Of a stretch of 64,000 nucleotides of DNA, positions 1 through 64,000 are shown one piece after another (within the stretch, counting starts at the first letter, position 1; each line of letters opens with the position of its first letter). Made by a program: the position numbers and the translations under genes. The stretch is from a virus. Where the stretch lies: positions 1 to 64,000 of IMG/VR virus record IMGVR_UViG_3300031227_011455; one strand, given 5' to 3'. The notes beneath the pieces were generated by a model. It was given only the letters and a program-made list of their open reading frames with translations. It was not told where the DNA came from and ran no database searches.

Positions 1-1999
1 CATATTCTGCTCCTAAGATAAGTTTATCTTTCGTACTTATGTCGCCAGTAGTTGATGCTTTTATAGCTCTTTCTCTTGCTCTTTCTAAACTAGTTTTAAT
101 TACACCCTTTATTTTATCTGGTGTTGCTATTACTTTTTCTTTTGCTTTATCTAAACTAGTTTTAACACCTTCCTTTATTTTAGCTGGTGTTAATCCAGAA
201 ATCGCTGATGGTAATGCTTTTATACTTTCAATTAATTCATCATATTTCTTCATTGACATTATATAGAATAAAGAAAGGTCTTCTGATAATCTAACTTGAG
301 GATCTTTATTTTTAGATGTTTTATAACTTTTCCAATACTTCCAAACAATATGTCCAGCTTTTATAACTGCTGACCATTTAAGAATAGTAATTAATTTATC
401 TAATTTAGTTGTCGTAGGTTTTAATCCTTCTGAAATTCCTGATGATACATCTGACGCTATTTTTGCTGTAGATCTATCTGAAACTGTGGCAACTGTTGGT
501 ATACCTGTTCCTGATTGTGTTTTTGCAATATTTGCTTGGGTATAAGGAGATTCATTTGGATGATTTCTTATTTCAGTTCTAGAAGTTCCAGAACTACCAA
601 ATCCAATTTCTTTTTCACTTCCTTTTTTAGCAGAAGTAAATCCGCTTCTTAATGCACTAAATGCGCCTCCTAATAATTTAAATGGAGCTTTTATAATAGA
701 CACAGTCATTTTAAATGCAGAACTTATTGCTTTAAATGGAAGAGATATTAAAAATTTTGAAACTTTTAAAATAGATCCAAAAGCTGCACCAATTGCTTTA
801 AAAGGTAATTTAATTAAAAAGTCTAGAGTTCCTACAGCAGCTTTAAATATACCAGCTACTGCTTTAAAAGGTAATTTAATTAAAAATCTACTAAATTCAT
901 ACACTCCTCTTATTCCAGCACCCATTAATTTAAATGGTATCTTTGCCATAAATTTTGTTGCTTCCCAAATACTAGTTAGAGCAATTCCAATTCCTTTAAA
1001 TGGTAACTTGGCTAAGAATTTAGTGGTTTCAAAGATTGTTCTAAATGCGCCAACAATTGTTTTTCCAGAAACTTTACTTAAAAAACCAGCTATTGCAGCT
1101 ACACTTTTAACAGCTAAAGAGAAAGCTTTAAATGGTAATTTTGAAAAGAATACACCAAACTCAATAGTTTTATCAAAGATTGTATCTAATGTTTTAAATA
1201 ATTTTTCAGGTAAACTACCAATAAACTTTATACCTTTATCTAAAACATTATAAAATTTTTTAGGTAAAGTATTTAGAAAATCCATAAACTTAAGTAATTG
1301 ATTAGGTAAGTTTTTTATAACGATTGACATTCTTTCCATTATTTCTGGCAATCTTGAATAAACATTTTTAAATTTATCTATGGATGTTCCCCATAAATCT
1401 TTAATTTTATTTCCAACAAAAGTTATTGATTCAGTGAATTTTTCTTTAATAGCATTACTTGCTTTTTGGAATATATCTGTTTCCATAAACTTTCCAGCAA
1501 AATATCCAAACAGCGGACTAGCTTTTGCTAAACTTGCAGCCAATAAATTTCCTTTATTTATATTAAAATCTTCTTTAAGAGCTTGACCATATTGACTCAT
1601 TGTCTCTTTGGTTGCAATTGCAGTATTTGTTAATATTCTTTTTGAACCTCTTCCAATTACATCAATTGTATATCCAAGTTTTCCAAGAATTTGTTGTGCT
1701 GATTTTTCAATACTTTTTATTTCTTTTGAAGAACTTAACTCTTTCATATTAATTCGTTCAGATAATTTTTGTTGACTCTTTGTTGTAGATGAAATAAAAC
1801 TAGTTATACTTTTCATCTCTTTTTGGAAACCTTGTTGTGATTTTTCTAGTTGTCCAGCTAGTGAATTAATATTTTTATGAACCTGTGTAATTTTTACTTT
1901 ATCTTCTATTGAAGTATTTGATAATATATCATTAAATTCCGGATCATTCTCAAAAGTCTTTCCATATTTTTTTGTGTCATCACTATAATCTTTTGCCAT
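1..1999 (-). CDS. tape-measure-like phage structural protein (partial, C-terminus outside window)
   Basis: The reading frame opens at an ATG at 1999 behind a good AAGGAG site and runs without a stop off the low-coordinate edge, giving about 666 residues of an incomplete protein. The first 200 residues are polar and rich in K, S and Q, probably helical. Roughly residues 280-450 hold a run of hydrophobic repeats of about 22 residues, each carrying (L/I/A)PFK followed by a glycine/alanine-rich hydrophobic stretch. Long proteins with repeated amphipathic segments beside terminase and baseplate genes are usually tape-measure or tail-tube-associated proteins. I infer that role from composition and context; no domain is recognised with certainty. 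A virion membrane-interacting protein is an alternative. Confidence 0.6.
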   Translation of the reverse strand, partial: MAKDYSDDTKKYGKTFENDPEFNDILSNTSIEDKVKITQVHKNINSLAGQLEKSQQGFQKEMKSITSFISSTTKSQQKLSERINMKELSSSKEIKSIEKSAQQILGKLGYTIDVIGRGSKRILTNTAIATKETMSQYGQALKEDFNINKGNLLAASLAKASPLFGYFAGKFMETDIFQKASNAIKEKFTESITFVGNKIKDLWGTSIDKFKNVYSRLPEIMERMSIVIKNLPNQLLKFMDFLNTLPKKFYNVLDKGIKFIGSLPEKLFKTLDTIFDKTIEFGVFFSKLPFKAFSLAVKSVAAIAGFLSKVSGKTIVGAFRTIFETTKFLAKLPFKGIGIALTSIWEATKFMAKIPFKLMGAGIRGVYEFSRFLIKLPFKAVAGIFKAAVGTLDFLIKLPFKAIGAAFGSILKVSKFLISLPFKAISSAFKMTVSIIKAPFKLLGGAFSALRSGFTSAKKGSEKEIGFGSSGTSRTEIRNHPNESPYTQANIAKTQSGTGIPTVATVSDRSTAKIASDVSSGISEGLKPTTTKLDKLITILKWSAVIKAGHIVWKYWKSYKTSKNKDPQVRLSEDLSLFYIMSMKKYDELIESIKALPSAISGLTPAKIKEGVKTSLDKAKEKVIATPDKIKGVIKTSLERARERAIKASTTGDISTKDKLILGAEY
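660..1150 (-). repeat. about 22-residue LPFK repeats inside the tape-measure-like gene
   Basis: On the minus strand, codons for (L/I/A)PFK recur near 1131, 996, 930, 866, 797, 731 and 680. Most are spaced 64-69 bases apart, that is about 22 residues per unit. The last unit is shorter and the first two are farther apart. Units share the pattern PFKxxxxxxxxxxxxxxFL(I/A)KL. This is a protein-level repeat with diverged DNA, so it is old rather than a recent tandem duplication. Confidence 0.75.
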
Positions 2000-2011
2000 T
2001 ATTTAAACTCC

Positions 2012-2953
2012 TTAGATTGACTCTAAAGCACTTTTAATTTTTGAATCTATTTTTATATCAGTACAACCACAAATTACTTCACTTGGTGCAATAATTTCTT
2101 GGATACATCCTTTAACTGGAACTTTACCAAAAGATTTTTTATATGAACTATATAAAGGATTAATCAGATGTTTATATTTTTTACCATAACTCATAAGCAT
2201 TTTAATATTATTGGTTAATAATAAACGAACTAACATAAGATAACTTGAAAGAACATTTTCAAATTCATCTTTACTTAATTTAGAAAAAGGTATTAATTTT
2301 ACTAATTTATCAAATAATTTTTTAAGTGAAACATTAGTTTTTGTTGTAGACTCAATATTAAAGAAAAGATATTTATAAATGTCTTCAATAACATTTTTAA
2401 CCATTTTATCATCTTTAAGTTTAAAAATTTCTTTAAAATAATTAGAATAATATGAGTTTAACTCATTTTTAAATAAAGATATAAATTTGTTTGGTTTTAG
2501 GTGTGAATACATATGCATCATTTCATGTGTTAAAGAAATAGATATTGAAATATCAGATGCTGTAGTAGAATACTTTTCATCTAAATGATTACTAATTAAA
2601 AATATAATTTTATGTTCAGTATAGTCATAATATGCTAAAATATAATCTAATGGATGTTCTGCATCATCACCTATTAAAAATCTAACTACTCTTAATAATC
2701 CTCCGCTTGTATCTTTAGATATCTTTCTTCTAAAATATGATAACATTCCCTTATCTGCAAAACAAGGAATAATAACTTCATCTTTTACTAAATCTTCCAC
2801 TCTTTTTGAAACTAGCTTTCCTCTTTTACTATTATTAATTGATTGAATAAATTTATCATTTAAAGTTTGAGATCCATATAATGGTATGTTATCACACATG
2901 GCTACTTTATGTAATCCAATTGGTAAAGCAAATAATTCTTTTAAGTTAGACAT
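2012..2953 (-). CDS. HEXXH metallopeptidase-like protein
   Basis: This is a 313-residue protein beginning at an ATG behind TAGAGGATAATAA. The sequence shows HEMMH at residues 143-147 in a hydrophobic helix-like context (SLTHEMMHMYSH), the classical zinc-binding and catalytic motif of zincin peptidases. No signal peptide is evident. The gene sits between the terminase and the tape-measure-like gene, so a role in virion assembly (prohead or tail processing) or host entry is possible. I do not recognise a named family, and substrate and third zinc ligand are unknown. The motif is clear; the function is inferred. Confidence 0.55.
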   Translation of the reverse strand: MSNLKELFALPIGLHKVAMCDNIPLYGSQTLNDKFIQSINNSKRGKLVSKRVEDLVKDEVIIPCFADKGMLSYFRRKISKDTSGGLLRVVRFLIGDDAEHPLDYILAYYDYTEHKIIFLISNHLDEKYSTTASDISISISLTHEMMHMYSHLKPNKFISLFKNELNSYYSNYFKEIFKLKDDKMVKNVIEDIYKYLFFNIESTTKTNVSLKKLFDKLVKLIPFSKLSKDEFENVLSSYLMLVRLLLTNNIKMLMSYGKKYKHLINPLYSSYKKSFGKVPVKGCIQEIIAPSEVICGCTDIKIDSKIKSALESI

Positions 2954-2981
2954 TTATTATCCTCTATTAATTCTTGAATTT

Positions 2982-4619
2982 TTATCTCTTAAAAAATTCT
3001 AATGTATTTATCATAGCATCTTCATAATCAAATACGTTTTCTTTTACATGTTTCATAATACTAGCATTATCTAATAATTCATGACTAGTATCAGAATTAT
3101 TCATATCTAAAATATCCATAAAAGCATTTTGAGCAGTTGTGTTATTTTCGATAAATAGGGGAGGATCATATTTTCTAATATACATACAGAATGATAAAGT
3201 TAATGCTAAGTCATCATTTACTCCAGAATCTGCTTCCACTCTTCCATTTTTATCTACCAATCCAATTAATTCTAATGCTAATCTTTTTGACTTAACCATT
3301 TCTGGATATTGTGTTATATAAGAATATAATGCATCTATCATCAATGGTCTTGTTTTTGCATTAGTTGAAAGACCAGGAGCTTTTTTATTTTCTCCTCTTT
3401 TTTCTTTATACATCATTACAGAAAAGTCACTATTATTAACCTCTTCCATAACTTGGTTTCCATATGAATTATTTTCAATTACAATCGTACCAGGATAAAG
3501 AGCTGCTGCATATTTAACTACTTTTATAAAATCCCTAACCTGACTCTTTGATTGATATTCCCAAACTTGATCTAATGTTTCATAATCCCATATTGTAATA
3601 GCAGATTTATCTGATCCAAATTCTGGCGCAGTATCAACACCAGTTATATAATGTTTTCCAGGAATTGGTTCTTGAAATTTCCACATTTCTCCATTAAATA
3701 ATTTAAATGTTTCAATTGGTTCTATACTACCTTCTTGTAATTTTAAACAAGTTTGTGCATCAAAGAAAGAACCGCTAGAAGGTAAGAATTTTAACTCAAG
3801 TTCCTGCTCAATTTGTCTTTGATCATTGTCAAACATTTCACATTGTTGTTTATACCATAATGGATCATTTGCTAATTCTGGAATATCTTTCCAATAAACA
3901 ACACATGGTTTAAATATTCCTTCTTTATTTATTGCTTTACTATATCTAGAATAATACCAAGCTCCAGTTCCCATTGTTTTATTTGGAGTCGAAATTATTA
4001 AAGTTCCATATGGAACACCAGAAACTCTAGCTTGACGTTGAGCTGTACTAAGACCAGGAACAATAGCTGTCCACGCACGATCTATTTTGGCAATCCATGA
4101 AGCTTCATCAATCACTAAAAATGTTACGGGTTTACCTCTCAATGTTTTCTCTGGAGCAATAGGATTTACAGGAGCAACAAATAATTTAGATCCATTTGAT
4201 AAAATAAAACTTTGTTCAGATCTTTTATCGAAACACCAACTTTCCCTTCCTTTTTTTGGAACCAACCAAATAGGAAGTTTTTCTATCATGCTTCTTATAC
4301 ATCTAGAAAAAGATGTGGATTCTTGGCCATCCTTTGATACAACTCCTATAATAGCATTGTCAAAAAAGTTTAATAACCATGCACAATAAGCTTGTGTGGT
4401 TGTAGATATCCCTGTTTGACGCGTTTTTAGGACTATAACATGTTTTTCTTTTTGAACTAAATTTATAAACTCGAGTTGTTTTTGATAAGGTGTATATAGA
4501 ACATCGCCGCCAGTTAATTCCAGGTATATATAATTTTTTGCAAAATGCTCAAAATCATTCTTACATCTTATGTATTCTTCAACTTGCCATTCAAGAATAT
4601 CTTTTGTTTCTTGTTTCAT
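2982..4619 (-). CDS. terminase large subunit (T4 gp17-like)
   Basis: This 545-residue protein is the ATPase and nuclease motor that packages DNA into the prohead. A Walker A-type loop (LKTRQTGIST) lies at residues 64-73 and Walker B (FLVIDEA) at 167-173. STPN near residue 210 fits the coupling motif. The RNase H-like nuclease domain begins with TGVDTAPEFGSDK near 326-337, with the metal-binding Asp at 329, followed by IENN and a late DD pair in GVNDDLAL. The domain order and length match T4-type large terminases. The start ATG follows AAAGGAAATAAAT. No small terminase is recognised nearby. Confidence 0.93.
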   Translation of the reverse strand: MKQETKDILEWQVEEYIRCKNDFEHFAKNYIYLELTGGDVLYTPYQKQLEFINLVQKEKHVIVLKTRQTGISTTTQAYCAWLLNFFDNAIIGVVSKDGQESTSFSRCIRSMIEKLPIWLVPKKGRESWCFDKRSEQSFILSNGSKLFVAPVNPIAPEKTLRGKPVTFLVIDEASWIAKIDRAWTAIVPGLSTAQRQARVSGVPYGTLIISTPNKTMGTGAWYYSRYSKAINKEGIFKPCVVYWKDIPELANDPLWYKQQCEMFDNDQRQIEQELELKFLPSSGSFFDAQTCLKLQEGSIEPIETFKLFNGEMWKFQEPIPGKHYITGVDTAPEFGSDKSAITIWDYETLDQVWEYQSKSQVRDFIKVVKYAAALYPGTIVIENNSYGNQVMEEVNNSDFSVMMYKEKRGENKKAPGLSTNAKTRPLMIDALYSYITQYPEMVKSKRLALELIGLVDKNGRVEADSGVNDDLALTLSFCMYIRKYDPPLFIENNTTAQNAFMDILDMNNSDTSHELLDNASIMKHVKENVFDYEDAMINTLEFFKR

Positions 4620-4630
4620 ATTTATTTCCT

Positions 4631-5872
4631 TTACTGATATTGATTTGTTCTTTCAAGATTTATAACACATGCACTAAACCAATCAGCAGCATTTCTTGTA
4701 AACGATATATCACTTGACTTTAAGATATATTTTCCAGCTAATGGAACATATTCAACAGATCCGCATTTTAATTTAACTGGTTCACCTACTTTGATTAAAC
4801 TCATAATTGGTAAGCTTTTTTCTAAAGCTATTTGTACATTTGACATTCCTATAATATTTCTTGCTACTCTAACATTTGCAAATACATCAGAATCATCATT
4901 ACCACTATAATTAATATTATAAACTTCTCTATCATTTAAGTTTGAATCATTTAATATTTCTGGATTTTTTGCAATTGCTCCATATTTAAGACAAACATCA
5001 TTTAATTCTTGTTCTATTATTCTATATAACATATCTTTTGGTTTAACAACATAATTAATTTTTTTACCTATTACTGCAAATTTAGTATTGTTAGAATATT
5101 GATTTTTTAATGCTCCGTATGTATAAAAAGATCTACCATCATTACATTTTTTGGTGATAATATCTTCATTATTTTCACTATCAAAAGCTAATTGATATAT
5201 TGTAAATACTTGATTCTTATTCATTCTTTTTGTTAAATTTTGAATATAAACTATATTATCATATTGACAAAATCCTAAGTTTGAAACTCCTTCAAAAAGT
5301 CCAAAATAATTATCTAAATATCTAATGGAATTATATAACGTTGTTGGTGGTAAAACAATTTGGTCTATTACTTTAGAATTTTCTCCATCTGAATCATATA
5401 TTAATTCTGCTCCTGCTTTAGAAACAATATCCTGGATTACTTGTTTAGGTGTTTTTTCTAAAAATACATCATTAACAATAGATGTCATTGTTTTAAATGG
5501 GTTTCTACATACAGTAATAAATTTAACTAAACTTCTATCTTTACTAATACCTTCTGAAATTTTTGGTTTTGTTTGATTCATTGAACTAGTTTTAATATGT
5601 AATAATTCCATTTGAACATCTTCTAATGGAATATTTTCACCTTGTTTTCCTAATAGTCTAATTGCTAATTTTATAGGTTCTTTTCCTACAACATCTTCAA
5701 GAATTAAATCATTTGGATCTAATGATAATGAAATAGCTACAATTTGGTACGCCCCGTTTATGCTTGAAATTATTCGTACAGATCTTAAATCATTTGTATA
5801 GTCTAGATCTTTAATTTTTAATTGTATATCATAACTTCTAGTTGGTGTGTATACCCTTTTAGTTTCTGGCAT
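4631..5872 (-). CDS. baseplate hub-like structural protein
   Basis: This 413-residue protein starts at an ATG behind AAGGATATAATTTAA and ends 11 bases before the terminase gene. It is beta-rich, with segments typical of late-control D/gp27-type hub proteins: an N-terminal barrel-like region, a central segment (QVIQDIVSKAG near residue 145) resembling the start of the second hub domain, and a C-terminal barrel-like region with VGEPVKLKCG and AGKYILKSSDISFTRN. The assignment to a hub or hub-adjacent protein is by pattern and by its place in a structural block. It could instead be another baseplate wedge or tail protein. Confidence 0.5.
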   Translation of the reverse strand: MPETKRVYTPTRSYDIQLKIKDLDYTNDLRSVRIISSINGAYQIVAISLSLDPNDLILEDVVGKEPIKLAIRLLGKQGENIPLEDVQMELLHIKTSSMNQTKPKISEGISKDRSLVKFITVCRNPFKTMTSIVNDVFLEKTPKQVIQDIVSKAGAELIYDSDGENSKVIDQIVLPPTTLYNSIRYLDNYFGLFEGVSNLGFCQYDNIVYIQNLTKRMNKNQVFTIYQLAFDSENNEDIITKKCNDGRSFYTYGALKNQYSNNTKFAVIGKKINYVVKPKDMLYRIIEQELNDVCLKYGAIAKNPEILNDSNLNDREVYNINYSGNDDSDVFANVRVARNIIGMSNVQIALEKSLPIMSLIKVGEPVKLKCGSVEYVPLAGKYILKSSDISFTRNAADWFSACVINLERTNQYQ

Positions 5873-5885
5873 TTAAATTATATCC

Positions 5886-6206
5886 TTAATCATTTTCTAC
5901 ATATTTTTTTAGAAGAGCGTAATAGTCATTACCTTTTCCTATTCCTGTTCCTGGAACTTCCTTCATGTGAGCATATGCAATTTTTCCTGTAATTATTGGA
6001 TCATCATTTGTAACATTTGTTTGAAGATCTTTATTCCCATGCTCCCTTTCAATATTGAGACCAATTACAAAATTTTCTAAACTATGTTTAGTCCAATCTA
6101 CACCAATTTCATCTCCAACTTTTTTAGCTTCTTCTGGTGTAAAATTTTTCTCTTTAGATTCTTGTTCTAATATCCTAATTAAATAATTATCTATAATAGT
6201 ATTCAT
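5886..6206 (-). CDS. DUF5661-like small protein
   Basis: This is a 106-residue protein with the pattern VDWTKHSLENFVIGLNIERE at residues 35-54 followed by AYAHMKEVP and a YYALL tail, which resembles DUF5661-type proteins (helix, E-H-G turn, AHLxExPDYYxxL). The start ATG follows AAAGGTGTAACAAA. It is the first gene after the promoter-like motif at 6232-6248 and leads into the hub-terminase-tape measure block. No biochemical role is known to me. Confidence 0.6.
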   Translation of the reverse strand: MNTIIDNYLIRILEQESKEKNFTPEEAKKVGDEIGVDWTKHSLENFVIGLNIEREHGNKDLQTNVTNDDPIITGKIAYAHMKEVPGTGIGKGNDYYALLKKYVEND

Positions 6207-6231
6207 TTTGTTACACCTTTAACAATTGTAT

Positions 6232-6248
6232 TTTATAATTTGTTCTAA
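6232..6248 (-). promoter_or_regulatory. putative phage promoter, copy 1 of a 17-base motif
   Basis: On the minus strand this reads TTAGAACAAATTATAAA. It ends 25 bases before the start codon of the 5886-6206 gene and lies directly downstream of a terminator-like hairpin. The identical 17 bases occur at 60595-60611, again between a terminator and the first gene of an operon. The repetition and position indicate a promoter for a structural operon. It has no bacterial -35/-10 pair. The AACA core recalls the AACA element of AR9-type phage RNA polymerase promoters, but that link is only suggestive. Confidence 0.6.
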
Positions 6249-6280
6249 CAAAAAAAGAAACAAAAAAAATTTTTCCGGAA

Positions 6281-6321
6281 AAATGAAGGTTTGAGCTATT
6301 AAGAAACCCAAACCTTCATTT
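6281..6321 (-). terminator. Rho-independent terminator
   Basis: A perfect 13-bp stem (AAATGAAGGTTTG on the plus strand with its complement) encloses a 15-base loop. On the minus strand it runs into TTTTTCC, then a small TTTTTCCGGAAAAA palindrome and a longer T run. It closes the transcription unit containing Thg1 and the small genes at 6332-6564, just before the promoter-like motif at 6232-6248. Confidence 0.75.
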
Positions 6322-6331
6322 ACGCTGGATA

Positions 6332-6457
6332 TTAATTTTTTATGTCATGTAATGGAAACGGTGATACAACTATTTCAGGTTCAAGATATACAGGTCTTGG
6401 TTTGTTCGTTTTTGGATCAATCATCATAAGCCATGTTGCGCTTGATGAAGTAGGCAT
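6332..6457 (-). CDS. small hypothetical protein, possible second half of a frameshifted gene
   Basis: This 41-residue frame starts at an ATG at 6457 (MPTSSSATWLMMIDP) and ends with EPEIVVSPFPLHDIKN before the terminator. It has no convincing ribosome binding site of its own and overlaps the C-terminal part of the 6424-6564 frame. Its sequence reads like real protein (IDPKTNKPRPVYLEP). It may be the downstream half of one gene split by a frameshift, or a separate translated ORF. Confidence 0.4.
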   Translation of the reverse strand: MPTSSSATWLMMIDPKTNKPRPVYLEPEIVVSPFPLHDIKN

Positions 6458-6564
6458 GAATATTGTGCTGTGTAACTCTGAGGTACATCAAATTGAAACT
6501 TAATAATATAAAGGTTTCTTTTCCCACAATGAATACATTTCCAATTAATCTTTGTATTTTTCAT
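6424..6564 (-). CDS. small zinc-ribbon-like protein, possibly the first half of a frameshifted gene
   Basis: This 46-residue frame begins at ATG 6564, immediately after the Thg1 stop, with AAAGGAAT upstream. It contains CIHCGK at residues 10-15, half of a zinc ribbon. A second CxxC is absent. The last ten residues overlap a better-looking frame (6332-6457), so the natural protein may have joined the two through a frameshift or a one-base error. No function can be assigned. Confidence 0.45.
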   Translation of the reverse strand: MKNTKINWKCIHCGKRNLYIIKFQFDVPQSYTAQYSCLLHQAQHGL

Positions 6565-7269
6565 TTATTCCTTTAATAATTCAGAGTTTTTGAAGATGTG
6601 ATTTTCAATAACTTTCCGATCTTGTGTGAATCTTGGAGCGTGTATTGTTTGCCATCCTAGTTCATCCTTGTAAATAAATTGTCCATTCTTCCATCTACCA
6701 TCAAGGTCTGCCCAATTTATACCCTTGTTGTGTAGCATTTCGTGCATATCGGATTGATTCTTTTTATGAAGCTCATTGTGGGAAAAGTACGATCTCGCTA
6801 ACATCTCCACTGAGTTCCTTGTCCAATCCATTTGTCGCCAGATGAAATAATTACATACTTCTTCTTTTGGTATATTGAATGTACGACTATCAAATATTCC
6901 TCTTTTGTCTCCATTCCATATGCAAGAAAAGTATGCTGATGCCATCCCAGCAGATACAGAAACCATTTTTTGTATATTGTAATCAAACCATGCTTCTGTA
7001 GTTAATTTATCGAAATCGGTCAATAAAATTGATATTTCATCCGACTGGATGTAAGCACATTTTGCACCTTGGATGCCTCTACAAAGGGCTTGAGCGGTTG
7101 CGTCCATCGTACTAGCAAACACATAGTCAAATGGTTTAATACAATCTTTTGTTACTGAATGAAACGATTTACCATCCAACCTTATAATTACGGGCATCCT
7201 ACGAGTCAATTTTATCCGATATCTATCCTCGTATTTTTCCTTCATTCTATCACCTAACGAATCAGCCAT
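6565..7269 (-). CDS. Thg1-like tRNA(His) guanylyltransferase
   Basis: This 234-residue protein belongs to the Thg1 family, which adds nucleotides in the 3'-5' direction to tRNA 5' ends (G-1 of tRNA-His, or tRNA repair in Thg1-like proteins). The sequence shows IIRLDGKSFH at 28-37 with metal-binding D32, and YIQSDEIS at 73-80 with D77/E78, the palm motifs of the family. FDSRTF and WRQMDWTRNS further on also fit. The start ATG has AAGGTGAATT upstream. Base composition and codon use are visibly less AT-rich than in the neighbours, which suggests separate acquisition. It may repair tRNA cleaved by host defences; that is inference. Confidence 0.93.
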   Translation of the reverse strand: MADSLGDRMKEKYEDRYRIKLTRRMPVIIRLDGKSFHSVTKDCIKPFDYVFASTMDATAQALCRGIQGAKCAYIQSDEISILLTDFDKLTTEAWFDYNIQKMVSVSAGMASAYFSCIWNGDKRGIFDSRTFNIPKEEVCNYFIWRQMDWTRNSVEMLARSYFSHNELHKKNQSDMHEMLHNKGINWADLDGRWKNGQFIYKDELGWQTIHAPRFTQDRKVIENHIFKNSELLKE

Positions 7270-7501
7270 AATTCACCTTCCTTTTTTAGAAAGACTAGAC
7301 GAAATGAATAGCACCATTTTTCGGGGAGATAATTTAACCCCCGTCCGACACTTTATCTAACTAATAAACTCCCGGGATTTATTAGCATGTGTTTATAGTG
7401 TCCCATACCCTAACACCCTGTGGGCTTACTCTCTGGATACACGCTATTCCTTACCAACAGTCAACGTACATCGTCCAATCCTTCCCAAAATATACCTTCT
7501 A
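7270..7501 (-). promoter_or_regulatory. GC-richer structured leader upstream of the Thg1 gene
   Basis: This 232-base gap has no ORF longer than about 17 codons. It contains a perfect 8-bp stem, CTAATAAA/TTTATTAG, at 7361-7385 with CCCGGG in its loop, and a CGGGG/CCCCG hairpin at 7322-7343. Two complementary GTGT/ACAC segments lie around 7390-7420. Its composition is unlike the surrounding AT-rich DNA and like the Thg1 gene. I tried to fold it as a tRNA and could not (no valid T-arm). It could be a regulatory leader, a small structured RNA or a decayed acquired element. Confidence 0.4.
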
Positions 7502-7684
7502 TTAATCATCAAGGGCTTCATAAATATCTTTCGCTTTTTCATTATACCATGAACTATGATCTTTAATTCTTTTTAAATTCTCTTTTGCTATTTCTAAATT
7601 ATTCCATGATAAATCAATTAAACTTTCTGTTTCTCTGTTGCTAAATGAATCACCAGTACTATATGATATATTTATTCTATACAT
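7502..7684 (-). CDS. hypothetical protein
   Basis: This 60-residue acidic protein (MYRINISYSTGDSF start; ends YEALDD) overlaps the stop of the upstream 7677-8567 gene. The charged sequence suggests a small soluble phage protein. No family recognised. Confidence 0.65.
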   Translation of the reverse strand: MYRINISYSTGDSFSNRETESLIDLSWNNLEIAKENLKRIKDHSSWYNEKAKDIYEALDD

Positions 7685-8567
7685 TATTATTTAACTCATC
7701 TAACAAATGTTGAATTTGAACAGGGATTACAAGGACTTTTTCAGCTATATCATTTAAGAGAGATTTGATATTTACATTCTTTTCAATAGTTGAGAAAAAG
7801 GTAATTGCTGAAAACAAATTCCAAGCATTAACTCTACCATCTGTTTCTTTTGTCATATCAGCTATCATAGCGGAAACTTCTTTTCTTCTTCTTTTTCCAA
7901 TCTCTTCTAACATAGAAAATACATTTAACAGATTCTCTTGATTTACTTCTGTATTAAAATTTGAATCAATTATTTCTAAAATATTATTTGAAAATATTTC
8001 TATATAACTTCCTATTGGAGTTGAAAAAGTTGTTCTTGAATGTATATTATGAACTTGTCTAACTTTTCCAATTTTATTTCTAAATCCAAAACCAAAGAAT
8101 CGTGAATTATCTTCTAAAATACTAAATCCGAAAAGAAACTCTCTTGCTCCACTACCATCATATGTATTCTTTACAATTATCTGAGGGTAAACATCTCCGA
8201 CTTTTGGAATATTAGAACTATGCTGAATTAATATTTCATTTGACATTCTTGTCCTAATAGGATTTAAATAAATAAATTCTCTGAAAATTGGAATTCCTAC
8301 ATCAAGTATAGATTGTCTAATTTTTTCATTCATTACTTCATTACCTTCAAATTGATAAGAGTCTGATACATAACCAGAATATTTAAACTCTGTATTATCA
8401 ACTGGAGGTTTTGTAAAAACTGAATATAGTGGAACATCAATATTATCTTTTGTTTGAAGATGTTTATAAATTACACTACCAATAATATCATCATATTGAA
8501 AACATGCATTTCCAATATCATTCAGACCCATTGTTTGAGCTCTCTCCTGAAAGTTCTGAATTGTCAT
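7677..8567 (-). CDS. hypothetical protein, weakly DUF932-like
   Basis: This 296-residue protein starts at ATG 8567 behind AAGGAG with 9-base spacing; the start overlaps the upstream gene by 50 bases but is better supported than the internal ATG at 8531. A central beta-rich part (EFLFGFSILEDNSRFFGFGF) is followed by helices and GRVNAWNLFSAITFFST near residue 243, which recalls the W..FNA.T segment of DUF932 phage/plasmid proteins. The family link is weak, and no catalytic motif is visible. Confidence 0.6.
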   Translation of the reverse strand: MTIQNFQERAQTMGLNDIGNACFQYDDIIGSVIYKHLQTKDNIDVPLYSVFTKPPVDNTEFKYSGYVSDSYQFEGNEVMNEKIRQSILDVGIPIFREFIYLNPIRTRMSNEILIQHSSNIPKVGDVYPQIIVKNTYDGSGAREFLFGFSILEDNSRFFGFGFRNKIGKVRQVHNIHSRTTFSTPIGSYIEIFSNNILEIIDSNFNTEVNQENLLNVFSMLEEIGKRRRKEVSAMIADMTKETDGRVNAWNLFSAITFFSTIEKNVNIKSLLNDIAEKVLVIPVQIQHLLDELNNNV

Positions 8568-8787
8568 CTTTTGTTTCTCCTTTTTCTATTTCATTTAATA
8601 CTATTTCTGTTTCATCAACTATTTTTAAAGTTGTATTTGGAGGTAAATTATTTTGAATGTCATAAAACATTTTATAAAAGTTTTCATCTTTATCTTTTGG
8701 AAAACAAAGTATAGATTTTTCTTCTGTAACTAATATTTTTTCCAAATTTAATAATTCTGAAATATATTCTAATGTTTTTTGTTCCAT
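8518..8787 (-). CDS. hypothetical acidic protein
   Basis: This 89-residue protein has a leucine/glutamate-rich N-terminus and a low-complexity acidic, serine-rich tail (SELSGESSNNGSE). It overlaps the next gene by 50 bases. No family is recognised. Confidence 0.6.
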   Translation of the reverse strand: MEQKTLEYISELLNLEKILVTEEKSILCFPKDKDENFYKMFYDIQNNLPPNTTLKIVDETEIVLNEIEKGETKDDNSELSGESSNNGSE

Positions 8788-8789
8788 TT

Positions 8790-9431
8790 TTATCCATCCG
8801 TTCTTCTTGCTAAAAATCTTAGATAAATATCTCTACCATCAAATTTAAAACTCTCAATAACATCTACTATTTTAAACCTTCCTTCTAATTCAAAAAAGTG
8901 AATTGCTCTATCCTTAGTCCAAACAGATGTGTGAGGATCATATTGCTCATTTAATAATTCAAAAGTTGTAATAATATCATCCGCTTCAAAATTTGGATCA
9001 TTTATTGGATCTTCATTTAAAATTCTTTCTGCTAATAATTTATAGTTAGGAACTATTATATCTACCAAACCATCTTCTTTAATACAAGTCGAAAGAATAT
9101 ATAAGAAATACAATAGTTTAGCTTTAGGAACATGTTCTAAAAATCTATACATTATAATTTTATCAAAAATATATTTATAATTTTCTAAAAAATTATAAAT
9201 ATCACAATTACAATAATGAATATCACCATAGAAATTAGTACATGATTTAGTACCGCTTAAACTATTTAAACTATAATGATAACTATTATGAATTTCTTCA
9301 ATTTTATCTGGAGTAGTTCCATTGAAGTAATTTTTATCTAAGTTAACTAAAATATCACTATCATTTATTATTTCACCATCTTGGTATGGAATTGGTGATA
9401 TTTTTCCTGCGCCAATATTTAAAATTATCAT
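8790..9431 (-). CDS. class I SAM-dependent methyltransferase-like protein
   Basis: This 213-residue protein begins MIILNIGAGKIS, where LNIGAG fits motif I of the Rossmann-fold SAM-binding site. YRFLEHVPKAKLL near residue 115 fits the post-motif-IV region (E/H-V) of class I methyltransferases, and EDGLVDIIVPNY fits the following strand. ATG follows GGAGAAAACTAA. The substrate cannot be told; no glycosyltransferase or DNA-target domain is present. Confidence 0.7.
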   Translation of the reverse strand: MIILNIGAGKISPIPYQDGEIINDSDILVNLDKNYFNGTTPDKIEEIHNSYHYSLNSLSGTKSCTNFYGDIHYCNCDIYNFLENYKYIFDKIIMYRFLEHVPKAKLLYFLYILSTCIKEDGLVDIIVPNYKLLAERILNEDPINDPNFEADDIITTFELLNEQYDPHTSVWTKDRAIHFFELEGRFKIVDVIESFKFDGRDIYLRFLARRTDG

Positions 9432-9685
9432 TTAGTTTTCTCCTCATTATCTTTAGAAATTAAAATTACTTTCATTTTTTCAACTTTTTCTAAAACCATA
9501 TCTTGCTTACCTATTTCACATTCAAAAATTCCAAAACTATCTTTTTTATTTCTAATACTAAAATTAAATTGATCACAATTATCAAATGGGTTATTTTGGA
9601 TTATTTTATTTTGTGGTTTTGAAAGTAAAACAAGAATATTATTTTCTATTGCATCTTCTGGTATTAATTTAGCTTTAACTATCAT
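9428..9685 (-). CDS. hypothetical protein
   Basis: This 85-residue protein overlaps the methyltransferase start by four bases (ATGA type), with GGAGAAAACAAA before its ATG. It is beta-rich with several lysines. No family is recognised. Confidence 0.65.
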   Translation of the reverse strand: MIVKAKLIPEDAIENNILVLLSKPQNKIIQNNPFDNCDQFNFSIRNKKDSFGIFECEIGKQDMVLEKVEKMKVILISKDNEEKTK

Positions 9686-9888
9686 TTTGTTTTCTCCAAA
9701 TTCTCAACTAAAAAATCTTTATATTTATCAATATCCTTTGAATCTATTATATAATTACTTTTGAATATATCATAATTTATACCAGCTGGAGGTGGATAAT
9801 ATGGTAAATTCAAAATTCCATATTTATCACATTCAATTATATCATCTCTTGTTTCTGGTGTTACAATTATACAATGTTGTAGTTTCAT
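9682..9888 (-). CDS. hypothetical protein
   Basis: This 68-residue protein is best started at ATG 9888 (MKLQHCIIVTPETRDD), with GAGGAG immediately upstream; a longer version from a TTG at 9912 would include the ribosome site as codons. It contains YYPPPAGINYD. Overlaps the next gene by four bases. No family recognised. Confidence 0.6.
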   Translation of the reverse strand: MKLQHCIIVTPETRDDIIECDKYGILNLPYYPPPAGINYDIFKSNYIIDSKDIDKYKDFLVENLEKTK

Positions 9889-9898
9889 TTCTCTCCTC

Positions 9899-10624
9899 TT
9901 ATAAAAACTCAACTGTTATACTATCAAAAAATGTTTGTATATAAAAATCAAAATATCGTCTTTTATCGATATCATTAGTATCTAAAATATTAACTATGGT
10001 ATCAGAGATTTCAAATTGTCCATATTGTTTTAAGAAAACATTAAACTTATTTCCTTTATTTGGAATACAATATAATCTTGAATTATATGAATTTAATATT
10101 TCATCTTTTATATTTTGTAAACTTACAAACACAGATTGTTTATTTGCAAAATTTATAAATAATATCTTTTTATATATCTTATCCATTTCTTCATATCTAT
10201 AAGGAACACCTTTAATAGAAATCTTATTTCCATCTGTTGCTATAAATTTAGTTCTATCTATGGATATAATAAAAACTGAAAAAATATTTTGTAAACTTAT
10301 TGGTAGATATTGATCTGTAGTTATCTTTAATGGTTTGGTTGACATAAACCCATCGTATTGTCTAATTAAAATATCATCTTTAAAAATTTTATTTCTTAAA
10401 ATATATTCGTCAATTAATGAGTCTGTTGTTGATCGTATAACGCTTGTTAGTTTTGGATTATCTCTCATTAACATTCCAATTTGAATATTCCTTTTTAACT
10501 TATCTTCTTTTTCAATATTTGAAATATCATAATTTAAACTTTTTAAAATGTTATAATGACATGATGAGATATCATAAGAATAAACATTATTTAAAAATAA
10601 TCTACAATTTTCATTGATTTTCAT
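9899..10624 (-). CDS. hypothetical protein with polymerase-palm-like motifs
   Basis: Starting at ATG 10624 this gives 241 residues. The first 120 residues contain YSYDISSCHYNIL, then KRNIQIGMLMRDNP, TDSLIDEYI and IRQYDGFM. The D-x-S-x-x-x-Y arrangement, a central Arg/Lys helix and a later Y-D-G resemble the order of motifs A, B and C in DNA polymerase palms. This is pattern reading only; length is short for a polymerase and exonuclease or thumb domains are absent. The C-terminal half has no recognisable domain. It could be a primase-polymerase, a decayed polymerase fragment, or something unrelated. Confidence 0.55.
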   Translation of the reverse strand: MKINENCRLFLNNVYSYDISSCHYNILKSLNYDISNIEKEDKLKRNIQIGMLMRDNPKLTSVIRSTTDSLIDEYILRNKIFKDDILIRQYDGFMSTKPLKITTDQYLPISLQNIFSVFIISIDRTKFIATDGNKISIKGVPYRYEEMDKIYKKILFINFANKQSVFVSLQNIKDEILNSYNSRLYCIPNKGNKFNVFLKQYGQFEISDTIVNILDTNDIDKRRYFDFYIQTFFDSITVEFL

Positions 10625-10637
10625 AACATGTTTGTTT

Positions 10638-10687
10638 CCATTCAAAAATTATATATAGCGGGATGGATATATAAATATATCCATCCC
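10638..10687 (-). promoter_or_regulatory. hairpin plus 13-base element (copy 1)
   Basis: A near-perfect palindrome, 13-bp arms around AA, lies at 10660-10687 (GGGATGGATATAT arm). On the minus strand it is followed after 9 bases by AATTTTTGAATGG at 10638-10650, just before the 9899-10624 gene. The same 13 bases with a similar hairpin occur at 49788-49838. Terminator plus downstream promoter or translation element are both possible. Confidence 0.5.
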
Positions 10688-10712
10688 TTCAATCACTTGG
10701 TATGTCACTTTT

Positions 10713-10811
10713 TTAATCTTCGCGACGCCTGATCAAGCAAACCACAAGACCATTAGATGCATACCAAAGACTTTGACTAGTATAAGCCTTTTGACGATTT
10801 AACGTCAACAC
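10713..10811 (-). other. GC-richer intergenic segment with a possible 32-codon ORF or small RNA
   Basis: This stretch follows the 10813-11559 gene and is clearly less AT-rich. It can be read from a GTG at 10811 as 32 residues (ending LIRRRED) but lacks a ribosome binding site. It also contains hairpin TGACG/CGTCA and GGTATG...CATACC complementarity with sequence just downstream. I cannot decide between a small protein, a structured RNA or an acquired remnant. Confidence 0.25.
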
Positions 10812-10812
10812 A

Positions 10813-11559
10813 TTAGATAATATTAATTAAAACATTATCAATTTTTAATAAATGATTAATATCAACAACTTCACTTTGTTTCTTCAAAAACCAATTGACT
10901 GTATCTTCTTTTGTAACAAATACATCCTTGAATTTTTCAGCTTGTTTATATAAAAGCTGAATTGTTTCTACATCAACAGGATCATTAAGTGTATTTTTAA
11001 TTTCATTTGCAATTCCTTCACGTCCATGAAGTTTGATAGAATCAACATTCTTCTTAATTTTTATTTTTTCATAAGGAATTACTTTTCCATCAACATTAGC
11101 ACAAAATACAACAATTAAACCGGTTTTGACTCCATAACTTTTAATAAAAATCTCATCATTATAAGTATGTAAAATTTCAAAAGTATCGTTCTTATAAACC
11201 TTCATATATATTGGCGGTAAATTTAAAATAGGTCTACTAGAAGGATTATAGAAACTAATTAATTCCATTGATTCTGGATCAGTTCCTTTTTGTATTTTAA
11301 AAATAATACTATCTTTTGAATCAACATTTGAAACAGTTGCCTTTACTCTTGCCACATTATGAATAACTTCAGTCTCAACAGATTCAAACCAATCATAAAA
11401 GTTTACTAATCCAATTTCTGGTTGTTCCTTTATAGTATTATCTTCTACTTCCTTATTATCAGATTCTGTGTTTTCGCTTACTTCTAAATTATCAATATTT
11501 TCTTCTTCATTTTTAGGTTCTGAATTTAAATCATCAATCATTTCCTGGAGGTTTTCCAT
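10813..11559 (-). CDS. hypothetical protein with acidic N-terminus
   Basis: This 248-residue protein has a strongly acidic, probably disordered first 45 residues (E, D, N rich), then a beta-rich domain (residues 50-165) and a helical end. The acidic leader may mediate protein contacts or mimic DNA; this is inference. No family is recognised. Confidence 0.65.
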   Translation of the reverse strand: MENLQEMIDDLNSEPKNEEENIDNLEVSENTESDNKEVEDNTIKEQPEIGLVNFYDWFESVETEVIHNVARVKATVSNVDSKDSIIFKIQKGTDPESMELISFYNPSSRPILNLPPIYMKVYKNDTFEILHTYNDEIFIKSYGVKTGLIVVFCANVDGKVIPYEKIKIKKNVDSIKLHGREGIANEIKNTLNDPVDVETIQLLYKQAEKFKDVFVTKEDTVNWFLKKQSEVVDINHLLKIDNVLINII

Positions 11560-11565
11560 CTTTTC

Positions 11566-11790
11566 TTACTCTGCTCCTTTTTTCTCTATTTGATCTAATG
11601 AAATTCTCTTTTTTATTTTATGAATATAAATTACTCTATAAAAGTCATCCTTAATTCTTATTACATCTCTTATATTTGGAAAACCATCATTATCTCCAAT
11701 TGGTTCAATATTGATTCTTTTTATTTTGTCATTTTTAAATATTATTTTATATTCATTACCCAAAAACATAAATATGGTTCCAATTTCCAT
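11566..11790 (-). CDS. hypothetical small beta-barrel-like protein
   Basis: This 74-residue protein (MEIGTIFMFLGNEYKIIF) has alternating strands and the G-x-x-F/Y pattern of SH3-like small proteins. AGGAG precedes the ATG, which follows the upstream stop directly. No specific family is recognised. Confidence 0.65.
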   Translation of the reverse strand: MEIGTIFMFLGNEYKIIFKNDKIKRINIEPIGDNDGFPNIRDVIRIKDDFYRVIYIHKIKKRISLDQIEKKGAE

Positions 11791-12150
11791 TTAAACTCCT
11801 AAATCAATTTTCCATTTATCTTTAATACCTTCTTCCCGCCATTTTGATACATCAATAGCAGCATAAGATTCTAACGCAGCTCCGGATAGTGCAAAGATCT
11901 TAATCAATTCTTCATAAGAATATGCAGGTGCTGAATTTTGAGAAACAAACTCTCTTGATGTCAATAACCATGATGGAAGTTTATCTACCCATTTGGACAC
12001 ATAACTATTTTTTGCTTTCTTTAAATAATTATCAAGAAATAATAAGAATGATCCTAAATTTAAAGATGGATTATTTTTATAATCACCAAATACTTTAGTT
12101 TGATAATTCCTCTCTTTCTCGTATAATTTTAAAACTTCGTCTTTTGTCAT
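11791..12150 (-). CDS. conserved phage protein, possibly MazG/DUF550-like
   Basis: This 119-residue helical protein contains ERNYQTKVFGDYKNNPSLN, FLLFLDNYLKKAK and APAYSYEELIKIFALSGAALE. The E-R...Y...FGxY..N and A...Y.ELIK...L..AALE pattern resembles phage proteins annotated as nucleotide pyrophosphohydrolase-like (DUF550/MazG-related). A helical bundle and nucleotide pool role are plausible, but the metal-binding ExxE set is not clear. Confidence 0.55.
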   Translation of the reverse strand: MTKDEVLKLYEKERNYQTKVFGDYKNNPSLNLGSFLLFLDNYLKKAKNSYVSKWVDKLPSWLLTSREFVSQNSAPAYSYEELIKIFALSGAALESYAAIDVSKWREEGIKDKWKIDLGV

Positions 12151-12162
12151 AACTCTCCTATA

Positions 12163-12846
12163 TCAATTTTTTCTATCTATTATATCATCACATGATTGTT
12201 TTAATTCTTTTGATTTTTTATTTCTTTTTTCAGGTGTTCCATAAAATGATATTTCATAAATAAATGAAGTAATAAATTCATATAATGTATAATCCAATTT
12301 CACTTCTTCTGATATATTTTCATATGTTTTAGGAATTTCTTTTGTATAAACTCCATTTGAAAGTTTCATTGGAATATCTAAATAATTTTTTAATTCCCAG
12401 AAGTCTATTCCCCAATTTACATCTTTATTTTTATCTTTATCTTCTCCATAAATATCATAAAATATTTCACAATCATATAACAAATTTTTTGAATGATCTT
12501 TGGATAATGATATCATTTTTTTAATACAAATAGCACAAACATTATCATCTGGATCTATGCAATCTTTTCTAGGACATTGTGAATATTCTTCAATATACGA
12601 ATTCATAAATGGATCTAATTTTTGAAAGATTGGATATCTAATAACAAGTTCAAACCAATCTCTTACTGTATAATTATTTTCTAATTCAATGTTAAAACAT
12701 AATAATGAAAATGGATAATAATTATCAAACTTTACTAAAAACCCAGGAGTAAGAACATTATATTCACATTTTCTCTCTTCTAATTCATCATTATAAATCC
12801 AATTTTTTTCACAAATATATCCATGTTTTTTTAATATCAATCCCAT
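12163..12846 (-). CDS. hypothetical protein with Cys cluster
   Basis: This 227-residue protein has ATG after AAGGATTAATT. Around residues 92-112 it carries CPRKDC, then VCAICIKK, four cysteines that could bind zinc. The rest is acidic and aromatic-rich. No family recognised. Confidence 0.6.
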   Translation of the reverse strand: MGLILKKHGYICEKNWIYNDELEERKCEYNVLTPGFLVKFDNYYPFSLLCFNIELENNYTVRDWFELVIRYPIFQKLDPFMNSYIEEYSQCPRKDCIDPDDNVCAICIKKMISLSKDHSKNLLYDCEIFYDIYGEDKDKNKDVNWGIDFWELKNYLDIPMKLSNGVYTKEIPKTYENISEEVKLDYTLYEFITSFIYEISFYGTPEKRNKKSKELKQSCDDIIDRKN

Positions 12847-12855
12847 AATTAATCC

Positions 12856-13227
12856 TTATGCTTCTTCAATAATTACTCTACCAGAAAATTTATCACCAGT
12901 TTTTTGAATGATATAATCTTCCAATATTTTTAAATCATAATAATATATTGCTCCAACATGCCAAATATTTATACTATTTGGTCCTATCCTTTTATGTAAA
13001 TAACTAGGACCGGTTTTATAATTATAAATTGTTATAATAATTTGGTTTAGGAGGAAAGTCCATGACCAGTCAACTTTATAATCTTTGATAAATCCATTTG
13101 TTTTCCCAAAAACAGAAACAAGTTCTTTATAATTTAAGTTTATGTATCCTCTTAAACCTGTACCAAATAATTTATTAATATTATAACCACAATTCTTTTT
13201 TATAATTCTTTGTTTTGTATTCTCCAC
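12856..13227 (-). CDS. conserved phage hypothetical protein
   Basis: This 123-residue protein starts at a GTG at 13227 behind GGAG (10-base spacing). It contains GLRGYINLNYKELVSVFGK, then VDWSWTF and IITIYNYKTG, then IWHVGA. This Y.eL...FG / W.f / IYdYK / WhvG order is familiar from many phage proteins of unknown function. Confidence 0.65.
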   Translation of the reverse strand: MENTKQRIIKKNCGYNINKLFGTGLRGYINLNYKELVSVFGKTNGFIKDYKVDWSWTFLLNQIIITIYNYKTGPSYLHKRIGPNSINIWHVGAIYYYDLKILEDYIIQKTGDKFSGRVIIEEA

Positions 13228-13278
13228 TCCTTTATTACTCCTTCAAAACTTTTTATTATTTCATTCATTTTGAAGCAT

Positions 13279-15057
13279 TTACTTTTTATCTTCTTTTGGA
13301 TCATTATAAAATCCCTTAACAGATCTACTCCCATCTCTTCTAGAATCATAATATGTATTTAAACCAGTTGACACTGTAAATGAAGCTTTATTCATTCCTT
13401 CGCTTGTTGCTGCAAAAGCCTGAACATTTCCCATTGGTATATTTAATTTTTGACTTAAAATTTCCATATTTTGATTAGCGCCAAGGAAAGTTATTGTCCA
13501 ATTTTCCGAATCTTGAACTTCTTTCATTTTTTGAGCTATTTTTTCATTATATCTACCAGGATATGTTTTAGAATTATTTTCATCTCCATCAGAAACTACA
13601 ACTAATAGAAAAGATGTTAAAGGATCATTAATATCAGGAGCTTTTTTCAAACCATCAATTGTAAGTCCAATTGCGTCATTTAGAGCTGTCATTCCGTTTG
13701 GCCAATAACTTTTTCTGTCTAGTTCTTTTAAAGAAGAATCAGATTCATTCCAATAAACTGGTTCTGGTACAATAGTATTAAACTTGACCAGGCTAACTAA
13801 AGTTTCCATATCATTTGCATTTTCTTTAATTGTTTTAACCTGTTGATTAAATGCACCAATTGTTTCCTCCCAAATTCTAGCCATAGATCCAGATTCATCA
13901 AGGACAAAAGCTATATAATTCTTTAATTTACCCTTTCTATCATCATATTTTTCTGAAACTTCTTGAGTTGATTCAAAAAGTCTTTTCTTAATAGAAACTC
14001 CAATTTTTCCTACTTCTGGTTGAAATAAAATAACCCTATCCCATTTTGTTCTCTTTCCAGGAACAACCCAATTCTCTTGCCACTCAGCATTTTTAATCCA
14101 AGATGGAATTCTATTTTTTCCAAATTTATGATATGCATACTCAACAGTTCTTACCGCAAAGTTTAATTTTGGAACTAATGTATATGTATAATAATTCCTT
14201 CTTTTTGTTAACTCAAGTAAAGTTTCCTGATTATGTTCATATGTTACAAACTTTGTATCATTATCAGGAATATCTAAATCAGCTTCAAATGATTTAACTT
14301 TAATTTTTTTCCCTGGAATTTTCTCAGAATGTGGCCATTCAGCCGGAGCATCTTTTGGTGGATAAGTTATTCCTTCATCCTTCATTTTCTTAATTTCCTG
14401 AAAATAATAGGAAGATTCCTCTTTTAATCTTTTGATAAGTTGTTTGGTCATAATATAATATTGACCAAATAGACTACTCCATCTATTGGGATGTACAAAA
14501 TTAGTGAAATCTATTTTATTATCAAATACTAATTTGTTTTCAAATAGAAATTTATTTTCTTTAGCTGTTGGTATAAATCCTAGATTCATAAAACCTTCGT
14601 GCCAATCACCATCTAAATCTGTAATTGAAAAGTTTCTTGATTCTCCAACACCTTCAGATGTTACAACATTCATATCTTTAATACGAACAGAAAATGAAAA
14701 GACATCCTTATTAGCAATTAAACCAGTAATCTGACCATGTCTATTTTCTGAAGATACAACCGCTTCACCTTCTTTAATTGTTTTTGCTCTCATACTTTTA
14801 TATTTAGGAATATTAATTACAGCATTTCTTTCACATAATTCAAACAGAAAACATGCTAAATCAAGATCAGTTCCTACAAAATTTTCATCTATATATGCAG
14901 GTCCGGGTTTTCTTGATTCTAAATCATATCTCCACCAACTAATTACTTTATCAAAAACCTGTTCTATATCAGATTCCTTATCTCTTATAATTTCCATAAT
15001 TGGATTTTCTAAAATTGATGTTAATGTTTTAGCTACTACCTTTTTCTCTTTACTCAT
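13279..15057 (-). CDS. von Willebrand factor type A (VWA) domain protein
   Basis: This is a 592-residue protein. The C-terminal third is a VWA domain: FVLDESGSM near residue 387 provides the DxSxS part of the metal-ion-dependent adhesion site, GMTALND gives the Thr and Asp, and VVSDGDEN follows. The N-terminal 350 residues are beta-strand and charged regions with no known domain. VWA proteins mediate metal-dependent protein contacts. It has no AAA partner next to it, unlike the VWA protein at 47296. ATG follows AGAGGATTAAAAA. Confidence 0.8.
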   Translation of the reverse strand: MSKEKKVVAKTLTSILENPIMEIIRDKESDIEQVFDKVISWWRYDLESRKPGPAYIDENFVGTDLDLACFLFELCERNAVINIPKYKSMRAKTIKEGEAVVSSENRHGQITGLIANKDVFSFSVRIKDMNVVTSEGVGESRNFSITDLDGDWHEGFMNLGFIPTAKENKFLFENKLVFDNKIDFTNFVHPNRWSSLFGQYYIMTKQLIKRLKEESSYYFQEIKKMKDEGITYPPKDAPAEWPHSEKIPGKKIKVKSFEADLDIPDNDTKFVTYEHNQETLLELTKRRNYYTYTLVPKLNFAVRTVEYAYHKFGKNRIPSWIKNAEWQENWVVPGKRTKWDRVILFQPEVGKIGVSIKKRLFESTQEVSEKYDDRKGKLKNYIAFVLDESGSMARIWEETIGAFNQQVKTIKENANDMETLVSLVKFNTIVPEPVYWNESDSSLKELDRKSYWPNGMTALNDAIGLTIDGLKKAPDINDPLTSFLLVVVSDGDENNSKTYPGRYNEKIAQKMKEVQDSENWTITFLGANQNMEILSQKLNIPMGNVQAFAATSEGMNKASFTVSTGLNTYYDSRRDGSRSVKGFYNDPKEDKK

Positions 15058-15093
15058 TTTTTAATCCTCTATTTAATAAGTATTATTATGATA

Positions 15094-15381
15094 TTATGAC
15101 GCATCTAAAAGAGCTTTTTTACATTCATTAATTTTAGATTCTAAGTCACTAATTTTAAATTTTAATTTTTTTTTAAAATGTTTAGCTGCTGCCCTTTTAG
15201 TTTTATAAACATTTTCCTCTGGTACGATAATTTCTCTACTATAATCATTTTCAATGACTAAACAATGAGCTTCATACCAAATACCATCTGCTTGTGTCAT
15301 CTTTAAAACTCTTACTTTTAATAGTGTTGGTATATGTAAATTATATGTCCATCTAATTTTCCCAATTATATCTTCATACAT
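15094..15381 (-). CDS. hypothetical protein
   Basis: This 95-residue protein has a beta-rich start and a lysine-rich helical end (KRAAAKHFKKKLKFKI then a coiled-coil-like tail). GAGGAATAAA precedes the ATG. The basic helix could bind nucleic acid; inference only. Confidence 0.65.
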   Translation of the reverse strand: MYEDIIGKIRWTYNLHIPTLLKVRVLKMTQADGIWYEAHCLVIENDYSREIIVPEENVYKTKRAAAKHFKKKLKFKISDLESKINECKKALLDAS

Positions 15382-15382
15382 T

Positions 15383-15892
15383 TTATTCCTCTTTTTTTAG
15401 TAATTCTTTCACTTTATCCAATTCTTCTTTTGTATGGATAACGCCTCCGCTATTTAAATCAAGATACCATTGTAAAACTTCTTTTCTAGTTTTTAAATCA
15501 TTTATATTAAAAACAAAATCTACATCAACAGGTAAAATATCAAAATCTTTTAAATAATTATTTCCGAAAACTGGTATCTCGTTTCTTAAAAATCTTAAAA
15601 CAGTTTCTAACCTTTGTTTTCCATCAACAATTTCAAAAGGTCCTTTAAAATTATACATCCATCCTGGACAATTAAAATATAAAATCCTTGATGATTTTCC
15701 ACCTTTTAAACTAAATTCTAAAAATTTTATTCTCTTTTCATCATCCCAAACATGAGCTCTTTGAAAGTCTGGATTTAAATCTAATTTTGGTTTTTCATCT
15801 ATAAAATAGGTTGATTTTTGTAGATGCTTCCAACTTACGTTTACATTGTATGATCCTGATCTTGTATACTGTTTAATATCTCTAAATTTCAT
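15383..15892 (-). CDS. DUF262 / ParB-fold-like protein
   Basis: This 169-residue protein carries LNPDFQRAHVWDDEKRIKFL at about residues 37-56, and FEIVDGKQRLETVLRFLR. These are the PdFQR.xVW and DGqQRLtTl motifs of DUF262 proteins, a ParB/sulfiredoxin-type fold found in GmrSD enzymes and related NTP-using proteins. The HNH-type second half seen in full GmrSD is missing, so this is a short stand-alone version. Possible anti-restriction or regulatory role is inference. It overlaps the upstream gene by 11 bases. Confidence 0.75.
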   Translation of the reverse strand: MKFRDIKQYTRSGSYNVNVSWKHLQKSTYFIDEKPKLDLNPDFQRAHVWDDEKRIKFLEFSLKGGKSSRILYFNCPGWMYNFKGPFEIVDGKQRLETVLRFLRNEIPVFGNNYLKDFDILPVDVDFVFNINDLKTRKEVLQWYLDLNSGGVIHTKEELDKVKELLKKEE

Positions 15893-16169
15893 CTCTAATA
15901 AGTTTCCTTAAAATTTTTCGTTTTTCCTTAATTATTTTTTTGGAATTGGTAATATCATTTTCAATAATTAATTTTAATTTTTCTATCGCTTGGTTTTCTG
16001 TATTAAATGTATAATTTTCAATTAAATATGATGATGCTACATTTAATTGACCATCTTCTTTATTAAAATAAAATGTATTATAATGGATCTTTTCAATTAT
16101 TCTTCTTACAGGTTTATTATTTTGAAAATCAATTGTCCAAACTTCATCTCCTGCTTTTCTTTCATTCAT
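15882..16169 (-). CDS. hypothetical protein, paralogue of the 16171 gene
   Basis: This 95-residue protein begins with a beta-rich half containing KAGDEVWTIDF...VRRIIEKI and ends in a long basic helix. The N-terminal pattern closely matches that of the adjacent 16171-16434 gene, so the two arose by tandem duplication. The GDEVW opening suggests an SH3-like barrel. Confidence 0.65.
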   Translation of the reverse strand: MNERKAGDEVWTIDFQNNKPVRRIIEKIHYNTFYFNKEDGQLNVASSYLIENYTFNTENQAIEKLKLIIENDITNSKKIIKEKRKILRKLIRDEI

Positions 16170-16170
16170 A

Positions 16171-16434
16171 TTAACTCTCTAATAATTTTCCTTTTATATG
16201 ACCCAATGCATTAATTTCTTGTTGTAGTTCTGTAAGCTCTTCATTTATATATTCAATTAATCCGTGAGTTGCTTCTTTTTCAAATTCGTAAATGTTTTCT
16301 GGAGAACATTCAAAATCTTCAAAAATTATGATTGGATCATCTTCAATAACAAACGATTCAATTTTTCTTTTTACAACTTCATATGTATCAACATTAATTG
16401 CCCAAACTTCATCACCAATCTTTAATTCGTCCAT
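16171..16434 (-). CDS. hypothetical protein, paralogue of the 15882 gene
   Basis: This 87-residue protein begins MDELKIGDEVWAI with V.KRKIESF, then an aromatic and acidic section and a C-terminal coiled-coil-like helix (EYINEELTELQQEINALG). AAGGAGAAGTT precedes its ATG. Tandem relative of the next gene downstream; function unknown. Confidence 0.65.
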   Translation of the reverse strand: MDELKIGDEVWAINVDTYEVVKRKIESFVIEDDPIIIFEDFECSPENIYEFEKEATHGLIEYINEELTELQQEINALGHIKGKLLES

Positions 16435-16499
16435 AACTTCTCCTTAATTAAAATTCATGTAAATGTATCATAATACCAATTTGGTTACATTTTTATAAC

Positions 16500-17360
16500 T
16501 TATAAGAAATATGTTCCATTAAATCCGTTAGGAATTCCGCGCCATGATATTGCATATGCATCTGAAGTATGAAGTGTTTCATCATGTTTACATTTAATTA
16601 TCCAATCGTATAAAAAAGATTCTTTATCTAAATCAGTGCATATTCTTCTAATTGAATCTTCTACAAATTGAGGGTTTTCATATGCAATTCTTGCAACTTC
16701 CATTTCATCCATCCGGCGTAATGAGGGATATACTTTGTTAGATACTGCATTTTCAATTAAATCTATTAATTGTTCTAACCAAACTACATTCTCGGGAAGA
16801 ACTTCTACTAATAAATTCGCGTATGATCTCTGAGCATGTACAAATCCATTGGATCCATTTTTTCGCAAGTGCTCACATAATGAAGCACTGCAACTACAAT
16901 AACTTGCATATTGAACTTGAACTTTTTGAAAGAACCTAAAGTTTTGATGATCTAATCTTCCTGAAAATGAACATTTATAATATTGAGGAAACTCTATCAA
17001 ACTTTTTGGAGCCACTCTATTTAAAGGAAGATCAAATTCAAAAGTTAATTGGCTATGTTCTGAATCAGTTTCTACTGCGGTTTTAAATTCTTCTAGAAGC
17101 TGCCGTATAGTTTCATGTTTTAAAGGTTTATCAAGGTAAGTCATTAAAGTTCTTAATAATTTCCCCATGGATATTCCTTTTATTGAATCTTCTAAATCTG
17201 TACTCATTGAAACATTTGCATTTAAATGTTTAATTCCCTCATGCATAGTTTCTAAAAGAAACGGAACCTGTACATTCTGAACACCTATCTGATTTATATA
17301 GTATGGAAATTCAGACTTTGTATCGTGCTGAAGGTCTGGAAGATTATCTAAATCTATCAT
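16500..17360 (-). CDS. folE2: GTP cyclohydrolase FolE2 (type IB)
   Basis: This 286-residue protein matches FolE2 along its length: IGVQNVQVPF near residue 26, SMSTDLEDSIKGISMGKL, the catalytic-region SCSASLCEHL near 153-162 and AHAQRS-like HAQRSYANL. FolE2 converts GTP to 7,8-dihydroneopterin triphosphate, the first step of folate and of 7-deazaguanine (preQ0/queuosine) synthesis. With QueD at 42114 the deazaguanine route is the likelier use in a phage. Less AT-rich than its neighbours, which fits later acquisition. ATG lies behind AAAAGGAG with rather long spacing. Confidence 0.92.
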   Translation of the reverse strand: MIDLDNLPDLQHDTKSEFPYYINQIGVQNVQVPFLLETMHEGIKHLNANVSMSTDLEDSIKGISMGKLLRTLMTYLDKPLKHETIRQLLEEFKTAVETDSEHSQLTFEFDLPLNRVAPKSLIEFPQYYKCSFSGRLDHQNFRFFQKVQVQYASYCSCSASLCEHLRKNGSNGFVHAQRSYANLLVEVLPENVVWLEQLIDLIENAVSNKVYPSLRRMDEMEVARIAYENPQFVEDSIRRICTDLDKESFLYDWIIKCKHDETLHTSDAYAISWRGIPNGFNGTYFL

Positions 17361-17393
17361 TCTTTTTTATTCTCCTTTTCTTTTTTAGTTTAT

Positions 17394-17429
17394 GAGGAAA
17401 TAGATTAAATAAATTAAATCTATTTCCTC
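17394..17429 (-). terminator. hairpin, likely terminator after RNA polymerase set 1
   Basis: A 13-bp stem GAGGAAATAGATT/AATCTATTTCCTC with a 10-base AT loop lies just after the beta subunit stop (17440) on the minus strand. A clear T run is not present on that strand, so termination efficiency is uncertain. Confidence 0.55.
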
Positions 17430-17439
17430 GTATTAATTT

Positions 17440-20400
17440 TTATTCATCCATATCTAATCCGGTTACCATTAAATAATTTTTTAACAATTCAACTGCTTCC
17501 GGAACTTTTGATATATCTTTTTCATCTTTTAAATAGTTAGAATCAATAATACTTTTAATATACTGATTTTTCAAATCAATACAATCTGATTTTGTTGTTA
17601 TAAACTCTGATAAATTATCAAGAGCACCATGACCAATTAAACAATTTGTTTCCATTTCTCCCAATCTCTGACCACCATGATTTTTTCTTCCAGCTGGAGG
17701 TTGGAGAGTTTTTCTATTATACATAGCAATTGATCTAAAAGCAATTTTATGAGCTGCAATATGAACCATTCTGAAAAAATACATATAACCAACACATATT
17801 TTATTTAAAAGAAAATCATCTATAGAATGATCAAAAACTTTATATTCAGCTGGAGTATTTGTATATTTCATAGCTTCAATTATCATATCAGCTGACGATG
17901 ATTCAAATGGAGGTTCAATAATTGTAATGCTTTTTATAAAATCTTCATTTATTTTAATATTTTCTAATTGTTCTTTAAATTGATTATAATACCATCCATT
18001 ATTTGTATTATCAATAATTTTTATATAGTTTAAAAGATAATTTTTTATTTTTATATCTCTATCTTCAATTATTTCTTCTTGGCTAAGAGATTCATTAAAC
18101 ATATTTAATAAATTATTTCTTAAATCATTTATTGACATTGCTAAATTTGCTTCAAAAACTTGTCCTACATTCATTCTTGAAATAATACCCATTGGATTAA
18201 TGCATATATCTACATTTCTACCATCTTCTAATTTTGGCATCTCATTGTGTGGTAATATTTTGGAAATAACTCCTTTGTTTCCATGTCTATTTCCAATTTT
18301 ATCACCAACCTCAATGTTTCTTAAATAAATTGCATTCATTTCAACATATATGCCATTAATTTCTTCACCCTTGATTTTATATTTTCCAGAATGTGAAAAT
18401 TTATCAAGATTATTATCTCGAATGAATTGTAAAGCATTTGGTTTTGACATTCTTTGGTAAATTATATCTTGTATTGATTTTTCTTCATTTATTTGTCTTT
18501 CTTTTGTTTCTTCAACCCATTCTACATATTGTTGAATTTGATCATTATATTTATTAACATAAATATTAACAGATGGGACAAATAAATTATGTTTAGCTAT
18601 TAATGGAATTTCTTCTTTAAAAACAGAATTATATTCTAATGGATTATCAGGCATCTCCTTTAAAATAGCATAAGGATTTCCCTTATTTATAATATCATAT
18701 TTCTTTTTTAATTTGTTTCCATTTTGAATATTAAATGGTTTTGGAAGTGGTTTATAATTATTATTTTCTAATGAAATTAAAATTTTTGACTCTGGAATTG
18801 TAAAGGATAAATCTTTCACATGTATTGATGTAAATATATTTTCCTTAACTAATTTATCTGAAATAATAATTCCATCTTCATAATTATATCCATCTTTTGA
18901 CGTAATTGCAGTTAATAAATTTTTTCCTATATTTATTTCACCATTTTTACAAAAGTTACTTTCTGCAATTATATCTTTAGCTTTTACTTTATCACCTTCT
19001 GAAACATATACTTCCATCAAATCAATATTTTCTACATATAATTTTCTCATACTAACATTAATTAAATCAAAATCACCATCATCATAAGCAATCATTATAT
19101 AATCAGAATCAACATAAATTATAATTCCATCTTTTTTAGCTCTTTTAATAAATTGGGTATAATCTGTATATAATTGTTCACACCCAGATTTAACCATTGG
19201 TTGATCGAAATTAAATAACATAATAGCTTGTCTCATCTGAGAAGAAGCCATTTGTAATCTTGTTTGATCATCATTTCTTGAAAATGGAACCATTGTAACA
19301 GGTATAGATATAGGTTGATCTTTTAAAGTTTTTTCTGTGAATTTTAAATTTTCATCTAAGTCAACATTTGGTAAAAGATTTTGTAGTATACCACAGTTTT
19401 CTCTATCTGGTGTATCTACAGGACAAACTCTACCAAACATTGATGGTTGAATATCTCGAAGATAATAAGGGACATTTTCTTTTTTAAATCCTCCAGGTCC
19501 AACTAAACTAGTCCTTGACAGCAAAGTTAGTTCTTCAATTGGATTTATTGAAAAGTCGAATTGAACAATAGTTGATACATTAACATCAGATAATATTTGA
19601 GATGAATTGATATTAAATTTTGGTTTTCTTGATGTTCTATTTGACATACAAAGATCAAAAACAGCTTTTGATACTTTTGATAATATCACATATTCAAAAC
19701 ATCTAATCCTTTTGTTTATAAAATCTGTATCATCAATATCGTTTATTTTTATTACTTCTAAAAGATCTCCAAGAACAGTTCCTGTTGTAAAGAATTTTGC
19801 AGACATTAAATCAGTTTTTAAAATTAGATCAAGACCATAAATTAAATCTTCACCTTTTACTTTATAGTCATATGTTGAAAAACATTTACCCGTTTCTTTT
19901 ATAAAATCTTCTCTAGTATAATCTTCTGAAGATAAATAAAAATCTTTTAAGTCAAATAAAAGTTTATCATAGGTTGATAAACTCTTGATGTTTTCATCAT
20001 CTATTTCAATTTTAGAAAAGTCAAACATTTCTGCAATTTTATCATAACCATAATATGAAAACATTACTAAAACAAGAGGAACTTTCTTACCAAAAATTGA
20101 GATATGAACATAAGGAAAACTTTTTTCTTCAAAAACCATTAAAGATGCTACATTAGTTCTCATCTTAATATTTTTTCCTCTAGTAACAAAAGGAATATCA
20201 AATAATTGAAATAATGGAACTTTCTTTCTACCACCAATAATTATATAATTATCATCTATTAATTTTGGAATTGACATTGAAAGATCAATAACGGCTTCGC
20301 CTTTTTGTAATTTAATTACTAGATTACTTTTTAATGTTCTAAATAATTCTCCAGATGAAAATTTTGTATCTTTAATTCCAAAATCTGTAACTATAAATCC

Positions 20401-20538
20401 AAGCTCTTCAGCAGGTTTTAAAATTTCTCTAATGGTAGTCTCTATGTTTTCATATTCATGCTTCCTTAAAGTAAAGATATTTTTTCCGTCGTTAACTTTA
20501 TAACTTGGATTTATAAATTTCAAATTTTTAACCTCCAT
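17440..20538 (-). CDS. phage multisubunit RNA polymerase beta subunit, set 1
   Basis: This 1032-residue protein is an unsplit beta (RpoB/Rpb2) subunit. It carries the fork region (RTSLVGPGGFKK then FGRVCPVDTPDRENCG), the DGYNYEDGI element, GDKIGNRHGNKGV with both catalytic lysines, the NPMGIISRMNVGQ segment, and a C-terminal GGQRLGEMETNCLIGHGA. Bacterial beta is longer because of lineage insertions absent here. The ATG at 20538 overlaps the previous stop; a TTG 15 bases later has the better GGAGG spacing and may be the true start. It makes one half of a catalytic core with the beta' gene at 20758. No alpha, omega or sigma is visible. Confidence 0.95.
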   Translation of the reverse strand: MEVKNLKFINPSYKVNDGKNIFTLRKHEYENIETTIREILKPAEELGFIVTDFGIKDTKFSSGELFRTLKSNLVIKLQKGEAVIDLSMSIPKLIDDNYIIIGGRKKVPLFQLFDIPFVTRGKNIKMRTNVASLMVFEEKSFPYVHISIFGKKVPLVLVMFSYYGYDKIAEMFDFSKIEIDDENIKSLSTYDKLLFDLKDFYLSSEDYTREDFIKETGKCFSTYDYKVKGEDLIYGLDLILKTDLMSAKFFTTGTVLGDLLEVIKINDIDDTDFINKRIRCFEYVILSKVSKAVFDLCMSNRTSRKPKFNINSSQILSDVNVSTIVQFDFSINPIEELTLLSRTSLVGPGGFKKENVPYYLRDIQPSMFGRVCPVDTPDRENCGILQNLLPNVDLDENLKFTEKTLKDQPISIPVTMVPFSRNDDQTRLQMASSQMRQAIMLFNFDQPMVKSGCEQLYTDYTQFIKRAKKDGIIIYVDSDYIMIAYDDGDFDLINVSMRKLYVENIDLMEVYVSEGDKVKAKDIIAESNFCKNGEINIGKNLLTAITSKDGYNYEDGIIISDKLVKENIFTSIHVKDLSFTIPESKILISLENNNYKPLPKPFNIQNGNKLKKKYDIINKGNPYAILKEMPDNPLEYNSVFKEEIPLIAKHNLFVPSVNIYVNKYNDQIQQYVEWVEETKERQINEEKSIQDIIYQRMSKPNALQFIRDNNLDKFSHSGKYKIKGEEINGIYVEMNAIYLRNIEVGDKIGNRHGNKGVISKILPHNEMPKLEDGRNVDICINPMGIISRMNVGQVFEANLAMSINDLRNNLLNMFNESLSQEEIIEDRDIKIKNYLLNYIKIIDNTNNGWYYNQFKEQLENIKINEDFIKSITIIEPPFESSSADMIIEAMKYTNTPAEYKVFDHSIDDFLLNKICVGYMYFFRMVHIAAHKIAFRSIAMYNRKTLQPPAGRKNHGGQRLGEMETNCLIGHGALDNLSEFITTKSDCIDLKNQYIKSIIDSNYLKDEKDISKVPEAVELLKNYLMVTGLDMDE

Positions 20539-20758
20539 TTATTCTTTCTAAAACTAATTCTGAATATTCTATCAATTGTTTATCACTTAAATCACCCATA
20601 TAATTATAATGCATTTTTCTTGATATCCAAAAGTCGCCTTCTAATTTATCTGTATTTTCTCTTAAAAATTTAAAAAGAGTTCTTCTAGTTTTTAACCTAT
20701 ATCTTTTAATTTCTACAAGATTATTTATAAAACATTCAGCATCTAATTTATCAACCAT
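20528..20758 (-). CDS. hypothetical protein between RNA polymerase subunits
   Basis: This 76-residue basic protein (MVDKLDAECFINNLVEIKR) is best started at ATG 20758, overlapping the beta' stop (TAATG), with GGAGG nine bases upstream. It ends inside the start of the beta gene. Tight overlap on both sides suggests a stoichiometric accessory factor or subunit; sequence shows no known family. Confidence 0.65.
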   Translation of the reverse strand: MVDKLDAECFINNLVEIKRYRLKTRRTLFKFLRENTDKLEGDFWISRKMHYNYMGDLSDKQLIEYSELVLERINGG

Positions 20759-23475
20759 TAAGGAGTCCCTCCACAAATAATTCTATCAAAAATTCCAGTA
20801 TATCTTCCAGATTTTTGAATTCCTTTTATAATCTGTCTTTTTGGATTTGAAAATCCTAAACCCAATAACCAACTGGATTTTTCTGGAACTGTTTGAATGC
20901 TATAATAAGTTGGTTTAATAGTTTTTCTATTTTCTAATAATCTCCATAAAGTTTCATTTCCATTTTCAATTCCCCACATCATTTGCGAAATTATACATTC
21001 AAAATGAACATGGTGAATATCTCTACTATTATTATAAATTTCATATGAATCTGAAACTAAATCATTAAAATTTTTTCCTTTTGTTTGGTGGAATAATCTA
21101 GAAGCTAATGTCAGATCACCTACAATATCTTTTTGTTTTGATGATTCTTCATTATTTTTATCTAATTTTGCTATACCAGAATTATGAAATACTCTTAAAA
21201 TTAGCTGAGTATTTGTTTCACCTAATGATTGAGCTGCAATTACTCCAACAAATTGACTATGTAAAAGTTTATATAAATCTCCATAACATTTATGACACAA
21301 ATGTTCACTTTTACAGAAAATTGGACTTCTTAATTTAATAGTTTTTCCAAGTAAACTTTTTCGATTTTCTTTTGTTATTTTCTCTAAAACATTGCTATCA
21401 TTTAAAAAATATCTTTCTAATAACATTTTAGATTTTTTATCATCTTTAACATATACATCTAAATAATCTTCTGTTCCACAATCATCTAATTCTTTACTTA
21501 TTTCTAAATTTGTACCAGTAAAAAGTAATTTTCTTGAAAGATAACCAGATGCTCCAGTATTTAAAGCAACATCAAGAAGACCTTTTCTACAACCATAAGT
21601 TGAGTTAAAGAATTCCTCTTGGTTTAATCCTTCCAACAAACTATGTTTAATTGGTGTCTGTTTTATCATCCCATTAAAATCAGATACAAAACCTCTTGAA
21701 AAAGCTATTTGTTTTACTTGTTCCCAACTACCTCTTGATCCGGATTCTATTAAATAAGAATATTTAAAATTTTCTTTTAAAAAGTCAATTGTTTCTTTTG
21801 AATTTAATCTTTTTAATTGATCTATAACTGAACCATCTTTATAAATAGAATCTCTTATTTCTTCATAATTTTCAATAGCAAATGATTGTAATGATAAAGT
21901 TGGACCAAAAATAGTTGAATATTTAAAACCTGCAACTTTGATTTTATCAAGAGTTTCTGCAGTAATTTTGTCAGAATAATTTTCTTTAATATCATTCAAA
22001 ATTTTTATTAATTCTTTTTTTCCAATTGGAGAATTAATTAGATGATAGTCATCCGGAAAACATTCATTTAAAATTTTAATACTCTCTGGAACATTTACAT
22101 TTTTGTATTCAACTAAATTTTGTAATTTGGGAAATTGGTTCGTACTTAAAGTATATATGCCTAATACAATATCCTGACTAGGAACTGATGATAAACTCAT
22201 ATTAGCAGGATTTGTAAAATTTTTCGTAATTATTACTTTATCTAGAATCTCATCTTTAGTTTTCTGTGAAATAGGAATGTACACTGCCATTTGGTCGCCA
22301 TCAAAATCTGCATTAAAACCAGAACATGCAAGCGGATGTAATTTAATAACACTATCTTTTGATATTTTGATTTTAAATCCAAGCATGCTTAATCTATGTA
22401 AAGAAGGTTGTCTGTTTAAAATACATAATTCATTTTTTGATAATTCTTCGCAAATGTTAAATAATGAAAAATCATCAATTAAAATACAGTAATCTATGTA
22501 ATCAATTGCCTCATTTAATAATTTAAATTTACTAAACTCGATTAATTTTTTAGAAATCTGTAGTTTAAATAATTCTAAAAACATAATATATGGCAAAGAA
22601 CATTCATCAATTTTTAACGATGGATCTGGAATAATTACAGCTCTTCCAGAAAAATCAATTCTTTTACCAAGAATATTTCCTCTAATAAGTCCTTCTTTTT
22701 TTGATAGTTTTTCTATAATATGTTCGTATAACTCAATTGCATCTTTTTGGATTTGTTTAAAATATGAATAAAACAAAACCTTATCTCTACTAATATCAAT
22801 AATAGTATCTTTCATTGACTCTTTTTTAGTGAGAATTTGCATATAATATCTATTTATTTCATCAACTATCTGATTGTTTCTTTCAATTCCTTTTGCAGCA
22901 GGTCTCAAATCTGGCGGTAATACCAAAATATTTTGAATAAATAATTTATCTATGTTATCTTTTATTATTTTCCATTTACTATTTGGGTCATTTTCTGTGT
23001 ATCTTATTGATTCACTATTAATTAATTCATATATTGCTTCTGTTTTTTCCCATTTTTCAACATCAGGAGGAATTTTTGAATCTTCTGCAACATAAAAATA
23101 ACCATCTTTTCTAAATAAAGAACATTTATCACTTTTCATTAATTTATTTAAAAAGCTCTTAATTGTAGTATCAGATACATCAATAATTAAATCATACATT
23201 ATTGGGTTAACAATATGAACTGGTAAAATTATTTTAGCAAAACGTTTTCTTCTAACATTACTATTAACTATATCTATTCCACATGTTTCACAAGTTCCTC
23301 CAGATCTAGATATTCCATGATATGTTCCACATTGGCAAGTATAATTTTTTATCGGACCGAAAATTTGCTCAGAGAATAATCCAAGAGGGTGAAATTTTCT
23401 TTTATCCATAATTTTAGAAGTCGTCACCTCTTTTAAATCATCACAAAATAAACTTATGTCCAAAAGTTTAGGCAT
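20758..23475 (-). CDS. phage multisubunit RNA polymerase beta' subunit, set 1
   Basis: This 905-residue protein is an unsplit beta' (RpoC/Rpb1) subunit. It has an N-terminal zinc site (CQCG...CETCG near residues 47-62), GKRIDFSGRAVI, LNRQPSLHR, the catalytic NADFDGDQM, the bridge-helix and trigger-loop region (ESGSRGSWEQ...YGCRKGLLDVALNTGASGYL), a second zinc site (CKSEHLCHKCYG) and GVIAAQSLGETNTQL. ATG lies behind GAGGTAAAAG. It precedes beta in the operon, the reverse of bacterial rpoB-rpoC. Whether this is the virion or the non-virion enzyme cannot be read from the sequence. Confidence 0.95.
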   Translation of the reverse strand: MPKLLDISLFCDDLKEVTTSKIMDKRKFHPLGLFSEQIFGPIKNYTCQCGTYHGISRSGGTCETCGIDIVNSNVRRKRFAKIILPVHIVNPIMYDLIIDVSDTTIKSFLNKLMKSDKCSLFRKDGYFYVAEDSKIPPDVEKWEKTEAIYELINSESIRYTENDPNSKWKIIKDNIDKLFIQNILVLPPDLRPAAKGIERNNQIVDEINRYYMQILTKKESMKDTIIDISRDKVLFYSYFKQIQKDAIELYEHIIEKLSKKEGLIRGNILGKRIDFSGRAVIIPDPSLKIDECSLPYIMFLELFKLQISKKLIEFSKFKLLNEAIDYIDYCILIDDFSLFNICEELSKNELCILNRQPSLHRLSMLGFKIKISKDSVIKLHPLACSGFNADFDGDQMAVYIPISQKTKDEILDKVIITKNFTNPANMSLSSVPSQDIVLGIYTLSTNQFPKLQNLVEYKNVNVPESIKILNECFPDDYHLINSPIGKKELIKILNDIKENYSDKITAETLDKIKVAGFKYSTIFGPTLSLQSFAIENYEEIRDSIYKDGSVIDQLKRLNSKETIDFLKENFKYSYLIESGSRGSWEQVKQIAFSRGFVSDFNGMIKQTPIKHSLLEGLNQEEFFNSTYGCRKGLLDVALNTGASGYLSRKLLFTGTNLEISKELDDCGTEDYLDVYVKDDKKSKMLLERYFLNDSNVLEKITKENRKSLLGKTIKLRSPIFCKSEHLCHKCYGDLYKLLHSQFVGVIAAQSLGETNTQLILRVFHNSGIAKLDKNNEESSKQKDIVGDLTLASRLFHQTKGKNFNDLVSDSYEIYNNSRDIHHVHFECIISQMMWGIENGNETLWRLLENRKTIKPTYYSIQTVPEKSSWLLGLGFSNPKRQIIKGIQKSGRYTGIFDRIICGGTP

Positions 23476-23701
23476 CTTTTACCTCATCATTATTGTTGTC
23501 AGAAATTTCTTCAGAATTTTTAATTATAAAATTTCCAATTTCTTTAAAATGTCTTTTTACATATTTTGCAATGATTGGATCAAATTCTTTCATAATTTCT
23601 GGAATTAAAAGTTTAATATCTTTTGTTTTAAGATATTCTTCTTCACTAATTATATCTTTTATTGTTTCTTTAAATGATAATTCATTCTTCTCTGTTTCCA
23701 T
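23468..23701 (-). CDS. hypothetical protein upstream of beta'
   Basis: Starting at ATG 23701 (AAGGA seven bases upstream) gives 77 residues; the longer reading from a TTG at 23719 is not needed. It is an acidic helical protein (METEKNELSFKETIKDIISE) whose 3' end overlaps the beta' start by eight bases. No family recognised. Confidence 0.6.
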   Translation of the reverse strand: METEKNELSFKETIKDIISEEEYLKTKDIKLLIPEIMKEFDPIIAKYVKRHFKEIGNFIIKNSEEISDNNNDEVKDA

Positions 23702-23861
23702 TCTTATTTCCTTTTTCAAAAAGATTATTTAAAGCTTCATCAATAATATTTTTTAGAAAACTAAAAATATTATCTGAACTTTTTTGAACAACTGGTTTTA
23801 AATCTTGTATAGCTTGATTTCCAATTTCTTTTAAATCTTCTTTTAAATCTTCTTTTTTCAT
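23682..23861 (-). CDS. small hypothetical helical protein
   Basis: This 59-residue protein (MKKEDLKEDLKEIGNQ...) starts at ATG 23861 overlapping the stop of the E2-like gene (ATGA), and overlaps the next gene by 20 bases. It is amphipathic with an FLKNIIDEALNNLF helix. Translationally coupled between the E2-like gene and the RNA polymerase operon. Function unknown. Confidence 0.6.
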   Translation of the reverse strand: MKKEDLKEDLKEIGNQAIQDLKPVVQKSSDNIFSFLKNIIDEALNNLFEKGNKNGNREE

Positions 23862-24211
23862 AAAATTTTATCATCTCCTTCTTTAATACATTTAAATGCA
23901 CCCCAATCTTGATAGTATGAACTATTATAATTAAAAATTTTTAATGTCTCAACAATAATATTTATTAAATCAACATTTATTATTCTATCTTTTATAGAAT
24001 CTGGTAAACAGAAAATATTAGTTTCTGGATCACAATTTGGATGTTTACCATTAACAATTAATATTTTTTTTACTCTTCTTGTCTCGTCTACATAAACTTC
24101 AAACTTATTTATAATATATTCTGAATCTATAAGTATTATTTTATAAAAATTTGATATACATATTAATTTATCTGGTATTATTTTTCTTCTAAAAAGATAT
24201 TTTCTTAACAT
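23858..24211 (-). CDS. E2-like (UBC-fold) ubiquitin-conjugating-type protein
   Basis: Started at ATG 24211, directly after the E1-like stop, this is 117 residues, shorter than the 150 typical of E2 enzymes. It contains strands ending in ILIVNGKHPNC at 50-60 and NIFCLPDS at 65-72. The HPN tripeptide (57-59) followed by a Cys (C68) in an (I/F)CL context is the E2 active-site arrangement; canonical spacing is one residue shorter. A helical C-terminus follows. The expected role is to receive a ubiquitin-like protein from the adjacent E1-like enzyme as a thioester. The motif is seen; conjugation activity is inference. Confidence 0.7.
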   Translation of the reverse strand: MLRKYLFRRKIIPDKLICISNFYKIILIDSEYIINKFEVYVDETRRVKKILIVNGKHPNCDPETNIFCLPDSIKDRIINVDLINIIVETLKIFNYNSSYYQDWGAFKCIKEGDDKIL

Positions 24212-24212
24212 A

Positions 24213-25100
24213 TTAAGCACTACCTGTTTCTGGTAATAATTCAACATAAAACTTGCCATTATAATTGTTAATTGCAATTATGTAATAATTAAATGAAAAT
24301 GGAACTACATTCATAAGTGAGGAAAAATTAGAGATTATATCATTGATTGAATTGAAGTTATTTTTAGGAACTTGTTTTGTCATATATGGTGTATTCTTAT
24401 CACCAACACAAATTGTTAAATCATTTTTCTTATTTATATCAATTATTGATAAATAATTATTTTGTAAATTTATTAGTTTTTCATCAAATGAATTAAAATC
24501 ATATATTATATCAACATTATCTTTTTTAGATATTAAATTTTTAGTTTTTTCTGTAAAGGAATCAATTGGAATTTCATGGACAATTTGTTTATTTACTATC
24601 TCATTAAAAATTCCGTTTCCAATTAAAATGGTTGCATTTAAAGCAGCATAATTTAAATCTGTTTTACTTAATCTACTTATATATTTACCTTCATGTTGTT
24701 TTTCATAAGAAACACTTTTTCTACAATCTATAATCAAATCTCTATAAGAAATATACAATCTTGCATCAATTATATTTTCTCTATCATATGTAAAATCTCT
24801 ACAATCTATAACCAAATCACATTTCGGTATTTTTGTAATACCCTCTATAAATTTTTCATTTTGAACATGAAGTTGAACATTACTATTTATTTTCTTATAA
24901 ATAGCTTTTGTTTTTAGTTCTCCAACATCCTTTTGTTGGTAGACAGAATTTCTTATATTTTTTTGTTCAACAATATCATAATCAATTAATGTTAAATTTT
25001 TTGTTGATTCAAGTTCAGATATATTTTTTGCTAAAAAACCACCTAATGTTCCGATTCCAATTAAACAAATATCACCATACAAATCAAATATACCCTCCAT
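24213..25100 (-). CDS. ThiF/E1-like activating enzyme, second copy
   Basis: This 295-residue protein opens with a Rossmann nucleotide loop (CLIGIGTLGG, residues 12-21), then LTLIDYDIVEQKNIRNSVYQ and DVGELKTKA. The D-x-D-x-V...N-x-R...VG..K order is the adenylating core of ThiF/MoeB/E1 enzymes, which activate the C-terminal glycine of a ubiquitin-like protein with ATP. DLVIDCRD and DLIIDCRK supply cysteines, but no certain catalytic Cys domain is visible. The C-terminal 130 residues are unlike MoeB. The stop is followed at once by the E2-like gene, so the two form a pair. The start lacks a good ribosome binding site. Confidence 0.8.
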   Translation of the reverse strand: MEGIFDLYGDICLIGIGTLGGFLAKNISELESTKNLTLIDYDIVEQKNIRNSVYQQKDVGELKTKAIYKKINSNVQLHVQNEKFIEGITKIPKCDLVIDCRDFTYDRENIIDARLYISYRDLIIDCRKSVSYEKQHEGKYISRLSKTDLNYAALNATILIGNGIFNEIVNKQIVHEIPIDSFTEKTKNLISKKDNVDIIYDFNSFDEKLINLQNNYLSIIDINKKNDLTICVGDKNTPYMTKQVPKNNFNSINDIISNFSSLMNVVPFSFNYYIIAINNYNGKFYVELLPETGSA

Positions 25101-25148
25101 ATTAATCTTTTATTTGTTCTATCATTTAAAAAAAATTTCTTTAATTTT

Positions 25149-25286
25149 TTACCATCCAAAGATGCATTTATAAGTAAATATTGAAAAACCAATTATAAGA
25201 ACTATAGATGCATAATATCCATAATGTCCACTATTTCTAAAATTGTATACACTGGTATCATGACCCATTCCTTCATCATCTCTCAT
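25149..25286 (-). CDS. small single-pass membrane protein
   Basis: This 45-residue ORF begins at ATG 25286, overlapping the previous gene's end, with AAAGG upstream. Residues 1-23 are polar and 24-45 form one hydrophobic segment (YYASIVLIIGFSIFTYKCIF). It lies upstream of the E1-like gene. A membrane anchor or phage membrane peptide is likely; no further function is evident. Confidence 0.65.
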   Translation of the reverse strand: MRDDEGMGHDTSVYNFRNSGHYGYYASIVLIIGFSIFTYKCIFGW

Positions 25287-25288
25287 AA

Positions 25289-25528
25289 CTAACCTTTCAT
25301 TATCTTTATTATTTCAACTATATTATTTTTTAAAAAATCAATTTCTTCTATATTAAGACCACCCGATGGAGCGTATCCTGTACTACCATCTTTCTTTTCA
25401 AAACATCTTGTAATTCTTAATTTTGATTCGCCACCATCATAAGAAAAGATTGAGCATAATAAAGAAGAGTTATCTTTTTTTAATTCAATTAATTTAATTA
25501 ACTTGTCTTTAGATTGATCATATGCCAT
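25289..25528 (-). CDS. hypothetical protein, faintly PC4-like
   Basis: This 79-residue protein shows SYDGGESKLRITRCFEK, then GGLNIEEIDFLKNNIVEII. Beta-strands with a K-L-R-I-x-R-x-F motif followed by a helix faintly recall PC4-like single-strand-DNA-binding transcription cofactors. The similarity is weak. It sits between two hairpins in the conjugation locus. Confidence 0.6.
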   Translation of the reverse strand: MAYDQSKDKLIKLIELKKDNSSLLCSIFSYDGGESKLRITRCFEKKDGSTGYAPSGGLNIEEIDFLKNNIVEIIKIMKG

Positions 25529-25543
25529 ATAAAAAACCTTTCT

Positions 25544-25585
25544 GGAAGTTAAACTGTATGAGTTTCCTCATACAGTTTAACTTCC
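25544..25585 (-). terminator. strong hairpin terminator (19-bp perfect stem)
   Basis: A perfect 19-bp stem with a 4-base loop lies between the 25590 and 25289 genes. On the plus strand it is followed directly by TTTTTT; on the minus strand by AGAAAGG then TTTTTT. It can terminate in either direction, and AAAGG also acts as ribosome site for the next gene. Confidence 0.75.
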
Positions 25586-25589
25586 TTTT

Positions 25590-26108
25590 TTAGTTTATTT
25601 TTAATGTCTTAAACATTCTTTTTTCTTCACTTGTTGGTATTGGTTGAAACTCAGATTTAAAATTGAAGAATTGTTGGGAAACTTCAACAGAATATAAATA
25701 AGGAATTTGAACTATAAATTTTTCTGCATTACTATTCCATTCTAAATTTAACTTATCTGCATATGAAATAAATTTATCTAATTCTTTTTCATCCTTAAAT
25801 TTAAATGACCTGGGATTAATTAAATGAAATCTTGGGTCATTATATAAATCTGGTCCAATTTGATATTTATTATTTTCGCTAAAAATAGCTTCGTATGCTC
25901 TACTTTTACACTTTCGTCTTGCAAATTTTTTATCATGTGAATCTTTTACTGAACAAATAGAAACACCGCGAGAAATAATCTTTTTATCTTTTGATAAAAA
26001 TAAACAAACGCTAAAAATATTTCCAATCAGTGGATAATTTTTGTAATAAAATTTAATTTGTTCTACACCTGCTCCTCTTAATTTTTCATCAACATTTAGC
26101 ACTGTCAT
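25590..26108 (-). CDS. hypothetical protein
   Basis: This 172-residue protein starts behind GGAG. Its middle holds SRGVSICSVKDSHDKKFARRKCKSRAY read in pieces (ISRGVSICS, then FARRKCKSRAYEAI). The (R/G)GVAiCS..D...GR..A..RA..A pattern occurs in plasmid and phage proteins of unknown function. It has its own flanking terminators. The location within the ubiquitin-like locus makes it a candidate partner or substrate; inference. Confidence 0.6.
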   Translation of the reverse strand: MTVLNVDEKLRGAGVEQIKFYYKNYPLIGNIFSVCLFLSKDKKIISRGVSICSVKDSHDKKFARRKCKSRAYEAIFSENNKYQIGPDLYNDPRFHLINPRSFKFKDEKELDKFISYADKLNLEWNSNAEKFIVQIPYLYSVEVSQQFFNFKSEFQPIPTSEEKRMFKTLKIN

Positions 26109-26130
26109 ATATTTTCTCCATAAATAAAAA

Positions 26131-26158
26131 GGAAGGATGATTTCTCAACCACCCTTCC
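26131..26158 (-). terminator. Rho-independent terminator after the ubiquitin-like gene
   Basis: On the minus strand GGAAGGGTG pairs with CATCCTTCC (9 bp including one G-T), 10-base loop, followed by TTTTTATTT. It closes the E2-JAMM-E1-ubiquitin-like unit. Confidence 0.8.
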
Positions 26159-26173
26159 TTTCATACTAAAATA

Positions 26174-26623
26174 TTAGCCTTTTCTGCCTGCTTCTCTTAC
26201 AAACTCAAGCACATCTCCATTCTTAAGAACATAAGAATCTTCAGCAGCTTCACCATTAACAATACTGGAAGAATCTGTTTCTATATTCAAAATTTCTCGG
26301 TATAGTGCTTTTACATAACCAACACTTTTTCCAACAACGGGATAGTTAGAAGAAGCTGCGCCGCAAGAAACAGTAACAAGTGTTTCAAAAACATTATTTT
26401 TCTTCTTGTAACTAGTAAGATTTGCATTTATATAATCAATTTCTTCATGATCAGTGTTGTATGCATCTTCTGCATCTTCTGCATCTTCCTGATACGCCAT
26501 AATTGCATCAACTAAATCATCTTTTCTTGCCTTACTCATTCCAACAATATTATACTGACGACAAATTTCTCTAAGTTCTGCATTTGTTTTTTCTTCCAAA
26601 TCTTCTCTTTTGTAATCTACCAT
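26174..26623 (-). CDS. SAP/Rho_N-like domain fused to a beta-grasp ubiquitin-like domain
   Basis: This 149-residue protein has two parts. Residues 5-46 (LEEKTNAELREICRQYNI, then KARKDDLVDAIMAY) match SAP/Rho_N-type nucleic-acid-binding helices. Residues 77-149 look like a beta-grasp domain of ThiS/MoaD/ubiquitin type: strands ETLVTVSCGA, then a helix, IVNGEAAEDSYVL and NGDVLEFVREAG. The chain ends exactly at GRKG, so a terminal glycine is free for adenylation; PRTRC-C proteins, as I recall them, end in a similar GTKG. An acidic linker (EDAEDAEDA) joins the parts. Expected role: modifier activated by the adjacent E1-like enzyme. AGGAG lies seven bases before the ATG. Confidence 0.72.
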   Translation of the reverse strand: MVDYKREDLEEKTNAELREICRQYNIVGMSKARKDDLVDAIMAYQEDAEDAEDAYNTDHEEIDYINANLTSYKKKNNVFETLVTVSCGAASSNYPVVGKSVGYVKALYREILNIETDSSSIVNGEAAEDSYVLKNGDVLEFVREAGRKG

Positions 26624-26652
26624 AATAAAACTCCTTTTCTTTTTTTTAAACT

Positions 26653-27339
26653 CTATTTTTTTGTTTTTGGTAACCTAATTTTTGAATTCGAATTCATAGT
26701 TAAAATATCAAAATATACTTCTGAAATATTAAAATTTTCATTTTTAATTATGTTGTAGAATGCGTTACACATATGACTTGCAACGGCAACATTTGTAAAA
26801 TATATTTGAGGTTCAGATTTTGATAATTCTTCACAAGACATTTCATCTGGTGATTTATCAATTGGATTTTTAATTTCTGGATGATAATCAGTTAAATTTG
26901 GTGTTAGATCAATACCTCCTTTCTTAATAAAAATTTGAATATTTCCATCAGTTAATTCATTTCCGCCTGAGATAACCGTTATGTCATCTAATTTTTTTGC
27001 GTAATCTGAAATTAACTTCCTTGTTTTATGATTATCAACAGCGACAAATATTATTGAATTTTCTTTAACTATATTGGGAATTAAAGATTCATCCAAATAA
27101 TAAGGATAATCATGATAACTTATATTTTTAAATTTATACGATAATTCTTGACATTTTACTGTGGATTTATCTCCAAGTTCTAAAAATTCTTGTCTTTCTC
27201 TATTTTTTAATTCATACTCATCTCCATCAACAAGATTAATTTCTGATGATGGAATTGTTTTATCTGTATCAACATATCTAGAAATAGCATTTGATAAAAC
27301 AGAACCTATTCCACCTAAACCAATAATTGATATTTCCAT
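26653..27339 (-). CDS. ThiF/E1-like activating enzyme (PRTRC-F-like)
   Basis: Started at ATG 27339 (GGAG six bases upstream) this is 228 residues. It begins SIIGLGGIGS with the dinucleotide loop at 7-12, then INLVDGDEYELKNRERQEF, and FVAVDNHKTRK. These are the adenylation-core motifs of ThiF/MoeB/E1 enzymes. MSCEELSKSEPQIYFTNVAVA near 167-187 resembles the Cys-containing segment of PRTRC-type ThiF proteins, C169 being a candidate catalytic residue. It lies between the JAMM and the ubiquitin-like genes. Its substrate should be the GRKG-ending protein downstream. Confidence 0.85.
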   Translation of the reverse strand: MEISIIGLGGIGSVLSNAISRYVDTDKTIPSSEINLVDGDEYELKNRERQEFLELGDKSTVKCQELSYKFKNISYHDYPYYLDESLIPNIVKENSIIFVAVDNHKTRKLISDYAKKLDDITVISGGNELTDGNIQIFIKKGGIDLTPNLTDYHPEIKNPIDKSPDEMSCEELSKSEPQIYFTNVAVASHMCNAFYNIIKNENFNISEVYFDILTMNSNSKIRLPKTKK

Positions 27340-27360
27340 TTTTATCTCCATATAAATTTT

Positions 27361-27457
27361 TTAAGTAAGATAATCTGCCCAATTATATTCATAATGTTCA
27401 ATTAAATTATAATCTATTGTTTCATTTGTAAGTTTTTCATGTTTATGAATACAAGTA
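27361..27457 (-). other. likely frameshifted continuation of the JAMM gene (Cys/His-rich tail)
   Basis: The JAMM frame stops at 27458 right after an A-rich run (27468-27490). In the +1 frame the sequence continues KKFCACDTCIHKHEKL and ends NWADYLT at a TAA at 27361, just before the ribosome site of the next gene. This frame has no start codon of its own after an upstream stop. The CxCxxC-H-H pattern is protein-like and could bind zinc. Either programmed/polymerase slippage, a sequencing error in the A-run, or a real truncating mutation would explain it. Confidence 0.55.
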
Positions 27458-28339
27458 TCACATGCGCAAAACTTTTTTAATTTTTTTATCTTCTACATTT
27501 TCAACAAACATTAATGGATCATGTTTTATTTGTTTATCCTCAGGAATTTCATTTTTAATAAGTTTACCATCTTTAAATGTATATGTAACTCTTGGTTTAA
27601 AAGTATATTGATAAACTTTTTCTTTAACTTTTTCTAACCATTCTTCTTTAAAATTATATATTGTTGGATCATCACTATCTATTTTATAACCAAATTTTGG
27701 TTTCTTATAATAATTATATATTTTTACACCAGGTATATTATATGATTCATTTGATTCATTTTCTATACATTCCAAATTTTCAATATAGTCCTCTGGTGGA
27801 ATAACAATTCTCATTCCATTTACAACTATTGAAGCGCAAATTTCAAACAATTCTGAATTTATTTTTCCTATTGTAAAGTGTATTCCATCAAATTTTTCTT
27901 CATCCGAAATATCTGTTCCTGAATGAAATGCTGACATAGAAGCATGAGAATGAATACTTGAAACCAATACATAATCTTTAATTGTTTGTTTTGAATCATA
28001 ATCTATAGAAGAAAAAGAAACTTCTTGATCAGGAACAAGAATTCTATATCTTTTTTTATCCTTATTATAAAATATAAGAGCAACTGCTTCTGATTTATGT
28101 ATTTCATAAACTTTTTTAAAAAAACCTACTATATTTCCAATTAATCTTGTTGGAATTTTTGGAATCATAATTCTTGCAAATGTAGGCATATCTTCTAAAA
28201 ATGAAATTTTGTCAATTGGTGTTATGCTCTCAATTAAATCTAATTTTTTCTTTAAGTATATTCCATCTTTTGCAATTATATAACATGTTTCATCATCTGG
28301 TATATTATCTTTTTTATCATTTATGTAAATATTCATCAT
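27458..28339 (-). CDS. JAB/JAMM-domain metallopeptidase (PRTRC-A-like)
   Basis: Started at ATG 28339 (TAATG overlap with the E2-like gene; GGAG six bases upstream), 293 residues. A JAMM site is complete: Glu84 in KSEAVALI, HSH at 130-132, then seven residues, Ser140 and Asp143 (HSHASMSAFHSGTD). JAMM peptidases cut isopeptide or peptide bonds after ubiquitin-like proteins, either to mature the modifier or remove it. The modifier here already ends in GRKG, so deconjugation is the more likely role. The N-terminal 60 residues resemble no known domain. The C-terminus probably continues by frameshift to 27361. Confidence 0.88.
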   Translation of the reverse strand: MMNIYINDKKDNIPDDETCYIIAKDGIYLKKKLDLIESITPIDKISFLEDMPTFARIMIPKIPTRLIGNIVGFFKKVYEIHKSEAVALIFYNKDKKRYRILVPDQEVSFSSIDYDSKQTIKDYVLVSSIHSHASMSAFHSGTDISDEEKFDGIHFTIGKINSELFEICASIVVNGMRIVIPPEDYIENLECIENESNESYNIPGVKIYNYYKKPKFGYKIDSDDPTIYNFKEEWLEKVKEKVYQYTFKPRVTYTFKDGKLIKNEIPEDKQIKHDPLMFVENVEDKKIKKVLRM

Positions 28340-30831
28340 TAAGAACTCCAAAATCTGTAAAGTCTAAACATACAGTTATTCTTTTCTATTATATTACCAT
28401 ACATATTAGGAATACCAACTTTTCTATTTCTCGAAATTAAGTCTGTATTTTTAATTCTTGGAAGAATTAAACCAATTCTTGAACTTAATTCTAATCTAGA
28501 AATACCTCCAACATAACTTAAAAATTTATATTTTAATTCACTTAAAGAATATAAATATGGTTCGAAGTTACTATACATACAACCAACAATCGAGGTATTT
28601 TCATGAAATAAATCTCCAGTTTGTACTTTAATTTTTAAATTTGGTTCTGTTAATTTTAGTTTATCGTATTTTTTATCTTCTGGATTATAAATATCAAAAT
28701 TTGAAATTAAATTATCATATCTTAATGTTCTATAATTTGAAGTCAAAACTAATGGAACAATATCATCAATAATAAAAGCCTTGATTTCGTTACAATCTTT
28801 CTTTGGAAAATCAGTTATACTTATAAATTTAGATTTAATTTTTGAACCAGTTTTTATGTCATTTATTTCTCTACAAACTTTTCTAACTTTTATAAAATTA
28901 TTTAAACCATTCTTAAATTCAACAAGAGGAAATAAAATAATATTTCCATCATCATCCAATAGATTAAGATAAAAACAATCATCATCATATGAAAATTTAG
29001 AAATTGTTCTAATATTAAACATATCATTTGGATTTGTCCAATCAATAACAATAACTTCGTCGCCAATATTATAATTTATATCATTAAAATATGATTTAAT
29101 TGAAAAAGATGTATTGTTTTTATCACAAATGTTCATGAAAAAGTTTTTACATACATCATAATCATATTGAAAAATATTAGAAGTATCATAATTATTTTGT
29201 ACTCCAAAACCATTATTTTTTATTATATAAACTATATTTTTATTTTTAACAATATTTACCTCTTCCTTGTGAGCATTTGTAAATATATTTCTATTAGAAA
29301 AATATACTATTTCTTCTAATCCTATTGATTCATCTAAAATTTCTGATAATTGATAATTAGTATCATTTAATAAAATTTCTATATGTCTTTTATTTGCATC
29401 TTCAAATGTTAAATATATTTGCCCCCTTCTTACACGTTTGTTTATTAGAAAAACTTCATCTATAGTATAAATATTATAACTGCTAATTCGATATGATAAA
29501 ATATATTTTTTGTTTTCTATTATTTTTATTCCATTAAATTCTATATCATTTAATGATATAGCTATTTTATTTAAAAATATATTTTCAAGAAAATAATCTT
29601 TTCCAATTTTAAATTGATATGATCCATCTTTTAATTTAATAATTTTTTCTAGTTTTCTAATATCCTTTGAATTCTTAAAAAATAGTATATCACCTGGAAC
29701 AATTTTTGTTTCTTCATTAATATTGTATGATTTTTGCTCTATGATTTTAATAGTTGGAGGTATTTCTGCTTTTCCAAATTCATCAAAATCAATAGTTGTT
29801 TTTTTATTTTCTTCATCTTCTAACTCAATTCCTGTTTTTCTTCCATTTGAACTCATTAGATATGAAGTTACATAGAATTTTTTATCATCGATAATTATTT
29901 CATCACCAATAGAAACAATATCACCATTTGGTAAACTAATTGATTCTAATACATTTTTATTTCTTATTATCGTTCCAATATTTTTAATATTTTTTACATA
30001 ATCTACATCCATTAAATTAAATAAATTTGATATATTAAAATCATTATTAGAACCTAAATAATTTTGTTTATATTCTTCAATTACTTTATATGGTGTTGCA
30101 TTAATCATTGTATTCCATTCTGCTGAAAATATAAATAATGGATCAATTTTTGTATTATATGACCATGTAAAGAAATCACATAAAAATGGATTAGTTTCAT
30201 AATTCATACAATGATCATAATAATCATAATTAAAACTATTGAACCAGAACTGATTAATAACATTTTTAGCAGTTTCCAAAATAGTTAAATCACCTTCTGG
30301 ATAACGTCCCAAACAAATATTAAGATCCCCATCTAAATTTGGTAAACATGGTTCTAATAGATAATCTTCTAAACTTGTTAATGGATGTAATCTAAAGAAT
30401 ACTCTCATACTAATTAAATTATTTGCTTTATTTAAATTCATTAAGTACACTATATATGGAAACGATAATGTAAATTTATAAGGTTTTTTCTTTAAATCAA
30501 ATTTATCTAATTCATAAAGATCATATTTTCCTGTTAATTTATGTTTTTCAACTATATTTTTTAAATCACCATCAAATAATATAGTTCTTATTTGGGGTTC
30601 ATCTTCTAAAATTATTGTTTTTGAAAAATCAGTATGAGTTGTAATAAATCTACAATTCTTTGGTAAAATTTCTGTTTGACAAGAAAATGCTGTTTTAAAT
30701 AAATTTAAAAAGTTAGAAGTATTCATCATTGTTTTTACTATAGTTGGTTCTGTATCCTTCGGATCATGATATGAAGATAATACATGTTTTGTATAAGTGT
30801 TATTTATCAGAATTTCGTCTATATTATACAT
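28339..30831 (-). CDS. large E2-like protein (PRTRC-B-like) with SH3-like C-terminal modules
   Basis: This 830-residue protein has an N-terminal E2-like region (about residues 75-235). FPYIVYLMNL and MRVFFRLHPL give strands, then LPNLDGDLNICLG at 163-175: LPN in place of HPN, with Cys173 at exactly the canonical spacing, followed by helical FWFNSFNYDYY. PRTRC-B proteins, as I recall them, carry the same N..G..CLG signature. Residues from about 300 to 830 hold several beta-rich modules starting with GD (NGDIVSIGDEIIID at 302-315, VPGDILFF at 378-385, YNIGDEVIVIDW at 587-598), SH3- or tudor-like. Expected to accept the modifier; substrate choice may lie in the modules. ATG follows GGAGAATAATTAAT. 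Confidence 0.72.
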   Translation of the reverse strand: MYNIDEILINNTYTKHVLSSYHDPKDTEPTIVKTMMNTSNFLNLFKTAFSCQTEILPKNCRFITTHTDFSKTIILEDEPQIRTILFDGDLKNIVEKHKLTGKYDLYELDKFDLKKKPYKFTLSFPYIVYLMNLNKANNLISMRVFFRLHPLTSLEDYLLEPCLPNLDGDLNICLGRYPEGDLTILETAKNVINQFWFNSFNYDYYDHCMNYETNPFLCDFFTWSYNTKIDPLFIFSAEWNTMINATPYKVIEEYKQNYLGSNNDFNISNLFNLMDVDYVKNIKNIGTIIRNKNVLESISLPNGDIVSIGDEIIIDDKKFYVTSYLMSSNGRKTGIELEDEENKKTTIDFDEFGKAEIPPTIKIIEQKSYNINEETKIVPGDILFFKNSKDIRKLEKIIKLKDGSYQFKIGKDYFLENIFLNKIAISLNDIEFNGIKIIENKKYILSYRISSYNIYTIDEVFLINKRVRRGQIYLTFEDANKRHIEILLNDTNYQLSEILDESIGLEEIVYFSNRNIFTNAHKEEVNIVKNKNIVYIIKNNGFGVQNNYDTSNIFQYDYDVCKNFFMNICDKNNTSFSIKSYFNDINYNIGDEVIVIDWTNPNDMFNIRTISKFSYDDDCFYLNLLDDDGNIILFPLVEFKNGLNNFIKVRKVCREINDIKTGSKIKSKFISITDFPKKDCNEIKAFIIDDIVPLVLTSNYRTLRYDNLISNFDIYNPEDKKYDKLKLTEPNLKIKVQTGDLFHENTSIVGCMYSNFEPYLYSLSELKYKFLSYVGGISRLELSSRIGLILPRIKNTDLISRNRKVGIPNMYGNIIEKNNCMFRLYRFWSS

Positions 30832-30836
30832 ATTAA

Positions 30837-31190
30837 TTATTCTCCTCTTACGTATTTTAAAATTTCAGCAAAATATTTAATTATTTTTTCAGGTTTATTA
30901 TTATCTAACACTCCCCAAGTTTTAACTCTTTTTAAATTAATACCAATTTCCCATGCAGAAACTATATATTCTTCTTTAAATTCTCTTTCGAGACATAAAT
31001 AACATATTTTATATGAATTACTCTCATATTCAACTGCAAGAAATATATTTGGTCCTTTTGGTATAGCATCTTGATTTTGATTTTTAGATTTAGGTGATTC
31101 TTCTTCCATAATTTTATCACAAATTATTTTTACTTGTTCATCAAATTCTGAATTTTTAATTTCTTCTAATAAATCACTTAAAATTGACAT
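30837..31190 (-). CDS. hypothetical protein at the head of the conjugation operon
   Basis: This 117-residue protein ends six bases before the large E2-like gene, so it is probably co-transcribed with it. Helical N-terminus, polar linker, then a strand region with ICYLCLE and VKTWGVL. No family recognised; a candidate dedicated factor of the pathway by position only. Confidence 0.65.
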   Translation of the reverse strand: MSILSDLLEEIKNSEFDEQVKIICDKIMEEESPKSKNQNQDAIPKGPNIFLAVEYESNSYKICYLCLEREFKEEYIVSAWEIGINLKRVKTWGVLDNNKPEKIIKYFAEILKYVRGE

Positions 31191-31206
31191 TAATTATTAC
31201 CTCTAA

Positions 31207-31524
31207 TCATTTTATTTTTCGTAATTTAAAAACTTTTTTATTAGATGGTGTAACTAGAAATTCTAATTTATTAAATGGAACAGTTCTCCAATCTTGTTTT
31301 TCTGTATCAAATACACTAAGCATTTTAATTTTTTGTATTTTTGCAAGAATTTTTGGCAGATCAATTCCTTTTGGTCTTTTCTCTTTTGGAATTTTTTCAA
31401 AATCTAATGTACATTTCATAGATCTTCTATTGCCATCTTTTTTAATAAATTGAATAGATACTTCCTTTTCAGATCTTATTAACTTTAAAAATTGTATTAC
31501 ATTTGTTAATTCTTCTTCTGCCAT
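31207..31524 (-). CDS. DUF2693-like phage protein
   Basis: This 105-residue protein contains VSIQFIKKDGNRRSMKCTLDF, then IPKEKRPK and SVFDTEKQDWRTV. The F.kkDGs.R.m.cTl / VfD....WR order fits small SH3-fold phage proteins of the DUF2693 type. Function not known. Confidence 0.65.
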   Translation of the reverse strand: MAEEELTNVIQFLKLIRSEKEVSIQFIKKDGNRRSMKCTLDFEKIPKEKRPKGIDLPKILAKIQKIKMLSVFDTEKQDWRTVPFNKLEFLVTPSNKKVFKLRKIK

Positions 31525-31541
31525 TTTATACCTCTATATAG

Positions 31542-31883
31542 TTACCAAGTTTTATATTTAAAAACTCTTTTTGGATAAATTGGATCTCTATAATTTCCTT
31601 TTGATAATACATCTTCAATCCATCTAATTCCAGCAGATAATCTAGGCACAGAAAATTTTCCAATATCATCATTATGAACAGAAAAGAATACATCATTTCT
31701 TCCACCAGTTTCTGGATCGTCTTTGTCAGGAAATGTTTTTATTTCTTCTAAATATTGTATCCTTACATCAAATGTATCTTTCATGAAATTTTTAAATTCT
31801 TCAATTTTATCTTGTCCAATTAATGTTGCTGGCCAAATACAAACTTGATTAAATTCCTTTTCTCTTTCTATATTTTTATCCAT
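31542..31883 (-). CDS. conserved phage protein of unknown function
   Basis: This 113-residue protein shows FNQVCIWPATLIG, RIQYLEEIKT, GGRNDVFFSVHNDDIGKF and GIRWIEDVL. This pattern is strongly conserved in proteins of many large phages, where no function is assigned as far as I know. It overlaps the radical SAM gene by eight bases. Confidence 0.75.
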   Translation of the reverse strand: MDKNIEREKEFNQVCIWPATLIGQDKIEEFKNFMKDTFDVRIQYLEEIKTFPDKDDPETGGRNDVFFSVHNDDIGKFSVPRLSAGIRWIEDVLSKGNYRDPIYPKRVFKYKTW

Positions 31884-32907
31884 GTCTTATCTCCGAATGT
31901 ATTAAATTATCTGAACTATCTTCATCTTTTGACAAAAGTTCACTCATCATATAACAACTGTGATTACATCCCCTGCAATAATTCTTTTTATCATGACTTA
32001 TTGAATCTTTTAAATGTTTATTTAAATTTCCATCTTCGTCTAGAATATTTTTTAGATTAAAAAGAAATGGTGTAGAAACTCCGCGACAACGTAAACAAAG
32101 TCGCACGCTTCCATCCGCATCAACACATAAGTTATGAAAATCTTCATCTAATTTACAATCATATTCACTTGGGAGAATATTATATATTCTTGGTAATAAC
32201 GTATCTCTCATATGAACATTTAATTTTTCATCTATAATTCTATTAAATGTCTCTCTTAAAAATGCAGATTTTCTTACAAGAATAGATTCATCTTCAACAT
32301 TTGAAAAATCATAATATGGATTTTTTGAAATGTCTACAAATGTTATATCACTATTTATTCCCTTATCTGTAAGATCTCTTACTAACAAATAAAGATATTT
32401 TAAATTATCATTTGTAACAGTTATTTCAGCTACAGCATCTTTTATCACACTTGAATATTCTTGTAATTTTTTAAGACCAACAATACTTTTTTTATAAATA
32501 TCTCCTTTTTTATTCTGGTAAATAATTGGATCAATAGAAGCTGTAAATCCTTCTATATAAGAAACTTTTTTAAATAATTCAATCATTTTTTCTTGGCTAA
32601 TTTTAGAATTATTACTAATAATTGTATAATGAATATCATTATCATTACAATAATTAATAATTTTATAAAGGTCTGATCTTATTAAAGGTTCTCCGCCATA
32701 AAATATATGGAAGCAATTTTTGTTGTGGATTTTTAATTTTTTTAACCCTGATATTATTACATCTGTTGTCATTTCATTTTTTGCATAATATGACATATCA
32801 GGATATTCTTTTGGTTTTGTTGGGTAATTTTTAACAATTCTACAATATTCACAATTAAGATCACATCTTCTTGTTAATAACCAATTAACTATTTGAATTT
32901 TATTCAT
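31876..32907 (-). CDS. radical SAM/SPASM-domain protein
   Basis: This 343-residue protein starts with the [4Fe-4S] SAM-binding motif RRCDLNCEYC (C15, C19, C22), followed by FYGGEPLI, a typical radical SAM GGEP strand. The C-terminal third carries a Cys-rich SPASM-type region: LCVDADGSVRLCLRC, then YCRGCNHSCYM. SPASM enzymes modify peptides or proteins or build cofactors. It is not QueE, which is shorter and lacks SPASM. No obvious precursor peptide lies next to it; three proteins with a shared TNSSST leader elsewhere in the window are possible but unproven substrates. Confidence 0.88.
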   Translation of the reverse strand: MNKIQIVNWLLTRRCDLNCEYCRIVKNYPTKPKEYPDMSYYAKNEMTTDVIISGLKKLKIHNKNCFHIFYGGEPLIRSDLYKIINYCNDNDIHYTIISNNSKISQEKMIELFKKVSYIEGFTASIDPIIYQNKKGDIYKKSIVGLKKLQEYSSVIKDAVAEITVTNDNLKYLYLLVRDLTDKGINSDITFVDISKNPYYDFSNVEDESILVRKSAFLRETFNRIIDEKLNVHMRDTLLPRIYNILPSEYDCKLDEDFHNLCVDADGSVRLCLRCRGVSTPFLFNLKNILDEDGNLNKHLKDSISHDKKNYCRGCNHSCYMMSELLSKDEDSSDNLIHSEIRHG

Positions 32908-33202
32908 TAAATATATCTCCGTTTATTGTTCCTTTTATATTATCTACAGAAAATCTATTTTCAATTACATTAAATAAAAAACTATTTAATTTATCTTTGA
33001 ATTTTTCATAATCTTTTAATTGTAGTTGTTCTGAAAAATCCTTTTCCATTTCTGCTTCATCATCCCAGTTTAAATCTGAATTTAAGATTTGTCCATTTTT
33101 AAGAGTTATGCTTATATTTCCAGAAATACCTCCATGAATTGTTGGTTGTTTATCTATATGAAACCCTATATTTAAATTATACATAATATTATCAATTTTC
33201 AT
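32900..33202 (-). CDS. hypothetical protein
   Basis: This 100-residue protein overlaps the radical SAM gene start by eight bases. It has beta-strands with GGISGNISITLKNGQ followed by an acidic helix. Possibly a partner of the radical SAM enzyme by coupling only. Confidence 0.6.
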   Translation of the reverse strand: MKIDNIMYNLNIGFHIDKQPTIHGGISGNISITLKNGQILNSDLNWDDEAEMEKDFSEQLQLKDYEKFKDKLNSFLFNVIENRFSVDNIKGTINGDIFNE

Positions 33203-33204
33203 TT

Positions 33205-33513
33205 TTAAACCAACCTAATATCATCTTTTTTTGGAATAGTTACAATATTTGATACAAGACTCTGATACATTTCTAAAAGATCTTTATCTGGAGTAGAAGG
33301 ATACGCAAAGATATGTTTTGGATTTATTTGAATTTCTTCATCTGACGAATCCATAAATCTAATTGGAATTGTAGTTATTGATCCTTCTTCTATTTCAATG
33401 TCTGTTAATCCATATGCTCCAGAAATAAAAATAGTTCCGTCATCTTTATTTTTTCTTATTTTTGCAATAATTTTTTGTCCATAACAAGTAATAAATATTT
33501 TTATATCATTCAT
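33205..33513 (-). CDS. hypothetical protein
   Basis: This 102-residue beta-rich protein (MNDIKIFITCYGQKIIAKI) contains ISGAYGL, TIPIRFMDS and ends KKDDIRLV. No family recognised. Confidence 0.6.
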   Translation of the reverse strand: MNDIKIFITCYGQKIIAKIRKNKDDGTIFISGAYGLTDIEIEEGSITTIPIRFMDSSDEEIQINPKHIFAYPSTPDKDLLEMYQSLVSNIVTIPKKDDIRLV

Positions 33514-33849
33514 TTAAATCCCCAATTCATTAATGTGAATTCTAAAACTATAACTAATTCCAAAATTTTGATGTATATGATAATTCATATTTTTAAGAAT
33601 TTTTATATCTAAAACTCTCATACCGATTTCTGTATTATGATCCAATATTCTTTCTATACATTTTCTTTTTATATATAAAATAGATGATTCTCTTAATGGA
33701 AATTTTGCTTTTGATTTTGTCATTTTATAACAATTTGATTTATTTAAATACCATTTATAACTTGAAATACCATTTTTTAATTTATCTTTAAATCTTGTTT
33801 TTCCAAATAATTCTGTTAAACCTTTTCTGATTTCTTTTTTATTCAACAT
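33514..33849 (-). CDS. hypothetical protein, paralogue of the 33853 gene
   Basis: This 111-residue basic protein begins MLNKKEIRKGLTELFG and carries LKNGISSYKWYLNKSN. The adjacent upstream gene has IRKDLVILLEQ and IKNGVSFKWYL in the same order, so they are diverged tandem copies. Function unknown. Confidence 0.65.
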   Translation of the reverse strand: MLNKKEIRKGLTELFGKTRFKDKLKNGISSYKWYLNKSNCYKMTKSKAKFPLRESSILYIKRKCIERILDHNTEIGMRVLDIKILKNMNYHIHQNFGISYSFRIHINELGI

Positions 33850-33852
33850 TGA

Positions 33853-34137
33853 TTAATATCCTATTGTTATTGGTAATTGTCTAACTAAAATTCTAACAAC
33901 ATTATTCTCTAGATGATTTCTCCCATACATTGCCTCTATTCTTCTACTTATTCTAGGTGATTGGTTATGAAATGTTTTAAGTTCAAATATAAGTGTTGGA
34001 TATTTTCTTAAAATTTCACAATAATAACTTCTATAAAAAGATGTCATACTATTTTCTATATTACTTAAATACCACTTAAAACTAACACCATTTTTTATAT
34101 GATCTGTATAACTAGGTTGTTCTAATAAAATAACCAA
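33853..34137 (-). CDS. hypothetical protein, paralogue with an uncertain start
   Basis: Conservatively started at TTG 34137 this is 94 residues. The frame stays open upstream to the SbcC stop at 34195 and encodes EEQLDLKQQKEIRKDL, matching the paralogue's KKEIRK N-terminus. A ribosome site AAAGAGG sits at 34190-34197 but no ATG, GTG or TTG follows it; only ATT (34188) or ATA (34185) codons do. The gene may use a rare start or have lost its start codon. Confidence 0.55.
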   Translation of the reverse strand: MVILLEQPSYTDHIKNGVSFKWYLSNIENSMTSFYRSYYCEILRKYPTLIFELKTFHNQSPRISRRIEAMYGRNHLENNVVRILVRQLPITIGY

Positions 34138-34194
34138 ATCTTTTCTAATTTCTTTCTGTTGCTTTAAATCTAGTTGCTCTTCTATAATTCCTCT

Positions 34195-36405
34195 TTAGAA
34201 TAATCTAATAACCTCATCTGTCTCAATAGAATCAATATGTCTATGAGATATGATGTTAATAGATTTTCCTTTTATCATTGATCTTAGCAAAGATGAAACA
34301 TATGCTATATTTTCATCATCTAAGCTATCAAACACCTCATCTAATAATAAGATATTTGTTTTCATATTTTGAACTTCATTTTGTAGATCGCAAAGAGATA
34401 ATAAAATTGCAATATCAATAATTCTTGTTTGTCCTCCAGATAATTGCTTCCTATTATCTGCTTTTGTTTTAGTATCCAAAACATTAACATTTATTTTATC
34501 TCTATATTCTCCTGATTTTGTAGTTGATAGTGTGTCAAAACTTACAATATATCTATTTCCAATCATTTCTAAATAACTTGAGACTGAAGAATTTAAAAAT
34601 GGAATAGATTCATCAATTAATAAAGATGGAATACCAGATGACGAAAATCCTTGTTTCCAAAAATTTAATATCTCTAAAATTTCTATTATTTTATTTTTCT
34701 CTTCTACAAAACATTCTTTTTCTTTTTCTAAAATATCTTTTTTATTTATGTAATTTTCTAATATATCATTGTTAAATTCTTCATTTTCTTTTTGTGAAAT
34801 TGAATTTTCACTACTTGTAATATTAATTTTAATTTCTTGCATCTTATCATCAATTGACTTCTTCTCATCTAGAAGTTTAATTAATTTATCTTTTTTGATG
34901 ATTAGATTATTTATCTTATCTGTATATGTATTTTTCTTTAAAGAAAATTCTTTTTCTATACCAGATTTTTTATTTTCAAATGTATCATTTAATATCTTAA
35001 TTGCATTGTCTAACTTTTGTTTTGTTTCTTTTAAATTTTTATTAAACTCTTCCTCAAATGTAGAGATTGATAAATCTATTTCCGATTTTGATTTCTTTAT
35101 CAAATTTTCAACTTCTTCTAATTTTTTATATGCTTCTTTTATAGTAGTATTATGCTTTATATTATCTAAATTTAAGGTTTCATTTGAATTTACTAAATTA
35201 TTTAATTCATTAAGTAAATGGTTTTTTACAGAATCATCTGTTAATTTTTTACCACATGTTGGACATACAGATTCTGATTTATTTAAAGATGTCTCTAATT
35301 TTAAAATTTCTGGTATATTTTTTTCAAATTGTTTATTATTAATTGTGATAGCTTTGTTATGATCAGATTTAACATTTGATAATTCATTAATAATTATTTG
35401 CATTTCAGATTTATATTCTTGAAAATCACTATTTACTTTAGAAATTGATTCTATATTCTTAAGTCTTTTTTCAGATATAAAATTTGAAAATTTTGAATTA
35501 AATTCTGATTCTTTTAAAGATCTTGAATCCACCAATGACTTTAATAAATTATTTTGATCCGATATAATATTATTTATCTCATTCTGAATTATTGATATTT
35601 CTTGAGATAGTTCGATCATGGTATTATCATTGATATCTTTATATAAATTTCGTTTCTCACTTAACTCTCTTAATTCAATATTTAAATTAGTAATTAAGCG
35701 AGTTAACTCCGCAATTTCCTGTCTTTTTTCATCTTCATGTTTTTTTATTTTATCATGAAGTAATAATATCTGAGAATTTGCATCAATTAATAAACTTGAA
35801 TTTAATGATACGCTTTTTTCTAATTCATCTAAATTAAATTTTAATATTTTAATTCTCTTTGTAGTTTCATCATAAAATAATACATAATCATCAAGTTGTA
35901 GAACTTTTCTAAAAATATCTTTTTTTTCAGACTCAGTTAAATCAGTGAAAAAATCTTTAACCTTTTGACCAAATAATAAAGTATTATTAAATAATTTTTG
36001 AGGGATTAATAATTTTTCAATTTCAGGAAGGACTTCCTTTTGACCTTTTTTGTATGGTTTTAATTCACCATTTTTAAATAACAAAACTGTATCGCCAAAT
36101 TTTGAATGATTAATATATCTATCAACTCTATAACTATTAACTATTTCTGGTTCTTCTATTGATGTAAATTCAACAAAGGTATGACAGTTTTTTCCTGTTT
36201 CATTATTTACTAGTTCATCTGATCTTATACCTTTTGTTCCGCTTCCAAATATAGTTACTGGTAGACACTCAAATATAGTTGACTTTCCAGCTCCATTTGG
36301 ACCAGTGATCATAATAATTTTATCATCTTGAAATTCATATTCCATTAATTCCGTATAACATGCAAAATTTTCCATTCCAACTTTTTTAAAATTAATATCT
36401 TTCAT
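34195..36405 (-). CDS. SbcC/Rad50-like ATPase (T4 gp46-like)
   Basis: This 736-residue SMC-type protein has Walker A ITGPNGAGKST (33-43), two long coiled-coil arms, a zinc hook CPTCGK near residue 380, the signature LSGGQTRIIDIA, Walker B NILLLDEVFDSLD near 688 and the ISHR switch histidine. With SbcD it forms the Mre11-Rad50-type nuclease that processes DNA ends in recombination-dependent replication and degrades host DNA in T4. Two small genes separate it from the SbcD gene upstream. Confidence 0.95.
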   Translation of the reverse strand: MKDINFKKVGMENFACYTELMEYEFQDDKIIMITGPNGAGKSTIFECLPVTIFGSGTKGIRSDELVNNETGKNCHTFVEFTSIEEPEIVNSYRVDRYINHSKFGDTVLLFKNGELKPYKKGQKEVLPEIEKLLIPQKLFNNTLLFGQKVKDFFTDLTESEKKDIFRKVLQLDDYVLFYDETTKRIKILKFNLDELEKSVSLNSSLLIDANSQILLLHDKIKKHEDEKRQEIAELTRLITNLNIELRELSEKRNLYKDINDNTMIELSQEISIIQNEINNIISDQNNLLKSLVDSRSLKESEFNSKFSNFISEKRLKNIESISKVNSDFQEYKSEMQIIINELSNVKSDHNKAITINNKQFEKNIPEILKLETSLNKSESVCPTCGKKLTDDSVKNHLLNELNNLVNSNETLNLDNIKHNTTIKEAYKKLEEVENLIKKSKSEIDLSISTFEEEFNKNLKETKQKLDNAIKILNDTFENKKSGIEKEFSLKKNTYTDKINNLIIKKDKLIKLLDEKKSIDDKMQEIKINITSSENSISQKENEEFNNDILENYINKKDILEKEKECFVEEKNKIIEILEILNFWKQGFSSSGIPSLLIDESIPFLNSSVSSYLEMIGNRYIVSFDTLSTTKSGEYRDKINVNVLDTKTKADNRKQLSGGQTRIIDIAILLSLCDLQNEVQNMKTNILLLDEVFDSLDDENIAYVSSLLRSMIKGKSINIISHRHIDSIETDEVIRLF

Positions 36406-36416
36406 TTTTCACCTTA

Positions 36417-36716
36417 TTACCATGAAACTCTTATTAAATAATTTCCTTCTTCAATTTTTTCTCTTTTACAAAGTTCTTGTAATATTAAATGAGCACTTAA
36501 CTTATCTTTATATCCATTAATAAATTCTATAATATTTTCCTTTTCAAAATCAAATAGACCTTCATCTTTTTTAACATTCATATATAATTTTTCTACATCA
36601 TTATTTACTTCTTCACAATTAGGAAAAGAATAACTATCTTCGCCGTCAAAGAAATTGTCATTTACTAATTTTTCAAGTTCATAATATTCCATTAAATTAA
36701 CTTCAATTGTTTTCAT
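36417..36716 (-). CDS. hypothetical protein
   Basis: This 99-residue acidic protein lies between the SbcD and SbcC genes, its ATG overlapping the stop of the 36716-36910 gene. Helical; no family recognised. Confidence 0.6.
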   Translation of the reverse strand: MKTIEVNLMEYYELEKLVNDNFFDGEDSYSFPNCEEVNNDVEKLYMNVKKDEGLFDFEKENIIEFINGYKDKLSAHLILQELCKREKIEEGNYLIRVSW

Positions 36717-36910
36717 TAATCATCCTCCTCTTCTATTCCTGATAGGTCTATTTTATGAGGTCCTCTTGTAACTTCACATATGATTTCTTTTTCTAAAGCA
36801 TAAAATACAAATTTTTCTGGTTTATTTTTAACTCTTGGATCATTATGTATTTCATTTCTCCAAACTCTTAACTTATGTTCTTCTTGATCGTCAATAATAA
36901 AAGTAATCAT
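36716..36910 (-). CDS. hypothetical protein
   Basis: This 64-residue protein (MITFIIDDQEEHKLRVW) overlaps the SbcD stop by four bases and ends in an acidic tail. It contains PEKFVFYALEKEIIC. No family recognised. Confidence 0.6.
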   Translation of the reverse strand: MITFIIDDQEEHKLRVWRNEIHNDPRVKNKPEKFVFYALEKEIICEVTRGPHKIDLSGIEEEDD

Positions 36911-37908
36911 GATAAAGATGACTCCATAATTTCCAATGCTATATTTTTATATTTATCTCTTTTATCTTGAGGTATTTCTTTTATTTCTAAAAATCTATCT
37001 AATTTATCTGATCTGGTCATTGTTGACGTTATCCCTCTATTGGTAATATCTTTCTCTTGTTTGTCGATTATTTCAAAATCATTCTTATATTCTGATAAAT
37101 CTAAATCATCTGTTTTAATTAATTTAATTGTATTATTTCCTGTTTTTAAATCTCTTACTTTACTTAAAATTTCATCTTTATTATCTTTTGTTATATTAAA
37201 TTCTAAATATTTTTTATATCCAGTTGTTGGTATATATTTTTCTTCTCCGGTTTTTGAATTAAAAACAACAAATCTTTTTTCTTGATTTTTATCATTCCAA
37301 TCTAAATGAGTTGATGATCCAATATATACAACATTTCCAACTTCTTGAGGTATATGATAATGACCAAAATAAGCTTTTTTATATTGTTTTAAATCTTTTA
37401 AACCTATATCAGATACAAGAGATATGCCACTATTCAAAACACCTTCATTTAATCCTAAATGTGCCATTAAATATTCTGATTTTCCATGTTTTATATCATC
37501 TATCATATTTTTAGGATTCCAAGGAACAAACAACATGTTTTCTATCATTGTTGTTTTATGAATAGTTGTTACATTAGATTCATTATCTAAACATTTTGTT
37601 GCTGGAACACCATTACCTGTAAGATCTGACATATCATGATTACCATCTAGTATAATCCAATCAATATTTTTTGAATCTCTAATTATATCTAATAATACAG
37701 ATTGTCCAGTTGCATGAATTAGGTTTTTATTATGAAAAACATCTCCAAGAATAGTTATAACATAAATTAAGTTATTTAAACAATATGAAATTACATCATA
37801 TAATGCATTATTTAAACCATCTAATCTTTCAGTTAAACCAGATTTAGAAATAACTTTATCATTACTATATGATGAAAAATGTAAATCTGCTATCATTGCT
37901 ATTTTCAT
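36907..37908 (-). CDS. SbcD/Mre11-like nuclease (T4 gp47-like)
   Basis: This 333-residue calcineurin-fold phosphoesterase has all metal-binding motifs in order: MIADLHFS (D7, H9 region), ILGDVFHNKN, LDGNHDM, MAHLGL and FGHYHIPQ. It is the nuclease partner of the SbcC-like ATPase encoded just downstream. ATG overlaps the stop of the 37905 gene. Confidence 0.93.
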   Translation of the reverse strand: MKIAMIADLHFSSYSNDKVISKSGLTERLDGLNNALYDVISYCLNNLIYVITILGDVFHNKNLIHATGQSVLLDIIRDSKNIDWIILDGNHDMSDLTGNGVPATKCLDNESNVTTIHKTTMIENMLFVPWNPKNMIDDIKHGKSEYLMAHLGLNEGVLNSGISLVSDIGLKDLKQYKKAYFGHYHIPQEVGNVVYIGSSTHLDWNDKNQEKRFVVFNSKTGEEKYIPTTGYKKYLEFNITKDNKDEILSKVRDLKTGNNTIKLIKTDDLDLSEYKNDFEIIDKQEKDITNRGITSTMTRSDKLDRFLEIKEIPQDKRDKYKNIALEIMESSLS

Positions 37909-38138
37909 TTATTATTATCTCCAACATATTCAACTTCAATGTCTTTTCCTTCATGATTTTCTAAAAATTTTTCAGAACATTTTAATTCCAAAATATTTGG
38001 AATAGTGCAACAACCAGCAGCATAACAAGATAAATTATATGAATAACCAAAGGGATGATATATAACTTTTGTAATTTTTAATCTATGACCTAGAAAATAA
38101 ACTAAATAATTTTTTTTATACTTTGATTTTGTTTCCAT
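37905..38138 (-). CDS. hypothetical protein
   Basis: This 77-residue protein contains YNLSCYAAGCCTIPN with three cysteines and an acidic C-terminus. It overlaps the SbcD start by four bases. No family recognised. Confidence 0.6.
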   Translation of the reverse strand: METKSKYKKNYLVYFLGHRLKITKVIYHPFGYSYNLSCYAAGCCTIPNILELKCSEKFLENHEGKDIEVEYVGDNNK

Positions 38139-38141
38139 TTA

Positions 38142-38513
38142 TCAACTCATCCTTGTAGTCGAAAATATTTTAATATCTTCCTTAGAAATATTAAATAAAT
38201 CTGAAATTATTTTAATTTCTTTAACCATCTTATTATAATCTATTTCTATACATTCATCACATTCATCAATATCAAATGTTTTTCCAATTAAAATTTCATC
38301 TTCACTATTTAATCCACATTCCGTTCCATACATAAAAGATAATCCATTTTTGTTTATTATTATCCTTAGATCATCTATATTTTTAATATCTTCTTCAAAA
38401 ATTCTTAATCCATTCTCTACTATAGATTTTAAATCTTCCCAATCCATTTTAAAACCAATTAGAATATAAGATGTTGATGAACTATTTGTTACAAAATCAC
38501 TTTTTATTTTCAT
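38142..38513 (-). CDS. protein with TNSSST leader motif, copy 1
   Basis: This 123-residue protein begins MKIKSDFVTNSSSTSYI, then continues with an unrelated acidic sequence (DECDECIEIDYN near 80). The leader is nearly identical to those of the genes at 46272 and 46713. FVTNSSSxSF-type N-termini occur in many uncharacterised bacterial proteins, so it is likely a processing, modification or targeting signal. No function is known for the rest. Confidence 0.7.
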   Translation of the reverse strand: MKIKSDFVTNSSSTSYILIGFKMDWEDLKSIVENGLRIFEEDIKNIDDLRIIINKNGLSFMYGTECGLNSEDEILIGKTFDIDECDECIEIDYNKMVKEIKIISDLFNISKEDIKIFSTTRMS

Positions 38514-38820
38514 TAATTTTATTTATCCTTTCTTTTATTTTTGGAGCATTAAGATTTATTATTGTATCAGGAAAATCACAACCAACTCTTTTTATAATTA
38601 CAGTATATTCCTTTTTTAAAATATAATCATATATTCCATCATGAAAATCATCTATTTCAAAATATTCAAAAGGAAAATTATAATTTGCACACATTCCAAA
38701 TTTTTGCTCTCCATCTTCTTTTAATTTATCTAAGAAAATATTTAATTGTTTGCATGCATTATTATTTCCACAATTAATTTTTAAATCATCTGGTATTAAA
38801 ACTATATAACAACATGCCAT
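38497..38820 (-). CDS. hypothetical protein
   Basis: This 107-residue protein begins MACCYIVLIPDDLKINC and includes several cysteines and aromatic residues. It overlaps the TNSSST gene by 17 bases. No family recognised. Confidence 0.6.
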   Translation of the reverse strand: MACCYIVLIPDDLKINCGNNNACKQLNIFLDKLKEDGEQKFGMCANYNFPFEYFEIDDFHDGIYDYILKKEYTVIIKRVGCDFPDTIINLNAPKIKERINKINENKK

Positions 38821-38823
38821 AAT

Positions 38824-39186
38824 TTAATTACCTTTCTTATTTTCATTTATTCCACCCGGTAATTTTTTAAAAACATTCCCTTCATTTTCCTCACCATAAT
38901 ATCCTGATAATGTTACATAATCACCATTGATTAAACAGTTACCTCCATATGTAATTCTTTCAATACCATTTACAATAAGTTTTAATCTTCCATAACCAAC
39001 ATCTGAATAAGCTATAACACCATTTTTATCATATTCTTTTATCCAAAGAACTGGTTTTCCTTGACTAACCCAATGATCACAATTATGATCAAAATAAAAA
39101 GGAGATTCTTTAAATAACTTATAACTATTAAATGTTTCTTCTTTTAGATATTGCGGAAGCACTTCTTTTTGTGTTTCTTTTTTCAT
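38824..39186 (-). CDS. hypothetical protein
   Basis: This 120-residue protein contains FKESPFYFDHNCDHWVSQG and VTLSGYYGEE. Probably a compact beta-rich protein; no family recognised. Confidence 0.6.
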   Translation of the reverse strand: MKKETQKEVLPQYLKEETFNSYKLFKESPFYFDHNCDHWVSQGKPVLWIKEYDKNGVIAYSDVGYGRLKLIVNGIERITYGGNCLINGDYVTLSGYYGEENEGNVFKKLPGGINENKKGN

Positions 39187-39189
39187 TCT

Positions 39190-40620
39190 TCATTCATCCT
39201 TTAAAATATTTAAAACTTGTTCTTCTGACAATAAATTTTTCTTTCCATCTTTTTGAACAAACATATATTGTATTTGCCAATTTTTTGATTTATAAAAATC
39301 TAACCTGTTGTAGAATGTTCTTTTAATATCTTTAATACCAATATCAACCATATCAATTATAAGTGGTTGTTTTTTTCCTTCTTTTGGTCTTAAAGATCTT
39401 CCTGTCATTTGTTTAACATTACTAATTGGACTAGACATAATTAAACAATCTTTATCCACGTAATCTACACCATCTCGAGATTTAATTGGTGTAGTAAATG
39501 TTAATTGATTTTCAATTTTATCTAGATTAGCACTACCGGTAAACATAGACTTATCATCGCATTTACAATTTTTATATAATAATTCTAATAATTTAATTCG
39601 TTCACCAACAAAAATTATTCTTCTTCCTTCATTATAAAATTTTTTAATTAATCCATAACAAACAGACATAAATATTTTTGAATTTTTTAATATTTTTAAA
39701 TATCTAGATTTTTGAAAATATCCATCCCAGTATATGTATCTATAACTCTTTGGTAGAAATCCAAAATCAAATAATACAATTGTTACTCTTCCATCCATTG
39801 TGCTAGATTTTCCTTCTGGAATGAATACTTCTCCAAGATGATATTGTATAATATCTGTGTTTCCATCCCATCTATAAGGTGTTGCTGAAAGTCCAAATGA
39901 TATTTTACATGGTATATGAATAGAACACTCAGAAAATGTTGGAGCACCAATTGTGGTATGAACTTCATCTGCTATGAAAATTCCAATATTTGCATTATTT
40001 AATTCTGTTAAAAATTCTATTCTGTTTCTTTTTAGAATGGATGTAAAAGTTTGATCAGTACAAATGATAATTGATTTTTTTAAAGTTTCTTTAAAATTTT
40101 TTGATGTTAAAGTTCCAATTTCATCTTCGCTTATATCTGTGTATGATAAAAATCCTTGTTTTTTATCTGGTGTTCCAGGACCAGTCCATTGTTGAACAAG
40201 GCTCCCTCTATGAACTAATATAAATGTTTTCTTTTTTAATTCTGAAACTGCATAAATACTAACCACAGTTTTTCCTGACCCAGGTTCAGCTTCAATAATA
40301 CCATTTTTATTTGTTAGCATATAATTTACTATGTTTTTTTGTAACTCATCACGTAATTCAATATTATGATTAATATTTATATCTTGACCATCATTAATTT
40401 TATCAACTATTTCATAATTATCAATATATTTTTCAATTGGAAAAAATCTGGGAATCTTTAATATATTTTTACCTTCTATATAATATTTATTTGTAATATA
40501 GATTGAAGTTTGATATTGTTTAGCATGTCTTGTTAGTTCATGTTTTATTAAATTGTAAAATTCCTGGTTTTCATAATCTCTTGGAATGCAAATCCCTGAA
40601 CTTTTAATTAGTTTTATCAT
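39190..40620 (-). CDS. superfamily 2 DNA helicase (T4 UvsW-like)
   Basis: This 476-residue helicase has motif I EAEPGSGKTVV, motif Ia FILVHRGSLVQQW, motif II IADEVHT (DEVH), motif III LSATPYRWDG, motif V region KDCLIMSSPIS and motif VI QMTGRSLRPK. Length and N-terminal extension fit UvsW-type helicases that remodel recombination and replication forks. It shares the replication/recombination role with SbcC/SbcD. Confidence 0.9.
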   Translation of the reverse strand: MIKLIKSSGICIPRDYENQEFYNLIKHELTRHAKQYQTSIYITNKYYIEGKNILKIPRFFPIEKYIDNYEIVDKINDGQDININHNIELRDELQKNIVNYMLTNKNGIIEAEPGSGKTVVSIYAVSELKKKTFILVHRGSLVQQWTGPGTPDKKQGFLSYTDISEDEIGTLTSKNFKETLKKSIIICTDQTFTSILKRNRIEFLTELNNANIGIFIADEVHTTIGAPTFSECSIHIPCKISFGLSATPYRWDGNTDIIQYHLGEVFIPEGKSSTMDGRVTIVLFDFGFLPKSYRYIYWDGYFQKSRYLKILKNSKIFMSVCYGLIKKFYNEGRRIIFVGERIKLLELLYKNCKCDDKSMFTGSANLDKIENQLTFTTPIKSRDGVDYVDKDCLIMSSPISNVKQMTGRSLRPKEGKKQPLIIDMVDIGIKDIKRTFYNRLDFYKSKNWQIQYMFVQKDGKKNLLSEEQVLNILKDE

Positions 40621-40631
40621 TTTAATGAACC

Positions 40632-42089
40632 TTATACAAAAAGTTTAATGTTAGAAGGAACTTCATATTGTTTTTGATTGTCAATTAAATCTTCAAATGT
40701 TAGAATTTGTATTTTATAGACATCTCCAATTTTTCCGTATCCGTTTGGTCCGTATGCTATCATATTCATATCTTTAGTTACTTGATTTGCAAAAGTTATA
40801 TAAACACCAATATCATTTTTTCCGTTTCCAACTTCAGAACAAAATGCTTTAAAATGATTTAAATTTGAACCTTTAGTTACTTGAACTATTCCTTTTTTAT
40901 ATTCATTATTAAATTTAAAAGTAAATCGTCCATCAATAGACCCATCATGAACTTTTTTGTCATTTCCAGTAACTCCATTTAAATAATACCTTATGGTAAT
41001 TTCTTCTAATTCAAAAGTACTAACTGATTTACCAATTAAATTTTTTTCAACTAAATCTCTTAATTCTTTTGATGATTTAGGTATACCATAAACATAAAAG
41101 TCTTTTTTTAAAACTTTCTTTTCTTGTAATAGTCTTTCAATTGTAATTTGTAAAGCTCTTGTATTTAAATCAGTACCTATAAATTTTCTACTAGATTTAA
41201 CAGATTCAATAATTGTTGTTCCACCACCCATAAAGAAGTCAGCAATTAAATCTCCAGTATTTGAACCTGTCAAGATAATTCTTTCTAACAATTTCCTGGG
41301 TTTTTGAGTTGGATATAATCTTTCTGACGCCATAGCATTTATTGTAGGGATATCTGTCCAGACATCTCTCATATTAGCATAATCTAAATATTCTTTAGTT
41401 CCATCTGGATATTTTGGATTTGTTCCAGGTCTAAAATGATAAGTATATTTTCCTTTATCATCTTCAAATATTTCATTCCCTTTGTATATTGCTTGATTAA
41501 TTGAATTTGTTTCTTTTCTTTCTCTTTGGGGATTATATGTATATCTATTAGTTTTTGAATAAAATAAAATTACATCATGTTTTGATGCAAAAGCTCTGTT
41601 TCCAATACCTCCTGTTTTATAAGACCAAATTATTTCATTTCTAAAATTATTACTTCCAAAAATATAATCTAAAATAATCTTAATATAATGACTCATAGTT
41701 GGGTCACAATGATAGAAAAATGTTCCTGAATCTTTTAAAGTTTCTCTCATAAGTGAACACCGAATAGACATCATTGTAAGATAACAGATGTAAGATTTTA
41801 AAATATTAGATTTTTCCAATGAATATAAAAAACTATATAAATTAAAATTTTCATTTTTTAAATATTCTAATTCATCATAATATGCATAAACAGACCAAAT
41901 ATCATTAAATGCTTCTTCAGATGTTTGACTATCATTTTTAAAAGGAATATTATAAGTCCTATTACTATTAAATGGAGGATCAATATAAATTAAATCTATA
42001 AAGTTATTTTTTCCTACTTGTTTGCATCCACTTAAATAATTTAAATTATCAGCCAAAATTATAGAATTTGATTGTCCAAACATTTCCAT
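40632..42089 (-). CDS. DNA N6-adenine/N4-cytosine methyltransferase with C-terminal Mrr-like domain
   Basis: This 485-residue protein has the catalytic DLIYIDPPFNSN (DPPF) near residue 34-42 and the later SAM-binding DFFMGGGTT near 286, the order of beta-class amino-methyltransferases. After residue 380 comes DGSIDGRFTF...GIVQVTKGSNLNHF...DIGVYITF, resembling the (G)IDGRI...VQVKGG...iGvfit domain fused to some methyltransferases and related to Mrr-type endonuclease folds. The usual VK is VTK here, so nuclease activity is doubtful. The phage may use it to protect its DNA from restriction. Confidence 0.88.
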   Translation of the reverse strand: MEMFGQSNSIILADNLNYLSGCKQVGKNNFIDLIYIDPPFNSNRTYNIPFKNDSQTSEEAFNDIWSVYAYYDELEYLKNENFNLYSFLYSLEKSNILKSYICYLTMMSIRCSLMRETLKDSGTFFYHCDPTMSHYIKIILDYIFGSNNFRNEIIWSYKTGGIGNRAFASKHDVILFYSKTNRYTYNPQRERKETNSINQAIYKGNEIFEDDKGKYTYHFRPGTNPKYPDGTKEYLDYANMRDVWTDIPTINAMASERLYPTQKPRKLLERIILTGSNTGDLIADFFMGGGTTIIESVKSSRKFIGTDLNTRALQITIERLLQEKKVLKKDFYVYGIPKSSKELRDLVEKNLIGKSVSTFELEEITIRYYLNGVTGNDKKVHDGSIDGRFTFKFNNEYKKGIVQVTKGSNLNHFKAFCSEVGNGKNDIGVYITFANQVTKDMNMIAYGPNGYGKIGDVYKIQILTFEDLIDNQKQYEVPSNIKLFV

Positions 42090-42113
42090 ATTAACTCCTT
42101 TAAAATTTTATTT

Positions 42114-42530
42114 TTAATCTTTCTTATATGTTGATTTCGATGTACTTGTTTCCCATATACTAACAGAATCAATAAATATAGTATGATCATATGTAATTGC
42201 TAAAACATCTGCAAGTTTAAAATATAAAAATCTGCAAAGAACTTCAGAAGTAGGATCAGAATCAAAAGAATGTATTTCACAATCCAAATCTTTAATTTTT
42301 TCTTTATCACATTTATTTATAAACATACCATGATCCCAACTATCAATTTGACTATTTACAAGTTCTTTTAGTTCTGAAAAATCAATAACCATATCATTTT
42401 CATTTAAAAAATTGGATCTAACTGTAACTTCAATTGATAGATTATGTCCATGCCATAAAAAACACCTGTTTAAATTTTTACTCAGACGGTGAGAAATTGG
42501 AACTTCAAAAATTTTTGTTAAATAAAACAT
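42114..42530 (-). CDS. queD: QueD-like 6-carboxy-tetrahydropterin synthase
   Basis: This 138-residue protein has the PTPS/QueD pattern: FEVPISHRLS (first zinc His), NRCFLWHGHNLSIEV (catalytic Cys plus HGH zinc ligands), MVIDFSELK, DSWDHGMFIN and the PTSEVLCRF segment. QueD turns dihydroneopterin triphosphate, the product of FolE2, into CPH4 on the way to preQ0. FolE2 is in the same window but QueE and QueC are not. GGAGAGAAA precedes the ATG. Confidence 0.88.
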   Translation of the reverse strand: MFYLTKIFEVPISHRLSKNLNRCFLWHGHNLSIEVTVRSNFLNENDMVIDFSELKELVNSQIDSWDHGMFINKCDKEKIKDLDCEIHSFDSDPTSEVLCRFLYFKLADVLAITYDHTIFIDSVSIWETSTSKSTYKKD

Positions 42531-42541
42531 TTTCTCTCCTT

Positions 42542-43858
42542 TTATATACCATGATATTGTTCTAATACAAAATCACCAATATTTTTAATATTATTTTTTA
42601 TTGTTTCTAACTTTTCATTTAATTCATTAAAATCTGCTTTATAAGTTAAAAGTTTTGTTATTCTATATTTTTGAAGAAGATCTTTAATTTTTTCTTTATC
42701 TTCATTAATTTCAATACTAATTTCTTCAACAATTTTATCAACTTCTATTATTTCTTTGTTTTTTAAATATTTAATAAGTGGTTTCTTTAATTTTTCTAAA
42801 AGTTTATGTTCTAAAATTGATAAATTTATTTTAATTTCATTTTCTTTTAACATTCTCATATTTACATTTAAATACATTTTAAACGTATTAACTAACATTT
42901 CATCAACTGATGTAGTCTTTACATTTTTTATTTCGCTATCAAATACATTTATTTCAAATGAAACTGTGCTTGTCAATACACTTTCTAATTTTTTAATAAA
43001 AGTTTTAAATATCTCATCTCTATTTCTTTGTTTTAATACCTCAAAAACTATATGAGTTCCGCCATTATCAGAAGATGATTCATCAATCCATCCAATATCT
43101 TGATTTGATAATTCTTTTTGAAATTTTCCAAGTATTGATTGGAAACTTCTCCCTGGCGGAAATGATTTTATTGCTACCTTACATTTAAGATTACTTATTT
43201 TATAAATTCCCTGAAATATAATACTACCTTTTCCAGTTGTTAATAAATTTTCTAAATCGTCATCTTTAGATAATATTTTACAATTTGTCACAGGTTTAAT
43301 AATTGGTCTCTCTTTTTCCTTACCTAATAAAAATAATAATCTTTTTTTAAGATCATCCAAACTATAACATGGAATTAATGTTTTAAAAGCAAATCCAATC
43401 CCTTCTGTAAATTTCTCACCTAGAAGACAAAATGGAAACATTGTTGGTAGAAAATCTGGCTCATCATCTAATTCTGATTCTTTCCAATCAACATAATTAA
43501 TTAGTCTTAACGCCATATTTAAAGTTTTTTTTGACAGTTTACATTCTGTATATCTTTCTGCTGCTGCAGGACTAGACTCAATCCCTATGTTATTTCCAAA
43601 ATTTCCTTGACCATCTAAAAACCCTTGTTTAACTAATTGAACTATAGTTCCATATGATGTAGCATGAGGATGAAATGATCCTATATTATTACCATCTACT
43701 CTAGCGCACTTTACAAATTTATCTCTCGCAGTAGTGTTTGTTGTTAATAAAACCCTTCTCTCAACTGGTTTTAAACCATCCATAAAATTTGGTAATGCTC
43801 TAGAACTATTAACATATAACCCATAATCTTTATAAAATTTTGGTACTAATGTATCCAA
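42542..43858 (-). CDS. type II DNA topoisomerase medium subunit (GyrA/ParC-like, T4 gp52-like)
   Basis: This 438-residue subunit starts at a TTG at 43858 with GGAGGG eight bases before it. It has ALPNFMDGLKPVERRVLL, the FHPHATSYGT segment, QGNFGNN and the active-site tyrosine in AAERYTECKL (near residue 107). It lacks the C-terminal beta-pinwheel of GyrA, as T4 gp52 does. It breaks and rejoins DNA with the large subunit encoded upstream. Confidence 0.93.
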   Translation of the reverse strand: MDTLVPKFYKDYGLYVNSSRALPNFMDGLKPVERRVLLTTNTTARDKFVKCARVDGNNIGSFHPHATSYGTIVQLVKQGFLDGQGNFGNNIGIESSPAAAERYTECKLSKKTLNMALRLINYVDWKESELDDEPDFLPTMFPFCLLGEKFTEGIGFAFKTLIPCYSLDDLKKRLLFLLGKEKERPIIKPVTNCKILSKDDDLENLLTTGKGSIIFQGIYKISNLKCKVAIKSFPPGRSFQSILGKFQKELSNQDIGWIDESSSDNGGTHIVFEVLKQRNRDEIFKTFIKKLESVLTSTVSFEINVFDSEIKNVKTTSVDEMLVNTFKMYLNVNMRMLKENEIKINLSILEHKLLEKLKKPLIKYLKNKEIIEVDKIVEEISIEINEDKEKIKDLLQKYRITKLLTYKADFNELNEKLETIKNNIKNIGDFVLEQYHGI

Positions 43859-43898
43859 TACTAAATCCCTCCTATTTCTGTCAAATTTAGTTTTCTAA

Positions 43899-44156
43899 TC
43901 ATACAACATCTCCATTTTCAATAATCTTTCTATCTTCATATGGAGCAGTTTTTCTTCTATAAAACTCTAATTTTGAATCTTCCATAGAAGAAGTTATCAT
44001 AGATAAATATTCATAACTTGTTCCTATAATATGTAAGAATAAACATCCTAATTTATAAATGCAATATGTTAATTCACCTTTAGTTTGTATATTAAATGAT
44101 ATTTTTAATAAATCTTTATCAAAAACTTTTCTTCTTTCTTCTTTAATATATGGCAT
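43899..44156 (-). CDS. hypothetical protein between topoisomerase subunits
   Basis: This 85-residue protein (MPYIKEERRKVFDKDLL) contains YCIYKLGCLFLHIIG and lies between the two topoisomerase genes, AGAGGAACAAT upstream. Position resembles a topoisomerase accessory subunit, but the sequence does not match T4 gp60. Confidence 0.6.
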   Translation of the reverse strand: MPYIKEERRKVFDKDLLKISFNIQTKGELTYCIYKLGCLFLHIIGTSYEYLSMITSSMEDSKLEFYRRKTAPYEDRKIIENGDVV

Positions 44157-44168
44157 ATTGTTCCTCTT

Positions 44169-45959
44169 CTATAAATCACTTTTTAATAACTCTCTTTTCT
44201 TTGCAACATTTGTAAATAATTCATAAATTTTGGTTATATCTTTTGAATATTCAACTTTTACTAATTGTCTAGTTTTCTCATCTAAACAACAAATTTTTAG
44301 CTGCCAAGGATTCAGTTCTCCCAACCCCTTCATTCTTAATATTGGTTCTTCATTATTTCTTGCATTAGTTAATTCTTCACTTGTCCATAATGGAATAAAT
44401 GTTTTTCCTTTATTGATGGCATATAGAGGTACAATTGATAAATAAAAATGACCTTGTTTAATTATTTCTGGAACTAAACTAGCTAATGCAATTGTCATTA
44501 AACAAAAGATGTGTCCGCCATCAGCATCCGCGTCAGTTGTGCATATAACTTTATCATATTTTAACTTTGAAATATCAAATTCTGGACCAACACCTGTTCC
44601 TAAAGATTCAATTAATTCATGTATTTCCTTATTTTTTAAAATATCATTTTTATTTAATACTGAAGGAATTTTACCTTTTAATGGAAGAACAGCATGTATT
44701 TTTGCATTTCTCGCCTCTACAAAACCTCCACCTGCACTATCTCCTTCAACAACATATAACTCACCATTAGCTCCAGTACAATCTCTAAGTTTTGTAAATT
44801 TTGTTGAAGCTCTTTTTCCATTTATAGCGCTCTTTATCTTTTTAGAATCCAATCTTTTTCTATATTCATCAAAGAAACTTAAAATATCATTTAAACTTTC
44901 CTGATTTTTTATAAAATATTTTTCTAATTCTAATCTTAGTTTATTTAAAATTTTAGAAAACATACTTTTTTTATTAATTAACTTATCTTTACTTTGAGAT
45001 GAATAATCTGGTTTTTCTAGTTCAAGAGTAAAAAATATTCTTAAACCGGATAAACAATCATTTGGTTGAAATTTAAAATTAGATTTTTTTGATTTTGAAG
45101 TAAAGAATTCTTTTAGTATATCATAAAAACAATTTACATGTGTTCCACCATCATCAACTGGTAATAAATTTATAGATGAAATAACTTTTGGAGCTATAGA
45201 ACCATTAAATGAATAACAAAATCTTACATTGAATTTTTCAATTCTATCAATTGCAGATACATCAACAGGTAAAGAAATAGAATCATCATTACCATTAAGA
45301 CAATATTTAGAAAAGAATTCATCTTTAGATAATTTAATTACCTCTTTTTTTGAATCAATATTTAAAACCAAAGTTGAATCTGGTATCTCAACAGAAGCAA
45401 TAATTAATCTTTTTCTTATTCTATTTATATCAGGAAGTAATATTTCAAATATTTTTTTATTTGGTTTAAACTGTATCTTTGTTGAAAATGGTTTTTCCCC
45501 TTCAAATTCTTCAATGATTTTTTCTTTTAGTTTAGCATTCTCAAAAACATATTTTGCATGTTTTTTATCTCGATAAATCTCAACTATATAAAAATCTGAT
45601 AAAGCAAGAATTGTTATAAGACCTACACCATTTTTTCCGGCAACTATATTATAAGCAGTTTTACTACTATTAAATTTTGCGCCAGTAAATAATTTTGTTG
45701 ATATTAAAATAGGAGTATCATTTTCAATTGGAATACCTCTACCATTGTCAATAATACAACATATATTAGTTTTTGTATCAATATTTACAGCAATAATATT
45801 TGCATAACCAGAAATTGCTTCGTCTAGTGCATTGTCTAATGCTTCTTCTATTAAATGAACTGGATTATCAGTTGAGCCAATATACATACCGGGATTTTCT
45901 TGTACATGTTCAATTTCAGTTAAGCTTTTTATATCTTTATGAGTATATGATTTTGACAT
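44169..45959 (-). CDS. type II DNA topoisomerase large subunit (GyrB-like, T4 gp39-like)
   Basis: Started at ATG 45959 (AAGGAG four bases upstream) this is 596 residues; the 9-residue TTG extension is not needed. It has the GHKL ATPase motifs ENPGMYIGS, EALDNALDEA, IDNGRGIPI and GKNGVGLIT, then the TOPRIM motifs VEGDSAGGG and TTDADADGGHI. C-terminal ending fits gp39 plus toprim in one chain. Partner of the 42542 subunit. Confidence 0.93.
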   Translation of the reverse strand: MSKSYTHKDIKSLTEIEHVQENPGMYIGSTDNPVHLIEEALDNALDEAISGYANIIAVNIDTKTNICCIIDNGRGIPIENDTPILISTKLFTGAKFNSSKTAYNIVAGKNGVGLITILALSDFYIVEIYRDKKHAKYVFENAKLKEKIIEEFEGEKPFSTKIQFKPNKKIFEILLPDINRIRKRLIIASVEIPDSTLVLNIDSKKEVIKLSKDEFFSKYCLNGNDDSISLPVDVSAIDRIEKFNVRFCYSFNGSIAPKVISSINLLPVDDGGTHVNCFYDILKEFFTSKSKKSNFKFQPNDCLSGLRIFFTLELEKPDYSSQSKDKLINKKSMFSKILNKLRLELEKYFIKNQESLNDILSFFDEYRKRLDSKKIKSAINGKRASTKFTKLRDCTGANGELYVVEGDSAGGGFVEARNAKIHAVLPLKGKIPSVLNKNDILKNKEIHELIESLGTGVGPEFDISKLKYDKVICTTDADADGGHIFCLMTIALASLVPEIIKQGHFYLSIVPLYAINKGKTFIPLWTSEELTNARNNEEPILRMKGLGELNPWQLKICCLDEKTRQLVKVEYSKDITKIYELFTNVAKKRELLKSDL

Positions 45960-46015
45960 TTTACTCCTTATTTTTATTTTCCCCAATTTTTACCAATGAT
46001 CAAAAATTATTTATC

Positions 46016-46285
46016 TTAAATCTTTACCATTTTTAAAATATGTTTAATTTCAAATCTATTTTCTATAATTTCTTGTATTATATTTTGATCCAGTATATTT
46101 GAAAGACTGTCTTTTAAAAATTCTACTTGCTCTGCAATTTTTCTATTTTTAAGTTCTTCTCTTTGTCTATTTCTTATGCTTCTTCGAATACTCGTCATAT
46201 GATTCACAGCTTCTGGTCCACTTGAAAATTCTAGATTATCAGTTGTTTTATAAAGTCTTCTTATACCCATATCAATCATTCTCAT
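46016..46285 (-). CDS. hypothetical protein
   Basis: This 89-residue basic, helical protein (MRMIDMGIRRLYKTT) contains RRSIRNRQREELKNRK and a hydrophobic-heptad end. Overlaps the TNSSST gene by 14 bases. No family recognised. Confidence 0.6.
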   Translation of the reverse strand: MRMIDMGIRRLYKTTDNLEFSSGPEAVNHMTSIRRSIRNRQREELKNRKIAEQVEFLKDSLSNILDQNIIQEIIENRFEIKHILKMVKI

Positions 46286-46703
46286 TTTTATTCTCCTCTA
46301 TTTTTTCTATCTGTTCAACAATATTATAAATCTCATCTTTAGAAATAATAGATAAAGACTCGCTTTCAGGAGCATTATCTATTTCTTTAATAATCAAACC
46401 ATTATTTGTTGATTTTATTACATCAATAATTACTGATATTACTTGCATAACAGATCCTCCGCAACACCCAATTGCATCAATTTCATTAGATTGTTTTAAA
46501 TCAACAAATATATTTTTTATTTCTTTTTCTATTTCTAAATCAGATGGTGGGGTATCATTACCAAATATTTCAAATGATTGTTTTTTATCATTATCATTTA
46601 ATATCAATTCTATTACACTTTTTTCTAATTTATCAAAATCTAATATAAAAATAATAAATGATGTACTAGAACTATTTGTTACAAAATCTGTTTTGATTTT
46701 CAT
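46272..46703 (-). CDS. protein with TNSSST leader motif, copy 2
   Basis: This 143-residue protein starts MKIKTDFVTNSSSTSFII, the same leader as copy 3 and copy 1. The rest is acidic, with AIGCCGGSVMQVI (residues 76-88) and a Glu/Asn-rich tail. Directly downstream of copy 3. Function unknown. Confidence 0.7.
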   Translation of the reverse strand: MKIKTDFVTNSSSTSFIIFILDFDKLEKSVIELILNDNDKKQSFEIFGNDTPPSDLEIEKEIKNIFVDLKQSNEIDAIGCCGGSVMQVISVIIDVIKSTNNGLIIKEIDNAPESESLSIISKDEIYNIVEQIEKIEENKNEND

Positions 46704-46712
46704 TAGTTAAAC

Positions 46713-47123
46713 CTATATTTTTGGATTGCATTCTGTAAACCATTTTTTTGGAACCTTTATTTTTCCATTTTTTAAAAATAATTTTTTTTGTTTTATCATA
46801 ATATTATGTAATCTTCCAGAATTACCCAGAAATCTCCAACCTGCTCCAGCAAATTTCCAATCTCCACCATCCCATCCATCTCCATTCCATTCTAAAATTT
46901 TTTGAACATAATGTAATTTTAATGTTTTGGATGGATTTTTTACTTTATATTCAGGGTTATATTCAAATTCACCTTCTATCATTTTTATCATATCAATTGT
47001 AGATAAATCATTTCCATATTTTGTAATCTTTTTAATTTCACCATTTAATAAAAAAGTAACATCTGATTGAATTATATAACTTGTTGAACTAGAATTTGTT
47101 ACAAAATCTGTTTTAATTTTCAT
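46713..47123 (-). CDS. protein with TNSSST leader motif, copy 3
   Basis: This 136-residue protein starts MKIKTDFVTNSSSTSYII, then has a glycine/tryptophan-rich part (WNGDGWDGGDWKFAG...) and a basic C-terminus. Shares only the leader with copies 1 and 2. No family recognised. Confidence 0.7.
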   Translation of the reverse strand: MKIKTDFVTNSSSTSYIIQSDVTFLLNGEIKKITKYGNDLSTIDMIKMIEGEFEYNPEYKVKNPSKTLKLHYVQKILEWNGDGWDGGDWKFAGAGWRFLGNSGRLHNIMIKQKKLFLKNGKIKVPKKWFTECNPKI

Positions 47124-47253
47124 GTTTCACCACCACCAATAATTTCTCTATTTTTATTAATTTCTCGGTTATTTCTTCTTTAATTTTTTGTATCTTTTCA
47201 ATTCCAAAAACAGTTAATTTATATTTTTTAACAAATTCCAACATTTGCTTCAT
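47113..47253 (-). CDS. small hypothetical helical protein
   Basis: This 46-residue lysine-rich protein (MKQMLEFVKKYKLTVFG...) starts at ATG 47253 and overlaps the next gene by 11 bases. The frame stays open upstream to the VWA stop, and a competing 23-codon ORF (MKKEFKSKFG) overlaps its beginning, so the exact start or a frameshift is uncertain. Confidence 0.5.
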   Translation of the reverse strand: MKQMLEFVKKYKLTVFGIEKIQKIKEEITEKLIKIEKLLVVVKHEN

Positions 47254-47295
47254 CAAAATATACTTTTTTTCCAAACTTTGATTTAAATTCTTTCT

Positions 47296-48552
47296 TCATT
47301 CTGGTAACCTCACTATATATCCTGTTCTATCAATTACTTTACTTGTTCCTGCTTTTGTTAGAACATATATAATTTTCTTTGGTAATAATGTTCTATTAAT
47401 TTCATTAATATTATCACATTCTCCATCTGTGAAAACTAACGTTACATCGGTATTTAATTCTTTACATCTAGATAAAGCAGGAAATATTTTAGTTCCACCT
47501 CTTCCACTTATAGAAAAATCTATATCTTTTAATCTTTTAACTTCATATTCTTTGTGAATGATTACATCGCATTCAATAACTATAGTTTTACAATATTTAT
47601 CATTTTCAATAATATTCTTTACTCCAGATAAACCTTCTAATATTTGTTCTTTAGACATACTTCCAGAAGTATCAAGAATAATAGTAATATTAAAAGAAAA
47701 ATCTTTAGTTTTTCCAGGAAAGGGTGAAATCATAGGTAAATTTTTATCACCAATAAAAAATGTATAAACTCTCTTTTTATTAATTCTTGTATATGCTCTT
47801 TTTTGCTTTGAAAGTCTAGAACCTTTTACTAGTTTTTTTATTAATTGATAATAAGGTATTTGAGGAGGTTTTAAAATTTCATCAATTTTTTCTACAATAT
47901 AATTTGGTAGATTTCCTTTTCTTAATACATTATTAAAAGATTCTTCTAATATAGATTCTGTATATTGTTGTAACCTACTAGCTAAGGATCCAATATCTGA
48001 AACATTTGAATTATTTTTAGTCCAACTACCATGATCATCAATATCTTTTGATCCGCTTTTTTTTTGATCATTTGAATCTGGAATATTTAAATAATAAAAC
48101 TCAGCTGTTTTTTTATGAGGTAAATCATAATAATCTGGATGAACAATTTCAAATAAATCATCACCTAATACATAAGACTTTTTAATATTTATTAAGGTAT
48201 TTACTGCACAATCAGCAGCGAAATTCCATTTATCTATTTTTTTTGACTTTGATTCTTTATTAACTTCATTTGATATTATTCTCAATAATCTTGGTATATG
48301 ATTATTTAAAATATGAATACCTTCATGTTCTATAATTATTTTTAAAAATTCATCATCTGCTAAATCAATAAACAACGGATTATACAAAAGAGTTATTGTT
48401 CCATCTATTTCAGGAGAAACACCCATTAAAGATTGTAATGTTAAATCTTCTTTTCTATTTATTTTTGAAAATAAATAACCCCAATAATTATCTTGAAAAA
48501 TTAATTGTGTTATTAATTCTTTTATTCTTTCTGAAGATTTTTGTTTATCCAT
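47296..48552 (-). CDS. VWA protein with HEXXH N-terminal domain (DUF2201-like)
   Basis: Started at ATG 48552, overlapping the AAA stop, this is 418 residues. The N-terminal half contains IIEHEGIHILNNH with a HEGIH zinc-peptidase motif as in DUF2201-type proteins; the C-terminal half has a VWA MIDAS (ILDTSGSMS, then GGTKIF and VFTDGE). This architecture is typically paired with a MoxR-type AAA protein, as here. The pair probably acts as a metal-dependent chaperone for assembling other proteins; inference from the family. Confidence 0.83.
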   Translation of the reverse strand: MDKQKSSERIKELITQLIFQDNYWGYLFSKINRKEDLTLQSLMGVSPEIDGTITLLYNPLFIDLADDEFLKIIIEHEGIHILNNHIPRLLRIISNEVNKESKSKKIDKWNFAADCAVNTLINIKKSYVLGDDLFEIVHPDYYDLPHKKTAEFYYLNIPDSNDQKKSGSKDIDDHGSWTKNNSNVSDIGSLASRLQQYTESILEESFNNVLRKGNLPNYIVEKIDEILKPPQIPYYQLIKKLVKGSRLSKQKRAYTRINKKRVYTFFIGDKNLPMISPFPGKTKDFSFNITIILDTSGSMSKEQILEGLSGVKNIIENDKYCKTIVIECDVIIHKEYEVKRLKDIDFSISGRGGTKIFPALSRCKELNTDVTLVFTDGECDNINEINRTLLPKKIIYVLTKAGTSKVIDRTGYIVRLPE

Positions 48553-49771
48553 TTCCTGTAGCCCTACCACTTGATGCTACCATTGTCTCATAAAATTTAG
48601 TTTTATAATCTGGAAATTTTTTAGTTAATTGAACATGAATTTCAGATGCGTAAATAAATTCATCTGATGTTGTTGGAAATGTTGCAATCTTATTCATAAA
48701 TAAAGCACCAATATCAGATGGTATATCTATTAAAAATAAAGAAATATTTTTTAAATTATCATCATCATATACAGGTTTTGAAGATGTTAAATAACTAACA
48801 AATGATTCAATTAATTGTGCCATTTTAGTATTATCTGATTGTTTAGAAAATTTAACAATATCTTTTCTGATTGAGTCATATTTATAAAAAATGTCTTTTG
48901 GACTAATATCTTTTCTATCTTTAATAAAACTTATAAACATTCTTGTCATAGATGAATTAAGGAGACCGCCAAATAATGTTGAAAGTTCATCTAAGTTTTT
49001 AAGTATTCTTCCTTCTTTATCAAAACCCCAAAGGATGTTTGAAATTCTTTCCCAGCTTGAAGGATTGGAGTATATCATACCAATTTTTTGAGCATCAAAA
49101 TCATAAAGATAATCTGGATGAATTTGAATATATTCTATTACTAAAGGATGAAATCCATTAGTAACTGCATGATTTAAAAAAGCTTGCGCGTTAACTTCTG
49201 AATATAAATGAAGAGATCTTCTGAGTCCCGCTGCGTCCTCTAATACGTTCATGTTATATTCTTGATCATCAGGATTATCAAGACATAATACAAACCAACC
49301 ACGAGGAAATTCTTTTGTATGGATTTTACTTTCATTTTGAACTTGCCATAATAATTGTTGTAAAGAACTATCTCCTCTTGATAGTTCATCTATTATAAAT
49401 AAGCCATATGTATCTTCTTCCAAAGGAACGAAATCAGAATATAACATTTTAAATTTAGAATTTCCATTATCAACAACTGGAAATGGACAAAGAAAATCAT
49501 CTCTAGAAAGAACTGGAGCTTTTATAAGAATATATTTGAAGTCTATTTTTAATTCTTCACTTAATTCATTAGCAATTTGAATGCTTATAGCTGTTTTTCC
49601 TATTCCAGCAGGTGAAATAATTCTGAAGCATTGTTTTTCAATATTTTTTCCTTCATTCCAACATTGAATTGTATTTTTAATATTATTTTTTATAATTCTT
49701 TTTATATTATCTATACTTAATGGTGTTATACCTAATCTTTGATAGTATTTTTTTTTCTTCGATTTTTCCAC
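48545..49771 (-). CDS. MoxR/CobS-like AAA+ ATPase
   Basis: This 408-residue protein starts at a GTG at 49771; a TGA two codons upstream in frame excludes longer starts. Walker A SPAGIGKTAIS lies at 53-63 and Walker B GLFIIDELSR at 123-132, followed by an arginine-rich AAA+ segment (GLRRSLHLYSE). It belongs to the AAA group that partners VWA proteins; the next gene is such a VWA protein and overlaps its stop. Confidence 0.87.
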   Translation of the reverse strand: MEKSKKKKYYQRLGITPLSIDNIKRIIKNNIKNTIQCWNEGKNIEKQCFRIISPAGIGKTAISIQIANELSEELKIDFKYILIKAPVLSRDDFLCPFPVVDNGNSKFKMLYSDFVPLEEDTYGLFIIDELSRGDSSLQQLLWQVQNESKIHTKEFPRGWFVLCLDNPDDQEYNMNVLEDAAGLRRSLHLYSEVNAQAFLNHAVTNGFHPLVIEYIQIHPDYLYDFDAQKIGMIYSNPSSWERISNILWGFDKEGRILKNLDELSTLFGGLLNSSMTRMFISFIKDRKDISPKDIFYKYDSIRKDIVKFSKQSDNTKMAQLIESFVSYLTSSKPVYDDDNLKNISLFLIDIPSDIGALFMNKIATFPTTSDEFIYASEIHVQLTKKFPDYKTKFYETMVASSGRATGNG

Positions 49772-49787
49772 TTGTCACAATATTCAC

Positions 49788-49838
49788 CCATTCAAAAATT
49801 AACTTTATTGGGGGAATGTATATATAATATACATTCCC
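49788..49838 (-). promoter_or_regulatory. hairpin plus 13-base element (copy 2)
   Basis: A 12-bp stem hairpin GGGAATGTATAT/ATATACATTCCC lies at 49812-49838, followed 11 bases later on the minus strand by AATTTTTGAATGG (49788-49800), identical to the element at 10638-10650. It sits between the SSB-like gene and the AAA gene, so it may combine termination with a new start. Confidence 0.5.
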
Positions 49839-49865
49839 TTCTTTCCAAAAGGAACACTTTACTAA

Positions 49866-50798
49866 TTAAAAAGGAACATCCTCAAACGATACATCATAAT
49901 TTTCTTCAGTTTTTTCAGGAGTTACAGGAGCTTCTCCACTTTGAGTTTGACCAGACGAAAACTGAAACTGTTGCGCATCGTCTACTTTTTCTGTATAATC
50001 TGCAGAACCTGAACTCTTTCCTCTTGACCAATCAAATTTTTCTTTAAATTTTTCCATTGTTTCTTTGGATTTATTTAAAACATTCTTTACAGTATCAGGT
50101 GATAAACTTGAACCAGTTGTTAACTCAAAAACATCTTTAAGACCATAGTTTGTTGATTGTTTTCCAGTTGTCACAACAGTGACAAATCTTTTATGATTAA
50201 CATGAGCTTTTTCAAATTCCTTGCTTTGCTCTGTTACTGGAGTTACCATTGGTTCTAAATCATCTCTTCTAGCAAGATTAGCTAAATAATCTGCAACATT
50301 CCCATACTTTGTACCCTTTGCTCTAATAAAAACATAGCTTGGTTTTCCGTCAACTAAAAATGGTTTACCAGTTTCATTATCTAAATAAATACCAGTTATA
50401 ATTAACTGAGATCTACATGCGCTACAAAATGGTATTGCCGCCCTTTCTGTTGAATTTTTTCCGCATGTATTACCGCTTGTTCCTTTCCATGGATAATCAC
50501 CAGCTTGATATGAAAAACATTCAAGATTATCTCTTCCATTATCTGTTCTTATAGTTTTAACTAAAACATTTTTAATATTAACAATTATCATATGTATTTC
50601 ATCAAGATTACTTCTTAAACCTCGAATTTGCAGTTTTCCAGGCATCTCAACTTCACCAAGATGGTTTTTTCTTTGCTGACCTGAGATATAAACTGCATGA
50701 AAAAACTCATTTTCTGGCAAAGTAGGAGTCTTTACATTATATCCACCTTCACCAACTAATTCTGAATATTCTGAAAAATCAATACTATTTGCTGACAT
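49866..50798 (-). CDS. single-stranded DNA-binding-like protein
   Basis: This 310-residue protein has a beta-rich centre with Cys-bearing loops (ECFSYQAG, NTCGK, FCSACRSQL) that could bind zinc, and a low-complexity Gln/Glu/Ser tail ending SFEDVPF. The acidic tail closing in VPF resembles the D-D-x-I/V-P-F tip of bacterial SSB proteins. T4 gp32 likewise contains a zinc site within an OB fold. Its presence among replication genes fits. Family assignment remains tentative. Confidence 0.6.
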   Translation of the reverse strand: MSANSIDFSEYSELVGEGGYNVKTPTLPENEFFHAVYISGQQRKNHLGEVEMPGKLQIRGLRSNLDEIHMIIVNIKNVLVKTIRTDNGRDNLECFSYQAGDYPWKGTSGNTCGKNSTERAAIPFCSACRSQLIITGIYLDNETGKPFLVDGKPSYVFIRAKGTKYGNVADYLANLARRDDLEPMVTPVTEQSKEFEKAHVNHKRFVTVVTTGKQSTNYGLKDVFELTTGSSLSPDTVKNVLNKSKETMEKFKEKFDWSRGKSSGSADYTEKVDDAQQFQFSSGQTQSGEAPVTPEKTEENYDVSFEDVPF

Positions 50799-50815
50799 TT
50801 TTAATCTCCTATTTT

Positions 50816-51040
50816 TTAAGTAGTTTTTAAAAGATTTTCTAAATTGAATTCTTCATTACTCACACAAAAATCTTTTATTATTTCGCCTTTTATAACACAA
50901 CAGCTATAAAATTTTGATCTATTTTCTTCTACAAATTTTTTAAATTTATCTTTTGAAATTTCAATAATTTCTCCTTGTTCAAACTGTGAATACAAAATTA
51001 AAAATTTTTCAGCTGATTCACCGTTTACTCTTAAAATCAT
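50816..51040 (-). CDS. hypothetical protein
   Basis: This 74-residue protein (MILRVNGESAEKFLILY) begins 13 bases after the 51054 gene ends and has AGGAG upstream. It contains FYSCCVIKGE. Function unknown. Confidence 0.6.
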   Translation of the reverse strand: MILRVNGESAEKFLILYSQFEQGEIIEISKDKFKKFVEENRSKFYSCCVIKGEIIKDFCVSNEEFNLENLLKTT

Positions 51041-51053
51041 TATTATGCTCCTA

Positions 51054-51635
51054 TTAATTTGGAACTAAACACCAGTTAGAATAATTTTTATCTTCCACCA
51101 AAGTTACAATTGAAAAGGTTTCATCAAACCAACATTTCATATTAGATTCTAATAAATCATCTGAATCAATATTAACAATATTTTTAAATTCTGGCATTAT
51201 TAATTTTGGATCTTCTATTGTAATTGGATTAATTTTTCTAACATTTAAATCATTTATTTCTTCACCAATAATTTTAATTAATTTTGGATGAGGACAATAA
51301 ATAATAACTAATCTATCACCTACCTTTTTAAATATTTCATTTTTAAAGAAAAAAGATTCAGTTCTTGTATCGAATGCAACATTATCTCCATTTAAAACTC
51401 TAAATATTGATGTATGTTGTCTACACATCATTCCTTCATTTTTTTTAATATTACACATTTCACATTCTGAATTATCTAATAAATATTTATTACCTCTGAT
51501 TTCAAAATTCTTACTTGCTGCTTTATTAAAATAAGATAAAATTCTTCTTTTATTTAATAAAAATTTTACTATCGTAATTGGATAAACCTCAATTCCTAAT
51601 TTCTCTACAATTTTTTCTGTTGATATCTGCTTCAT
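51054..51635 (-). CDS. hypothetical Cys-rich protein
   Basis: Started at ATG 51635 with AGGAG five bases before it (193 residues); the longer reading from 51704 has no site. It contains CEMCNIKKNEGMMCRQH near 68-84, a possible zinc site, and RLVIIYCPHPKLIKII. No family recognised. Confidence 0.6.
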   Translation of the reverse strand: MKQISTEKIVEKLGIEVYPITIVKFLLNKRRILSYFNKAASKNFEIRGNKYLLDNSECEMCNIKKNEGMMCRQHTSIFRVLNGDNVAFDTRTESFFFKNEIFKKVGDRLVIIYCPHPKLIKIIGEEINDLNVRKINPITIEDPKLIMPEFKNIVNIDSDDLLESNMKCWFDETFSIVTLVEDKNYSNWCLVPN

Positions 51636-51693
51636 AATTTCTCCTAATTTAATTCTAAAAAACAACAAAAACCATAATAATTTTTTATAATTA

Positions 51694-51759
51694 ATCCGCA
51701 CCACTAATAAGTATAAATTTAATGAAAAATTAAATTTAAGTATTATTAGTGGTGCGGAT
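51694..51759 (-). repeat. long inverted repeat (about 28-30-bp arms)
   Basis: The segment folds into one long hairpin: 17 bases, ATCCGCACCACTAATAA, pair perfectly with the opposite end, then a three-base mismatch and another 10 paired bases around a TGAAAA-type loop. It lies in the gap between the 51800-51952 and 51054-51635 genes. It may be a terminator, an RNA-processing site or a protein-binding palindrome. Confidence 0.7.
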
Positions 51760-51799
51760 GCTTTACTAATAGTATAATTGCGAATAAAATAAAATAGAT

Positions 51800-51952
51800 C
51801 TATTTTTTTTCTTTATCTTGTTTTTCCTGCGGTTTTGTTTCAATATCTAACAAATGTGCAAGAGCAACAACCTTTTCTTCTGTAAAATTTTTCCTAATTT
51901 TATCTTCAATTTTTCTTCTAATTCTCTTTGTGATTTCAGAATGTTCAGCCAT
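51800..51952 (-). CDS. small basic hypothetical protein
   Basis: This 50-residue protein (MAEHSEITKRIRRKIEDK, then KNFTEEKVVALAHLL, lysine-rich end) starts at ATG 51952 with GAGGATTG upstream. Charged, helical, possibly DNA- or RNA-binding. A two-codon reading frame with a very strong AGGAGG site precedes it at 51969-51977. Confidence 0.6.
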   Translation of the reverse strand: MAEHSEITKRIRRKIEDKIRKNFTEEKVVALAHLLDIETKPQEKQDKEKK

Positions 51953-51991
51953 ATACAATCCTCATGTTTTATTTCATTGTTCCTCCTTTCA

Positions 51992-52036
51992 CCTTTAAAA
52001 AATTAACGGAGGATAAAATATATATATATTATCCTC
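51992..52036 (-). promoter_or_regulatory. hairpin plus AATTTTTTAAAGG element
   Basis: GAGGATAA/TTATCCTC (8 bp, AT-rich loop) at 52009-52036 is followed on the minus strand by AATTTTTTAAAGG at 51992-52004, similar to the elements at 10638 and 49788. It lies between the 52104 and 51800 genes, ahead of a strong ribosome site. Third, weaker member of that set. Confidence 0.4.
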
Positions 52037-52103
52037 TAATTAAGTTAAAACATATAAGTATTCCTTAAGTATTCAAAAAGTAATATATGTAGTTGTTTGT
52101 TTT

Positions 52104-52370
52104 TTAAATGATTTTTGTTGGTTCAACCATAACAGGTCTATTATAATTCGATAAATTAAAAATCAAATTTGCTGTAGGGAAACTATTTGAAGCATTACGA
52201 ATCATATCCTTTGTGTGAATTGGCATATATTGATCAGTGCAATAAAGTTGAACTCCTTCTTTAAATGTAAAAACAACTCCATCATGACTTTGCTCAGCAG
52301 TAATCAAATTTGATCTCTCAGTTTTTATAATTTCCATCTTACCCTTTTTTATAGTTATTGTATCACTCAC
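52104..52370 (-). CDS. hypothetical protein
   Basis: This 88-residue protein starts at a GTG at 52370 inside the end of the previous gene, with GGAG nine bases upstream. It is beta-rich (SDTITIKKGKMEIIKTE) and contains VQLYCTDQYMPIHTKDM. Last gene after RNA polymerase set 2; no family recognised. Confidence 0.65.
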   Translation of the reverse strand: MSDTITIKKGKMEIIKTERSNLITAEQSHDGVVFTFKEGVQLYCTDQYMPIHTKDMIRNASNSFPTANLIFNLSNYNRPVMVEPTKII

Positions 52371-52962
52371 TTTTCATCTCTCCTTCCATAATTTTTAATA
52401 TCACTAACATTTTATTCTTTTCTATTCTTTCTCTTATAAACTTAAATACATTCTCTTTATTGTTTGTTCTAAGAAATTTAGAAATTAACTCGTTATTTAT
52501 ATTCATAGTTTCAATTTTATCATATATTTTATTCCAATTTTGTGTCAAAAATAAATCTAAATTTTTCTTTAAAAGTTTAAAGTCCATACCTTGTAAGATT
52601 ATAGCTAAAAACCATATGTAATCATATTCGATAAATTCTATAAACTTTAAAAATTTATCTATATCATTAAAAATATCAAAAGTAAGCATTGGTGTAAATT
52701 CAAAACTATAAATCTCTCTAACTTTAATTATTAAGTGTTGACATAATTCTCTTTGTCTTTCAAGACTTAATGATTTAATTTCATTATATAGATTTAAATA
52801 TAAACTTTTAAATTCTTCTGTTCCTAGATAGTTAATTATAGCTATAAAATCTGCATCTATCTCGGCGTTTGTTAAAAGGTTGAAATTTAAATAACCCTCC
52901 TCGTCATTAATTTCCATAATGGGAGTCGATCTTCCTATTAAAACTTTATCGTAATCACTCAT
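52363..52962 (-). CDS. hypothetical helical protein downstream of beta, set 2
   Basis: This 199-residue protein begins one base after the beta stop. It is almost entirely helical with acidic and aromatic residues. Operon position suggests a polymerase accessory subunit or a virion protein packaged with it. No family is recognised. Confidence 0.65.
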   Translation of the reverse strand: MSDYDKVLIGRSTPIMEINDEEGYLNFNLLTNAEIDADFIAIINYLGTEEFKSLYLNLYNEIKSLSLERQRELCQHLIIKVREIYSFEFTPMLTFDIFNDIDKFLKFIEFIEYDYIWFLAIILQGMDFKLLKKNLDLFLTQNWNKIYDKIETMNINNELISKFLRTNNKENVFKFIRERIEKNKMLVILKIMEGEMKSE

Positions 52963-55900
52963 TTATGTTCTCTCCAATATTAATGAAATAAAATATGAAT
53001 TCAATAAATCTTTAGCTGGGGATATTTTTGCATTTCTATATGTGGTTGTTCCAGTTTCAATTATTTCAGAAATCATTTCATTTTTTGTAGTTAAATCATC
53101 ACTTAATGGTCCCATTAATTCTGATATTAATTTTGGACAATTATATGAAATTAATGAATATGTATCTGCTTCTCCTAATCTTTGACCACCTTCCTTTTGT
53201 TTTCCAGATGTTGGTTGTAATGTTTTTGAAACAACTGGACCTGTACTTCTTCCATAAACTTTATCTGCTGCTTTATGTTCAAGAGATGAGAAATACATAT
53301 ATCCAATAGGAACCTCAGTTTTGGTTTTTATTCCATACTTTGGAAGGAATAAATTATAACCAGGTTTTAATCCTAATATTTTTAAAGCTTCTTTAATTTG
53401 GTCTTGTTTAGGAGCTTGAAATGGTGGAATTATAATTGGAACAAATCCTGTAGTTTTTATTTGTTCTACAAGATTTAAAAATTCTTTTTCACTTAGTGCA
53501 GATAAATTTGCAATTAACCTAGTTGTAAATTGTTTATTTTTAGATGTATCTAAAATTGAATAAATTTTTTGTATGTAGGAAAGAATTTTTTCCTTCTTTT
53601 TTAAAGTAACTATTTTCATTCCTAGATCTCTTGCAATTAATCCACAATATAATTCGTATAACTGTCCAATATTACTTCTTGCTATAATACCTACAGGATT
53701 TACAATAATATCAACATACTCACCCCAAGGTGTTCTTGGCATATTTTCATTTTTTTCAATTAGACATATAATTCCTTTTGCTCCATATCTATTACATAAT
53801 TTATCTCCTAAATTAATTTTTAATTCTTGCTCAATTTTAAACCTTATTAAAACACCTTGTATTGTTTTCCCTTTAACTGAAAATTTTTCGCTTGGTGTTG
53901 TTTTATATCTTGTTCTGGTTCTTTGAATTAATTCTTTTAATATTGGAAATTTTGTATCTCCTATGTTTGAAAAAATATCAATGTCAACAACTTTACCACC
54001 AGGACTCTTTTTAATGAATTGTTGACCAATAACTTCTTCACCTTCTTCTTCAGAAAATCCCAATAATTGTTCTATTTCACCTATTGTTTTTCTTAAAACT
54101 GGACTTCCTTTTTCTATATATTGTCCAATTTTTGCAATCTCAAGAACTCGATCATTTTCAGAAACTAAAACTTCATCAACTATACCATGAATTGAAGTTA
54201 GTTTATCACCGCTAATTAGTTTTTCATTGATTACAATTCCATCCTCAAAGTTAAAACCTTCATAAGGCATAACCGCAGTACAAAGAGTTCTTCCTAGAGA
54301 AATTGCTCCTTTTGAAATTGAGCTTCCTTCTGCAATAATTTGATTTTCATGAACTATTTGATTTAATTTTACTATAACTTTAAATATACTAAGCGTATCT
54401 TTTCCAGTTCCTGATTTTAAATGTACTGGTGTTATATCTATATTATGTAATTTTTTAGTTTTATCAATAATTGTTATATTATCAAAAGTTATATTTATAA
54501 TTTTACCATAACACGGAGATTTTTTAATAAAATTATTTGATAGAACATTTGTCAATAATGATTCATAACCAGATCTTACTATAGGAGGTTCTGGATTTTT
54601 TAACGGTAACATTTGTTTTGCTTGGTTTGTTGCCATTATAATTCTTGCACCATCATTATTTTCTATAAATGGAATCATACTAGAAGATGTAGATAACATT
54701 CCAGACATTTCACTATTTAAAAATGGTTTTTTTGAAAACATTCCTCTAGCGGAAGTAATATATGAATCAATTGTTAATTGTTGTGATATTCCAATCATTT
54801 CACCTTCTGGAGTATCTAATGGATCTATATTACCAAAATATGATGGATGAATATTTCTAGCTTCAACTTGAATTGCTCTTTTATCTGGTATACCACCAAT
54901 ATTTTTTCCAACTGGTGATATTCTAGTCATAACAGCCATTTCTTCAATTGGGTTTGCAAATTCCATATTCGCAACAATTGAAGATGTGTTAAATTCACTT
55001 AAAAGTTTTGATTGGTTAATTTCAAATTTTGCATTTTTATTTCCTGATAATAACTGTTGTTTATAAATAGTATATGCTGCAAGAATTTGTTTTTGTAATA
55101 AATGGACAATAACTTCTGATCCCCTAATTCTTTGATTTAAAATATCATTTCTATCTTGAACAAATCCAGAAATTACTTTTAATGACATATAATACATAAT
55201 TTCTTTTAATGTAAATGGTAATTGTTTATTAATTAAAACTTGCTTTGCCACTGGATCAATAATATTTTCAAGCTGAGATAAAATTTGATAAGTAGAATTT
55301 ACTTTTCCAGTAATTTTAAAAATCATATCAGAAAAATAATCATTGCTTCCAAAATCTTTTTTAATATTAAAAGAATCAATTTTTAAAAGCGTAAATGATT
55401 TAACTAATTGTTTCTTTAATTCATTATCAACATCAATAAAATATAAATAATTTTCACTATCAATCTTTACATAATATAAATCAGTTTTTTTAGGTTTTTC
55501 TTGACTAATTTTATAACCTATTTTATACTGATCTAATATATTTTGAAAACCAAAACTATAAAATAATAAAACCGAAAGAGGTAACCATGTATTACCAAGA
55601 AAAATTTCAAGATATTGATTATTTCTTGATCTTTTACTTCTTATTCTAAAAATTGAATATGAACTTTCAAATCTTGATTCATACATTTTTGGAAAAGTTA
55701 TAGGACATAAAACTATTTGATTTATTAAACATTTTCTTTGACCATTAACTCTAAAAGTTCCAGATTTTGGATCAATCTTTGGTATTTCAATTTGAATTTT
55801 ATGATCATTTCCATCTTTGTCAGTAACAAATGTCTTAACTAAACTAACATCAGATTTTTCAATTTCTGAATTTTTTTGTCGTTTATCTGTAATTTCAATA

Positions 55901-57075
55901 CTTCCAACTTTTAAAGGTAGCTCTTTAGTTTCCAGAACATTAAAAGAATTACCTATATCTTTTTGTAGATTAACCTCAAAATCAACCAATCTTTTTTGAA
56001 ATATATGATTCGGAGATTTGTTTGAAACCACTTTAGGTATATCATATGATTTAACTATATTATCATTAGATGTATTAAGTGGTTTTTGTGTTTTTAAAAT
56101 TTGATCTGAATATTTTTTATCTATTGTTTTTAAAACTTTTGTAACTGATTTTTTTGTAATTGAATTTGTAATTTTTTTAGATTTATTTATATCATTATTA
56201 ACTTTATATAATATTGATGCAACACCGATCTTTTCCATATTTTTAGGAGTTACAGATTTTGCTATAACTTTATCTTTAACAACAACATCTTTCTTTATGT
56301 ATTTTTTAACTGCATCTTTAACATTCTCTTTATTTTTTGGTTCTATTTTATCTTTAATGTGTTTCATTACTTGATCAACAACTTGATCATTTTCCTCTTC
56401 TTCCTCCTCAATTTCTTTATCCGATGTTACACCTGAACCTGATCTAATTGCTTTTAACATTGTTATAATTTTTTGTAGGTTAAATTTTCCATTTTTTACT
56501 AATAGTCTATAGCTTGCTCCAGATGGTTTAATTAAACATAAAACTAAATATTCAAAATCAAATGATTCATCTTTTAATTGTTGTAATATTGGGAAAAATT
56601 TTCTATCAATAAATTTATTTATATTAGGTTTAGTTAAATCTATAGAATACATTAAAACTTTTTCAAAATTTTTAAAATTTGAAAATGAATTATTTACTAT
56701 ATTTTTTATAAATATACTCAATCTTTGTCTATAATTTGAAGGATGATATGTAAAATCTAAAGCATTCAAATATTGAGATAAATCATAATATGCATTTTTT
56801 GAAGATGGAACTTTTATAGTTGAAGAGTATGGACGTAATCCTATTTTTTTAAAAGCTTTTATTAAAGGAGGATTTATTCTGGTTCTAGGGATTCTTGTTA
56901 TTGGAATTATGGTAATTTTTACATCTACTGGTCTCAAATTCAATTTAGGATAATCTTCAACCAAACTTGAATTTTCTGAAAAATATGTAACAATATAATT
57001 TTCACCTGGTTTGTTTGGAAATCGTATAGCATTTGTTACATGTGTATATAATCTTAACTTTTTAAGCTGTATCAT
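52963..57075 (-). CDS. phage multisubunit RNA polymerase beta subunit, set 2
   Basis: This 1370-residue protein is an unsplit beta subunit. It carries TRISPVGKNIGG, YFGNIDPLDTPEGE, PYEGFNFEDGI, GDKLCNRYGAKGI with the two catalytic lysines kept, NPVGIIARSNIGQ and GGQRLGEADTYSLISY. RHGNKG of other beta subunits is RYGAKG here. Residues about 220-390 form a highly charged, Lys/Glu-rich insertion (EEEEEENDQVVDQV..., KKYIKKDVVVKDK) not present in set 1. Set 2 is more diverged than set 1, which would suit a virion-packaged enzyme, but this cannot be proven. Confidence 0.95.
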   Translation of the reverse strand: MIQLKKLRLYTHVTNAIRFPNKPGENYIVTYFSENSSLVEDYPKLNLRPVDVKITIIPITRIPRTRINPPLIKAFKKIGLRPYSSTIKVPSSKNAYYDLSQYLNALDFTYHPSNYRQRLSIFIKNIVNNSFSNFKNFEKVLMYSIDLTKPNINKFIDRKFFPILQQLKDESFDFEYLVLCLIKPSGASYRLLVKNGKFNLQKIITMLKAIRSGSGVTSDKEIEEEEEENDQVVDQVMKHIKDKIEPKNKENVKDAVKKYIKKDVVVKDKVIAKSVTPKNMEKIGVASILYKVNNDINKSKKITNSITKKSVTKVLKTIDKKYSDQILKTQKPLNTSNDNIVKSYDIPKVVSNKSPNHIFQKRLVDFEVNLQKDIGNSFNVLETKELPLKVGSIEITDKRQKNSEIEKSDVSLVKTFVTDKDGNDHKIQIEIPKIDPKSGTFRVNGQRKCLINQIVLCPITFPKMYESRFESSYSIFRIRSKRSRNNQYLEIFLGNTWLPLSVLLFYSFGFQNILDQYKIGYKISQEKPKKTDLYYVKIDSENYLYFIDVDNELKKQLVKSFTLLKIDSFNIKKDFGSNDYFSDMIFKITGKVNSTYQILSQLENIIDPVAKQVLINKQLPFTLKEIMYYMSLKVISGFVQDRNDILNQRIRGSEVIVHLLQKQILAAYTIYKQQLLSGNKNAKFEINQSKLLSEFNTSSIVANMEFANPIEEMAVMTRISPVGKNIGGIPDKRAIQVEARNIHPSYFGNIDPLDTPEGEMIGISQQLTIDSYITSARGMFSKKPFLNSEMSGMLSTSSSMIPFIENNDGARIIMATNQAKQMLPLKNPEPPIVRSGYESLLTNVLSNNFIKKSPCYGKIINITFDNITIIDKTKKLHNIDITPVHLKSGTGKDTLSIFKVIVKLNQIVHENQIIAEGSSISKGAISLGRTLCTAVMPYEGFNFEDGIVINEKLISGDKLTSIHGIVDEVLVSENDRVLEIAKIGQYIEKGSPVLRKTIGEIEQLLGFSEEEGEEVIGQQFIKKSPGGKVVDIDIFSNIGDTKFPILKELIQRTRTRYKTTPSEKFSVKGKTIQGVLIRFKIEQELKINLGDKLCNRYGAKGIICLIEKNENMPRTPWGEYVDIIVNPVGIIARSNIGQLYELYCGLIARDLGMKIVTLKKKEKILSYIQKIYSILDTSKNKQFTTRLIANLSALSEKEFLNLVEQIKTTGFVPIIIPPFQAPKQDQIKEALKILGLKPGYNLFLPKYGIKTKTEVPIGYMYFSSLEHKAADKVYGRSTGPVVSKTLQPTSGKQKEGGQRLGEADTYSLISYNCPKLISELMGPLSDDLTTKNEMISEIIETGTTTYRNAKISPAKDLLNSYFISLILERT

Positions 57076-57089
57076 AAACTACTCCACTT

Positions 57090-60000
57090 TTAATACTTTT
57101 TTTCTTCTTCTACTAATGTTCCAGTTAATAACTTCTCTAAGACAGATGGTTCTAATTCTGTTTTTGTTATGAGACCTGTATTTATTGCAGTATTCACATT
57201 CTCAAAAGCGAGCCCTTGAAGCAAACCGCTAGAAAATATATTCTTTTTAATATTTGTCATTGTTGGATTCATAGGATCTTTTCCAACTCTTGAAGGGATA
57301 ACAATATTATCTTTATCTCTTAAAACTTGACTAATTAAAATTTCCATATGAACTAAATCCATATTTGAATCATCATACATTTTATAAAATTTTAAAAATA
57401 AATGATTTATATTTTTAAATCTTTCTTTTCCAGATATTAATCTTTCAACATATAAAACAACTTCTTTTAAATCTTGTTTTTGTAAAGGAACTTCTAATAT
57501 TTCATCATCTTTTTTAAATGTTAATTTTATTTCTTGTTTTGTTTTAAAAATTTCATCATATTTTATATAAACTGGATAATCTAAAATTATATCGAAAGAT
57601 AAATCTGAAAAAGTCATTGTTGATATTAAACCATTTAACTGAATTATATTTTCATCATCTTTTATTATTAGATTATCTCCAATTTCATAACTATCTAAAT
57701 TTATTAACATTGAGCAGTCTTGTGAACAATATAGATTATTTTCAATTTGATTTAATTTACTTTTTATTTGTTCAATCTTAACCAATGGATCATTTTCATA
57801 AATATCTTTTGGAATATCTCTTTGTATTGCTTTTATACTAGTTGAGTGAAAAGATCTCATAATTAATTGCGTGCCACGTTCACCAATATTCTGAGCTGCA
57901 ATTACTCCAACATATGGACTTTTATGAATTTCTAAAAGTTTTCCATAACAAGTATGACAAATTTTTAAAGACTTACAAAAAATAGGACTTCTTAAATGAA
58001 TTAAATCTCCAGCTTTAAATTTTGATGGGTCAAATTCTTGAACTTTACCATTTTTTATTATATATCTTCCCTTTAATCTTCTAATTAAATCATTATCTAA
58101 TTTTATATCAAGTGTTAATTTACTTCCACAATCTTTTAGAGTCCAATCTAATTCTACAGAATTTAATAAAAATGCTAATTTCCTTGCAGTATATCCAGTA
58201 TTTGCTGTGTTGATGACTCTATCAATTATACCAGCTCTACTACCTCCTGCTGCATTAAAATATTCAGTTGGAGATAAACCATCTGATAAAGATCCTTTAA
58301 TTGGAGGTAAAATTTTTCCAGTTGGATCAGCCATAACACCTTTTGCAACTAATATTTGAATTGGTTGATCCCATCCTTTTGTTGATCCTGATTCAACAAG
58401 ATCATATAAACCTGTATTTTTTAAATGTTTAATCATTATTTCACGCATTCTATTAATTAAATCAAGCGCTTCTTCTGTTGTTGCTTTATCTAAATTTTTC
58501 TTTAGTTCATATATTTCTGGAGGTATTGTAATTTCATCTAAATTTAAAGATGGAGATAATATTGTTGCAAATTTAAAACCTATATCTTTTAATTTAGAAG
58601 CAACTTCTCTACCCTCTTTATCTCCATATTTATTAACTACTTCAAAAATTAAATTATTTGCTATTTTTTTTGTAACTAGTTCATTTACAAACCTAAAATC
58701 ATTTGGAAGACAATTGTTGAAAATTGCTTTTCCCATTGTGGTATTTTGTTTTTTATAAACAACTGGAATATATGGATCAGTTGCTTTTTCTATATCTGAT
58801 TTATTAATATTAATTGGTGATTTAAAAACTTTTAAATCTTTTGTTATTAAGAACAATCCAACACACATTTCTTTACTTAATTCAAAAGTAATACTTGAAG
58901 AAGAAGTTGAAGATCTTGTCATTAACAATCTTTTTTTAGCTTCTTCTTGTGCATCACTTGTTAAAGGATGAAAAATAGCCATTTGATCTCCATCAAAATC
59001 CGCATTAAATCCACCAGTTACTAATGTTGAAATTTGAATTGTATTTCCTTCTACAATTACTGGATAAAAAGCTCTAACAGATTCTGCGTGAAGAACCGGA
59101 TCTCTTTTTGCTAAAACAACTCTACCTTCTGATGCAAAAACCGTTGCATCAAAAATAATTTTATATATATTTTCAGAAACTATATCTCCAGCTTTTAAAC
59201 TTCTAAAAATAATTGAAAGACTATTAGTAGATAAATCTAATTTTGTAGCTTTTTTTATTTCAGTTTCTAAATCTTTTTTATTTATTTTTCCAGAATGTAA
59301 TAAAACAAAAATAATAAATGGTTCAAATAAACTAAGAGCTAATTTAAAAGGAATACCTATTTGTTCTGATGTTAATTGTGGTCCGCCTGTAATAACTGCT
59401 CTTCCAGAAAAATCAACCCTTTTTCCTAAAAGTTGAGATCTGATTAATCCAAACTTTTTTCCAATTTTTGTTCTAATATAATCATCAAGATCTATTGCTG
59501 ATTTTTGTATACCCCAATTAACAAGTTCATACATTGTTCCTTTAGCAGATCCAAATGTTTTAATAGAAGTTGATCTTTTAATTAAACTCATATAAAAATC
59601 ATTGATTTTATCAATACTATCTCTTCCATCTTCACCTCTGAAAACTGGACGGTGTTCTGGAGGAATAACAGGAATTTTATTAATAAATAATGTTCCATTT
59701 TTATAAGATTCTTGTATAACATCAATAAATTTATCTCTATCTGATGTTTCTCCTCTTAATTTAATCTTTGGAAATAATTTAATAAACTCTGGAATTCCCG
59801 TTACACCATTATCATCTTGAATTAAATTTCCATCTTTATCTAATATAAAACTATCTTCTGTAGAAAAAAATTTCTCAAGCTTTCGATCCAATCTAATAAA
59901 TACTTTATAAGCAGTCGGATGGATAATAAATGTATTTAAATCTATGTAAGAAAAAGTTTGTTTTCTAGATAGACTGTTTTCAACACCAAAAATTAATTCA

Positions 60001-60110
60001 CTAAATAATCCTTTTGGGTGGAAATCTTCACCTCGACTTCTTATTTGACTACTTGTTACGGGTTGAAGGTTTTTTGTAAAATCATTTAAATCTAGAAATT
60101 CTAATGGCAT
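57090..60110 (-). CDS. phage multisubunit RNA polymerase beta' subunit, set 2
   Basis: This 1006-residue unsplit beta' starts MPLEFLDLNDFTKNLQPVT, like set 1, but the N-terminal zinc site is missing. It has GKRVDFSGRAVI, the catalytic NADFDGDQM, ESGSTKGWDQ...GGSRAGIIDRVINTANTGY (bridge helix and trigger loop), a zinc site CKSLKICHTCYG and GVIAAQNIGERGTQL. An extra segment (about residues 800-900) follows before the C-terminus. ATG behind AAGGGAATAAATA. Beta' precedes beta as in set 1. Confidence 0.95.
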   Translation of the reverse strand: MPLEFLDLNDFTKNLQPVTSSQIRSRGEDFHPKGLFSELIFGVENSLSRKQTFSYIDLNTFIIHPTAYKVFIRLDRKLEKFFSTEDSFILDKDGNLIQDDNGVTGIPEFIKLFPKIKLRGETSDRDKFIDVIQESYKNGTLFINKIPVIPPEHRPVFRGEDGRDSIDKINDFYMSLIKRSTSIKTFGSAKGTMYELVNWGIQKSAIDLDDYIRTKIGKKFGLIRSQLLGKRVDFSGRAVITGGPQLTSEQIGIPFKLALSLFEPFIIFVLLHSGKINKKDLETEIKKATKLDLSTNSLSIIFRSLKAGDIVSENIYKIIFDATVFASEGRVVLAKRDPVLHAESVRAFYPVIVEGNTIQISTLVTGGFNADFDGDQMAIFHPLTSDAQEEAKKRLLMTRSSTSSSSITFELSKEMCVGLFLITKDLKVFKSPININKSDIEKATDPYIPVVYKKQNTTMGKAIFNNCLPNDFRFVNELVTKKIANNLIFEVVNKYGDKEGREVASKLKDIGFKFATILSPSLNLDEITIPPEIYELKKNLDKATTEEALDLINRMREIMIKHLKNTGLYDLVESGSTKGWDQPIQILVAKGVMADPTGKILPPIKGSLSDGLSPTEYFNAAGGSRAGIIDRVINTANTGYTARKLAFLLNSVELDWTLKDCGSKLTLDIKLDNDLIRRLKGRYIIKNGKVQEFDPSKFKAGDLIHLRSPIFCKSLKICHTCYGKLLEIHKSPYVGVIAAQNIGERGTQLIMRSFHSTSIKAIQRDIPKDIYENDPLVKIEQIKSKLNQIENNLYCSQDCSMLINLDSYEIGDNLIIKDDENIIQLNGLISTMTFSDLSFDIILDYPVYIKYDEIFKTKQEIKLTFKKDDEILEVPLQKQDLKEVVLYVERLISGKERFKNINHLFLKFYKMYDDSNMDLVHMEILISQVLRDKDNIVIPSRVGKDPMNPTMTNIKKNIFSSGLLQGLAFENVNTAINTGLITKTELEPSVLEKLLTGTLVEEEKKY

Positions 60111-60562
60111 TATTTATTCCCTTTAATATTATCCAAATATTTCTTCATCTTTGAAAAAGATTTTGTTATGTTAGCTTTCTGAGCAGCTCTTTCCGGAGGT
60201 TTTGGAATATCTTTAGAATATGTATTATGCATTCTCTGTAATTTTTTCATGGATACCTCAAGCATACCCCTATCCACATCTTCTCTACCTGATAAACGAT
60301 TCGCCAATTTCATTGCAAAAGCTATCATATTTTTATCTGTAGAACCATTACGGTTACACACTGGCAGGATCATGTTATCTTTATTGCCCATTCTTACAGG
60401 TAAAAAACATTTCGGATGTTTTTCCGACATTCTTTTTCTAGTTTCTTTATCCATAACTGCTTTAAGTTCATCTCTAAATGAGAAAGGTGTAACTATATCA
60501 TTAACTTTTTGGATAAACTCTTCTAAATTTTGAAAATCTTCTTTTAAAACTTTCTTTTTCAT
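60110..60562 (-). CDS. hypothetical first gene of RNA polymerase set 2 operon
   Basis: Started at ATG 60562 with GGAGG upstream (150 residues). A basic protein with VTPFSFRDELKAVMDKETRK, ILPVCNRNGS and AAQKANITKSFSKMKKY. Its stop overlaps the beta' start. No family recognised; promoter-like motif 32 bases upstream. Confidence 0.65.
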   Translation of the reverse strand: MKKKVLKEDFQNLEEFIQKVNDIVTPFSFRDELKAVMDKETRKRMSEKHPKCFLPVRMGNKDNMILPVCNRNGSTDKNMIAFAMKLANRLSGREDVDRGMLEVSMKKLQRMHNTYSKDIPKPPERAAQKANITKSFSKMKKYLDNIKGNK

Positions 60563-60594
60563 TTTATTTTCCTCCAAAATATCGTATAAACTAA

Positions 60595-60611
60595 TTTATA
60601 ATTTGTTCTAA
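60595..60611 (-). promoter_or_regulatory. putative phage promoter, copy 2 of a 17-base motif
   Basis: On the minus strand this reads TTAGAACAAATTATAAA, identical to 6232-6248. It lies 32 bases before the start of the 60110-60562 gene and just after the terminator at 60633-60671. It should drive the polymerase set 2 operon. Confidence 0.6.
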
Positions 60612-60632
60612 ATTTCATACAAATTAACGAAC

Positions 60633-60671
60633 AAAAAAAATAGCAATCCAAATTAAATTACTATTTTTTTT
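60633..60671 (-). terminator. Rho-independent terminator after pth2
   Basis: AAAAAAAATAG pairs with CTATTTTTTTT, extended by partly pairing inner bases. On the minus strand the stem ends in a long T run, a classical terminator for the PTH2 unit. Confidence 0.75.
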
Positions 60672-60694
60672 AAAATACTAATTAGAATATAATT

Positions 60695-61093
60695 TTATAA
60701 CAATGGAAGATGTCCAGTTATTTCATCAATTTTTTCTGAATCATCTGGTCCTATTGCGCAACATGTTTTAGTTTCAACACCATGAAATTCAGTTAAACCT
60801 GCATCAACAACCATCGAACAGTTCATATTTAAAAATTTTGCTATTTTATAAATATCATCTAATTCTTTTTCTGAATTAACATAAACAACAATTTTTGTAA
60901 ATAATCCTTCTAACCATTCGTCTATCTTACTTAATTTATTTTCTGTTTCTTCATCTCCAAGTTCTGTTCTAATCTCGGGGGTAGCATAACATATATCAGT
61001 TAAAACTTTTATGCTTGCATGAGCGCACTGAGCACACATCTTCCCTTTTCTCATATTTAAGTCATTTCTCATAACAATAACTTGTTTAATCAT
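60695..61093 (-). CDS. peptidyl-tRNA hydrolase 2 (PTH2)
   Basis: This 132-residue protein matches archaeal/eukaryotic-type PTH2: KQVIVMRNDLNMRKGKMCAQCAHAS at 3-27 (read in pieces), then VYVNSEKELDD, AGLTEF near 98-103, and CCAIGPDDSEKID. PTH2 releases tRNA from prematurely dropped peptidyl-tRNA. Such genes occur in several jumbo phages, presumably to keep tRNA available. AGAGGTGACTACAA precedes the ATG. Confidence 0.93.
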   Translation of the reverse strand: MIKQVIVMRNDLNMRKGKMCAQCAHASIKVLTDICYATPEIRTELGDEETENKLSKIDEWLEGLFTKIVVYVNSEKELDDIYKIAKFLNMNCSMVVDAGLTEFHGVETKTCCAIGPDDSEKIDEITGHLPLL

Positions 61094-61106
61094 TTGTAGT
61101 CACCTC

Positions 61107-62552
61107 TTAAAAATCATTATACATTAATTTTTTCATATTATTAAATTCATCATCAAATTTTCCTGCAAACAACATGGTATAAAATTGAATCATTTCACTT
61201 TCTATTTTACTTAATGGTATTCCAGCTAATTCATTACCATCAAAGATATTAGCATATTCTACTCTGGAAATTTTTCCAATAAAATAACCTAACATATTTC
61301 CTAGTAATAATTTAGATTGAAATCCAAAAAAGTTATTTACAGATTGTGTAGTTTTTATAAAATCTTCCATGGTTTTAACTTTATATGTAGTAGCAATTGG
61401 AATTTGTTTTTTTGGATAATAACTTAATAATGAAAATAAGTTTCTATATTCACTTATTTTAAATACTTTTCTTAATAAATGTTGAACATAAACTGATAAT
61501 ACAATTGCATGATCTGGAGCTAAAGTTTTAAAATGAATATAAGGTATTGAGGTAATGTTAGATAATATTGGATAAACAAATGAATCACACATAGGTGAAA
61601 TGTATTCTATTTTGGATAGTCTATTTTGAAAATCAACTATTGACTTATCAGCTGCATTATCATGATTTGCAGGAAATAATAATATTGAAGATCTTTCTAA
61701 ATTATCATATATTTGCTCAAATGCGATACCTTTTAATCTTCCAAGAGTATCATTATAAGCATATGTTTTTAAGTTATCAACATTTGAACCATGTATATCT
61801 TCAGTGCTTACCGTATCATCATAAACAATTTGACCTTTATACACTGATCTTAAAAACCAGTTAATTGATTCTTGAACAACACTTACAAAATAGATAATTG
61901 GATTTTTATCTACTTCACATAATACTAAAATTGAATTCATTATAAAATTAAATATTTCAATAATATGTACATCAATCGTTTTACATTGAATCATTTTAAT
62001 AAAATCCCACATATATTTATCAGTAAGATTATATCTAAAAGTTTTTGTCTTAATAATATTAAAAATTTTAGTTACTGCTTCACTATTTAAAACTTCTGCT
62101 GCTAATTCATTATAAATTTTTCTATGTAATCTTTGATCTAATTTTAAATTGCTATTAAATATTAAGGAGTATACTTTTAAATAACAAGATAATCTTATAA
62201 TTTTTTCAATTTCTTCTTTATTAAATAATATGCTAGTTTTTTTCGCTTTACTTTCATCAACAAATTGAGAGTAATCTATGTTTATTTCTTTTAAGTATTG
62301 ATTAACAAAATTTTTAAGATTTTCTATATTTTTTTCAATTATTGGATATCTTTCTATTTCAGTTGCATATTCTTCCAAAAAAGTTTTAAACCATTCGTCA
62401 AAACCTTGACAAGTTTTAGAGATATTTTCAATAAAATTAGTAACAATAAAATATTTATTTGTAATTGTACTTGAGTTTAAAGTGATTTCTAAAAATTTTT
62501 CTTCATCTGCAAAAATTTCTAAATTTTTACCTGAAAGATTAAATCTAATCAT
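61107..62552 (-). CDS. hypothetical phage protein
   Basis: This 481-residue, mostly helical protein lies between baseplate-like genes and PTH2. It has no signal peptide, transmembrane segment or catalytic motif that I recognise. Its place among structural genes suggests a virion or baseplate component. Confidence 0.65.
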   Translation of the reverse strand: MIRFNLSGKNLEIFADEEKFLEITLNSSTITNKYFIVTNFIENISKTCQGFDEWFKTFLEEYATEIERYPIIEKNIENLKNFVNQYLKEINIDYSQFVDESKAKKTSILFNKEEIEKIIRLSCYLKVYSLIFNSNLKLDQRLHRKIYNELAAEVLNSEAVTKIFNIIKTKTFRYNLTDKYMWDFIKMIQCKTIDVHIIEIFNFIMNSILVLCEVDKNPIIYFVSVVQESINWFLRSVYKGQIVYDDTVSTEDIHGSNVDNLKTYAYNDTLGRLKGIAFEQIYDNLERSSILLFPANHDNAADKSIVDFQNRLSKIEYISPMCDSFVYPILSNITSIPYIHFKTLAPDHAIVLSVYVQHLLRKVFKISEYRNLFSLLSYYPKKQIPIATTYKVKTMEDFIKTTQSVNNFFGFQSKLLLGNMLGYFIGKISRVEYANIFDGNELAGIPLSKIESEMIQFYTMLFAGKFDDEFNNMKKLMYNDF

Positions 62553-62565
62553 TAATAATCCTTTC

Positions 62566-62754
62566 TTAATCCTTTTTTAACATTTCAAGAGCTCCATTAA
62601 TTTTTAAAATATTCCTATCAAAAAAATCTTTTCCAGATGATAAAACTTTGGATAAATCATAATCTATTGTGCTCCCACCGTCATCTTTTTGTGAATTACA
62701 ATTTCTTGTTTTTGAATCAACTAAATTTGTAAATGTAATTCTATTAATTCTCAT
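62566..62754 (-). CDS. small hypothetical protein
   Basis: This 62-residue protein (MRINRITFTNLVDSKTRN) has GGAGGGATAAC upstream. It contains SQKDDGGSTIDYDLSK. No family recognised. Confidence 0.6.
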   Translation of the reverse strand: MRINRITFTNLVDSKTRNCNSQKDDGGSTIDYDLSKVLSSGKDFFDRNILKINGALEMLKKD

Positions 62755-62821
62755 GTTATCCCTCCAAAATAAATAATTCCTATTTCTTTATAATAAATAT
62801 ATGTAGAAGAATTAACTATAA

Positions 62822-63541
62822 CTAAAAAAAAGGAGTTATACCTTTTAAGAAAGAAGTTCCTGCTGCAACACTATCATCAATTTTTGACATCATTCCATCA
62901 ACCTGATTATTTACTTGTTCTATCGCTTGAATCTGTGCACTTCCAATTCCTTGAGATTCTAATAATGCTGTAGTATCTAATTCTCCATTTCCTTTAAAAT
63001 TATATTTTGATAGAAAACCTTGTAATCTTGCAGCTCTTGCAGTTATATCTTTTCCGCAAATAGCACTTATACAATCTAAAATTTTTAGTGATTCTGGAGT
63101 TATTATATCAACTTTTGCTGTTTTTGCTTGATCTTTCAAAGCGTCAACTAAATTTGAAGCACTAAATTCAGAAGGAATTCCTGATGCTAATGTACTTAAA
63201 AGTTGACTTGAGTTTGACTTAATTTCATTTTTAAAAGCTCTAGATAAAGTTGATGGTTGTGAAAGCATTGCATCATTTTTAGTAAATGAACACGCATTAA
63301 TCAAATCAACTAGTTCATCATATTCATCTAAAGGAGGAATAAGATTGTCTGTATTCTTTGCAATATTTTGTGAAAATTTATCTAAAGCTTCTTGCGGAGA
63401 CCAACCTAATATACCTGCTAATCCAATTGTTAATGATCGTAATTTATCATCTAATTTACTTTCAACTGCAGATAATTGATCCATTCTATTATCAAATTCA
63501 TCTGTTAATTTAGAACAAAAACCATTCTTTATTATACTCAT
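62822..63541 (-). CDS. baseplate-region hypothetical protein
   Basis: This 239-residue helical protein begins MSIIKNGFCSKLTDEFD and has alanine/leucine/serine-rich amphipathic helices. It lies just after the spike-like gene and is likely a tail or baseplate component by context. No family recognised. Confidence 0.6.
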   Translation of the reverse strand: MSIIKNGFCSKLTDEFDNRMDQLSAVESKLDDKLRSLTIGLAGILGWSPQEALDKFSQNIAKNTDNLIPPLDEYDELVDLINACSFTKNDAMLSQPSTLSRAFKNEIKSNSSQLLSTLASGIPSEFSASNLVDALKDQAKTAKVDIITPESLKILDCISAICGKDITARAARLQGFLSKYNFKGNGELDTTALLESQGIGSAQIQAIEQVNNQVDGMMSKIDDSVAAGTSFLKGITPFF

Positions 63542-63558
63542 TTAAAAACTTCTCCTTT

Positions 63559-64000
63559 CTATCTATCACCGTTTGGATCTGGATCACCTGCATCATCTGC
63601 TGGTGATGCTGAACCTGTCATTTCATTTACTCCAACACCATCTAAATTTATTAAACCTGATGCTAAATTATTAATAGTTCCTCCAGATTGAGTATTTGAA
63701 TTACCTCCAGCTTTTGAATTTACAGTTCCTCCAGCTTGAAGATTAATGTTACCTCCAGTTTTAAAATTAATACTATCTGTAGCCGACATAAATATTCCAC
63801 CGTTTGATTTTACATTTACATCTCCATTAACTAAAACATGTAATTTCTGATTTTCTATATCAAAATTTATATAATCACCCTTATAAGTTTTAACTAAAAT
63901 TTTTTCTTTTCCATCTCTTTCGTCAATTAAAAATGTAGTTTGATTATCAAGAATTGTATAAACAGAATCTGTATCACCACTTGGAGGATCTTTCAACTGC
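63559..64000 (-). CDS. baseplate spike-like protein, C-terminal part (partial, N-terminus outside window)
   Basis: The frame is open to the window edge, so this is the last part of a longer gene; a TTG near the edge is not a true start. The region TFLIDERDGKEKI and ITFLIDE-type strands lead into a repeat of short beta-turn units (NGDVNVKSNGG, FKTGGNINLQAGG, VNSKAGGNSNTQSGG), typical of beta-helical spikes in gp5/VgrG-like tail tips. The tail ends in a Pro/Asp-rich tip. Confidence 0.7.
   Translation of the reverse strand, partial: QLKDPPSGDTDSVYTILDNQTTFLIDERDGKEKILVKTYKGDYINFDIENQKLHVLVNGDVNVKSNGGIFMSATDSINFKTGGNINLQAGGTVNSKAGGNSNTQSGGTINNLASGLINLDGVGVNEMTGSASPADDAGDPDPNGDR

Follow-up and report, generated by a model that had tools for sequence, protein, structure and literature searches.

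Work on ubiquitin-like (Ubl) conjugation in bacteria has focused mainly on anti-phage defence. In the Bil system (BilABCD), the Ubl has two domains, the E2 is of the CEHH type, and the E1 is pseudodimeric (PMC11354881); according to the account of Hor et al. 2024 given in PMC13373217, the system attaches the Ubl in a way that interferes with phage assembly. The bacterial operon type 6d (Iyer et al. 2006, PMC1779556) is predicted to encode an E1, a JAB peptidase, a Ubl ending in glycine, and an E2-like protein lacking the canonical histidine. Plasmids carry the PRTRC genes A, B, C, and ThiF. An overview of jumbo phages (PMC7824862) leaves JAB, ThiF, E2-like, and Ubl proteins unmentioned, and such a cassette in phages is not described in the literature that we searched.

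Here, we analyzed a 64,000-nucleotide stretch of a virus record (the window), in which a sequence-only reading had proposed a Ubl-conjugation cassette of a large phage, related to PRTRC. The record encodes a terminase and a multisubunit RNA polymerase, as befits a large phage, and its relatives form a family of large uncultured phages. We consider it probable that the locus is a phage-borne Ubl-conjugation system with an E2/E3-like enzyme, accompanied by a second, noncanonical E1-Ubl-E2 set.

A four-gene cassette within a conserved block

The four genes are adjacent and co-directional on the minus strand, as are all other block features located below, and follow the order E2-like, JAMM, ThiF/E1, and Ubl; the coordinates, strand, and order originally assigned to them were correct. 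The terminator proposed to close the set corresponds to an intrinsic-terminator-like hairpin (26127..26162, minus strand) immediately 3' of the Ubl stop codon. Because 1.4 such sites are expected by chance in 9.9 kb, the weight of the hairpin rests on its position.

The quartet is part of a block of 10 to 11 genes, which includes a second E1/E2-like pair and is shared by 59 distinct viral loci. In the window, the conserved genes span 23858 to 32907. The block begins with a radical SAM gene and two small genes, followed by E2, JAMM, E1, a Ubl that is mostly fused to Rho_N, a second E1-like gene (ThiF2), and a minimal E2-like gene (mE2), with RNA polymerase genes thereafter. The radical SAM protein (31876..32907; Radical_SAM 4e-12) is present in 56 of the 59 clusters and carries a CxxxCxxC motif as well as a cysteine cluster at its C terminus. 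It scored 49 bits against the NCBIfam viperin equivalog, below the cut-off of 180, and matched PADLOC pVip (4e-14) through the core domain only. Conserved proteins of 105 amino acids (31207..31524) and 117 amino acids (30837..31190) occur in 58/59 and 52/59 clusters, respectively, while two accessory proteins of 172 amino acids (25590..26108) and 79 amino acids (25289..25528) are each found in a minority, 16 of the 59 complete clusters.

Of the 63 closest RNA-polymerase relatives whose upstream sequence was long enough, 60 carry ThiF2, 57 mE2, 54 E1, 53 E2, and 52 Ubl. The polymerase β'-like subunit (20758..23475, minus strand), identified by Pfam Rpb1/Rpb2 domains, is encoded directly downstream, as a neighbor rather than a proven member of the block; the β gene follows at 17440-20538. 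Of 78 loci long enough to include it, 77 have the polymerase downstream of the cluster. We did not take this synteny as proof of a functional link: the loci represent one lineage and, as Rad50 also lies within the block, the linkage may be lineage synteny.

Conjugation motifs and domains of the quartet

The E2-like gene (28339..30831) encodes 830 amino acids, of which the E2 domain makes up only about 250. The LPN...Cys motif noted earlier reads LPNLDGDLNIC(173)LG, and both N165 and C173 were invariant in 42/42 relatives. These residues fall within the UBC-like N-terminal domain (about residues 55-250; 30082-30669), with the predicted catalytic Cys173 at 30313-30315. Direct HMM searches against Pfam, PHROGs, NCBIfam, and PADLOC returned nothing useful for this protein and did not reach PRTRC_B, and tblastn with the 830-amino acid sequence against deposited phages gave zero matches. 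Profile-profile comparison with hhalign aligned it to PRTRC_B/Prok-E2_D (probability 93.8, P=1.7e-7), placing catalytic Cys on catalytic Cys. In a Foldseek search with the AF2 model (pLDDT 78 overall, mostly 78-97 for residues 70-250), no match reached E<=0.001. The top matches were tandem Tudor/SH3 proteins, in keeping with the C-terminal extension of ~540 amino acids (28342-29964), predicted to form tandem SH3/Tudor-like barrels. The sole E2 enzyme among the 50 best matches, and a weak one, was UBE2O (7un6), a eukaryotic E2/E3 hybrid that joins a UBC domain to tandem SH3-like domains; as the structural match was not significant, this is an analogy of architecture only.

The JAMM reading frame (27458..28351) overlaps the 3' end of the E2 gene and encodes a putative deconjugase/maturase, whose assignment as a JAMM peptidase is upheld by matches to PRTRC_A (2.7e-14) and Prok-JAB (3.8e-5). 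Its motif, H134-S-H136-x7-S144-x2-D147 together with E88, was invariant in 21 relatives, plasmid PRTRC A among them. The predicted activating enzyme (26653..27351) likewise proved to be ThiF/E1-like (ThiF 6.9e-15; PRTRC_ThiF 3e-10). Its adenylation motif is intact, and GxGGxG, R53-Q54, K62, D106, and Cys173 were invariant in 24 relatives.

The modifier (26174..26623) consists of an N-terminal Rho_N domain (26483-26602; Rho_N 8.6e-10) and a C-terminal β-grasp domain (26177-26383) ending in G-R-K-G. The β-grasp assignment is supported through its relatives, whose C-terminal domains matched TGS in 31/39 and ThiS in 24/39 cases (best about 1e-4) and also, weakly, SAMP2; the KG terminus is invariant. 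Comparison with PRTRC protein C (Prok_Ub) by hhalign gave a probability of only 33 (P=4.6e-4), and there was no direct PRTRC_C match. One apparent Ubl-ThiF2 fusion (L089) was set aside as more likely a frameshifted Ubl reading on into ThiF2. The Rho_N domain, the non-UBC bulk of the E2, and the wider block are all absent from the sequence-only reading.

The quartet therefore displays the sequence hallmarks of Ubl conjugation: an E1 ATP motif and Cys, an E2-like protein with an invariant Cys, a β-grasp protein with a C-terminal Gly, and a JAMM motif. In this it resembles the ubiquitin apparatus of human cells, with a modifier, activating and conjugating enzymes, and a peptidase that would take the tag off again. 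In the pathway that we propose, JAMM would mature the Rho_N-Ubl where it is tailed and would also strip Ubl from its targets. The E1 would adenylate the C-terminal Gly of the Ubl (motif G-x-K-G) and hand it, presumably as a thioester, via E1 Cys173 to E2 Cys173. The long tandem SH3/Tudor-like tail may then pick the substrate, making the protein a combined E2/E3. The Rho_N domain and the neighboring RNA polymerase genes lead us to guess that the targets are proteins bound to nucleic acid, for instance the transcription machinery.

The same genes could alternatively serve as a sulfur-carrier pathway, in which the E1 thiocarboxylates the Ubl, the Ubl works with the radical SAM protein to supply sulfur for modifying a cofactor, nucleoside, or peptide, and the E2-like protein has a binding role. 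The resemblance of the Ubl to ThiS/TGS and of the E1 to ThiF/MoeB would suit such a role, as would the radical SAM gene in 56/59 clusters. However, no rhodanese or sulfurtransferase was recognized among the cluster genes scanned, small cellular E2-JAB-E1-Ubl operons persist without a detected radical SAM gene, and the combination of JAMM with a Prok-E2_D-like domain whose Cys is invariant suits conjugation better than sulfur transfer. We thus regard the sulfur-carrier explanation as unlikely and retain conjugation as the preferred reading.

The second E1-like and E2-like pair

The adjoining set appears to comprise a minimal E2-like protein with HPN-Cys and an E1-like protein that carries, as a fusion, a small modifier of its own ending in Ala. 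ThiF2 (24213..25100; ThiF 7.3e-12, with MoeB/MccB profile matches) has a Rossmann/ThiF domain and ends in a putative β-grasp domain of ~75 amino acids (about 24216-24437), whose terminal Ala was retained in 58/59 sequences. Six distant relatives encode a separate small Ala-ending protein in its place, and the order of E1-like, small protein, and E2-like is kept even in this split arrangement. ThiF2 preserves the nucleotide-binding Gly, Asp, and Lys residues; its R-Q motif is replaced in 59/59, and the enzyme may be inactive in adenylation. mE2 (23858..24211) carries an HPN-x8-Cys motif, whose Cys is residue 68, with H, P, and C invariant in 45/45. Direct HMM searches of mE2 (Pfam, PHROGs, NCBIfam, PADLOC) gave nothing useful, and profile comparison detected no relation to the main E2. 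Three of its four PDB profile matches were ubiquitin-conjugating E2s aligned at HPN..C (E=0.02-1.2). The Foldseek matches of its AF2 model (pLDDT 95.8) were enriched in E2s (Ubc9, UbcH7, Ube2T, and a Bodo saltans virus E2), but none was significant (TM 0.3-0.4, E>0.6). Patterns derived from broad ThiF2/E2 alignments were discarded as too divergent for scanning.

For this second set only, and compatibly with conjugation by the quartet, ThiF2 might be a pseudoenzyme or an MccB-like adenylase whose substrate is a small peptide-like protein, with mE2 as a binding scaffold whose HPN-Cys is structural. The universal absence of R-Q, MccB among the best PDB matches of ThiF2, the nonsignificant match of mE2 to the UBC fold, and a last residue that is Ala rather than Gly all point this way; the invariant H, P, and C of mE2, the retained nucleotide-binding residues, and the gene order conserved even when split point the other. 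We rate this possibility at somewhat below even. Our broader picture is more tentative still: two Ubl systems side by side, one of the canonical type (E1, E2(E3), Rho_N-Ubl, and JAMM) and one of a new type, with an Ala-ended modifier fused to an R-Q-less E1-like protein and a minimal HPN-Cys E2. The genes of this second set are those that the phage lineage has kept most widely among the cluster, and their products may act on the adjacent phage transcription machinery.

ThiF2 also matched PADLOC E1-E2 defence models (3e-10) and, weakly, BilD (8e-4), in each case via its ThiF domain. Together with the hindrance of phage assembly by Bil (Hor et al. 2024, as cited in PMC13373217), these matches would fit a counter-defence role, the cassette mimicking or reversing a host Ubl-based defence (Bil/CBASS-like) with JAMM as its main tool. 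Yet deconjugation needs no full E1-E2-Ubl set, and the block is a near-universal core of the lineage rather than patchy, making such a role very unlikely.

Against the conjugation reading itself, we counted the nonsignificant Foldseek results, the tandem Ubls without Rho_N in two phages, the R-Q loss in ThiF2, and the lineage synteny. If it holds, these phages may use protein tagging to their own ends. A whole phage lineage here bears its own Ubl set as a near-constant block. In proteins short enough for expression and testing, the locus provides an E2 that naturally bears a large SH3/Tudor-like tail, a modifier joined to a domain of nucleic-acid type, and possibly a second conjugation chemistry.

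Comparison with PRTRC and other systems

The match to PRTRC A/B/C/F proposed by the sequence-only reading holds as distant kinship but not as membership, and its lettering needs a slight correction: the counterparts of the four genes are B, A, ThiF, and C, whereas PRTRC F is a different protein. Both systems contain JAB, Prok-E2_D, ThiF, and a Ubl with a G-x-K-G-like end; B, A, and ThiF are adjacent in the same order, and the E2 shares N-x7-C-x-G with protein B. In contrast to PRTRC, the phage Ubl comes last and is mostly fused to Rho_N, the E2 is three times longer, and a second E1/E2-like pair is present. Despite significant E-values, JAMM and E1 fell below the curated cut-offs of PRTRC A (53.2 versus 101.8 bits) and PRTRC ThiF (39.9 versus 144.75 bits). 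As in that reading, ParB, D, and E were not found: in the 65-kb record and in six longer relatives (127-277 kb), which may be incomplete, searches gave only one weak generic ParB-type match, while the D and E models detected their positive controls in PRTRC plasmids. In the E1 tree, the viral sequences formed a single clade (support 0.95) apart from plasmid PRTRC ThiF and nearest to operons of metagenome-assembled genomes (MAGs). Judged by these undetected genes, missed cut-offs, and separate clade, the locus is not a PRTRC system, its E1s being nearer to small chromosomal E2-JAB-E1-Ubl operons. That a true PRTRC module with a plasmid-type maintenance role was acquired by the phage, as the A, B, and ThiF similarity and shared B-A-ThiF order might suggest, is on the same grounds highly improbable.

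Bil follows the same logic of Ubl, E1, E2, and JAMM, but the PADLOC models BilA-D did not match the quartet. Bacillus phage vB_BauM_KLEB27-3 and Vibrio phage D69 carry PRTRC-like Ubl, E2, JAB, and ThiF in one gene run. These cassettes differ in having tandem Ubls without Rho_N, the Ubl first, a short E2, and no detected second pair, and their E1s are only 26-33% identical to the window E1. PRTRC-like cassettes in deposited phages are largely unannotated. Operon type 6d (PMC1779556) shares the set of E1, JAB, Ubl, and E2-like genes, but belongs to bacteria rather than phages and was described without a second set, Rho_N, or radical SAM. In the MAG operons (Methylomirabilota, Falkowbacteria, KSB1, and related), the E2s are mostly 208-317 amino acids without the long tail, no Rho_N was seen in the Ubls, and no mE2 was detected; these operons nevertheless share the gene types of the phage quartet and, in several cases, its order, with Ubls ending in G-x-KG and E1s 40-50% identical to the viral enzyme.

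Composition of the quartet

The source record is a 65,187-bp IMG/VR virus fragment with a terminase, RNA polymerase β- and β′-like subunits, and Rad50-type genes, almost all of its genes lying on one strand. The four ORFs that a sequence-only reading had taken for an active PRTRC-like cassette are present on the minus strand, encoding E2-like (28339-30831), JAMM/JAB (27458-28351), E1/ThiF (26653-27351), and Rho_N-Ubl (26174-26623) proteins. HMM searches matched the JAB gene to PRTRC_A (2.7e-14) and Prok-JAB, and E1 to ThiF (6.9e-15) and PRTRC_ThiF (3e-10). The Ubl protein starts with a Rho_N domain (8.6e-10; a crude pattern found a Rho_N/SAP-like motif in 40 of 59 Ubl proteins), and its C-terminal region shows weak ThiS/TGS similarity. 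Among 39 family members, 31 matched TGS and 24 ThiS (best about 1e-4); PDB profile matches were weak and included SAMP2 and PF1061. The KG end is invariant and forms the very C terminus in 40 of 58 scored cases. In the other 18, 1 to 5 residues follow it, and thus JAMM would have maturation work in some of these systems.

Direct HMM searches with the 830-aa E2-like protein gave no match. Profile comparison matched its N-terminal part to the PRTRC_B/Prok-E2_D proteins of plasmids (prob 93.8, P=1.7e-7); in this alignment, Cys173 falls on the Cys conserved in those proteins, and the N-x7-C-x-G spacing is identical. Against only the four annotated PRTRC B sequences, the match was weaker (prob 44, P=2.3e-4). 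AlphaFold2 modeled residues 70-250 with mostly good confidence as a strand meander followed by a Cys loop and helices, a predicted fold compatible with UBC. The C-terminal part was modeled as mostly β. A Foldseek search with the whole chain returned chiefly tandem Tudor/SH3-like proteins (53BP1, SETDB1, and AGDP3), along with UBE2O. Because no match reached E<=0.001, we call the tail SH3/Tudor-like only tentatively. Two to three paralogous E2-domain genes occur inside one cassette on five contigs (L025, 2324-6765; L029; L094; L101; L123).

A second E1-E2-like set

Downstream of the quartet lie ThiF2 (24213-25100) and a minimal E2-like gene, mE2 (23858-24211). ThiF2 is E1-like (MoeB, 1.5e-14; MccB, 1e-12; profile matches) and retains the glycine-rich motif, Asp, and Lys; the RQ motif was found in none of the 59 complete-set loci, and the final residue is Ala in 58. 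The last ~75 residues read as strand-strand-helix-strand-strand, which suggests a putative β-grasp domain. In six distant relatives, an E1-like protein of just 175 to 200 aa is followed by a separate, invariably Ala-terminated protein of 84 to 95 aa and then an mE2-like gene. Profile comparison of this small protein with the ThiF2 C terminus was weak (prob 26, P=7e-4), with the C termini aligned. The high-confidence mE2 model (pLDDT 95.8) weakly resembles UBC enzymes in fold (TM 0.3-0.4), and ubiquitin-conjugating enzymes made up three of the four PDB matches of its profile, placed exactly on HPN..C. Contig L013/L147 keeps radical SAM, the 105-aa gene, the 172-aa gene, ThiF2, and mE2, but the part of it that was examined yielded none of the quartet genes (E2, JAMM, E1, and Ubl); the second set is thus apparently able to exist on its own. 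This set is possibly novel; we infer its chemistry in its entirety.

Conservation and genomic neighborhood

Relatives were gathered by scanning viral and genomic contigs, annotated with purpose-built family HMMs, and counted as distinct by E1 sequence. The complete set, E2(N+C)-JAMM-E1-Ubl-ThiF2-mE2, was present in 59 distinct loci, accompanied by the radical SAM gene (31876-32907 in the window) in 56, the 105-aa gene (31207-31524) in 58, and the 117-aa gene (30837-31190) in 52. Regular expressions found the JAMM motif in all 59; E1 matched at RQ in 57 and at its Cys motif in 54, E2 at N..C in 56, and mE2 at HPN..C in 53. Because these patterns are crude, non-matches need not mean motif loss. 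In alignments, E2 Cys173 and Asn165 (42/42) and mE2 H57, P58, and C68 (45/45) were invariant. Among 63 of the closest polymerase relatives, all with sufficient upstream sequence, ThiF2 occurred in 60, mE2 in 57, E1 in 54, E2 in 53, and Ubl in 52. The cassette is a near-constant component of this phage lineage, as opposed to sporadic cargo.

At the sequence level, catalytic signatures are present and conserved, the genes are coupled, and the domain make-up is defined. Ubl would be activated and then transferred, the E2 tail may select the substrate, and JAMM would remove Ubl from targets. The observation of a cassette was confirmed, and its interpretation supported in part: the quartet probably represents prokaryotic Ubl conjugation in a new variant form.

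Of 78 loci (partly redundant) whose sequence extends far enough, 77 have the RNA polymerase β′ gene, then β, downstream of the cluster. Since Rad50 is also frequently upstream, this adjacency may reflect common gene order, that is, lineage-wide synteny. The window has two β′-like genes ~34 kb apart (20758-23475 and 57090-60110), the polymerase genes being split in the genome. A 19-pair near-perfect hairpin with a T-run (25544-25585), between the 172-aa (25590-26108) and 79-aa (25289-25528) genes, is possibly an additional terminator. Elsewhere, on visual inspection, a protein beginning MADSLGDRMKEKYEDRYRIKLTRRMPVIIRLDGKSFHSVTKD (6565-7269) looks similar to tRNA(His) guanylyltransferase (Thg1). 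An N terminus like MKIKxDFVTNSSSTSY/F recurs in small, otherwise dissimilar proteins of the window (38142-38513, 46272-46703, and 46713-47123) and of other contigs (L003, 630-995 and 1536-1883; L147, 5921-6256).

Relation to PRTRC and to other phage cassettes

The E1 tree groups the viral clusters in a single clade (support 0.95). Nearest to it are two related contigs, then small E2-JAB-E1-Ubl operons of Methylomirabilota and other MAGs, with plasmid PRTRC sequences farther out; deep nodes are poorly supported. The short operons of Methylomirabilota/NC10 MAGs (L113, L114, L116-L118, L120, and L121; partly truncated on some contigs), whose E1s are 44 to 50% identical to the viral query, apparently represent a minimal cellular system undescribed so far.

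PRTRC-like cassettes borne by phages are present in public records, mostly as "hypothetical protein", since two deposited phages carry such runs. Bacillus phage KLEB27-3 encodes a tandem Ubl (Prok_Ub, 5e-27; four repeats; L005, 2688-3437), a short E2, a JAB with a PRTRC_A domain noted in the record, and ThiF, all in a single stretch. The arrangement in Vibrio phage D69 is comparable, with a Ubl protein of about three repeats (L006, 4286-5077) beside E2, JAB, and ThiF; both repeat proteins are annotated hypothetical. In contrast to the tandem Ubl and short E2 of KLEB27-3, the viral cluster of the window has a Rho_N-Ubl and an 830-aa E2.

Searches of the record, six relatives of 127 to 277 kb, and the two deposited phages found no ParB, D, or E, the sole exception being one weak generic ParB-type match; as a positive control, the D and E searches did give matches in PRTRC plasmids. 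Because of this, the JAB and E1 scores under the curated cut-offs of the PRTRC models, and the separate E1 clade, the assignment to PRTRC holds as distant kinship with A/B/C/ThiF and not as membership. The viral quartet would work like PRTRC A/B/C/ThiF, as their distant relative.
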